In this document: positions 1-36,116 of the stretch, piece after piece
Layout of the letters: the number at the start of each line of letters is the position of its first letter
Position numbering within the stretch: position 1 is the stretch's first letter
Assembly (NCBI GenBank): GCA_028382965.1
Contig: JAOEUK010000016.1
Span: forward strand, 1 to 36,116
Source of the DNA: Candidatus Puniceispirillum sp.
GTDB lineage: Bacteria; Pseudomonadota; Alphaproteobacteria; Puniceispirillales; Puniceispirillaceae
Length of the DNA: 36,116 bases
Direction: 5' to 3'
The notes under the pieces: generated by a model
Database searches by the model: none
Told to the model about the DNA's origin: nothing
The model's input: only the letters and a program-made list of their open reading frames with translations
Position numbers and translations under genes: made by a program

Positions 1-1
1 G

Positions 2-1693
2 ACCTATGACAATGTGGGACCCTCAATGGCTATCACCTCGACAACATCTGGTGTTACCACTGGTTCGACAACGAATGATGCCACCATCGCCATTACATTT
101 ACTGCAAGTGAAGCCACGAGCAACTTTATTGAGGGCGATATCACTTTAACTAACGGTTCGTTGAGTGGTTTTACAGCAGTATCATCGACTGTTTATACTG
201 CAACGTTTACGCCTGCTGGGGCTGGTGCCACGGCTATTGATATAGCAGGTAGCACATTCACAGATTCGCTCAGTAACAACAACAGTGCGGCAACGCAGTT
301 TGTATGGACCTACGATAATGCAGCTCCTACAGTGGTTTTAACAGGGCCAACGGGTGTCGCCGCAACAGAATTTGATGTCATAGCAACATTCTCAGAGAGT
401 GTTACAGGGCTTGCCACAAACGAAATCACGGTCACTAACGGATCTGTAACAACCCTTGCAGGTAGTGGGACAACTTATACAATCAAGATTACTCCCGTTT
501 TAGAAACAACTGTGACAGTTTCAATTGCTGCTGGCGTTGCGGTAGATGCAGGGGGTAACGTTAACACGGTTTCGAACACTTATTCCCGCCAGGCTGGTTC
601 ACCTGCTGCTGCATTTGAAGCAAAGAAGGCTGAGATTAAAACAGTAGTGTCAGGAGAGATTATGCGATCTGTAAATGCCACGCTCTCTGGAAACAGTAAG
701 ATGATGGGTGCAGCAAAGGGCCGATTTGTTAAAGGCAGTTTAAATGCCAAGGCTTCAGGCAGCTTTCTCAGTGAGGAATATGTTCCGTTTGAGTTCAACT
801 ACTCATTTGATGCGAATGATGATCGAGCTTTAGCAGTTGGCGATTTTGTTAAAGAATTTAAAGCTGGAAAAGGTGATAAAAATCAAATTATTTCCGGAGA
901 CTTTGAACTTCAACGCGACGATGACGGCTCTGTCACACATAAGTTCACAAGTAAGTTGGCTTGGGAACTGCCAGTTTCCGATAGTAGTATGGTTGGTTAT
1001 TTTCTTGGGCTAGATGTAGGGAAATCAAGTTTTGAGGGCAGTTTTAAGGGTAATCAGGATGACATTGGAGCATCAGTGGGAGGTTACTTTGTTACAGAAA
1101 TTAACCCAAGACTTTTTCTTGATGGTTATACTTCTTATGGAATTTCAAGTAACAACCTAAAGCTGGATAATGGAACTCTCAATATTGTTAGTGATTATAA
1201 AACGACCTCTACAAGCTTTGGTGGTTCCCTGATGGGCGTTGTGCCAGTAAATAGCTATACTGTCGGTTCTGATGGCAAAGATCACAATCTTGTTTATTAT
1301 GAGATATGGCCTGAAATCCAATTTTCACATGGTAAGACTGAGATTGGAAAAATGGATTTTACTGGCAGGGCCTATGGTATGATTGACAATACATTGTCGA
1401 TTGACAAAACAACCGTTAGTAGAACAAGTGCCGGCTTTAAACCGCATTTTAAATTTCCAATGGACAATCAACTCATATCAGACAGCAAGTCAGTGATGTC
1501 ATTTTCACCTGGAGTGAAATATGAAAAAACAACAACAACTACGTCAAAAAGCAATTTTGGTGGTGGATTTGAAGTTGGGCATACCAAGACATCCAATGAT
1601 GGAACAGGTGCTCTAAATGTTAAAATTATGCTTGATCGGATTGGTTCAACTACCAGCGGTGGATTTAAATTGAAATATGATAAGCGCTTTTAG
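2..1693 (+). CDS. Ig-like repeat surface adhesin with C-terminal beta-barrel, 5' truncated
   Basis: This is the C-terminal part of a larger surface protein; the reading frame is open to the left edge. The residues TYDN at the edge match WTYDN about 100 residues later, so the N-terminus lies inside a tandem repeat and the internal GTG at 14 is not the true start. Two Ig-like repeats, rich in Thr, Ser, Ala and Gly, fill roughly the first 200 residues (motifs such as FTASEATSNF, ITLTNGS and TYDNAAPTVVLTGPTG), resembling the bacterial Ig-like domains of large adhesins. A short linker (AAAFEAKKAEIKTVVSG) leads into about 340 residues of alternating polar/hydrophobic strands ending in KYDKRF. A terminal Phe is typical of outer-membrane barrels. 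I infer an autotransporter-like adhesin displayed on the cell surface. It converges with the next gene. The adhesin class is fairly sure; the ligand is unknown. Confidence 0.75.
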   Translation, partial: TYDNVGPSMAITSTTSGVTTGSTTNDATIAITFTASEATSNFIEGDITLTNGSLSGFTAVSSTVYTATFTPAGAGATAIDIAGSTFTDSLSNNNSAATQFVWTYDNAAPTVVLTGPTGVAATEFDVIATFSESVTGLATNEITVTNGSVTTLAGSGTTYTIKITPVLETTVTVSIAAGVAVDAGGNVNTVSNTYSRQAGSPAAAFEAKKAEIKTVVSGEIMRSVNATLSGNSKMMGAAKGRFVKGSLNAKASGSFLSEEYVPFEFNYSFDANDDRALAVGDFVKEFKAGKGDKNQIISGDFELQRDDDGSVTHKFTSKLAWELPVSDSSMVGYFLGLDVGKSSFEGSFKGNQDDIGASVGGYFVTEINPRLFLDGYTSYGISSNNLKLDNGTLNIVSDYKTTSTSFGGSLMGVVPVNSYTVGSDGKDHNLVYYEIWPEIQFSHGKTEIGKMDFTGRAYGMIDNTLSIDKTTVSRTSAGFKPHFKFPMDNQLISDSKSVMSFSPGVKYEKTTTTTSKSNFGGGFEVGHTKTSNDGTGALNVKIMLDRIGSTTSGGFKLKYDKRF

Positions 1694-1750
1694 TGAATGT
1701 CTCTATTTCCTGCAGACTAGATCTAATTTGGCCGTCTGATTACATGTGGC

Positions 1751-3130
1751 TTAGACAAATAACTTTCCCGGGTTAAGAATATTTTTAGGGTCAAATGTCA
1801 TTTTAATGCTGGCCATCAAGTCAACTGCGTCGCCCATTTCATCGCGAAGGTAGGCGCTCTTTCCCTGACCTATCCCATGTTCGCCAGTGCAAGTCCCCCC
1901 AAGGGCGAGGGAACGTTTAGTTAAACGAGTAGAAAATGCGTTGATTTTTTTTTGCATTTCCACGTCATCAGGCATTGCCAGAGGCAATACGTGAAAATTG
2001 CCGTCTCCAACGTGACCGATGATAGGTGCTGTAAGGCCATGAGCTTCAATATCAGCGATTGTGTCTTCAACACATTCCGCCAGCTTTGATATAGGAACAC
2101 AAACATCTGTTGCAACGCCGGTAGCACCAGGGATGAGGGCGTAAGAAGCCCACAATGCGTTATGTCTTGCTTTCCATAATTTACTGCGTTCTTCAGGATT
2201 GGTTGACCATTGAAAAGGAGATGATGAATAGTCGGCACAAATTTCGGTGAATCGTTTTAAGTCATCCTGAACTGACTCTTCTGTACCGTGGAATTCAACA
2301 AGCAATAAAGGCGTTTCAGGAAGCTCTAACTTTGAATAAGCGTTACATGCTCTAACCTGAAGTGGATCTAGCATTTCAATTCTTGCTAACGGAATGCCGC
2401 ATTGAATTGTTTGAATAACAGCATTGCAACTCGCTCTGATCGATGGAAAAGAGCACGTTCCTCCGGCAATTTTTTCTGGAATACTATGTAAGCGCAAGTT
2501 TAATTCGGTTATTATTCCCAATGTTCCCTCAGAGCCGACAAACAGACGAGTTAAATCATAACCTGCTGCTGATTTGCGAGATCGTCCGCCAGTTCTAATA
2601 ATGCGGCCGTCCGCAAGCACTACCTGCATTCCCAGAACATTGTCTTTCATTGTGCCATAGCGAACCGCATTGGTTCCAGATGCTCGCGTTGCTGCCATTC
2701 CTCCAACACTTGCATTAGCTCCTGGATCGAGAGGAAAAAACAGACCAGTATCTCGTAGATATATGTTCAGGCCTTCGCGTGTGACACCCGGCTGAACAAC
2801 AGCATCCAAGTCTTCGTGATTAACTTTTAGAACCTTATCAAATTTGGACATGTCAATCGAAATACCGCCAAAAGGGGCATTTACATGTCCTTCCAAAGAG
2901 GATCCAGTGCCAAAGGCAATGACTGGACACTTTGTTTGATAACAGGTCTTCAGTATATCTGAGACCTCTTCCACGTCCTTCGCAAATACAACAGCGTCAG
3001 GGGGCTGATTAACAATAAGTGTTGTTGTGTGGGCATGCTGCTGCCTAACTGATATAGATGTCGACAACCTCTCACCAAACTGTTGCTTCAGTGTGGCAAC
3101 CGCAAGCTGAATATCTTCCTGTTGAAACAC
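1751..3130 (-). CDS. FAD-linked D-lactate/2-hydroxyacid dehydrogenase (GlcD/LDHD type)
   Basis: FAD flavoprotein of the FAD_binding_4 plus FAD-oxidase C family, which oxidises D-2-hydroxyacids such as D-lactate or glycolate and passes electrons to cytochrome c or quinone. The FAD-binding half shows GTGSSLEGH, DPGANASVGGMAATRASGT and RYGTMKDNV. The C-terminal half shows GHVGDGNFHV, the metal/substrate histidine region, and GTCTGEHGIG. These match mitochondrial-type D-lactate dehydrogenase more closely than classical GlcD, and no GlcE or GlcF partner is adjacent. The open frame extends to a TTG at 3145, but GAGG lies about nine bases before a GTG at 3130, so I prefer GTG and a 459-residue protein. 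It is transcribed away from the phosphatase gene on the right, sharing a roughly 250-base divergent promoter region. D-lactate versus glycolate or another hydroxyacid cannot be decided from sequence. Confidence 0.85.
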   Translation of the reverse strand: MFQQEDIQLAVATLKQQFGERLSTSISVRQQHAHTTTLIVNQPPDAVVFAKDVEEVSDILKTCYQTKCPVIAFGTGSSLEGHVNAPFGGISIDMSKFDKVLKVNHEDLDAVVQPGVTREGLNIYLRDTGLFFPLDPGANASVGGMAATRASGTNAVRYGTMKDNVLGMQVVLADGRIIRTGGRSRKSAAGYDLTRLFVGSEGTLGIITELNLRLHSIPEKIAGGTCSFPSIRASCNAVIQTIQCGIPLARIEMLDPLQVRACNAYSKLELPETPLLLVEFHGTEESVQDDLKRFTEICADYSSSPFQWSTNPEERSKLWKARHNALWASYALIPGATGVATDVCVPISKLAECVEDTIADIEAHGLTAPIIGHVGDGNFHVLPLAMPDDVEMQKKINAFSTRLTKRSLALGGTCTGEHGIGQGKSAYLRDEMGDAVDLMASIKMTFDPKNILNPGKLFV

Positions 3131-3383
3131 TATTAAAATCCTCAAAATGGTGTGTTCTATGGTTTAACAAATAACGGTAGCATAAGTTTAGTTGGAATAA
3201 AAAATTGTTGAAAATATTTTGAGAATATTTTTAGAGACTACTTGGGCTTATGGATGTTAAAATCCGCTTATAACTCATCAAACTGTGAAGCAAAGACGGG
3301 GTAATTTGTTAATGTATTGGCAGTTTTTAAAATTGGTTATTAATATTTATAGCTCTTAAATCATTTGACCAGGTAATCATCGC

Positions 3384-4049
3384 ATGGAAAAAGCAGTCAT
3401 ATTTGATTTGGATGGCACGCTTATTGATAGTCTGGCTGATATTCATGCTGCTTTAAATAAAATGTTGATTCTACGCGGGATGATGGCGCTAAATATAGAG
3501 GTTGTTCAGGGTTTTATTGGTAGAGGATCTGCTGACCTCGTGACGCGTGCTTTGGCCGCGCATAATTTGCCTACTGATAAGAGGTCTTGCTCAGCTGCTC
3601 TGAATGATTTTATTGAGATATATTCATCTGGATCTAATAAACTAACAAAGGTTTTTGAGGGTGCAAAGGAAGCGCTTGGCTACATAAGGCGACAGGATAT
3701 ACGACTTGGCATTTGTACAAATAAACCGCTAAAACCAACAAAAATTGTTCTAAATCAATTTGGACTTACGTCATTTTTTGACTCGATAGTGGGTGGCGAT
3801 CAACTTGTTAGCCGTAAGCCTGATCCTGAAATGCTTTATTACACGATGCGGTCATTAAATGTAGAATCATGTCTTTTTGTCGGTGATAGTGAAATAGACT
3901 GCGAAACTGCTTTAGCAGCAAAGCAACCCTTCGCTTTATTCACCAAAGGGTATAGAAAAACTAGCGTAGAATCTTTGGATCCTAAATATTGTTTTGGAGA
4001 TTACGCTAGTTTGCCGAACATTGTAGAAACTGTGTTCCGGTTATACTAA
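3384..4049 (+). CDS. gph: HAD-family phosphatase, phosphoglycolate phosphatase-like
   Basis: A 221-residue HAD-superfamily hydrolase with a small helical cap. Motif I is DLDGT with nucleophile Asp8 and acid/base Asp10. Motif II is CTNK near 111-114, Lys145 in RKPDP is motif III, and GDSEID with Asp168 and Asp172 is motif IV. The length and the GDSEID and RKPDPEM signatures fit phosphoglycolate phosphatase (Gph), which converts 2-phosphoglycolate to glycolate in the cytoplasm. Related HAD phosphatases with other small substrates look alike, so the substrate is inferred. The position opposite a 2-hydroxyacid dehydrogenase and ahead of other acid dehydrogenases fits glycolate/glyoxylate metabolism. 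The ATG start has a weak AGG-type ribosome site about ten bases upstream. Confidence 0.75.
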   Translation: MEKAVIFDLDGTLIDSLADIHAALNKMLILRGMMALNIEVVQGFIGRGSADLVTRALAAHNLPTDKRSCSAALNDFIEIYSSGSNKLTKVFEGAKEALGYIRRQDIRLGICTNKPLKPTKIVLNQFGLTSFFDSIVGGDQLVSRKPDPEMLYYTMRSLNVESCLFVGDSEIDCETALAAKQPFALFTKGYRKTSVESLDPKYCFGDYASLPNIVETVFRLY

Positions 4050-4114
4050 TAATTCTAATTCTAATTAATAAAATGTCATTTGCGCTTTTTTGAACAGTAG
4101 CTTGGAGTTTGTCA

Positions 4115-5212
4115 ATGTTATCTAAAACGAATGTTCCAGGTCCAACCAATATATTATGCCTTGATGGTGATGGAATTGGCCCTGAAATTACCCTAGCCAC
4201 CCGTAGTGTTTTAATGGCTGTCGACAGACGATTTGATCTGAATTTGACATTTCAAATTGCTGAGATTGGGCTTAAAGCTCTGGCAAATTCTGGTTCAACT
4301 TTTCCAGATGAAGTTCTTGCGCTGGCGAAGAGATCAGATGGTATTTTGATAGGCCCAGTTTCTACAAATGACTATCCGGCTCCGTCGGAGGGTGGAATTA
4401 ACCCATCAGGGCTTTTGAGAAAAGAATTGGATTTATATGCCAATATAAGGCCAGCAAAGTCCTTTGATGGTTTGCCTCTGCGCGTTGGCGACAAAATTGA
4501 TTTGGTGATAGCGAGAGAAAACACAGAAGGGTTTTACTCTGACCGTTCAATGTTTTTAGGACGAGCAGAATTTATGCCGACTGAAGATATGGCGCTATCA
4601 GTGCGTAAAATCACTCGAGAAGCATCCACCCGAATTGCTCAAACCGCCTTTGAGCTGGCTGCAAAGCGCCGCCGTAAAGTAACTGCCGTTCATAAGGCGA
4701 ACGTATTTCGTGTTTCAGATGGACTTTTTCTTGATGCTGTGAGGGCAGTAAGAAATCAATTTCCAGATTTTGAGTATGAAGAACAAATTGTTGACGCGAT
4801 GGCAGCACTTTTAATCCGCGATCCTAGCCAATTTGATGTAGTGGTCACGACTAATATGTATGGTGATATTTTATCAGATGAAGCGTCCGAAATTGCTGGG
4901 AGCCTGGGAATGGCTGCATCATTGAACTCTGGTGAGAACTTTGCAATGGCACAGGCCCAACATGGCTCAGCACCCTCACTAGCTGGGCTAAACATTGCCA
5001 ATCCATCATCATTAGTTGGTTCAGCTGCAATGCTGCTTCGCTGGATTGGTAAACGAAAAAACACAATAAATTTTTATAATGCTGCAGATGCGATTGATTA
5101 TGCAATTGCGACAGCGGTAAAAAACCCTAGTACGCGCACTTCAGATTTGGGTGGAGAGATAGGGACCGTGGCTTATACTGAAGGTCTTATAAAAACAATC
5201 ATCAATTCATAA
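4115..5212 (+). CDS. Isocitrate/isopropylmalate/tartrate dehydrogenase family enzyme
   Basis: NAD-dependent beta-decarboxylating dehydrogenase of 365 residues. Recognisable elements are the N-terminal GDGIGPEI, LRKELDLYANIRP for substrate carboxylate binding, ARENTEGFY, catalytic Lys194 in HKANV, the metal-binding NMYGDILSDEAS segment with Asp251 and Asp255, and the cofactor loop HGSAPSLAG followed by IANPSS. The open frame starts at a TTG at 4109, but GGAG at 4104-4107 is seven bases before the ATG at 4115, which I choose. Family members act on isocitrate, 3-isopropylmalate, homoisocitrate, tartrate or malate. No leuCD genes are adjacent and the neighbours are hydroxyacid enzymes, so a catabolic hydroxyacid role such as tartrate or malate is more likely than leucine synthesis. 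The exact substrate is not determined. Confidence 0.8.
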   Translation: MLSKTNVPGPTNILCLDGDGIGPEITLATRSVLMAVDRRFDLNLTFQIAEIGLKALANSGSTFPDEVLALAKRSDGILIGPVSTNDYPAPSEGGINPSGLLRKELDLYANIRPAKSFDGLPLRVGDKIDLVIARENTEGFYSDRSMFLGRAEFMPTEDMALSVRKITREASTRIAQTAFELAAKRRRKVTAVHKANVFRVSDGLFLDAVRAVRNQFPDFEYEEQIVDAMAALLIRDPSQFDVVVTTNMYGDILSDEASEIAGSLGMAASLNSGENFAMAQAQHGSAPSLAGLNIANPSSLVGSAAMLLRWIGKRKNTINFYNAADAIDYAIATAVKNPSTRTSDLGGEIGTVAYTEGLIKTIINS

Positions 5213-5272
5213 AAAAAAGTCGTTTTATCTTAAATAGCAACAATAAAACATTTCAATTTTTGAGAGCTTGCC

Positions 5273-6352
5273 ATGACAAAAAAAAATCAATCCTTACTAG
5301 CGTATGTAAAAGTCCAAGACGCAGTCGATTTTGCAATTTTGATGCTGAAAGGGCAGGGCGTCAATAAGGACGACTCTGTTAAAGTTGCAGAATGTCTTGT
5401 TGAGGCTGATCTTCGGGGAGTGCAAACTCATGGAATGTCTCGTCTACCAATATATGTCAAAAGACTATCGGAAGGGCTTATAAATGCTACGCCAAAGATG
5501 ATATTAGACAAACCTGTTGCTGCTTGTGCCTCACTTGATGGTGATAATGGGCTCGGATTTCTTGTCGGTATTCGTGCTATACAAGAAGCCATAAAAATGG
5601 CGGAGACATGTGGTGTTGGGGTTGTTGCTGCCCAAAACAGCAACCATTTCGGTATGGCGGCAACTTACTTGTTGCAGGCTGTGCAGGCTGGTTATTTTGC
5701 GTTTGTTTTTACAAATGCAGCCAAATCTATGCCGCCATGGGGTGGACGTGAGGGCTTGTTTGGTACAAGCCCATTTGCAGCTGGTGCCCCAGGCGGCAAA
5801 TTACCACCGTTTATCCTTGATATGTCACCAGCTGTTGCTGCGCGTGGCAAAATTCGTCTTGCTGAAAAACGTGGCGAGGCCATTCCAGAGGGCTATGCGC
5901 TTGATGAAAATGGCAAACCAACAACAGACCCTACAGCTGCTCTTCGTGGTGTAGTCCTGCCAATAGGGGGCTACAAAGGATCAGGGCTTTCAATGCTGAT
6001 GGAAATTTTGGCTGGTGTTTTTACTGGGGCCAATTTTGGCGGCGATGTCCCAGATCAGTATACAGTATGGGACAGGCCCCAGAATGTCGGACATTTTTTT
6101 ATGGTTCTCAAGCCGGGAGTTTTTGTTACTGAGAAGGGCTTTCGAGATCGAATGGATATTTTGGTAAGTCGAGTAAAAGAGAACCCGCGTGCTGGGGGAT
6201 TTGATGAAATTTTTATGCCCGGAGAAATTGAGGCTCGCTTAGAAATTGAACGGCGCCAATCAGGCATTCCCTATGCACAATCCGATATTTTACTTCTTAC
6301 TGAATTGGCTCGTGAGTATAATATTGCAGAAATGCCCTATAACGTTCATTAA
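5273..6352 (+). CDS. Ldh_2 family (malate/L-lactate/ureidoglycolate-type) dehydrogenase
   Basis: A 359-residue NAD(P)-dependent oxidoreductase of the Ldh_2 family, a fold distinct from classical lactate dehydrogenase. Members oxidise malate, L-lactate, ureidoglycolate, sulfolactate or 2,3-diketogulonate-type substrates. Visible signatures are VQTHGMSRLPIY near residues 49-60, SNHFGMAATY with the conserved catalytic-region His, the GTSPFAAGAP cofactor loop, LDMSP, and GYKGSGLSMLMEIL in the C-terminal half. Length is normal. It follows the isopropylmalate-dehydrogenase-like gene by about 60 bases on the same strand and precedes a glutathione transferase by about 40 bases, so co-transcription is plausible. 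The substrate is inferred only at class level: a small 2-hydroxy- or 2-oxoacid. Confidence 0.8.
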   Translation: MTKKNQSLLAYVKVQDAVDFAILMLKGQGVNKDDSVKVAECLVEADLRGVQTHGMSRLPIYVKRLSEGLINATPKMILDKPVAACASLDGDNGLGFLVGIRAIQEAIKMAETCGVGVVAAQNSNHFGMAATYLLQAVQAGYFAFVFTNAAKSMPPWGGREGLFGTSPFAAGAPGGKLPPFILDMSPAVAARGKIRLAEKRGEAIPEGYALDENGKPTTDPTAALRGVVLPIGGYKGSGLSMLMEILAGVFTGANFGGDVPDQYTVWDRPQNVGHFFMVLKPGVFVTEKGFRDRMDILVSRVKENPRAGGFDEIFMPGEIEARLEIERRQSGIPYAQSDILLLTELAREYNIAEMPYNVH

Positions 6353-6390
6353 TTACTTCAATTGATATAAAACAGAGAGAGGCCAAAATC

Positions 6391-7008
6391 ATGCTAACCT
6401 TTTATTACGCAAAAAATTCTGCTGCCTATGCTCCACATATCTTACTTGAGGACATAGGTATTGATTATCAAGCTATCCAGATTGATTTTAAGATATCTGA
6501 ACAACGTTCCCAAGCTTATCTTGAAATTAATCCCAAGGGTCGTGTGCCAGCGCTCATTACACAAAGAGGTGTTCTGACTGAAACTCCTGCTATTCTAACT
6601 TATCTGGCTCAGATTGTTCCTAAACTTAATCTTGCCCCGACAGATCCTTTTGATTTTGCTTTAGCGCAGGCATTTAATAGCTACATGGCCTCTACCATAC
6701 ACGTGGCTCATGCGCACAAGCTTAGAGGGACTCGCTGGGCAAATGACGAGGCTGCACACGAATCAATGCGGGCTAAAGTCACTGAAAATATGTATGAATG
6801 CGCAGAAATGATTGAAAAATATTACTTCAAAGGCCCGTATGTTCTTGGGGATGAGTTTTCGTTTTGTGATCCGTACTTAGCACTTATAACGCGCTGGTTA
6901 CGTGATGATGAAGTTGATCTTGAGCAGTTTTCAACAATAAAAGCGCACGACGCGTTAATGAGGCAACGACCTTCAATGCAGCATGTGCTTCAACTTTATT
7001 CCTCATGA
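6391..7008 (+). CDS. Glutathione S-transferase family protein
   Basis: A 205-residue cytosolic GST-like protein. The N-terminal thioredoxin-like half runs from FYYAKNSAAYAPHILLED through NPKGRVPAL to LTETPAIL, the glutathione gamma-glutamyl-binding segment. An all-helical C-terminal half follows from about residue 85 and includes LGDEFSFCDPYLA, the helix N-cap motif. The residue at the usual catalytic position is in the NSAAY segment (Ser or Tyr). GSTs conjugate glutathione to electrophiles or act as isomerases or dehalogenases; the substrate here is unknown. A purine-rich site (GAGAGAGG) precedes the ATG. It may be the last gene of the run beginning near 3384 and converges with the quinone oxidoreductase gene. 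Confidence 0.82.
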   Translation: MLTFYYAKNSAAYAPHILLEDIGIDYQAIQIDFKISEQRSQAYLEINPKGRVPALITQRGVLTETPAILTYLAQIVPKLNLAPTDPFDFALAQAFNSYMASTIHVAHAHKLRGTRWANDEAAHESMRAKVTENMYECAEMIEKYYFKGPYVLGDEFSFCDPYLALITRWLRDDEVDLEQFSTIKAHDALMRQRPSMQHVLQLYSS

Positions 7009-7209
7009 ACATGTATTTATAGGGCTTGCTTATTAAGCTGAACCACTGGTTTTACATTATTACATATTGAATAAGGTGTCTGCGCGGTTTGCCAGCAAAA
7101 GGCTTCGATGGAACACAAATTTGCGACACTATAGACCATTTTGACGTTGGATTAGAATAAAGCTTTTTTAAAAAGTTTTCGCCATCAGTTATTTGGTATA
7201 TTTTTTTGG

Positions 7210-8202
7210 CTAGGGCACAAGAAGAATTTTACCGTGATGACCGCCACTCTCCATTTGTTTGTGTGCTCCGGCTGCATCGTTCAGACTGAATCTTTTAAAG
7301 GTTGTTGTTTTTAATTGCACTGGTGTTGTTCCAAAAAGTGGCCAAATCTTGTCGCTTAAATCTTTCGCTATGGCTGTTTTGAATGCCTCTGGCCGTGACC
7401 TAAGTGTTGAGCCTGTCAGAACAAGGCGCTTTAACATTATTGGCATAAGATCCACTTCTATCCTCGAGCCATGGTTAAAGGCTAATTGTATAATTTTTGC
7501 ATCAGTTTTCGCTGCCTTAATATTGCGTGCAACATATTTTCCGCCAATAATATCAAGAATAATGTCTGCGCCGCCAGCTTCGCGAATGACCGTAACAAAA
7601 TCCTCATCTTTGTAATTGATTGATCGTTTGCTGCCAAGATCCTGGCAATAGGAACAGGCCTCATTCGATCCTGCAGTGGCAAAAACTTGCAAACCCATCG
7701 CCGTTCCAATTTGAATTGCCGCAGACCCAATGCCACCGGAGCCTCCATGAACAAGAAAAACACTTCCTGTTTTTATGTCCTGGTTATAAAAGACATTACT
7801 CCAGACTGTAAAAAACGTTTCGGGGAGACCGGCTGAATCAATGTTGCTTACACCGCTGGGAATAGGTAAACAGTGATTTGCATTTACTGCAACATATTCG
7901 GCATATCCACCGCCGTTTGTGAGTGCACAAACCCGTTCACCAATACTCCACTGTGTTTGATCGCATCCTAGTGCTACGATTTCGCCAGATATTTCAAGGC
8001 CCAATAAATCAGAGGCGTCTTTTGGCGGAGGATAATGTCCTCGCCGCTGCACTAGGTCAGGGCCATTAACTCCAGCTGCTATGACTTTAATCAGAACATG
8101 ATTTGGTTTTAATGTAGGGATGTCCCGTCTAACAAGAGCTAAAACATCTGGACCTCCGGGCCCCCGCATTTCAACAGCATTCATTTGAGACGGTAAATTC
8201 AT
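7210..8202 (-). CDS. Zinc-free MDR quinone oxidoreductase (PIG3/zeta-crystallin type)
   Basis: Medium-chain dehydrogenase/reductase that reduces quinones or related enones with NADPH. The N-terminal GroES-like half contains NGPDLVQRRGHYPPP, characteristic of the PIG3-like quinone oxidoreductases. The Rossmann half has HGGSGGIGSAAIQ. The zinc-ligand cysteines of alcohol dehydrogenases are absent. The open frame begins at 8253, but the reverse strand has AGAGGA six bases before the ATG at 8202, and homologues start near this Met, so I choose 8202 (330 residues). It is transcribed away from the formate dehydrogenase genes, sharing about 340 bases of divergent upstream DNA with them. A detoxification or electron-transfer role is likely; no specific link to formate is shown. 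Confidence 0.82.
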   Translation of the reverse strand: MNLPSQMNAVEMRGPGGPDVLALVRRDIPTLKPNHVLIKVIAAGVNGPDLVQRRGHYPPPKDASDLLGLEISGEIVALGCDQTQWSIGERVCALTNGGGYAEYVAVNANHCLPIPSGVSNIDSAGLPETFFTVWSNVFYNQDIKTGSVFLVHGGSGGIGSAAIQIGTAMGLQVFATAGSNEACSYCQDLGSKRSINYKDEDFVTVIREAGGADIILDIIGGKYVARNIKAAKTDAKIIQLAFNHGSRIEVDLMPIMLKRLVLTGSTLRSRPEAFKTAIAKDLSDKIWPLFGTTPVQLKTTTFKRFSLNDAAGAHKQMESGGHHGKILLVP

Positions 8203-8507
8203 TACAGGTCCTCTGTGTTCGCTCTTGGTGTCGTCAGAGTCGCAAAACGACATTGAAAAACGGATTCGTTAAACATGATAAATAAAAGCCTGTGTTATCC
8301 CAGCCTAGATGATGCGTCAATTACCACTTTGAAAGGTGTTTCAACTATAGTAGATATTATTCCATCAAATTTGTTTTTTGTTAAAAAAAACTTTTGTGGC
8401 CAGGAATTAAGTTAAAACCTATTGCCCCTTAGTTGTCTTAGAGAGGTTTTTTGCTATACCCACATGGTTATTGGTTGTTAGATTAATAATACTGAGATTT
8501 AAGTGCG

Positions 8508-8521
8508 CCACTCTCTAGTGG
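8508..8521. repeat. Short inverted repeat upstream of formate dehydrogenase operon
   Basis: The bases CCACT, a four-base CTCT loop and AGTGG form a perfect five-base-pair dyad ending 19 bases before the fdh1B start and just ahead of its ribosome site. It could be a weak operator or 5'-leader hairpin. Its shortness makes chance occurrence quite possible. Confidence 0.25.
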
Positions 8522-8540
8522 TTTAAGAGAGGATATAGTT

Positions 8541-10232
8541 ATGGATACTTTTGACGGCGATATTGGTGTATGGAAATCGGCCCCAGGTAAAGGTCGTAAA
8601 ACGCCTAAGGGAAGACAAGTTGAAGATGCGGCTCTTGAAGAAGTGCGTGCGCTATTGAGCGATCTGCCCCGTCGTCGGGATTTACTTATAGAGTATTTGC
8701 ACTTAATCCAAGATTGTTATGGTCACTTGAGTGTGCAGCATTTAAACGCCCTAGCTGAAGAAATGAGACTTGCTCAGGCTGAAGTCTACGAGGTTGCTAC
8801 CTTCTACGCTCATTTTGATGTTGTGAAGGACGGTGAAGCGCCTCCACCTGCGTTAACTATCCGTGTTTGTGATTCATTGTCGTGTGAGCTCGCTGGTGCT
8901 CAAGCATTAAAGTCTGCGCTTGAGGATGGATTAGATGCTGCTAAGGTAAGAGTTCTTCGGGCCCCGTGTATGGGGCGTTGTGACACTGCCCCTGTTCTTG
9001 AAATTGGTCATAATCACATAGATTTTGCCACCCCTGAAAAAGTGGATATTGCAATTTCGGCTGAAGACACACACCCTCATGTGCCTGACTATCAGGATTT
9101 GGCAGCTTATCAAGTCGAAGGTGGTTATGAAAAGCTTGAATTGCTTCGTCGCAGCGGTAACTGGGAAGAAGTGCAGAAGCTTATTAATCAAAGTGGTCTT
9201 CGCGGGCTAGGCGGTGCTGGTTTTCCATCTGGAAAAAAGTGGGGCTTTGTTCGTGCTGCAAGTGGACCTCGTTATCTTGCCGTAAATGGTGATGAGGGCG
9301 AGCCTGGCACTTTTAAAGATCGGTATTATCTGGAGCGGACACCTCATTTATTTCTTGAGGGTATGCTTATTGCCGCATGGGCGGTAGAGGCTGACACATG
9401 CTTTATCTATATGCGGGATGAGTATCCTGTTGTCCTAAAGATTCTAGCTAATGAAATTAAAAAGTTAGAGATGAGCGGGCTTATTAAGCCTGGATATGTT
9501 GATCTTCGCCGTGGAGCAGGGGCTTATATCTGTGGTGAAGAAAGCGCTATGATAGAGTCCATAGAAGGAAAACGTGGTCTACCGCGACATCGACCGCCAT
9601 ATGTTGCGCAGGTTGGCATCTTTAATCGCCCAACTTTGGTTCACAACATAGAGACTTTGCATTGGATAGCCCGAATTTGCCGGGAAGGCCCGGAAATTAT
9701 ATCGTCAGTTAAAAAGAATGGTCGTACTGGGCTCAGAAGCTTTTCTGTGTCTGGCCGCGTTCAAAGTCCGGGTGTACACTTGTTACCCGCAGGATCTACT
9801 ATCGACGACATTATTAAGGCTTCTGGTGGCATGGTGAAAGGCCACCTTTTTAAAGCTTACCAGCCTGGTGGGCCTTCATCTGGAATTTTGCCAGCGAGCC
9901 TAAATGATGTGCCGCTTGATTTCGACACTTTGCAACCTCTTGGGACTTTTATTGGTTCAGCTGCAGTGGTGGTGTTGTCCGATCAAGATATGGTTCGAGA
10001 TGCAGCGTTAAACATGTTGAAATTTTTTGAGGACGAAAGCTGTGGGCAATGTACGCCGTGTCGGACTGGTTGCGGTAAAGCAGTGCAATTAATGCAAGCT
10101 GATGTTTGGGACCAGGAACTTTTGAGTGACTTGTGCGATGTGATGCAAGATGCGTCGATTTGTGGCCTAGGCCAGGCTGCGCCAAATTCGATCCGTTTAA
10201 CTATGAAACACTTTTCTAACGAAATTAGCTGA
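8541..10232 (+). CDS. fdh1B: NAD-dependent formate dehydrogenase beta subunit (NuoE-NuoF fusion)
   Basis: Diaphorase subunit of a soluble NAD-linked formate dehydrogenase that transfers electrons from the catalytic subunit to NAD via FMN and Fe-S clusters. Residues about 30-170 are a NuoE-like thioredoxin-fold domain with [2Fe-2S] ligands Cys110, Cys115, Cys143 and Cys147. Residues about 190-563 are NuoF-like: the NADH loop GLGGAGFPSGKKW, the FMN segment GDEGEPGTFKDR, GAGAYICGEES, and a [4Fe-4S] site CGQCTPC (501, 504, 507) with Cys541. The FdsG- and FdsB-type subunits are thus one polypeptide, as in Methylobacterium extorquens FDH1, rather than separate as in Rhodobacter or Cupriavidus Fds. 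A strong AGAGAGGA ribosome site precedes the ATG. The catalytic subunit gene follows after seven bases. Confidence 0.93.
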   Translation: MDTFDGDIGVWKSAPGKGRKTPKGRQVEDAALEEVRALLSDLPRRRDLLIEYLHLIQDCYGHLSVQHLNALAEEMRLAQAEVYEVATFYAHFDVVKDGEAPPPALTIRVCDSLSCELAGAQALKSALEDGLDAAKVRVLRAPCMGRCDTAPVLEIGHNHIDFATPEKVDIAISAEDTHPHVPDYQDLAAYQVEGGYEKLELLRRSGNWEEVQKLINQSGLRGLGGAGFPSGKKWGFVRAASGPRYLAVNGDEGEPGTFKDRYYLERTPHLFLEGMLIAAWAVEADTCFIYMRDEYPVVLKILANEIKKLEMSGLIKPGYVDLRRGAGAYICGEESAMIESIEGKRGLPRHRPPYVAQVGIFNRPTLVHNIETLHWIARICREGPEIISSVKKNGRTGLRSFSVSGRVQSPGVHLLPAGSTIDDIIKASGGMVKGHLFKAYQPGGPSSGILPASLNDVPLDFDTLQPLGTFIGSAAVVVLSDQDMVRDAALNMLKFFEDESCGQCTPCRTGCGKAVQLMQADVWDQELLSDLCDVMQDASICGLGQAAPNSIRLTMKHFSNEIS

Positions 10233-10239
10233 GGCTGTT

Positions 10240-13023
10240 ATGCTTGACTCAATGCCTTCAAAGACAATCACCCTAAAGTTAGATGGTAAAAATATTGAAG
10301 TGTCGGAAGGCACAACGATATGGGAGGCGTCTAAGGCTCATGGTACTCTAATTCCTCATCTTTGTCATAAGGCAGAGGAAAGTTATCGTTCTGATGGTAA
10401 CTGTCGGGCATGTATGGTCGAAATAGAAGGAGAACGGGTGCTTGCAGCATCGTGTGTTCGAACTGTTCAAGATGGCATGGTGGTTAATACCGCAACTGAA
10501 AGGGCAAAAAAATCACGCGCACTTGTGATTGAGCTTCTTGCGGCCGACCAGCCGGAAATATCGCATGACACATCATCACACTTTAGTCAGATGTCGGCGA
10601 TGACTGGAATTGAAGAGAGCCGGTTTCCAGCACGTGAGGTTTGTCATGTGCCACTTTTGGATGACAGCCATATCGCGATGAGCGTAAATTTAGATGCTTG
10701 TATTCACTGCAATCTTTGCGTCAGGGCTTGTCGTGAAGTTCAAGTTAATGACGTGATTGGGATGGCTGGTCGTGGTCAGGGTGCTCAAATTGTGTTTGAC
10801 ATGAATGACCCTATGGGGAAGTCAACTTGTGTGGCTTGTGGAGAATGTGTTCAGGCATGCCCTACAGGAGCGCTAATGCCTGCTTCAGTGCTTGATGATA
10901 AACAAGCTGGTGATAGTGAGGATTATGATCGTGAAGTAAAGTCAGTATGTCCGTATTGTGGTGTTGGTTGCCAGTTATCGTTTAAGATAAAAGACGATAA
11001 GATTAAATATGTTGAGGGTATTAATGGTCCGGCTAATGAAGGCCGTCTTTGTGTTAAGGGACGTTTTGGATTTGATTATGTTCACAATAATCATCGGTTA
11101 ACCAACCCTTTGATCAGACGTGATGACGCTCCAGCGAAAGGCCTCAATGTTGACCCGTCTAACCCCCTTTTGCACTTTAGGGAAGCTACTTGGGAAGAGG
11201 CGCTTGACATAGCGGCCAACGGTTTTAGTAAACATCGAGATGTTTCAGGAAAGCGAGTTGCAGGATTTGGTTCCGCTAAATGTTCAAACGAAGAAGCGTA
11301 TTTATTTCAAAAATTGATTAGGCAAGGCTTTGGTCACAATAACGTGGATCACTGTACTAGGCTTTGTCACGCTTCTTCAGTTGCGGCTCTGATGGAAAAT
11401 GTTGGCTCGGCAGCGGTGACAGCAACTTTCAATGAGATAAAAAATGCTGATGTGGCTATTGTTATTGGGGCTAATCCGACTGAAAATCATCCAGTTGCTG
11501 CAACTTATTTCAAACAATTTACTAAGCGTGGTGGCAAGCTGATTGTTATGGATCCGCGCGGACAAGGGCTAAAGCGTCATGCAACGCACATGCTTCAGTT
11601 TCGTCCTGGTGGTGATGTATCAATGCTTAATGCAATTATGAATGTAATTGTGGAAGAAAATTTATATGATCAACAATACATCGACACTTTTACTGAGAAT
11701 TGGGAGGAAATGAAGGCTCACCTGAAAGGTTTTCCACCTGAAAAAATGTCTGAGATTTGTGGGGTTGATGCTGAAACTCTTCGGGCAGTCGCTCGTGAAT
11801 TTGCAGGTGCAACATCTGCAATGATTTTTTGGGGAATGGGTGTTTCTCAGCACATCCATGGGACTGATAATTCGAGGTGTCTGATTTCGTTGGCTTTGAT
11901 GTGTGGACAAGTTGGTCGACCCGGAACTGGATTACATCCTTTGCGTGGACAAAACAACGTGCAGGGTGCATCAGACGCGGGAATGATTCCTATGTTTTTG
12001 CCTGACTATCAAAGTGTGACTGATGATGGAGTGCGGTCAGCATTTAGTGATATATGGAACTCAGAAAATATGAATGCTGAGAAGGGTTTGACAGTTACTG
12101 AAATTTTAGATGCTGTTCATGATGGTGACATCACGTCTATGTATATTCTCGGCGAAAATCCAGCAATGTCTGATCCTGATGTTGGGCATGCACGTGATGC
12201 ACTTGCCAAACTAGAACATTTAGTTGTTCAGGACATTTTCCTTACTGAAACCGCAAACTTTGCAGATGTGATCCTGCCGGCTTCGGCTTGGGCTGAGAAG
12301 ACAGGAACTGCAACTAATACAAATCGCCAGGTTCAGATGGGTCGTCCAGCTATTTCACCCCCGGGCGACGCCAGAGAGGATTGGTGGATCACCGTTGAAC
12401 TTGCAAAAAGATTAGGGCTTGATTGGGACTACAAACACCCCAGTGAAGTTTTTGCTGAAATGAAACTTTCAATGAAATCTCTTGAAAATATTACGTGGGA
12501 TAGACTTGAGAATGAAAGTGTGGTGGCTTACCCGTCTTTAAATGAGACAGATCCAGGGCAGCCCATAGTCTTTGGTGATGGCTTTCCGAGATATGAAGGT
12601 CGGGCTAAATTCACTCCTGCGAAAATTATTTCTCCTGCTGAAACTCCAGATTTAGATTACCCGTTTATTATGACTACGGGACGGCAATTAGAACACTGGC
12701 ACACTGGTTCAATGACACGTAGGGCTACCGTGTTGGACGCTTTAGAACCGCAAGCAAGCGCATCTTTGCATCCTAAAACTTTACGTAAATTAGGAGTTAA
12801 TGCCGGAGATATGGTTACAATTGAATCTCGGCGGGGTTCTATTTTAATTATGGCGCGTGAAGATCGTGCGGTGGCTGAAGACATGGTGTTTATACCATTT
12901 GCGTATGTCGAAGCAGCAGCAAATATGTTGACTAATCCTGTGGTTGATCCATATGGAAAAATTCCAGAATTTAAATTTGCTGCCTGCCGTGTTTTACCTG
13001 CTGCAGCGTTAGCTGCTGAATAG
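10240..13023 (+). CDS. fdh1A: Formate dehydrogenase catalytic alpha subunit (Mo/W-bisMGD)
   Basis: Catalytic subunit, 927 residues, oxidising formate to CO2 at a molybdenum or tungsten bis-pterin centre in the cytoplasm. The N-terminal NuoG-like [2Fe-2S] domain uses Cys42, Cys55, Cys58 and Cys72. Two [4Fe-4S] clusters follow, in CIHCNLCVRAC (154-164) and CVACGECVQAC (197-207). The molybdopterin domain starts with CPYCGVGC (237-244) plus Cys271. The catalytic ligand is Cys376, followed by His377, in CTRLCHASS, so this is a cysteine enzyme with no in-frame TGA. The C-terminal domain shows TTGRQLEHWHTGSMTRR. The H-x3-C-x2-C-x5-C cluster found in NuoG between the ferredoxin and 4Fe-4S regions is not seen. 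Seven bases separate it from fdh1B, with GAGG overlapping that gene's end as ribosome site. No fdhD or chaperone gene is adjacent. Confidence 0.94.
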   Translation: MLDSMPSKTITLKLDGKNIEVSEGTTIWEASKAHGTLIPHLCHKAEESYRSDGNCRACMVEIEGERVLAASCVRTVQDGMVVNTATERAKKSRALVIELLAADQPEISHDTSSHFSQMSAMTGIEESRFPAREVCHVPLLDDSHIAMSVNLDACIHCNLCVRACREVQVNDVIGMAGRGQGAQIVFDMNDPMGKSTCVACGECVQACPTGALMPASVLDDKQAGDSEDYDREVKSVCPYCGVGCQLSFKIKDDKIKYVEGINGPANEGRLCVKGRFGFDYVHNNHRLTNPLIRRDDAPAKGLNVDPSNPLLHFREATWEEALDIAANGFSKHRDVSGKRVAGFGSAKCSNEEAYLFQKLIRQGFGHNNVDHCTRLCHASSVAALMENVGSAAVTATFNEIKNADVAIVIGANPTENHPVAATYFKQFTKRGGKLIVMDPRGQGLKRHATHMLQFRPGGDVSMLNAIMNVIVEENLYDQQYIDTFTENWEEMKAHLKGFPPEKMSEICGVDAETLRAVAREFAGATSAMIFWGMGVSQHIHGTDNSRCLISLALMCGQVGRPGTGLHPLRGQNNVQGASDAGMIPMFLPDYQSVTDDGVRSAFSDIWNSENMNAEKGLTVTEILDAVHDGDITSMYILGENPAMSDPDVGHARDALAKLEHLVVQDIFLTETANFADVILPASAWAEKTGTATNTNRQVQMGRPAISPPGDAREDWWITVELAKRLGLDWDYKHPSEVFAEMKLSMKSLENITWDRLENESVVAYPSLNETDPGQPIVFGDGFPRYEGRAKFTPAKIISPAETPDLDYPFIMTTGRQLEHWHTGSMTRRATVLDALEPQASASLHPKTLRKLGVNAGDMVTIESRRGSILIMAREDRAVAEDMVFIPFAYVEAAANMLTNPVVDPYGKIPEFKFAACRVLPAAALAAE

Positions 13024-13236
13024 GGATATATGGCTTGGTAGCCGTCATATTGTAATTTTGTGGTACTACTGAAATATAAAATTGTAAAAAATTTACATTT
13101 TACTGATTTTCACTATTTCCCTCGCGTTATAATTTTCCTTATTGTTTAATAGTGCACTGTTATGGTCACGGTTTGGAGTGTAAAAGAGGTGCGTTTTCGG
13201 GGTAATTGTTTGCTACTGGCAGGGAGTTAAATAGAC

Positions 13237-14298
13237 ATGAGAATACTAATTTTAGGCGCGTCTTATGGGTCTTTATTGTCAACCAAATTATTGATGGCGG
13301 GCCATGATGTCACGTTGATTTGCCGCACAAATTCTGCTGCATTAATAAATGATGAGGGAACTGAGGTACGAGTAAAGTTTCGAGATGAAGATAAGCATCG
13401 GTGCATTCAATCCAAGGGTCTGCCTGGACGACTTGAGGCTGCTACGCCTGATCAGGTCAATCCAGAAGTTTACGATTTAATTGGACTCGCAATGCAAGAG
13501 CCACAGTATTCGTTGCCGGATGTAAGTGCCTTGATGAGTAGAATTGCAGCCAGTAAAAAGCCATGTCTATCAATTATGAATATGCCGCCCTTACCATTTT
13601 TACGCAGAATTCCAGCATTAAAAAATGCTGCTCTCGAGGATTGTTATGACAGTCCCTCTGTATGGGAAAATTTTGAGCCTGGTTTAATGTCTTTGTGTAG
13701 TCCAGATCCCCAAGCCTTCCGTCCTCCTGAGGAGGGTACTAATATTTTGCACGTGGGGTTGCCAACAAATTTCAAAGCATCCGGATTTTCTGATCCTAAG
13801 CATACCGCCATGTTAAAACAGTTGGAAACTGATATAGCTGATGTAAGAATTGACGGTAAAGATGTGCCGGTTAAGTTGAGGGTTTTTGATAGTCTTTTTG
13901 TACCAATGGCCAAGTGGAGTATGCTATTAACAGGAAATTATAGGTGTGTAACGATTGATGGGGTACAGGCCATTCGAGATTCTGTTCATGGAGATCTTGA
14001 GGCATCGGAAGAGATGTACGCCTGGGTTGACAGGTTAGCACGTTCTCTTGGAGCTGATGCATCCGATCAGGTGCCTTTTGAAAAATATGCGAACGCTGCG
14101 CAAGGCTTATTAAAGCCTTCATCAGTTGCACGAGCAATTGAGTCAGGCGCAAAGAAGATAGAACGTGTTGACCTGCTAGTTCAGGGTATTGCTGCTAGCG
14201 TTTCTATGAAGAACACAGCGCTTGACGCAACGGTGTTAATTGTTAATTCAAGAATTAATGCTAACCAACTTGAGAGTCCAGATGTTGGGATTGCCTAG
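13237..14298 (+). CDS. PanE-family reductase, candidate oxalyl-CoA reductase
   Basis: A 353-residue protein of the ketopantoate reductase (ApbA/PanE) family. The N-terminal Rossmann motif is ILGASYGSL rather than the usual GxGxxG. A conserved Asn sits in SIMNMPP, the PanE catalytic Lys is in AKWSMLLTGNYRC near residue 226, and the C-terminal helical domain has EEMYAWVDRLARSLGAD. Known PanE reduces ketopantoate with NADPH. In Methylobacterium extorquens a PanE paralogue (PanE2) is an oxalyl-CoA reductase feeding oxalate carbon to glyoxylate. Because this gene lies between formate dehydrogenase and oxc/frc genes, I infer the same activity, but the sequence alone cannot separate the two. It starts 213 bases after fdh1A, behind an AGGGAG ribosome site, and converges with sucD. 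Confidence 0.7.
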   Translation: MRILILGASYGSLLSTKLLMAGHDVTLICRTNSAALINDEGTEVRVKFRDEDKHRCIQSKGLPGRLEAATPDQVNPEVYDLIGLAMQEPQYSLPDVSALMSRIAASKKPCLSIMNMPPLPFLRRIPALKNAALEDCYDSPSVWENFEPGLMSLCSPDPQAFRPPEEGTNILHVGLPTNFKASGFSDPKHTAMLKQLETDIADVRIDGKDVPVKLRVFDSLFVPMAKWSMLLTGNYRCVTIDGVQAIRDSVHGDLEASEEMYAWVDRLARSLGADASDQVPFEKYANAAQGLLKPSSVARAIESGAKKIERVDLLVQGIAASVSMKNTALDATVLIVNSRINANQLESPDVGIA

Positions 14299-14301
14299 CT
14301 G

Positions 14302-14332
14302 ATAATTCAGCCATTCCAAATTGCCGAATTAT
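14302..14332. repeat. Imperfect hairpin between convergent genes
   Basis: A 31-base inverted repeat lies between the convergent ends of the PanE-like gene and sucD. Two 14-base arms pair with two mismatches around a CCA loop (outer arms ATAATTC and GAATTAT). It is well placed to act as a shared terminator or transcript-stabilising hairpin, but the flanks have no clear run of T on either strand, so it is not a canonical intrinsic terminator. Confidence 0.45.
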
Positions 14333-14414
14333 AAATAAAATTAGAGAAGAAGATGATTAAAATGGCTGTATCTATTTTTTTAGTTTTTGTAGCGAACTAA
14401 TTAATAGTGTTTGC

Positions 14415-15317
14415 TCAGCCTTTTAAAACTTCAACAAGTGTCACTCCCAGTTTAGCGGGTGAGGGTGAAACACGAACGCCCGCTGCCTCTAGTGCTGAGA
14501 TTTTTTCATCAGCCCCGCCTTTGCCTCCTGAAATAACGGCGCCAGCATGCCCCATTGTGCGGCCAGGAGGGGATGTGCGCCCTGCAATAAAGCCAACTAC
14601 TGGTTTTGAACGACCTTTTTTTGCTTCATCAATCAAGAACTGAGCGGCATCTTCTTCTGCTGATCCACCAATTTCACCGATCATTATGATTGACTGAGTT
14701 TGATCATCTGCAAGAAACATTTCCAGAACATCAATAAATTCTGTGCCTTTTACCGGATCGCCACCAATGCCAACAGCAGATGATTGGCCAAGTCCAACCA
14801 TTGATGTTTGATACACTGCTTCATAAGTCAATGTCCCTGAACGTGATAAAACACCAACTGAACCTTTACGGAAAATGCTCGGTGGCATAATTCCAATTTT
14901 ACATTCATTAGGCGTCATGAGCCCAGGGCAATTTGGTCCAATAAGACGTGATCTTGATCCTTCCAACTTTTCTTTTACTTTAACCATGTCTAGAACAGGG
15001 ACACCTTCAGTTATGCATGTTATTAATTCAATGCCTGCATCAATTGCTTCTTCAATGGCTGCTGCTGCGCCTGCGGGTGGAACGTAAATTACAGAGTTAC
15101 TTGCTCCAGTGATCTCCTTTGCTTCAGCAACCGTGCTGAAAAGGGGTAATTTATGGCCATCTGAACTAGCCCACACTTGACCTCCTTTCTTGGGATGCGT
15201 GCCTGCGACCATCTTGGTGCCGTGGTAAGAAAGCGCTTGTTCCGTATGAAAAGTACCCGTTTTACCAGTTAGGCCCTGCACAATTATCTTTGTGTCTTTA
15301 TTAATCAGTATTGACAT
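14415..15317 (-). CDS. sucD: Succinyl-CoA ligase alpha subunit
   Basis: ADP/GDP-forming succinyl-CoA synthetase alpha subunit, 300 residues, full length. The CoA-binding N-terminal domain contains [11 protein letters not shown], and [10 protein letters not shown] and [11 protein letters not shown] follow. The phosphorylated active-site His257 is in [35 protein letters not shown] and the close match to standard alphaproteobacterial SucD favour succinate over malate (the MtkB paralogues of methylotrophs diverge in these segments). It follows sucC by four bases on the reverse strand. No mdh, sucA or sucB genes flank it, unlike the usual alphaproteobacterial arrangement. In this oxalate setting it may exchange succinyl-CoA with CoA-transferases, which is inference. 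Confidence 0.92.
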
Positions 15318-15321
15318 CAGC

Positions 15322-16515
15322 TTAGCCTTTCACTGCTTTAACAATTTTTTTAGCGGCATCATCAAGGTCATCGGCAGCGATAACATTTAGTCCACTATTG
15401 TTGATAATGCTCTTTCCTTCATCAACCTTTGTGCCTTCAAGACGCACTACTAATGGAACATTTAGATTAATATCCTTAATTGCTTGCACGACGCCATTAG
15501 CGATCACATCACAACGCATAATGCCGCCAAAAATATTAACTAAAATCCCTTTTACGTTTGGATCAGCGGTAATGATTTTGAAGGCGGCAGTTACGCGCTC
15601 TGTTGTTGCGCTGCCGCCAACATCAAGAAAGTTTGCAGGTTCAGCACCATAAAATTTAATAATGTCCATGGTTGCCATGGCAAGCCCCGCCCCATTAACC
15701 ATACAGCCAATTTCACCATCAAGTGCGATATAGGCAAGGTCATATTTTGAGGCTTCAATTTCTTTTTTATCCTCTTCTGTCTCGTCGCGCAGCTCCATCA
15801 AATCTGGGTGCCGAAAAAGGGCGTTATCGTCAAAAGATACTTTAGCATCAAGAACTTGGATATTGTTTGATTTAGTGATAATTAATGGATTGATTTCAAG
15901 AAGACTCATGTCTTTGCTAACAAAAGCTTGATAGAGATTTTTGAATAGCGCTATTCCCTGCTGACGCGCACCATTGGTTAGGTTCAGCATATCTGCAAGC
16001 TTGCCTGCATCTGCATCTGTACAACCTTGGCTTGGACTAATGCTAACAGAATTGATCAGCTCTGGCGTTTTTTGAGCAACAGCTTCAATGTCCATGCCAC
16101 CCTCGGTAGATACAACAAATGATGCTCTCCCTGTTTCCCGGTCAACAAGGATGGACAAATATAATTCACGTTCAATATCGGCCCCCGCTTCAATGTAAAG
16201 CTGGTTAACTGACTTACCAATTGGTCCAGTTTGTTTGGTAACAAGAGTTTTGCCAAGCATTTCCTTAGCATTGAATAGCGCCTCGTCACTCGAGAGAGAG
16301 ACACGAACACCACCCTTAGCGTCAGATTTAAGTTCTTTGAATTTTCCTTTACCACGCCCACCCGCATGAATTTGGCTTTTTACCACGTAAACAGGTCCAG
16401 GCAATGAGGCAATTGCGGCTTTAGCTTGCTCTATATTGGTGATAGCGACGCCGGGCGCTATAGAGGCTCCAAAGTCTTGTAGAATTTTTTTAGCTTGATG
16501 TTCATGTATATTCAT
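15322..16515 (-). CDS. sucC: Succinyl-CoA ligase beta subunit
   Basis: ATP-grasp beta subunit of succinyl-CoA synthetase, 397 residues, the normal length. The N-terminus [12 protein letters not shown] is the family signature. [15 protein letters not shown] is the ATP-grasp nucleotide loop, and [18 protein letters not shown] and [10 protein letters not shown] lie in the C-terminal CoA-ligase domain that contacts the alpha subunit. The complex makes succinyl-CoA or ATP/GTP in the TCA cycle. An AAGGA ribosome site lies nine bases before the ATG. About 110 bases upstream is a perfect palindrome resembling a GntR-type operator, followed by a decayed GntR regulator on the other strand. Whether this is the organism's only sucCD or a second copy cannot be seen from the window. 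Confidence 0.92.
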
Positions 16516-16623
16516 CGAGATTGTCCTTGCTACTTTGGGATATCTATATAATTAAAGATCAATAAGTTGAGCTTTTTGCCACGTTAATTCAAATCTTTTG
16601 TACAAAATTATTTCTCTTTTTTG

Positions 16624-16638
16624 TATTGTTGAACAATA
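16624..16638. promoter_or_regulatory. Perfect palindrome, candidate FadR/FCD-type GntR operator
   Basis: Seven-base arms TATTGTT and AACAATA flank a central G. The core TTGTTGAACAA fits TNGTNNNACNA, the consensus recalled for operators of the FadR subfamily of GntR regulators. It lies about 110 bases upstream of sucC and about 220 bases before a decayed GntR/FCD reading frame. Regulation of sucC is inferred, and a chance match in AT-rich DNA cannot be excluded. Confidence 0.4.
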
Positions 16639-16651
16639 AGTCTCGACAAAT

Positions 16652-16673
16652 GTAGGATCGTCTTTCGATCTAC
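16652..16673. repeat. Bulged inverted repeat upstream of sucC
   Basis: GTAGGATCG and CGATCTAC pair over eight bases, with one bulged G, around a short loop. It sits next to the palindrome at 16624-16638 and may be a second operator-like element. No function is established. Confidence 0.3.
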
Positions 16674-16856
16674 TTTGAATTGGAATAATTTTTCAACATG
16701 TTTTTTGTAAGCTAACAATTAAGAGAGCTAAAGGACGTTTGCAGGATCTGAAAATTTTCTGATCACTTCAACGCAATATATACTGTACTTTAAAAGTGTC
16801 TGCATTTCAAATTTTAACGTTTCATTATGCCCGCTATTAGGAATTAAACCAGTTAG

Positions 16857-17301
16857 ATGGTGATTGATGTTAAGCTTAAACCCATATTAATTAATGTTAT
16901 TTTAAAGAGTCATGGTTATGATGTCCTTTGTAAAGATATCTTAAATGCTAAAGTTAATAAATCTTATGAAGATCTTGGGCTTGATGAACGTCAACTTGTG
17001 AAAAAATTAGGCATCTTCTGCACTCCTATTCATTAAGTTTTGGCGAGTCTTGCACACGATGGGCTGGTTGAAATTCTCTCGCGTAAAGTTACTCTTAACC
17101 ACAGGAAGCCCCTCATCAAAAATCATCACCAATGGACTTTTTGCACATCTGTTTGCAATTTGAACACGTGCTATAGGTGAAAATAATCTTGCAACTCACT
17201 TAGTGGCTGACCATATGGAAATTGTAAGTAACTCAGAGGCGCGTAATGGTAAGTTTGCATCACGCCCATTGGAGGAGCATACAATGGGATTGCATGATTA
17301 A
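16857..17301 (+). pseudogene. Decayed GntR-family (FCD type) transcriptional regulator
   Basis: Conceptual translation from the ATG at 16857 gives LGLDERQLVKKLGIFCTPIH, a TAA at 17034-17036, and in the same frame LASLAHDGLVEILSRKVTL. This matches the GntR winged-helix signature (LA..LGVSRTPVREAL..L...GLVE), with the stop replacing the usual Glu or similar residue. Further on, a different frame reads FAHLFAI, a TGA, then IGENNLATHLVADHMEIV and ends at TAA 17301. That resembles the C-terminal part of the FCD ligand-binding domain (FH..I....GN..L......H). The middle of the FCD domain is missing. I infer a dead regulator with stops, a frameshift and an internal deletion. GntR/FCD proteins commonly control organic-acid catabolism, so it may once have controlled the adjacent oxalate genes. 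The winged-helix match is clear, the FCD remnant less so. Confidence 0.65.
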
Positions 17302-17473
17302 ATTCAATTGAGGTGAATAGAACTTGTGGGTAAAAATGATAAACTGCAGACATGAATGAGACTAAAGGCTCTAAAAGAAATTTAAAAGATAGGTGTTAAT
17401 CCCATTAAAAGGCATAATATTATCGACTATAAGGCTTTGAATTTCAACTGGACGTTTTAAGGAGATGTGATCG

Positions 17474-19186
17474 ATGAATTCATCAGAGGAACGTGTGCTA
17501 ACTGACGGCTTTCACCTAGTGATAGACGCGCTTAAAATTAACGATATCAATACAATTTATGGTGTCCCTGGCATACCGATTACCGATCTTGGGCGAATTG
17601 CACAAGCAGAGGGGATGCGTGTAATTTCATTTAGGCATGAACAGCATGCGGGAAATGCGGCTTCAATTGCTGGTTATTTAACAAAAAAGCCGGGGATTTG
17701 TCTTACTGTTTCTGCGCCGGGTTTTTTGAATGGTCTCACTGCATTGGCAAATGCCACAACAAATTGTTTCCCTATGATTTTGATCAGTGGATCCTCTGAA
17801 CGTGAGATTGTTGACTTGCAACAGGGGGATTACGAAGAGATGGACCAATTGGCTATTGCTAAGCCTCTTTGCAAAGCAGCGTTCCGCGTTCTGCATGCTC
17901 AGGATATTGGGATAGCTGTTGCTCGTGCAATACGTGCAGCTGTTTCTGGGCGCCCTGGTGGTGTTTACCTCGACCTCCCTGCAAAATTATTTGCACAAGT
18001 TATGGATGCTGCTGAGGGACAAAAGTCGTTGATAAAGGTTGTGGATCCAGCCCCAAAGCAGATACCTGCAAAGGATGCAGTTCTCCGAGCGCTGGACGTT
18101 TTAAAAACTGCAAAGCGGCCATTGGTTATTCTTGGTAAGGGGGCAGCATATGCTCAAGAAGATGAAATTGTTCGTAACTTTGTAGAAAAGACAGGCATTC
18201 CCTATTTGCCAATGAGTATGGCTAAAGGATTGTTGCCGGATGATCACCCACTCTCGGCTGGGGCGGCAAGATCGCTGGTTTTAAAAGAAGCAGATGTGGT
18301 GGTTATGGTTGGTGCGCGTCTAAACTGGCTGTTATCGCACGGTAAAGGTAAGAGTTGGGGGCCGCCTGGTTCAAAACGATTTATTCAGGTAGATATTGAA
18401 CCTCGTGAAATGGATAGCAATGTTGAAATTGTTGCACCAGTGGTTGGTGATATTGGTTCCTGTTTGCTTGCATTAACTACTGCGATGAGTGACACATGGC
18501 CAGCTGTTCCAGATGGTTGGCTGGCTTCTATAAAGCAGCGTAAAGATGTGAATCTTGAGAGGATGTCTTCTAAGCTGCTCAGCAATGCTGTGCCAATGGA
18601 TTACCATTGCGCTCTTGGCGCGCTTCGCACAATTGTTAAACAGCGGCCTGATTCTATCTTGGTTAATGAAGGTGCAAACACACTGGACTTCGCACGGAGC
18701 ATAATTGATGTCTTTAAGCCGCGGAAGCGTTTGGATGTGGGTACATGGGGTATAATGGGTATCGGTATGGGTGCGGCAATCGCCGCGGCAATTGAAACTG
18801 GGGAAAGAGTATTGGCGATAGAGGGGGATAGTGCATTCGGTTTTTCAGGTATGGAGGTCGAAACAATATGTCGCTATAACCTCCCAATATGCGTGGTTGT
18901 CTTTAATAATAATGGCATTTATCGGGGGACTGACACAAACCCAACTGGCGGGGCTGATGTTGCGCCAACAGTTTTTGTCAAAGATTCTCGGTATGATCAA
19001 ATGATGACAGCATTTGGTGGTGTGGGTGTTTACGCTACTACCCCAGATGAACTGTCTAGGGCAGTTAATGAGGCAATGGATAGTGGAAAGCCTACTTTAG
19101 TAAATGCTATTATTGATGAAAATGCTGGTACAGAAAGTGGTCGTATCGGTAACCTTAACCCACAGAGTGTGGTTCCAAAAAAATAA
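17474..19186 (+). CDS. oxc: Oxalyl-CoA decarboxylase
   Basis: Thiamine-diphosphate enzyme converting oxalyl-CoA to formyl-CoA and CO2. Its 570 residues closely match the Oxalobacter enzyme (568). The conserved activating Glu56 is in RHEQHAG, and Tyr120-Glu121 (QGDYEEMDQ) and Tyr483 (NNNGIYRG) fall at the positions known for the active site. The ThDP/Mg motif runs from GDS at 451 to NNN near 478-480. The C-terminal [11 protein letters not shown] corresponds to the lid carrying the catalytic Ser and Arg. An AAGGAG ribosome site lies nine bases before the ATG. It begins the oxc-frc unit; the CoA-transferase start follows 42 bases after its stop. Together they form the oxalate dissimilation cycle. 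Confidence 0.96.
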
Positions 19187-19228
19187 TGCTATAAAATGGT
19201 ATATGCAGCACAATTGAAGGATAAAATA

Positions 19229-20488
19229 ATGAAAGCCCTCGAAGGTATAAAAGTTCTTGATTTTACTCACGTTCAGTCAGGCCCAACCTGTACCCAGCTC
19301 CTTGCCTGGTTTGGCGCTGATGTTATCAAGGTGGAACGTCCTGGAATTGGTGACGCGACTAGGAAACAGCTTGTTGACGTTGAGGGTGCTGACAGTCTTT
19401 ATTTTACTATGTTAAATCACAATAAGCGATCGATTGAGCTAAACTCAAAAAACGAGACAGGCAAAGAAATTTTAACTCGGCTTATTGAGACATGTGATGT
19501 TTTGGTTGAAAATTTTGCGCCTGGGGCTCTTGATCGGATGGGGTTCACCTGGGAGCGCATTCAAGAAATTAATCCGCGTATTATTTTGGCGTCGATTAAA
19601 GGATTTGGTCCAGGAAAATATGAGGACTGTAAGGTTTATGAAAATGTTGCGCAATGTGCAGGCGGATCGGCTTCAACAACTGGATTTCGTGATGGTCCAC
19701 CATTGGTGACAGGCGCTCAAATTGGAGATTCTGGTACCGGTTTACATTTGTGTCTTGGGATTGTGACTGCTTTGTTTCAGCGTGAAAATTCTGGTCATGG
19801 ACAAAAAGTCACGGCTGCAATGCAGGATGCAGTTTTGAACCTTGCACGTGTAAAATTGCGTGACCAGCAGCGTCTCGCTTCTGGTCCTCTAAGAGAGTAT
19901 TCGCAATTTGGTGAAGGAATTCCATTTGGCGATGCCACACCGCGCGCAGGCAATGACTCTGGAGGTGGGCAACCTGGTCGTATTCTCCGCTGTAAAGGTT
20001 GGGAACAGGATCCAAATGCGTACACTTATTTTATCATTCAGGCTGCTGTTTGGGAAAAGGTCTGTGATGTTATTGGTGAGCCAGAATGGAAGACTAAAGA
20101 AGGATATACCAAGCCACCACAACGCCTTGAAAAGTTAAATGAAATCTTTGAGCGTATTGAACAATGGACGATGACTAAGACAAAATTTGAAGTAATGGAT
20201 GCTTGCAATCCGATGGATATCCCTGTTGGGCCTATTTTGTCGATGAAAGAAATTTCTGAAGACCAAGGGCTATATAAGACTGGGACTTTGGTAAAGGTGG
20301 ATCATCCAGAGCGTGGCGAATACATATCAGTTGGTTGCCCTGTAAAATTATCAGATAGTCCAGCTCAAGTTCTGCGATCACCGCTACTCGGTGAGCATAC
20401 GAAAGAGATTTTGACTGATTTGCTTGGTTATTCTGGTGAAGAATTGACTAGAATTATTGAATCTGGAGCTGTCGGTGTTGTGAAGTAA
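19229..20488 (+). CDS. frc: Formyl-CoA:oxalate CoA-transferase
   Basis: Class III CoA-transferase moving CoA from formyl-CoA (or succinyl-CoA) to oxalate, giving oxalyl-CoA and formate in the cytoplasm. The N-terminus [41 protein letters not shown] and [12 protein letters not shown] are family hallmarks. The catalytic Asp167 is in [11 protein letters not shown], and the glycine loop GGGQPG, which covers the active site in Oxalobacter Frc, is present. The open frame extends back to 19196, but AAGGA seven bases before the ATG at 19229 and the homologues' N-termini support 19229 (419 residues). The gene sits directly behind oxc and 72 bases before the formyl-THF-hydrolase-like gene, suggesting one transcript. 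Confidence 0.95.
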
Positions 20489-20560
20489 TTTTTTTACTCG
20501 CGGTGTCGTTGACAAATAGGCTGCATAGTCCGCAACACAATCATTTTTTAGGAGAAGATA

Positions 20561-21475
20561 ATGCGTATTGTACTCCATGGTCAGCAGGCTTTTGGTCAAG
20601 CCGTGCTGGAAAAACTTCTAGAACGGAATGAAAATATTGTCGCCGTTTGCAGCGCTCCAACAAAAGAGGGTAAGAAAGAAGACCCTTTGGTGGCATTTGC
20701 TCGAGAAAAAGGACTGCCAATTCACCAGCCAGCCTCATGGAAGACGCCAGAAGCTTTAAAACTGATGCAATCATTCGATGCTGATATCTGTATGATGGCA
20801 TATGTGCTTTTATTTATCCCAAAGGAAGTTTGCGATGCTCCAAAATATGGCACGTTTCAGTACCATCCTTCGTTGTGTCCGGATCACCGAGGCCCTTCTT
20901 CAATAAATTGGCCAATTGCAATGGGAAAGAAACGAACAGGATTGTCGATTTTTTGGCCCAATGACTGTTTAGATGAAGGTCCCATTATGATTCAGAAAAC
21001 ATGTGAAATAGGGGCTGACGAAACTCTTGGAGACGTTTATTTTAAGAAACTCTTTCCGATGGGTGTGGATGCCATGATTGAAGGGCTGGACCTCGTAAAA
21101 GCTGGTATGCTTATCAAACATGACCAGCGATTGGATTTTGGGTCCTATGAAAGCTGGTTTGGTAGAGAGGCTGCTGAGATTGATTGGTCTAGTCCGGTTG
21201 GTGATGTTTATAATCTTATTCGAGCCGCTAATCCTGCTCCTGGTGCATGGACAACATTTAATGGTAAAGAGCTTAAAGTTTATGATATTGCGTATGTTGA
21301 TGGTGCTGGTGATCCAGGTGTAGTGCTTTCAATAAATGAAAATGGGACAACCATTCAAGGTAATGGTGGGAGAATTATTTTAAAACGCGTTCGTCCGGTT
21401 GGTGGTGAAAAAATGACTTCCAAAGAGTGGGCAGAGGCTGAAGGCGTTGTTCCAGGGCAAAAGTTAGGGATTTAA
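20561..21475 (+). CDS. 10-formyltetrahydrofolate hydrolase-like protein
   Basis: A 304-residue formyltransferase-fold protein. The sequence resembles the N-terminal hydrolase half of 10-formyl-THF dehydrogenase (ALDH1L1) more than methionyl-tRNA formyltransferase. It has HGQQAFGQAV at the start, YHPSLCPDHRGPSSINW with catalytic-type His102 and Asn116, and Asp138 in CLDEGP. A C-terminal Fmt_C-like domain starts near 205 (INW/IDW-type segment, then NPAPGAWT). The aldehyde dehydrogenase half of ALDH1L1 is absent. Such proteins remove or transfer a formyl group from 10-formyl-THF. Next to oxc and frc it may connect formyl-CoA, formate and folate pools, which is inference. The ribosome site is AGGAG before the ATG. 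A start-tRNA formyltransferase role is unlikely given the context. Confidence 0.78.
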   Translation: MRIVLHGQQAFGQAVLEKLLERNENIVAVCSAPTKEGKKEDPLVAFAREKGLPIHQPASWKTPEALKLMQSFDADICMMAYVLLFIPKEVCDAPKYGTFQYHPSLCPDHRGPSSINWPIAMGKKRTGLSIFWPNDCLDEGPIMIQKTCEIGADETLGDVYFKKLFPMGVDAMIEGLDLVKAGMLIKHDQRLDFGSYESWFGREAAEIDWSSPVGDVYNLIRAANPAPGAWTTFNGKELKVYDIAYVDGAGDPGVVLSINENGTTIQGNGGRIILKRVRPVGGEKMTSKEWAEAEGVVPGQKLGI

Positions 21476-21826
21476 CAATGTCCCTTAAATGTTTGTTCTA
21501 AAATCTTGATAATGATATTTTGTTACTACGTACACGTTATATTGAGTGTCTTTAAACAAGGATTTCTTAGAAAACCGTTTATCTGAGATTGTTTTACTGG
21601 ATTAAAGGCTCAAGTTAAGTATCATATTTTTCTATTAGCTGTTTGGAGGCTTAGTGGGATAGGGGAATAGAAAAACGAATTTCGCTAGATTTCTTGCTAA
21701 TTTGTCGAATTTTGAAACTTTCTAATTTAAAGTCACCTAAATTAAAAGAGTGGCACATACTTAATTTTACTTAGTGTTTCTGTTTAAAGCTTGTAGCCTA
21801 AGAATATTAAATCATAGGAGAAAATC
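21476..21826. other. Intergenic region upstream of the TctCBA transporter
   Basis: No coding frame, RNA gene or repeat is recognised in these 351 AT-rich bases between the formyl-THF-hydrolase-like gene and tctC. They likely hold the transporter promoter. An AGGAGA ribosome site precedes the tctC ATG. Confidence 0.5.
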
Positions 21827-22828
21827 ATGAAGTCCATTAAAAGACTATTTTTCGGAGCTGTTGGTATCGCGCTAGCGGCGACGTCCTTTACAAATGTTGC
21901 GTTTGCTGGTTCACATGGCTGGCAGCCAACTAAACCGGTCAATTTCATAATTATGGCGGGGAAAGGCGGCGGAGCTGACAAAATGGCCCGGTTGATGCAA
22001 GCGATCGTAGAGGAAGAGAATCTTTCAAACCGTCCTCTTGTTCCGACAAACAAATCAGGTGGTTCTGGTGCGGAAGCACTTGTGGCTGCAAAGAATGCAA
22101 GTGATCCTGACCACACAATTATGGTCACATTGAATTCTTTTTTTACAACACCTCTAAGGAATCCAGGAATTAAGGTTGATATTCAGACTTTTGCACCAGT
22201 AGGAAGAATGGCAGAAGATACATTCCTTCTATGGGTCCACAAGGATTCTGGAATTACTTCATTTGAGCAGTTTTTAAAGCAAGCAAAGGCTGACGGCAGT
22301 AAATGGGTTATGGGTGGTACTGGCAAAAATTCTGAGGATAATATCATCACGGATCATCTAAATAAGGAATATGGGTTGAGTATTAAATACATTCCTTACA
22401 AAGGTGGCGGAGCTGTAGCCAAAGACCTTGCCGGAAAGCAGATTAACTCATCTGTGAACAATCCATCTGAAGCTCTTGGTTTTTATGACGCTGGAACTGT
22501 TGTGCCTCTTTTAGCATTCACTGACAAACGTCTTCCAATGTTCCCAAAAGTGCCTACTCTAGGTGAGGTTTTTGTAGGTGGAAAACAAGCTGCGTGGGCC
22601 TATTATATGCAGCGTGCAGTTGTTGGTGCTCCAGGAATGTCAGATGAGGCACTTGCGTACTACACTGACTTATTCACTAAAGTTTACAACTCGAAAAAGT
22701 GGCAAGCTTACAAAACAAAGAAATCACTAATGGGTGATTTCATGGCCGGCGATGAACTAAAAGCTTATTGGACAACTCAGGTTGACAACCACCGTGCAAT
22801 TTTGAAGGCCTCTGGCGCCATTAAATAA
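21827..22828 (+). CDS. tctC: Tripartite tricarboxylate transporter substrate-binding protein
   Basis: Periplasmic binding protein (Bug/TctC family), 333 residues. A Sec signal peptide occupies about residues 1-27 (positive SIKRLF, then an Ala-rich core, cleavage after AFA). The mature protein has the family segments PVNFIIMAGKGGGADKMAR, PTNKSGGSGAEAL and YIPYKGGGAVAKDL, and a typical ending. TctC captures a carboxylate and delivers it to the TctAB membrane pair, driven by ion gradients. It heads a complete tctC-tctB-tctA set. The ligand is unknown; placement after oxc and frc suggests oxalate or a related small carboxylate. Confidence 0.9.
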   Translation: MKSIKRLFFGAVGIALAATSFTNVAFAGSHGWQPTKPVNFIIMAGKGGGADKMARLMQAIVEEENLSNRPLVPTNKSGGSGAEALVAAKNASDPDHTIMVTLNSFFTTPLRNPGIKVDIQTFAPVGRMAEDTFLLWVHKDSGITSFEQFLKQAKADGSKWVMGGTGKNSEDNIITDHLNKEYGLSIKYIPYKGGGAVAKDLAGKQINSSVNNPSEALGFYDAGTVVPLLAFTDKRLPMFPKVPTLGEVFVGGKQAAWAYYMQRAVVGAPGMSDEALAYYTDLFTKVYNSKKWQAYKTKKSLMGDFMAGDELKAYWTTQVDNHRAILKASGAIK

Positions 22829-22865
22829 AGAACAAAAAACAAGTGAGTCGAGAGGGTTTGCTGTC

Positions 22866-23396
22866 ATGCGTATTGCTGAAATTGTAACAGCGGTTTTGCT
22901 GGGAATTCTCTCGATATATTTAATGTGGAAATCAGGTGACCCACCATCATGGGATCCTGACGTTTCGCGCTTTGCAAATATTGGGTTTATTGAAGGTGAA
23001 GGACCTGGAAGTGGTTTTTGGCCGTTTTGGTTATCTGCCATTATGCTAGGCACTTCTATTTGGACAGGAATAAACTGGTACCACAGAAAAACCCCTGCAT
23101 CCCAATCTGACAAACCATTTCTTGACGGTCATGGTAAGCGTATGTTGCTTGTGGTTGGTGGAGGACTTTTTGGTTTTCTTGCATTGATTCATGTCGTTGG
23201 TTTTTATGGGGCTATCCCTATATTTATGATTTATTACATGAAATATTTAGGTAGTCACAGTTGGTCATTGACACTTGCTGTTAGTGGAACCTTGACAGTG
23301 ATTTGTTTTTTCTTCTTTGATATTGCTATGAGAATAGTCTTGCCAAAAGGCTATCTTGAACCTCTTTTTATACCGCTTTACGACATGTTTTTGTAA
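22866..23396 (+). CDS. tctB: Tripartite tricarboxylate transporter small membrane subunit
   Basis: TctB-family protein of 176 residues with about four predicted membrane segments (near residues 4-21, 55-74, 93-122 and 130-155). The loop between the first two contains FIEGEGPGSGFWPFW, the usual TctB motif G.GFWP. It is a membrane partner of TctA. The start lies 37 bases after tctC, and only a weak purine-rich site (GAGAGGG) precedes it. It is followed by tctA. Confidence 0.87.
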   Translation: MRIAEIVTAVLLGILSIYLMWKSGDPPSWDPDVSRFANIGFIEGEGPGSGFWPFWLSAIMLGTSIWTGINWYHRKTPASQSDKPFLDGHGKRMLLVVGGGLFGFLALIHVVGFYGAIPIFMIYYMKYLGSHSWSLTLAVSGTLTVICFFFFDIAMRIVLPKGYLEPLFIPLYDMFL

Positions 23397-23459
23397 AGAT
23401 GATATGCATCTTAAAAAAAGATACCTGAGTCATAAAAACGCGAGACAATAGGAAAAAAA

Positions 23460-24980
23460 ATGGATGTTATAATTTCTCTCTGGCAGGGAATACTGGTTGC
23501 GCTTGAACCTATTAATTTAGGTTTAGCAGTAATAGGAGTCGTTGTAGGTCTTTTTGTTGGTGCAATGCCTGGGCTTGGTTCGGTCAACGGTGTTGCTATT
23601 CTTCTTCCCTTTACCTTCGTTATTCAGAGTTTTACTGGTGGCGCAACGTCCCCGATGATTTTCCTTGCATCGATTTACTATGGGGCAATGTATGGTGGGG
23701 CAATCTCTTCAATAACCCTTGGCATACCTGGTGCATCTACCGCGGTTGCGACAACCTTTGATGGCCGGCCCTTAGCTCTTGCGGGAAAGGCTCACGTAGC
23801 TCTGGTGGTCGCTGCTCTTGCGTCTTTTGCCGGTGCTACTGTATCAAATTTGCTTTTTACTGGATTTGCGCCGCTACTCGCAGGAGTTGCTTTATCTTTT
23901 GGCAACCCAGAGATTTTTGCGTTAATGCTGCTAGCTTTTGCGACCTTTGTTGGCTTAGGGGGCGACGACATTCCTAAGACACTTTTTTCAATTTGCTTTG
24001 GGTTAGTAATGGCTACTGTAGGGTTTGACATTATTTCTGGCGAACCACGTTTGGTTTTTTTTGACATCACCGGATTTACGCATGGGATCCGATTTTTAGT
24101 TTTGGCGATTGGTGTTTATGGAATTGGCGAGATGATGTGGACAATAAACACATCACGGTCTGGGACAAACATGACCAAAGTTGATGTGACTTTTGCAAGT
24201 ATTTTTTATGCTATAAAACAGTTTAAACTTGCTTGGCGCGGCACTGCTATTGGTTCAGCTCTGGGGTTTTTTGTTGGAATTTTGCCTGCTGCTGGGGCAA
24301 CACCTGGTTCATTAATGGCGTATGGTATTGCAAAAATGACGTCAAAAAACTCTAAGGAATTTGGGAAGGGCGCACTTGATGGTGTATCAGCGCCAGAAGC
24401 TGCTAACAACTCGGCTTCGACTGGTGCAATGCTTCCAATGATGACTTTGGGGATACCTGGATCGCCAACGACGGCAGTTTTGCTCGCGGGAATGGTTATT
24501 TGGGGACTGCAGCCAGGTCCACTTTTGTTTACTGATCAGCCAGAATTTGTTTGGCCTTTGATTGGATCATTTTACATTTCAAATTTTGTTGCCGTTACGG
24601 TGAATTTACTTTTCATACCAGTGTTTCTTTGGATGCTTCGAATGCCATTTACGATATTGGCACCATTGATTTTTGTTTTGTCATTAGTGGGAACATATGC
24701 TGCTTACATGGACATGTTTGATGTCTGGCTGATGGTCTTATTTGGTGTCGGTGCATTTCTTTTAAGAATATTGGACTATCCCCTTGCACCAGCAGTGTTG
24801 GCTGTTGTGCTTGGTCCAATTGCAGAGCCAAAACTTCGCCAGTCTTTGCTACTTTCTGACGGGGATTTTTCGATATTCTTCACAAGGCCAATAGCGGGGC
24901 CAATAACTGTTATTGCTATAATACTGATATTATTGCCATTACTTACGTTAATTCGCGATAAGGTTAGAAAGTTGGCATAA
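23460..24980 (+). CDS. tctA: Tripartite tricarboxylate transporter large permease
   Basis: TctA permease, 506 residues with about ten to twelve hydrophobic helices. Family motifs are clear: VGAMPGLGSVNG, the repeat-like YYGAMYGGAISSITLGIPG with the DGRPLA sequence after it, and in the second half GILPAAGATPGSLMAYG, EAANNSASTGAMLPMMTLGIPG and LLAGMVIWGLQPGP. These two halves reflect the internal duplication of the family. It carries the ion-coupled transport step. Nine bases after its stop a strong terminator closes the operon. Confidence 0.93.
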   Translation: MDVIISLWQGILVALEPINLGLAVIGVVVGLFVGAMPGLGSVNGVAILLPFTFVIQSFTGGATSPMIFLASIYYGAMYGGAISSITLGIPGASTAVATTFDGRPLALAGKAHVALVVAALASFAGATVSNLLFTGFAPLLAGVALSFGNPEIFALMLLAFATFVGLGGDDIPKTLFSICFGLVMATVGFDIISGEPRLVFFDITGFTHGIRFLVLAIGVYGIGEMMWTINTSRSGTNMTKVDVTFASIFYAIKQFKLAWRGTAIGSALGFFVGILPAAGATPGSLMAYGIAKMTSKNSKEFGKGALDGVSAPEAANNSASTGAMLPMMTLGIPGSPTTAVLLAGMVIWGLQPGPLLFTDQPEFVWPLIGSFYISNFVAVTVNLLFIPVFLWMLRMPFTILAPLIFVLSLVGTYAAYMDMFDVWLMVLFGVGAFLLRILDYPLAPAVLAVVLGPIAEPKLRQSLLLSDGDFSIFFTRPIAGPITVIAIILILLPLLTLIRDKVRKLA

Positions 24981-24988
24981 AGTCACCC

Positions 24989-25014
24989 AAGGGGCACTTT
25001 GGTGCCCCTTTATT
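24989..25014 (+). terminator. Intrinsic terminator after tctA
   Basis: A perfect nine-base-pair stem (AAGGGGCAC with GTGCCCCTT) around the loop TTTG is followed by a T-rich stretch. It begins nine bases after the tctA stop, so it most likely ends the transporter transcript. Confidence 0.88.
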
Positions 25015-25041
25015 ATTTATGCTTTTACTGGATCTAGTGAA

Positions 25042-26817
25042 ATGGATAAAAAACGGTCTCTGCTTAGCGAAGATTTTCATGCTTGGAATCCGGGCTTAAG
25101 CTCTAATCTTCCTAAAAGGTTACTGCCTGTCATTTCATTATTTAGACCCGAAAACAGTGACATTGGCTATCAACAAGCAAAAGAAGCCGCTGATTTTTCA
25201 GGGCTCGCTGTTGAACAGTTATGCTCATTAAAGATAAATCGACTTGTTGTTCACGAAGTTTTGATTCGTGTTACCGCGGATTTGTCAGTTCCTGATGGAC
25301 CAAGCTATGAGTATCTTGGGTTGCAGATACGTGGAATGGTAGAGTGCATTTATAGTAATTACATGGTGCCAGAAATGGACACGATTTCACGTGGGTTTCT
25401 GGGGGTGCGCGAGCGTGCAGAACAAGAATTTGTTAAGCTTACTAATGAAGTTTTTTCCTTTAAGACAGTTGAAAAAAAATCAAGGAAAAAATTATTTGGT
25501 CTATTAAAACTGAAGGCTAAAAGTGTTCCAGTGATTGATGATCCACCGGAACTAAAAGCTTTGGATAATTTACGTGATCGTCTCTATAAATCAGATGATT
25601 TTTCTCGCGCATGTTTAACCGCAATAATTAAAGTTGTTAGTGGCATAATGGGAAAACAGGGACGTCTAGTCGCTGACCGATCGTTAATTGTAGAATTGGC
25701 TCTTCGCGTATTTTGTAATGATTATGGTAGCAGTAAGATAGGCCAATTGATTGCTCCTATTTTTACAAAGGCTGCTTTGGCGGAAGGTTACCAATTTTTG
25801 CCAGCACAATCAAAACCAATAGTGATGAATACTAAAGGAGCATCAGCTGCTGGCAAGAGCACAATTAGGCCACAGCAAAGGTATCTTGCAGAACGAATGG
25901 GCGTTCCATGGAAAGATTTTGCACTTATTAGTCCAGACTATTGGCGCAAATATTTGCTTGATTACAACTCTCTTGGGGATGATTTTAAGTATGCGGCAAT
26001 GCTCACAGGACGTGAGCTCGAATTTGTGGACAAAAAACTTGATCGTTATATGGCACAAAAATCTCATGAGAAAACTGTTCCTCACCTTTTAATTGATAGG
26101 TTCCGTTTTGATAGTTTCAAAATTGGAAGTGAAGGAGATTATAAAAGCACACTTCTCAGTCGTTTTGGATCTACTGTTTTTCTTTTTTTTGTTATCACAC
26201 CGCCATTTGCGACTGTTGATCGTGCCTGGAAAAGAGGCTTGACAACCTCTCGTTACAAAGCGGTTGATGATCTGCTTTATCATAATGTGGAAGCCTATAC
26301 GGGCATTCCTGAACTGTTCTTCTCGTGGACATCAATTAAAGATAAAAACATTTATTTTGAATTTTTAGATAATGATGTGCCGTTTGGTAAACTGCCCAAA
26401 ACAATTGCTTTTGGTTACAATGGTGCGATGACTATTCTTGACCCAGTAGGGCTTTCAAATATCGATCGATTTAAAGAGGTTAATATTGGGGCAACATGTC
26501 CAGAGGATGTTCTAAATCAAGATTGGACGCCGACTTATCAATTCTTGAGACAATGCATTAAAGTTTTACCAAAGGTGAAATTTGCTAATCAAGTGAATGC
26601 ACAAATTTATGGTCGGATTGAGCAGGGACAATGGGACTATAAAAACATGACTACAGTGCCGCAAGACGAAAACACTGTTGGCTGCCTGACAAACCTTGGC
26701 TGGGACCAACTTCCTCTTCCCGAGGCTCTTCCAATTGAAGAAATTAACATTCTTGAGGTAAAACGGATTACTCTGGGTGCCTGGGGAGAATCAGTGAATG
26801 TTGATAAACACGACTAA
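25042..26817 (+). CDS. Unrecognised large P-loop protein, possibly a zeta-like kinase
   Basis: I do not recognise this 591-residue protein. Residues 1-240 are mostly helical and charged, with a basic segment at 145-160 (KKSRKKLFGLLKLKAK). At 259-274 a hydrophobic strand PIVMNTKG leads into the Walker A motif GASAAGKST (266-274). LISPDYWRKYLLDY at 295-308 resembles the D-x(n)-R substrate region of zeta-toxin/AAA_33-type kinases. HLLIDRFRFDSF at 348-359 may be the Walker B strand. Arg/Lys residues in RAWKRGLTTSRYK (394-406) could form a lid. The C-terminal 170 residues match nothing I know. No signal peptide or membrane segment is evident. It starts about 30 bases after the tctA terminator with a GGAT-type site, so it is probably transcribed separately. 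A small-molecule or metabolite kinase is a guess; no antitoxin-like gene precedes it. Confidence 0.7.
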   Translation: MDKKRSLLSEDFHAWNPGLSSNLPKRLLPVISLFRPENSDIGYQQAKEAADFSGLAVEQLCSLKINRLVVHEVLIRVTADLSVPDGPSYEYLGLQIRGMVECIYSNYMVPEMDTISRGFLGVRERAEQEFVKLTNEVFSFKTVEKKSRKKLFGLLKLKAKSVPVIDDPPELKALDNLRDRLYKSDDFSRACLTAIIKVVSGIMGKQGRLVADRSLIVELALRVFCNDYGSSKIGQLIAPIFTKAALAEGYQFLPAQSKPIVMNTKGASAAGKSTIRPQQRYLAERMGVPWKDFALISPDYWRKYLLDYNSLGDDFKYAAMLTGRELEFVDKKLDRYMAQKSHEKTVPHLLIDRFRFDSFKIGSEGDYKSTLLSRFGSTVFLFFVITPPFATVDRAWKRGLTTSRYKAVDDLLYHNVEAYTGIPELFFSWTSIKDKNIYFEFLDNDVPFGKLPKTIAFGYNGAMTILDPVGLSNIDRFKEVNIGATCPEDVLNQDWTPTYQFLRQCIKVLPKVKFANQVNAQIYGRIEQGQWDYKNMTTVPQDENTVGCLTNLGWDQLPLPEALPIEEINILEVKRITLGAWGESVNVDKHD

Positions 26818-27032
26818 AAAAGACTTTAGGATAAGAAACGAATAGGAAAAACGATTCTGTTATCAGTATTTATTCATCAAAATTTATTTTTCATGAGTTG
26901 AAACGTATGTGCGTTTGTATATTCTGTAAGTGGATAAATTTTAAGGGATTGGTGAATATAAATCACGTTTATTGTCCGTAACTTTTTGGGTTGCTCGTTA
27001 AAAAAGTTTATTATTACTCAGAGGAAATAAAG

Positions 27033-27719
27033 ATGACTGACTATGTTATTTCTGTTCCAGTTCAGCCAAGCCTCGCTGTATTGGGAACAGATGCAAGGTT
27101 TCCAGTTCGGCGTATCTATTGTATCGGGCGGAACTATGCTGAGCATGCCATAGAAATGGGACATGACCCAGATAAGGAGCCTCCTTTCTTTTTTCAAAAA
27201 AATGGTGACAATATTGATGATAGTGGTGAGTTTCCCTATCCACCGCAAAGCAATAATGTTCATTTTGAAGTTGAAATGATAGTAGCATTGCAAAGTGGCG
27301 GCTCTAACATTTCTAAAAAAGATGCATTGCAGCACGTTTTTGGATATGGCATTGGTTTGGATATGACCAGGCGTGATTTGCAGGGTGAAATGAAAAAAAT
27401 GGGAAGGCCTTGGGAAATTGGAAAAGCTTTTGAGCGATCAGCACCGATGGGTCCATTGTTGCCAGCCGCTCAAATAGGTCATATTGATCAGGGTACTATT
27501 TCTTTAGCTGTAAATGGTCAAATTTGTCAGGAGGGTGATTTAAATCAAATGATTTGGAAGGTGCCCGAACAAATATCATACTTATCAGAATACTATGACA
27601 TTGCAGCTGGTGACCTCATTATGTCGGGAACGCCTGCTGGTGTTGGGCCCATTCAAAAAGCTGATGTAATGACTTGCTGTGTTAAAGGGTTGCCAACTCT
27701 TATTGTAGAGGTTGTTTAA
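27033..27719 (+). CDS. Fumarylacetoacetate hydrolase family, fumarylpyruvate hydrolase-like
   Basis: A 228-residue FAH-fold hydrolase. IYCIGRNYAEHA, PPFFFQKNGDNI, the metal ligands Glu79 and Glu81 in HFEVEM, Asp110 in GLDMTRRDLQ, GRPWEIGKAFERSAP and IMSGTPAGVGP are all present. This arrangement is typical of the short fumarylpyruvate hydrolase/acylpyruvase (FAHD1-like) branch, which cleaves C-C bonds in acylpyruvates or decarboxylates oxaloacetate. The open frame starts at 26991, but AGAGGA seven bases before the ATG at 27033, together with family N-termini, decides for 27033. No gentisate pathway genes are nearby, so an oxaloacetate decarboxylase or general acylpyruvase role is equally possible. 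Confidence 0.85.
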   Translation: MTDYVISVPVQPSLAVLGTDARFPVRRIYCIGRNYAEHAIEMGHDPDKEPPFFFQKNGDNIDDSGEFPYPPQSNNVHFEVEMIVALQSGGSNISKKDALQHVFGYGIGLDMTRRDLQGEMKKMGRPWEIGKAFERSAPMGPLLPAAQIGHIDQGTISLAVNGQICQEGDLNQMIWKVPEQISYLSEYYDIAAGDLIMSGTPAGVGPIQKADVMTCCVKGLPTLIVEVV

Positions 27720-27791
27720 TAAAAATAGTGGGAACAAGAACTTTTTCCAGCACTGGTGATTGGCAAGTCTAATTGATAAAGGAGGCCATAT

Positions 27792-28145
27792 TTGACAGCA
27801 AAGACAAAACAGCCGGGTGTTAGAACGAAACTATTCATTGCAGAAGAAACCATTGGTATTGGCAAAATCAATTTGCTGTCAGTGCTTGGTGAGGTTGGTT
27901 CCATAAGAGGGGCGGCGCGTCAAATGAGTATGAGCTATCGACGTGCATGGTTTCTTCTTGATTCTATGCAAAGCGGTTTTTGTGATCCATTGTTTATAAC
28001 TGAGCGCGGTGGGTTAAGAAAGGGTGGTACAAAATTAACTCCCCTAGGTCATGATTTGATAAAGCGTTACCGAGCGCATGTTGATTGTGTGGACAATCAT
28101 TCTGTTGAAATCGTGGCTTGGCTGAAATCTGTGCAAATAGGGTGA
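27792..28145 (+). CDS. Single-domain ModE-like winged-helix regulator
   Basis: A 117-residue DNA-binding protein of the ModE N-terminal type (LysR-like helix-turn-helix). GKINLLSVLGEVGSIRGAARQMSMSYRRAWFLLDSM and TKLTPLGHDLIKRY carry the family signature (motif parts AARQMSMSYRRAW and LTPLG). The molybdate-binding domains of full ModE are missing. The start is a TTG at 27792, preceded by GGAGG at seven bases. Such short ModE-like proteins often lie beside molybdoenzyme genes, and this one opens the apparent formate dehydrogenase accessory block. It may respond to metal or oxyanion status through a partner or in another way; the effector is unknown. Confidence 0.85.
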   Translation: MTAKTKQPGVRTKLFIAEETIGIGKINLLSVLGEVGSIRGAARQMSMSYRRAWFLLDSMQSGFCDPLFITERGGLRKGGTKLTPLGHDLIKRYRAHVDCVDNHSVEIVAWLKSVQIG

Positions 28146-28268
28146 CAGAAGTTTAGGGTTAAAAAACCAAGATTAGTGCAAAATACAAAACCATTTTGGC
28201 AATTGCTTCATATAGATAATAAAAGCTGTTAGTGTTCATTTTTAGTTCAGTTAACTTTGGGGTTTAGA

Positions 28269-28571
28269 ATGAAATTTCCTCCGTGGCATCAGCGACCTGA
28301 CGATTTTGATCCCAAACAACATCGCGAGGGTGTTTTGGACAGCAAGTCTTTTTTAAGGGTTGCTGACCAATTTATTTCACTGGCTAATCAGCGAAACAAG
28401 AAAATTGAGTCAACAGAATTGCAGATGGTAATGCTGTATGCTGCAGCGCGATATGCCGCGCATGTTGGCAAAAATGTTCTGGATGTTACAGATCACCAAG
28501 AGTTCGTTGAGCATATGGTGGCACAATACACTGATATGCTTAGAGAGCATATGGCAGATCCAACAGTTTAG
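28269..28571 (+). CDS. DUF3144-like protein
   Basis: A 100-residue cytoplasmic protein. From residue about 23 it reads FLRVADQFISLANQ, then MLYAAARYAAHV and near the end YTDMLREHMADP, which match DUF3144 (…AD.FI.LAN…, MYAAARF…, Y..ML.ENL). Function is unknown. I prefer the ATG at 28269 over the TTG at 28257 because a GGGG-containing site lies at a suitable distance. It precedes the cytochrome c gene by nine bases and so is likely co-transcribed. Confidence 0.68.
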   Translation: MKFPPWHQRPDDFDPKQHREGVLDSKSFLRVADQFISLANQRNKKIESTELQMVMLYAAARYAAHVGKNVLDVTDHQEFVEHMVAQYTDMLREHMADPTV

Positions 28572-28580
28572 AAGAAATGG

Positions 28581-28976
28581 TTGGTTGTGTTGAATTTATA
28601 TGTGTTAATTGGATTTAGTTTTAGTTTTTTCGTTGTAATTTTTGCAGCGTCTAACGCTAATGCTGATGCCAGTCTTGAACGGGGGCGAGAGATTGTTCGT
28701 CAACATTGCACACGCTGTCATGTTGTCGCTGAAATGAATCCGTATGGTGGTATTGGGTCTACCCCGTCATTTTCAGGTATGAAGTGGCTCGATGATTGGG
28801 CTACTCGTTTTGAAATATTTTATACTCTACCACCGCATCCATCTTTGGTAAGAATTGAAGGCATTAGCGAAGAACGTATAGCTTCCTTGCCAGCTTTTAG
28901 TAAGGAAATCACTCTTACTCTTGAGGATATTGATGATATCTTAGTATTTGTAAAAACTTTAAAAATGCCTAATTAA
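28581..28976 (+). CDS. Small secreted c-type cytochrome
   Basis: A 131-residue periplasmic monoheme cytochrome. An N-terminal hydrophobic signal segment spans about residues 1-26 with ASNANA-type cleavage. The heme attachment site is Cys43-Thr-Arg-Cys46-His47 (CTRCH). Met51 or Met67 could be the distal ligand. The C-terminal helix LEDIDDILVFVKTLK is the usual cytochrome c terminal helix. The start is a TTG (28581) or GTG (28587); an overlapping ATG at 28577 is out of frame. Its place in a formate dehydrogenase accessory block suggests it receives electrons in a respiratory chain, which is inference. Confidence 0.82.
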   Translation: MVVLNLYVLIGFSFSFFVVIFAASNANADASLERGREIVRQHCTRCHVVAEMNPYGGIGSTPSFSGMKWLDDWATRFEIFYTLPPHPSLVRIEGISEERIASLPAFSKEITLTLEDIDDILVFVKTLKMPN

Positions 28977-29053
28977 GCGTTTTAGCTCAGTCACGCATTA
29001 CCGATGGTGGTCTTAATATGGTCTTTTGCTGAATTTAAACCCAGTTATTTAGA

Positions 29054-29287
29054 ATGGATAAAATGATGGAAACACGTACAGAAATGAATGCTACTGAAAT
29101 GGCAATGCGAAAATTTTTAAAACATCTTGGGGTTACGGCACATCAAGAATTAGCTGATGTGCTTGCCAAAGCAGTGGCTGATGGAAAAATTCTATCAGGT
29201 GCAAGTGTAGCGGTGAACGCCCGTGTGGAAATCGCTGAATTAGATTTTACTCACGATATTACCGCAAACTTGGTAGCTCCAGAGTAA
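29054..29287 (+). CDS. DUF6494 family small protein
   Basis: A small 77-residue acidic protein. AMRKFLKHLGVTAHQELADVL and GKILSGASVAVNARVEI match what I recall of DUF6494, a short protein usually encoded just before the Mrp/ApbC gene. Homologues begin near the Met at residue 11 (29084), so the true protein may be shorter than the frame shown. Its TAA is immediately followed by the ATG of the Mrp-like gene, implying coupled translation. Function is unknown; pairing with Mrp suggests a role in Fe-S or metal-centre assembly. Confidence 0.72.
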   Translation: MDKMMETRTEMNATEMAMRKFLKHLGVTAHQELADVLAKAVADGKILSGASVAVNARVEIAELDFTHDITANLVAPE

Positions 29288-30373
29288 ATGGCTGCATTAA
29301 ATGAAGATATAATCCTTAATGCATTGGCTTCTGTTCAAGATCCGTCACAAGGGAAGAATATCGTAGCGCTTGGGATGGTGACTGGAATAACTATTAAAGA
29401 TAGCAATATCAGCTTTGCGCTAACTGTACCAGCACATCGAGGGCCAGCGATGGAACCTATACGCCGAGCGGCAGAAAAGGCAGCACTTTCGATTTCTGGT
29501 GTGACAAGTGCGACCGTGATGGTTACAGCCCATGAAGTAGATATTGGGGCTGCTGGCAGCTTTTCAGATGATGAAGGGCTAGTGACTGAAAGGGTGCTTG
29601 AAAGTAAAGTGCGCCGCTTTGTCGCTGTGGCTTCAGGCAAGGGAGGTGTTGGCAAATCAACTACTGCGGTTAATTTAGCGATTGCGTTAAGGCTTGCTGG
29701 TTTGCGAGTAGGGTTGCTTGATGCAGATGTCTATGGACCTTCCCAGCCAAGAATGCTTGGTGTCAGCGGCCGACCTGCTGCTGCTGGCGGTGATATGGTT
29801 AAACCGCTTGAAAATTATGGCGTGCATTTAATGTCTATGGGACTGTTAGTCCCAGATGATACAGCAATGATCTGGCGTGGGCCAATGGTTCAATCAGCTC
29901 TAACACAAATGTTGGATTCTGTTGCGTGGGGTGTACTTGATGTAATCATTATTGATTTACCTCCTGGAACCGGTGACATTCAGATATCACTTGCGCAGCA
30001 AGTCAGTCTTGCTGGTGCAGTAATTGTTTCAACACCTCAGGACATTGCACTTCTTGATGTTGTTAAGTGTTTAACGATGTTTGAAAAGGCGCAGGTGCCG
30101 GTTTTGGGCATGGTACAAAATATGTCGCATTGGCAATGCCCTGATTGTGGCCGTAAAGATCATATTTTTGGAGAAGGTGGAGCGGCTCGTGAAGCAGAAA
30201 AGCGAGGCATTGAGCTGCTTGGAGAAATCCCCCTTTCGGTGGCGGTTAGGGCAGGGTCTGATGCTGGCACACCAATTGTTGTTGCAGAACCACAGTCAGA
30301 TCAGGCAAAGACATACAAAGCTATTGCAAAGCGTTTGATGGAGGTTGCTGATCTCCGCAATGAGGAAATATAA
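29288..30373 (+). CDS. mrp: Mrp/ApbC/NBP35-type Fe-S cluster carrier ATPase
   Basis: P-loop ATPase that binds and delivers Fe-S clusters, 361 residues. The N-terminal MIP18/DUF59-like domain covers about residues 5-85. The deviant Walker A GKGGVGKST is at 117-125, followed by LLDADVYGPSQP and the switch DLPPGTGD. The C-terminal pair Cys284 and Cys287 (CPDC) binds the bridging cluster. It is coupled to the preceding DUF6494 gene (stop and start adjacent) and overlaps the next gene by one base (TAATG). In this block it likely serves Fe-S assembly of formate dehydrogenase proteins, while a housekeeping role is also possible. Confidence 0.92.
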   Translation: MAALNEDIILNALASVQDPSQGKNIVALGMVTGITIKDSNISFALTVPAHRGPAMEPIRRAAEKAALSISGVTSATVMVTAHEVDIGAAGSFSDDEGLVTERVLESKVRRFVAVASGKGGVGKSTTAVNLAIALRLAGLRVGLLDADVYGPSQPRMLGVSGRPAAAGGDMVKPLENYGVHLMSMGLLVPDDTAMIWRGPMVQSALTQMLDSVAWGVLDVIIIDLPPGTGDIQISLAQQVSLAGAVIVSTPQDIALLDVVKCLTMFEKAQVPVLGMVQNMSHWQCPDCGRKDHIFGEGGAAREAEKRGIELLGEIPLSVAVRAGSDAGTPIVVAEPQSDQAKTYKAIAKRLMEVADLRNEEI

Positions 30374-31146
30374 TGACTTTATACTACGAAGATGATCCGG
30401 CAGACAATTCTACTCGGCCTCAATTGCCGCCTCTCTTAAGGGCTGTTAGTGTACCGCAAGAGCAGGATTTGCTAGAAAAATCTATTGTAGAAGCTCCAAC
30501 TTGCGAGGTAGGAACGGTATTTTATTCAGAAAATACCGATCAGATGGAAATAGCAGTGCGTTTGGCACCCGAAGTCCCAACTAGACAGGCTGGACAGATG
30601 CTTTTTGCAATGATGATAGGGCTTGGGGACTCAATTGGGGCGCTGGCGCCACCCGAAGTTGCTGTCACTTATCAATTGCCGGGCTATATAATGTTAAACC
30701 GTGGGCGCGCAGGGTTGGTGCGCCTTGTTGTAGATCCTTTGGCAAGAAGCGATGATGTGCCAGAGTGGATGATTGTCAGTGCAATGGTGCGCCTCACAGC
30801 ACGAGAGGAGCAACATAAAGACTGGGCAGAGAGCGCTGGTGCTGAACAAACTACTATGCAAGAAGAAGGTGGTGGGTTTATATCGCGCACAAGGTTTGTT
30901 GAATCAAGCTGTCGGCACTTTCTGGCTTGGGTTAACCGTTGGCAGGATGATGGATTTCATCCACTTTATGAAAGTTGGATGCAACGCCTAGAAGGTTCTG
31001 CACCGATTGATTTTGCTGGTGGAGAGCAAGCAGAATGGGTTGGTCTTGATGAAGACGGTGGTGCCCTGATCAAACTTGATGGTAAGACGACGTCAGTTAT
31101 GCCTCATGAACTTGAGGCAGTGTGTGGTGTGCCGATCTTACCCTAG
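30373..31146 (+). CDS. Biotin/lipoate ligase-like protein with DUF4444 domain
   Basis: A 257-residue protein resembling the BPL_LplA_LipB_2 plus DUF4444 family: PPLLRAVSVPQEQD near the start, a middle region with QLPGYIMLNRGRAGLVRL, and the C-terminal AEWVGLDEDGGALIKLDGKT followed by VMPHELEAV, which is the biotin-ligase-like C-terminal SH3-type end. The canonical BPL lysine/arginine catalytic motif GRGRRGR is not evident, so ligase activity is doubtful. Overlap with mrp (TAATG) implies coupling. Its role alongside Fe-S and formate dehydrogenase accessory genes is unexplained. Confidence 0.72.
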   Translation: MTLYYEDDPADNSTRPQLPPLLRAVSVPQEQDLLEKSIVEAPTCEVGTVFYSENTDQMEIAVRLAPEVPTRQAGQMLFAMMIGLGDSIGALAPPEVAVTYQLPGYIMLNRGRAGLVRLVVDPLARSDDVPEWMIVSAMVRLTAREEQHKDWAESAGAEQTTMQEEGGGFISRTRFVESSCRHFLAWVNRWQDDGFHPLYESWMQRLEGSAPIDFAGGEQAEWVGLDEDGGALIKLDGKTTSVMPHELEAVCGVPILP

Positions 31147-31185
31147 AGTATAGTCAAAAAATTGTTAGAAAAGAGTGAAATATCT

Positions 31186-31701
31186 ATGAAACTAGCGAGG
31201 ACAATTCGTTTTGATCGGTCTGACCTAAACGTGTTTCCGCGTGTGGCTGATGAAGGGGAGTGGGCGCTTGTTGGCACGTTTTGTTTTGCTGGTTTAGATG
31301 AGGAGGCTATTTCGGGTAAAGTAAAACAGGCGTTTAGCAATGGCTTCTTGGGGTTGCAATCATTTGGTTTTTCAACTTTGGTAAGTGTCGTAACATTGAA
31401 ATCTGATGAAATTAATAAGATTAAAATGCAACTTAGTGAGATTTTTATTAGTGAATTTGGAGCCCCTAACAAAACAGACGCAATGACTGCGGCAACCGAA
31501 GAAGTCAACTTTATGGCAGAACTTTGTGCTGGCCATGAAGTGGGAACTTTATTGGCTGTTCAGCGCAGTTGGGGAGAGAAAGGTATCAGTGAGTCTTTTC
31601 GAAGTCTTCCCAAATCTGATTCATGTGCGGAGCAAAAAATTTGGACAGTTGTTGATGAGGATGACACTTCCGCTATTGTCGAGACTAAGGTAGGAAAATA
31701 A
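31186..31701 (+). CDS. DUF6505 family protein
   Basis: A 171-residue protein beginning MKLARTIRFDRSDLNVFPR, then GEWALVGTFCFAG and later EEVNFMAELCAGHEVGTLL. I recall this as DUF6505, found near Mrp and DUF6352 genes. The open frame begins at a TTG at 31162, but the ATG at 31186 with a GAG site upstream and the family-like N-terminus is preferred. It has no signal peptide or membrane segment, and its function is unknown. It lies 39 bases after the DUF4444 gene and 38 bases before the DUF6352 gene. Confidence 0.7.
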   Translation: MKLARTIRFDRSDLNVFPRVADEGEWALVGTFCFAGLDEEAISGKVKQAFSNGFLGLQSFGFSTLVSVVTLKSDEINKIKMQLSEIFISEFGAPNKTDAMTAATEEVNFMAELCAGHEVGTLLAVQRSWGEKGISESFRSLPKSDSCAEQKIWTVVDEDDTSAIVETKVGK

Positions 31702-31739
31702 GCATTAAAAAATGGGCTTGATGGAGTGTGTGTAACGTA

Positions 31740-32729
31740 ATGATTAACGATTTTTGGTTAACATCGGGCTGGCATCTATTGGTTCGCGATGCTCATGGAC
31801 ATATGGTGCCAACTACAGACTTCATGCGAGCATACTTTATGCGAGAGGAGGTGGGTCCCGAAGAGGGATCATGTGCCGCGGAGCTTGCCCTTCATAAACG
31901 TCTTATTGAAGATCCGTTTGCAGCTGTTATGCCAACAGATTTATTTGAAATAGCTGATAAAGATGTTGTTCATAATTATCAGGCTGTTTTGAATTTTCGA
32001 AATTTTCTGGCTGGTCACCCTACCTTGGAATCGGCTTATATGGCGATGGCTCTTGATGCTCCACCTAAAATTCCTCCTTTGTTTTTTGAACAAATAACAC
32101 AAATCATCCTTCGCAACATTCTTGAGGGTGAAACTGATCCAATGCAGGTAAGGGCGGCTGAAATGCTATTTCGTAATCAGGTTGTGACGCTTGATGATGG
32201 CAGGATTATGGTGGCAGATCATGCAACTGTTCAGCTGCAGGTTGGTATAAAAAAAGCTGTCAAAGCGACAAAAGTATTGGGCGAAGTGCAAATTGACGTT
32301 CTAGCCAGTGAAACAGCAGATGAATACTGGTCGCGTTCGGATATGTTCAACACCTCAATTGATATAGCTTATACACAGCCTGCTCTTGACGGCCTTGCTC
32401 GGGTTCTAGAAAAATGGATTGCCCATTTTTTGCCTCTTTCAGTTCGAATCACGCCAATGATTAAGATAGAAGACGAAGCTTGGTCTTGGCATGTTGGTCT
32501 TGATGCTGAGGCGACTACAATTTTAAATGACCTTTATAATGGGAATGATGTGGATGATGATAGCTTGCAGCGTATTTTATGCTTGTTCAAGCTTGAAGTG
32601 GATAACGGGTTTGTTATTGAAATGACTGGTAAACCGGCGTATCTTGGGCTGGCAATGGATGTTGGCGGCGTTATAAAGATGAAACCTCAAAATATATTGG
32701 TAAATCTTCCAGTTATTGAGCCATCATAA
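31740..32729 (+). CDS. DUF6352 family protein
   Basis: A 329-residue soluble protein. The N-terminus INDFWLTSGWHLLVRD, then DFMRAYFMREEVGP and SCAAELALHKRL, match what I recall of DUF6352. The start is chosen at ATG 31740 from the conserved N-terminus; a GTG at 31728 lies too close to the GGAG site. No catalytic motif or Cys cluster is seen. It is the last rightward gene of the unit, ending about 70 bases before the convergent ferredoxin-like gene. Confidence 0.72.
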   Translation: MINDFWLTSGWHLLVRDAHGHMVPTTDFMRAYFMREEVGPEEGSCAAELALHKRLIEDPFAAVMPTDLFEIADKDVVHNYQAVLNFRNFLAGHPTLESAYMAMALDAPPKIPPLFFEQITQIILRNILEGETDPMQVRAAEMLFRNQVVTLDDGRIMVADHATVQLQVGIKKAVKATKVLGEVQIDVLASETADEYWSRSDMFNTSIDIAYTQPALDGLARVLEKWIAHFLPLSVRITPMIKIEDEAWSWHVGLDAEATTILNDLYNGNDVDDDSLQRILCLFKLEVDNGFVIEMTGKPAYLGLAMDVGGVIKMKPQNILVNLPVIEPS

Positions 32730-32754
32730 AGCACCTTGTAGAGATAATTATCGA

Positions 32755-32770
32755 TAAATGTAGGCATTTA
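32755..32770. repeat. Weak hairpin between convergent genes
   Basis: TAAATG, loop TAGG and CATTTA form a six-base-pair AT-rich stem between the convergent DUF6352 and ferredoxin-like genes. It may be a weak bidirectional terminator, but no strong T run follows. Confidence 0.25.
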
Positions 32771-32801
32771 TGTTGGATTACACTTTGTTTTGGATACACG
32801 T

Positions 32802-34832
32802 CTAGTTTAGGTAATCATCAGTTGTGCGTGGCTTAGGACGCTCGCCAATATCCATTGTCTTGTCATTTTGTTCGAACATGGCTTCAACCCTGCAATCCTC
32901 ACACATTTTTAGCATATCGGTTCTTGCACTTTGTTGAAACATGCTATGATCGGCAAGTTTGCTGATAACGCGTTCAATCGATTTCGAACTGCCAAACGGC
33001 TTGCCACATTTGGTGCAGTCGAACGGCGTGTCTTCTACAACTAACTCGGCGGCCATTGCGTTGTCAGCAAGATTCAATTGTGGCACCAGTGTAATGACTT
33101 TCTCAGGGCAGGTGGCAACACAGATACCACATTGCAAACAGGCATCCTCCCGAAATAGTAGTTGCGGTGCGTCAGGGTTGTCCTGCAATGCCCCAGCTGG
33201 ACAAGCGCTTACGCAAGACAGGCAAATAGTGCAGTTATCTGTGTCAATTTTGACGCGGCCATATGGTGAACCAACTGGCAACTCTATAGTCACGCCGGTT
33301 GAGTCATTTGTGTTAGCAAGGCCTCGCATTGCCAATCGGGTCATCGAACGCGGTGATCCCACAGGACTAAATGGTGCGGGCTTTGCTTTGCTTTTGCATG
33401 GGCTGTTATAAAGTATCTGAGCAACAACGTCAGGGTCAGCAGCATCTATCAGGATAATACGGTTTTCAGCGTCTGCTTTCACACCGGAAAGCATTGACCT
33501 GGCTAATGCGGCCTGATCAACAAGTGGATTGTTTTCAAGACTTTTAGACGGGTTTAACAATACAAACACCTGATGATAACCAAGCGCAATCGCAGCAATC
33601 ATTGTATCGTGTCCTGCACGGCCCATAGCATGCATTGAAATGGGCACTAGGCTGGCTGGCAGACCAGGTCCAAACCGGGCAATTGTTTGAATCATTTCGG
33701 TGCCATAGGTGTCATCATGGAGTAATAGGCTTGGCTCTTTACCGCCAGCTTCTTGAAAATAATCGTGGAGGTTTACCATATCTAAAAACAACTGATCGAT
33801 TGGGGGATAAGTTGTTTGTGCTGCGCCGGATGGACAAACAGCCCCACAAAGGCCGCATCCACCACAAATAGCAGGGTCAATATTTACATGGTCCCCAAGA
33901 CTCATAATTGCACCAGCTGGGCAAACGTCAATGCAACGTGAACAGCCTTCAATTTTATTACGCGAATGGGCACATAAATTTTCATCATAATTGACATAGA
34001 TAGGCTTTTCAAATTCACCAATCATCTGAGCGGATTCCCGTTCAATCTCAGCAAGCCTGCTCACATCATCTCCAGCGGCACGAAAATAGCCATCGCGTTT
34101 TTCCCAGCCGCTAAAAAGCGGTGTATCACCTGTTAAATCAATAAGAATGTCACAACTTGTTTCCACGCCGTCGGAACGATCTTCAAATTGGAGCGCATCT
34201 TTGCTTGATGGAAGTGACGCAGCAAATTGGTTGATGACCAAATTAAAGTTAGTAAAATGACCCTTTGCAGTTTTGATCGTGCCTGTTGTTACGATATTGC
34301 AATCGCTAGTAGGTAATAAATTGTCGCTTGGATTAGCCAGCATGACTGTCACCCCAAGGGCGCCGTTTAACTTGGCACCAAGTGTGAGTGCGGCATCACT
34401 ACCACCATTTGAACGACTGGCATCTGCATAAATTAGGCAGCGGCCAGTTGACTTAAGTGCTAGGCTGTGAGCCGGTGTGTGCTTGTTCATTGCTTGTCTA
34501 ATCAATGCTGAGATTTTTGGAGTGCTGCTCTCCGATTCCTTTGACCAACCAGCGCGCTCCCGAATATTTATGGTAGAAGGTGAGGGGCAATCAGCCTCTT
34601 CTGCCATGGCATCAAAAACAGCAGTTTCTTGTGTACACGCAACCAATAAAGTTCTGTTGTTTTCCTTTGCTTGTTTCATAGCAACCGCCAAATCATCTGT
34701 TTGCAATCGACACAAAGATGTTGAAATTTCACAGCCATTTGTTGATCCACAGGCTTTGGCAATCTTGTCACCGTTAAGGGACATTGTGTCACCGCAGTTA
34801 CAAATTAACACTGATGTATCTTGAAGATCCAT
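32802..34832 (-). CDS. Multi-cluster 4Fe-4S protein of formate dehydrogenase locus
   Basis: A 676-residue Fe-S protein. The N-terminal 130 residues contain ICNCGDTM and scattered Cys (11, 13, 28, 34, 41), like a HdrA/CoB-type or DUF-like redox domain. Ferredoxin motifs follow: Cys287/297/300/304 (CSRCIDVCP), Cys323-333 (CGGCGLCGAVCP), a third pair region CTICLSCVSACP, and CLQCGICVATCPEK. A C-terminal Cys-rich tail has CTKCGK and CEDC. I count four [4Fe-4S] sites plus possible zinc-like sites. Such proteins sit beside DUF3305/DUF3306 and formate dehydrogenase genes in alphaproteobacteria and are likely electron carriers or assembly factors. It is divergent from DUF3305. Four GTTTCC-type hexamers lie directly upstream of its start codon. 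Confidence 0.86.
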   Translation of the reverse strand: MDLQDTSVLICNCGDTMSLNGDKIAKACGSTNGCEISTSLCRLQTDDLAVAMKQAKENNRTLLVACTQETAVFDAMAEEADCPSPSTINIRERAGWSKESESSTPKISALIRQAMNKHTPAHSLALKSTGRCLIYADASRSNGGSDAALTLGAKLNGALGVTVMLANPSDNLLPTSDCNIVTTGTIKTAKGHFTNFNLVINQFAASLPSSKDALQFEDRSDGVETSCDILIDLTGDTPLFSGWEKRDGYFRAAGDDVSRLAEIERESAQMIGEFEKPIYVNYDENLCAHSRNKIEGCSRCIDVCPAGAIMSLGDHVNIDPAICGGCGLCGAVCPSGAAQTTYPPIDQLFLDMVNLHDYFQEAGGKEPSLLLHDDTYGTEMIQTIARFGPGLPASLVPISMHAMGRAGHDTMIAAIALGYHQVFVLLNPSKSLENNPLVDQAALARSMLSGVKADAENRIILIDAADPDVVAQILYNSPCKSKAKPAPFSPVGSPRSMTRLAMRGLANTNDSTGVTIELPVGSPYGRVKIDTDNCTICLSCVSACPAGALQDNPDAPQLLFREDACLQCGICVATCPEKVITLVPQLNLADNAMAAELVVEDTPFDCTKCGKPFGSSKSIERVISKLADHSMFQQSARTDMLKMCEDCRVEAMFEQNDKTMDIGERPKPRTTDDYLN

Positions 34833-34856
34833 GTTTCTGTTTCCGTTTCCGTTTCT
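34833..34856. repeat. Hexamer tandem repeat at ribosome-binding site
   Basis: Four six-base units, GTTTCT, GTTTCC, GTTTCC and GTTTCT, lie directly before the start codon of the leftward ferredoxin-like gene. On the coding strand they read AGAAAC/GGAAAC, so the GGA-rich units would be its ribosome site. A change in unit number would alter spacing to the start. Confidence 0.6.
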
Positions 34857-35004
34857 ACATGTTTAAAATAATGCACAAAAAGTCTCTGGATGCCCTTCGT
34901 AAATATGCTTACAAATTGTTTATAGCAAGCCTGCTTTGCTTTAAACCTTGCAAAACAGACATCGTTTGATAGATAGTCAACCTCTATTTTAGGAGTGTAA
35001 TGCG

Positions 35005-35643
35005 TTGATCGAGCCAATATCAGCAGATAGCCGACATGTACTTTATGGAGTACGTTTAATTGTCGAAAGACAGCTTATTGATAACATTTGGCAATCTTAT
35101 CGCTGGATCATCCATGATTTAGTGCCTCTTGATTTAAGCGCTGGGGATGGTCACCCACCGAGCAATGACGTCCACTTTCAGCGTTTAAGGCAATCGGCTA
35201 ATGATGAAAAAGAAAGGTCTCTATTTACTGCGGAAGCCTCACTTGATCTTCACCGCGCTGAGGCTGAGGCTTATGCTGAAAACTTGGCTTCTTCAGAGCC
35301 AGCTATTTACGCAGTTCTTCGAAAAAATGAAGATGAAGATATTAATGCTGATGAAGAGGTAGACATTCATTTGGCGGAGATTAGTTTGTCACCATACAAC
35401 ATTCAAGACTACGAAGATTGTGGGGAAGATCAAATTGAAAAACTGCCTTTGCAGGGCCCTATTGCAAATTTTGTTAAGGAATTTGTTGATAATCATTTTA
35501 AGCCTGAACCGTTTAAAAAGAGAAAACGAGATAAAGCTCGTGTCGATCGTGATCAACTTGGAGGGGCAGATCCTCGTCTTCAGATAAAAGGCAGTGCCTT
35601 TCAAATTCCGTCGACAAAAAAAAACCGTGATGGCTATCATTAG
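35005..35643 (+). CDS. DUF3305 family protein
   Basis: A 212-residue protein. VRLIVERQLIDNIWQSYRW, then LDLHRAEAEAYAENLASSEPAIYAVLRK and a Lys/Arg-rich tail from about residue 170 (KPEPFKKRKRDKARVDRD), match DUF3305. The start is TTG at 35005, with AGGAG about ten bases upstream; the ATG at 35000 only opens a two-codon frame. DUF3305 and DUF3306 genes are companions in formate dehydrogenase loci, and the biochemical role is unknown. The DUF3306 gene follows 67 bases later. Confidence 0.85.
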   Translation: MIEPISADSRHVLYGVRLIVERQLIDNIWQSYRWIIHDLVPLDLSAGDGHPPSNDVHFQRLRQSANDEKERSLFTAEASLDLHRAEAEAYAENLASSEPAIYAVLRKNEDEDINADEEVDIHLAEISLSPYNIQDYEDCGEDQIEKLPLQGPIANFVKEFVDNHFKPEPFKKRKRDKARVDRDQLGGADPRLQIKGSAFQIPSTKKNRDGYH

Positions 35644-35710
35644 GAATTTCAGTTTTTGATAATAGTGCGCAGTGATTTCTTTAAAGATGATCAAAAAACA
35701 AGGATGAATT

Positions 35711-36116
35711 ATGGTGCGTCATACAAAAAAGGATAACCAGAATAATGATGGTGGTTTTTTGTCACGGTGGTCCGCGCGAAAAAATCAGGTTGCCAACAGT
35801 GGCGTGGTAAATGATAAAAAATCGTCAGAGCTGATTGAAGATGTTGATGCACTGAATGTTGTTGAAGATGAAAACGAGGGTTTAACTGACACAGAATTGT
35901 TAGAAAAGTATGAGCTTCCTAATCCTTCAGGTGTAACAGATGAAACAGGACTCTCACGATTTTTGGATGGTGATATACCAGAACGATTGCGGCAAATGGC
36001 CTTAAGAAGGATCTGGCATTTAAACCCGTCTTTTGGCGTCGTGTGCGATATGGTGGAGTATGGGGAAGATTATACTGACGCAGCCACAGTGATTGAGGGA
36101 ATGCAGACAGCCTACC
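35711..36116 (+). CDS. DUF3306 family protein, 3' truncated by window end
   Basis: The frame opens at ATG 35711 with an AAGGA site and stays open to the window edge (135 complete codons). GGFLSRWSARK near the start, then LSRFLDGDIPERLRQMALRRIWHLNP and VVCDMVEYGEDYTD, match DUF3306, the partner of DUF3305 in formate dehydrogenase operons. The acidic middle is low in complexity. I expect formate dehydrogenase subunit and chaperone genes beyond the edge. Confidence 0.83.
   Translation, partial: MVRHTKKDNQNNDGGFLSRWSARKNQVANSGVVNDKKSSELIEDVDALNVVEDENEGLTDTELLEKYELPNPSGVTDETGLSRFLDGDIPERLRQMALRRIWHLNPSFGVVCDMVEYGEDYTDAATVIEGMQTAY

What the first reader, a model, noticed from the sequence alone, without database searches (positions are those of the whole stretch)
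25042..26817. Large unassigned P-loop protein with zeta-kinase-like features
GASAAGKST at residues 266-274 is followed by SPDYWRKYLLDY and a HLLID strand, the order seen in zeta-toxin/AAA_33-like kinases, but it is embedded in a 591-residue protein with a 240-residue helical N-terminus and an unknown 170-residue C-terminus. I recognise no family for the whole protein. This is the best candidate here for an undescribed enzyme.
Basis: partly seen in the sequence, partly recalled or inferred. Interest (0 to 1): 0.62.

Follow-up and report, generated by a model that had tools for sequence, protein, structure and literature searches.

The report
Zeta-fold kinase in an oxalate-degradation locus
This bacterial gene encodes a large, uncharacterised protein built around the same kinase fold as the zeta toxins, but it sits with oxalate-breakdown genes and has no antitoxin gene next to it, so it is probably a working metabolic or regulatory kinase rather than a toxin.

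Summary
In detail: a 591-aa ORF with the stated motifs. Zeta-type kinase homology holds: profile comparison with eight zeta proteins aligns 190 columns (probability 95.7), against nine P-loop residues for eight adenylate kinases (3.4). The residues aligned with zeta's catalytic Asp and two ATP-binding Args are invariant in 27 of 27 homologues. Fold searches rank zeta toxins and AvrRxo1 first. The helical N-terminal domain matched nothing convincing.

The gene follows oxc-frc-formyltransferase-tctCBA. Among 151 relatives it occurs in 22 and oxc in 25, both in 21. oxc/frc or tctA lie beside it in 26 of 34 context loci. Alphaproteobacterial copies keep the oxalate link (G480 excepted); three betaproteobacterial loci show none. 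No antitoxin-like partner was seen.

I read it as an ATP-dependent phosphotransferase serving oxalate/C1 metabolism, acceptor unknown. Fold and context are shown; catalysis, acceptor and role are inferred. New variant of a known kind: one homologue is already named 'zeta toxin family protein'; searches found no paper joining the two subjects.

The parts
25042..26817 (+). zeta-fold kinase-like protein, 591 aa ('T' in the report)
   Evidence: ORF; alignment of 27; hhalign to zeta proteins; fold
25114..25791 (+). N-terminal helical domain, residues about 25-250, no convincing fold match
   Evidence: separate model, mean pLDDT 79.8; Foldseek best E 0.2, VIA best Z 5.6
25837..25863 (+). Walker A / P-loop GASAAGKST, residues 266-274
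   Evidence: G266, G271, K272, S273 invariant in 27 of 27
25930..25965 (+). SPDYWRKYLLDY, residues 297-308; D299 aligns with the catalytic-type Asp of zeta
   Evidence: invariant D299, R302; profile alignment
26083..26118 (+). HLLIDRFRFDSF strand and loop, residues 348-359; D352 aligns with the Glu of the zeta 'IIEG' strand
   Evidence: 352-359 invariant in 27 of 27; alignment
26233..26256 (+). lid region, residues 398-405; R398 and R404 align with two Args of zeta
   Evidence: R398, R404 invariant in 27 of 27; alignment; zeta residue roles from PMC6356619 passages
17474..19186 (+). oxalyl-CoA decarboxylase (oxc)
   Evidence: NCBIfam PRK09259 and TIGR03254 over cut-off
19196..20488 (+). formyl-CoA transferase (frc)
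   Evidence: NCBIfam TIGR03253 over cut-off
20561..21475 (+). formyltransferase-like protein
   Evidence: Pfam Formyl_trans_N and Formyl_trans_C; below the TIGR00460 cut-off
21827..22828 (+). tctC, tripartite tricarboxylate transporter receptor
   Evidence: Pfam TctC
22866..23396 (+). tctB
   Evidence: Pfam TctB
23460..24980 (+). tctA
   Evidence: Pfam TctA
24989..25010 (+). terminator-like hairpin between tctA and T
   Evidence: 9 pairs, 6 G-C; a hairpin at the same place in the nine same-genus sequences, modest pair support

Best explanation
T is an active ATP-dependent phosphotransferase with the zeta-toxin/AvrRxo1 kinase fold, recruited to oxalate (C2/C1) catabolism. Inferred mechanism: Lys272, Ser273 and Thr274 hold the ATP-Mg phosphates; Asp352 helps place Mg; Arg398 and Arg404 close over ATP; Asp299 activates a hydroxyl of the acceptor, which takes the gamma-phosphate. 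The acceptor is most likely a soluble, perhaps nucleotide-type, metabolite rather than the cell-wall precursor UDP-GlcNAc. The helical N-terminal domain probably gates or senses, so that the kinase acts when oxalate-derived metabolites are present. Shown: P-loop kinase homology, the conserved catalytic-type residues, and the oxalate context. Inferred: activity, acceptor, role of the N-terminal domain, and direct participation in oxalate use.
For: hhalign of 27 T proteins with 8 zeta proteins: probability 95.7, E 8.7e-9 for this single comparison, 190 columns; with 8 adenylate kinases: 3.4, 9 columns. Zeta_toxin is listed for 23 of 27 members at E<=1. Foldseek PDB: PezT 2p5t E 1.7e-4, zeta 3q8x E 5.2e-4; VIA: AvrRxo1 Z 9.7 (rmsd 4.8, 256 aligned), zeta 3q8x Z 8.7 (rmsd 4.9, 217 aligned). 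K272, D299, D352, R398, R404 invariant in 27 of 27. Co-occurrence with oxc: 21 of 22 T genomes among 151 relatives; 5 of 6 among 385 of the class; 9 of 12 handles, of which G480 was also in the class sample. Neighbours: tctA in 21, oxc in 17, frc in 17, at least one in 26 of 34 context loci. No antitoxin-like partner gene seen.
Against: No acceptor is identified. Three betaproteobacterial loci (G860, G989, Azoarcus plasmid) show no oxalate genes nearby; G860 has no oxc, the Azoarcus plasmid has none and its chromosome was not searched, G989 was not searched for oxc. 15 of 20 oxc genomes of the class lack T, so T is not needed for oxalate use in general. Relatives are not independent, so the Fisher p-values (1e-20; 1.3e-6; outside the own genus 0.0055) overstate. 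G000 has a MOFRL glycerate kinase, so T does not fill that gap. The Zeta_toxin Pfam model is not specific: it passes its cut-off in 158 of 190 class genomes and 13 of 14 controls. The model is mediocre (pLDDT 64.9, P-loop under 50) and the Foldseek TM-scores of the top rows are low (0.39-0.44 by target length).
Confidence: 0.5

Rival explanations
1. T is a regulatory kinase: its zeta-type domain phosphorylates a protein (enzyme or transporter) of the oxalate pathway, or makes a phosphorylated signal, under control of the N-terminal helical domain.
For: Large N-terminal domain without a convincing fold match; T closes the oxc-to-tctA run; a terminator-like hairpin before T in the genus suggests lower dosage than the transporter; many oxc genomes lack T, as expected of an accessory regulator; in Azoarcus T overlaps by 7 bases the next gene, whose product has GntR and aminotransferase domains.
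Against: The zeta-fold kinases in the papers seen here act on small molecules (passages of PMC5923241, PMC5087710, PMC6356619). Where tctA and T are 6-12 bases apart there is no room for the hairpin.
Confidence: 0.22
2. T is an EzeT-like single-chain toxin-antitoxin: a zeta kinase held in check in cis by its N-terminal domain, acting as a growth-stopping switch.
For: Zeta fold; EzeT precedent of an N-terminal cis-antitoxin (PMC4803016 passages); helical N-terminal domain.
Against: Linkage to catabolic genes and presence that tracks oxc; no PADLOC row for any of 27 members at E<=1; no relative found in the phage records or viral contigs searched. The EzeT antitoxin part is 82 residues, here the extra part is about 250.
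Confidence: 0.13
3. T is a P-loop ATPase or a degenerate kinase with a binding or chaperone role and no phosphotransfer.
For: No activity is known; the P-loop is poorly modelled.
Against: Five zeta residues that matter for activity (K46, D67, E116, R158, R171; PMC6356619 passages) have aligned invariant counterparts in 27 of 27, with Asp for Glu at one (the matching is my reading).
Confidence: 0.1
4. The oxalate link is a passenger effect: T is a generic kinase that happens to sit in these loci.
For: The three betaproteobacterial loci lie elsewhere; G480 has a T without oxc.
Against: The link holds in several alphaproteobacterial families with different neighbours and transporter genes; among 126 relatives without oxc only one has T.
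Confidence: 0.05

Closest known systems
zeta toxins (epsilon/zeta, PezT; Pfam PF06414)
   Same: kinase fold, P-loop, catalytic-type Asp, acidic residue on the third strand, two lid Args
   Different: 591 aa against 219-342 aa in the eight zeta-family proteins compared; extra N- and C-terminal parts; no antitoxin gene seen; linked to oxalate genes; window protein below the Pfam cut-off
AvrRxo1 (zeta-fold kinase reported to phosphorylate NAD at the 3' hydroxyl; PMC5491322 and PMC5087710, passages)
   Same: best VIA rows, Z 9.6-9.7; P-loop followed by a catalytic Asp
   Different: secreted effector with a small Arc1 partner gene (PMC4938570 passages); about 10% identity in the structural alignment; no evidence here that T uses NAD
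EzeT (single-chain zeta toxin-antitoxin; PMC4803016, passages)
   Same: N-terminal region before a zeta kinase domain in one chain
   Different: its antitoxin part is 82 residues, T's N-terminal part about 250; sequences not compared here
Azoarcus sp. KH32C AZKH_RS25960 'zeta toxin family protein' (WP_172642523.1)
   Same: homologue over 92% of the length at 33.9% identity
   Different: lies beside gabT and aldehyde dehydrogenase genes and a GntR/aminotransferase protein, with no oxc on that plasmid

Membership tests
zeta-type P-loop kinase fold family | GxxxxGK[ST] Walker A followed by a catalytic Asp after strand 2 | tested here: met
   266-274 and D299; invariant in 27 of 27, aligned to zeta
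zeta-type P-loop kinase fold family | two lid Args that contact ATP | tested here: met
   R398 and R404 invariant and aligned to zeta Args; contact with ATP itself not tested
zeta-type P-loop kinase fold family | nearer to zeta than to another P-loop kinase family | tested here: met
   hhalign zeta 190 columns against adenylate kinase 9 columns; fold ranking, where gonococcal zeta1 (Z 7.1) ties with the best adenylate kinase (Z 7.1). Only one other kinase family was used as control
Pfam PF06414 Zeta_toxin | score above the gathering cut-off, 22.3 bits | tested here: not met
   window protein 14.5 bits; of 10 homologues scanned with scores only Azoarcus passes, 25.3, and 4 have no Zeta_toxin row
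epsilon/zeta toxin-antitoxin system | cognate antitoxin gene adjacent | tested here: not met
   61 bases between tctA and T, touched only by ORFs of 26 and 38 aa that overlap the neighbouring genes; between T and the next ORF only ORFs of 27 and 29 aa; no shared small partner among ORFs of 90 aa or more in the contexts
epsilon/zeta toxin-antitoxin system | phosphorylates UDP-GlcNAc or UDP-MurNAc | not testable with these tools
   needs an enzyme assay
epsilon/zeta toxin-antitoxin system | toxic when unopposed | not testable with these tools
   needs expression
EzeT-like cis-antitoxin | N-terminal domain related to the EzeT or epsilon antitoxin | tested here: inconclusive
   no convincing match of the N-terminal model in PDB; EzeT sequence not fetched
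AvrRxo1 / 3'-NAD kinase | NAD 3'-phosphorylation | not testable with these tools
   only fold similarity
AvrRxo1 / 3'-NAD kinase | Arc1-like small partner gene adjacent | tested here: not met
   no adjacent ORF of about 100 aa; homology to Arc1 not searched
oxalate catabolic locus | oxc and frc over NCBIfam cut-offs in the same gene run | tested here: met
   TIGR03254, PRK09259, TIGR03253

The most novel reading that the evidence does not exclude
A zeta-fold kinase was domesticated in Alphaproteobacteria as a dedicated component of oxalate/C1 catabolism, phosphorylating a metabolite or cofactor whose phosphorylated form is unknown in this pathway: a metabolic, non-toxin role for a type of kinase that the papers seen here describe as toxins and an effector.
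Probability: 0.4. Interest if true: 0.7.

Novelty: new variant of a known kind. Interest (0 to 1): 0.47.

Why it matters
Zeta-type kinases are described, in the papers seen here, as toxins and an effector that poison cells by phosphorylating a core metabolite. A large conserved member tied to oxalate degradation would give the fold a non-toxic role, would suggest an unrecognised step or control point in oxalate and formate metabolism, and would warn that the database label 'zeta toxin' may mislead for this branch.

Tried and rejected
Glycerate kinase replacement (oxalate assimilation can pass through glycerate; recalled pathway knowledge): dropped as a gap-filling idea because G000 has a MOFRL glycerate kinase. 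Phage or defence origin: tblastn of the phage records none; viral contigs gave 85 pattern stretches, none a relative; PADLOC no row at E<=1 for 27 members. PDB sequence search with the protein and with the profile: only chance-level rows. Zeta_toxin as a genome query: 178 of 190 class genomes ring at E<=0.001, 158 of them over the cut-off, and 14 of 14 controls ring, 13 over the cut-off; I did not identify those proteins, but a model that rings this widely is not specific, so I lean on neither the sub-cut-off scores nor the single pass in Azoarcus. N-terminal domain fold search: VIA best Z 5.6, Foldseek best E 0.2; this does not show a new fold. BFVD: four zeta-labelled viral proteins at E 4.2e-5 to 5.0e-4.

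Literature (titles, abstracts and full text of the open library; subscription papers mostly not held): no paper holds oxalate + zeta toxin + oxalyl-CoA decarboxylase, oxalate + tripartite tricarboxylate + oxalyl-CoA decarboxylase, zeta toxin + kinase + metaboli + 'not a toxin', or oxalate + frc + oxc + gene cluster + kinase + alphaproteobacteria. Searches were read as listings only (12 of 701 listed; 15 of 10,225). Passages, not whole papers, were seen of PMC5923241, PMC4803016, PMC5087710, PMC4938570, PMC6356619, PMC5491322 and PMC13131673. The last, a 2026 preprint, says genes involved in zeta toxins rise under formaldehyde in Methylobacterium extorquens; whether T is among them I could not tell.

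Rows left out: of 28 collected T sequences L005, read as 649 aa, was left out of A1. One search scanned 10 of the 27. A5 uses 8 of the 9 zeta ORFs printed, themselves from a few of the loci. A8 uses 8 of 10 adenylate kinases. A6 holds the 9 same-genus stretches of the 19 printed. In one search no T was called in L023 (an ORF-picking artefact; one search finds it).

Full report
Observation. The ORF 25042-26817 is open for 591 codons and carries the quoted motifs at the quoted residues. For the window protein no Pfam or NCBIfam model passes its cut-off, PADLOC lists nothing and the PDB sequence search gives only chance-level rows. The best Pfam row is Zeta_toxin at 14.5 bits, cut-off 22.3, over residues 247-331.

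Family. The protein has long homologues. Among 151 relatives 22 genomes match, two of them only by fragments (G015, G084). Among 385 genomes of the class 6 match, and among 398 of the phylum 5. Four plasmid records match: Methylobacterium bullatum, Skermanella rosea, Skermanella mucosa and Azoarcus sp. KH32C. Four named contigs match: Rhodobacteraceae, Amylibacter, Silicimonas and an unclassified alphaproteobacterium. In the order of G860, 2 of 145 match. I infer that the class is Alphaproteobacteria, because its member G416 branches beside the Methylobacterium bullatum copy. Presence is patchy: the matches among the 151 relatives fall in 5 of 35 genera.

Kinase domain. In 27 aligned proteins the segment 255-430 is the best conserved part: mean majority fraction 0.79 and 40 of 176 positions invariant, against 0.60 for residues 25-140 and 0.39 for the tail 531-591. 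Zeta_toxin is listed for 23 of 27 members at E<=1. Of 10 members scanned with scores, 6 have a Zeta_toxin row, only Azoarcus passes the cut-off (25.3 bits, residues 256-410), Methylobacterium reaches 21.5 and 4 have none. That model rings very widely (158 of 190 class genomes over its cut-off), so I tested specificity otherwise. hhalign of the T alignment with eight zeta proteins gives probability 95.7 over 190 columns; with eight adenylate kinases 3.4 over nine columns, the P-loop alone; zeta with adenylate kinase 87.4 over 117 columns. In one search, K272, D299, D352, R398 and R404 of T fall on the P-loop Lys, the Asp after strand 2, the acidic residue of strand 3 and two lid Args of zeta. 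In zeta K46, D67, E116, R158 and R171 are reported to be needed for toxicity and ATPase activity (PMC6356619, passages). Matching them to T is my reading of the alignment.

Fold. AlphaFold2 with five sequences (mean pLDDT 64.9, pTM 0.67; P-loop 266-274 under 50) gives a P-loop kinase core. Foldseek against PDB: PezT 2p5t E 1.7e-4 and zeta 3q8x E 5.2e-4 are the only rows at E<=0.001, with low TM-scores. VIA-align: AvrRxo1 entries Z 9.6-9.7 (rmsd 4.5-4.8, 250-256 aligned), zeta 3q8x Z 8.7 (rmsd 4.9, 217 aligned), 1gvn 8.1, 2p5t 7.8, gonococcal zeta1 7.1; the best adenylate kinase also reaches 7.1, the others about 5-6.6. The tool warns that Z under 8 may be only a common arrangement. The N-terminal domain folded alone is helical and more confident (pLDDT 79.8), without a convincing PDB match (Foldseek best E 0.2; VIA best Z 5.6).

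Context in the window. oxc 17474-19186 and frc 19196-20488 (both over NCBIfam cut-offs), formyltransferase-like 20561-21475, tctC, tctB, tctA, then T, all on the + strand. Upstream, 8541-13023 has the domains of an NAD-linked molybdenum formate dehydrogenase and 14415-16515 those of a succinyl/malate-CoA ligase (the names are my inference from the domains). I read this as an oxalate-to-formate-to-CO2 and C2-assimilation neighbourhood (pathway knowledge).

Context elsewhere. In 34 context loci, by tblastn with identity thresholds, tctA is found in 21, oxc in 17, frc in 17, and at least one of them in 26. The eight without: two same-genus loci cut by contig ends close to T (L046, where a formate-THF ligase piece precedes T, and L047); two Skermanella plasmids, which carry oxlT about 8 kb away and oxc elsewhere on the plasmid; G480; and three betaproteobacterial loci (Azoarcus, G860, G989). 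From the coordinates, 13 of the 21 genomes with both genes have T and oxc on one contig, 2.5-8.5 kb apart; in the other 8 they are on different contigs. Co-occurrence among 151 relatives: both 21, T only 1 (G001, 70% complete), oxc only 4 (one, G011, 59% complete), neither 125; Fisher p 1e-20. Class of 385: both 5, T only 1 (G480), oxc only 15, neither 364, p 1.3e-6; outside the window's genus 2 of 3, p 0.0055. None of these is corrected for relatedness. Of 12 T-holding handles 9 have oxc; the three without are G480, G860 and the Azoarcus plasmid.

Results against. 15 of 20 oxc genomes of the class lack T. The betaproteobacterial copies show no oxalate link; in the tree they group apart (100/100), but the root is a midpoint and the program warns of long branches there. 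G480 has T in two overlapping frames and no oxc: a decaying copy or a sequencing error. So T is an accessory of alphaproteobacterial oxalate loci, not a core oxalate enzyme.

Toxin reading. No antitoxin-like partner was seen: 61 bases separate tctA from T, touched only by ORFs of 26 and 38 aa that overlap neighbouring genes, and between T and the next ORF there are only ORFs of 27 and 29 aa. EzeT shows that an 82-residue N-terminal part can quench a zeta toxin in cis (PMC4803016, passages), so a single-chain toxin is not excluded, but the catabolic linkage argues against it.

Regulation. In nine same-genus sequences 57-61 bases separate tctA and T and hold a hairpin, terminator-like in the window (24989-25010), weaker in L007 and L008. 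Pair counts: 88.6% of cells paired, two pairs with changes on both sides, which 53 of 500 shuffles equal; support is modest. In five members of another family (L014, L016, L017, L018, L020) tctA and T are 6-12 bases apart, which suggests one operon. I infer that in the window's genus T is made at a lower dose than the transporter.

Verdict. The finding is real and the zeta-like kinase reading is right. I commit to an ATP-dependent phosphotransferase in oxalate/C1 metabolism, acceptor unknown (0.5). It works like a zeta-type kinase; on the features tested it is not part of an epsilon/zeta toxin-antitoxin pair.

Noticed in passing
window 24989-25010 and same-genus loci: Terminator-like hairpin between tctA and T, kept in position in nine same-genus sequences; no room for it where tctA and T are 6-12 bases apart.
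   Followed up: partly
G480:C1:183671-185463 (L033, L034): T is split into two overlapping frames in a genome without oxc: decaying copy or sequencing error. Described only.
   Followed up: no
window 20561-21475: Formyltransferase-like ORF between frc and tctC, found in 13 of 34 context loci, below the cut-offs for methionyl-tRNA formyltransferase; its substrate in an oxalate locus is unclear.
   Followed up: no
L039, L041, L044, L045, L049, L050, L051, L052, L053, upstream of tctC: These loci carry a formate-THF ligase and a Usp-domain protein before tctC; the window, L040, L042 and L043 lack both there.
   Followed up: partly
window 27792-28145: Short ORF with a ModE-type domain below its cut-off, downstream of T, in a locus with a molybdopterin enzyme.
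   Followed up: no
window 31162-32729: Adjacent DUF6505 and DUF6352 proteins after a biotin/lipoate ligase-like gene, kept in order in several same-genus loci.
   Followed up: no
L028 (Azoarcus plasmid) 8444-13089: T lies between gabT and a gene for a GntR/aminotransferase protein whose start overlaps T's end by 7 bases: possibly a different role in Betaproteobacteria.
   Followed up: no
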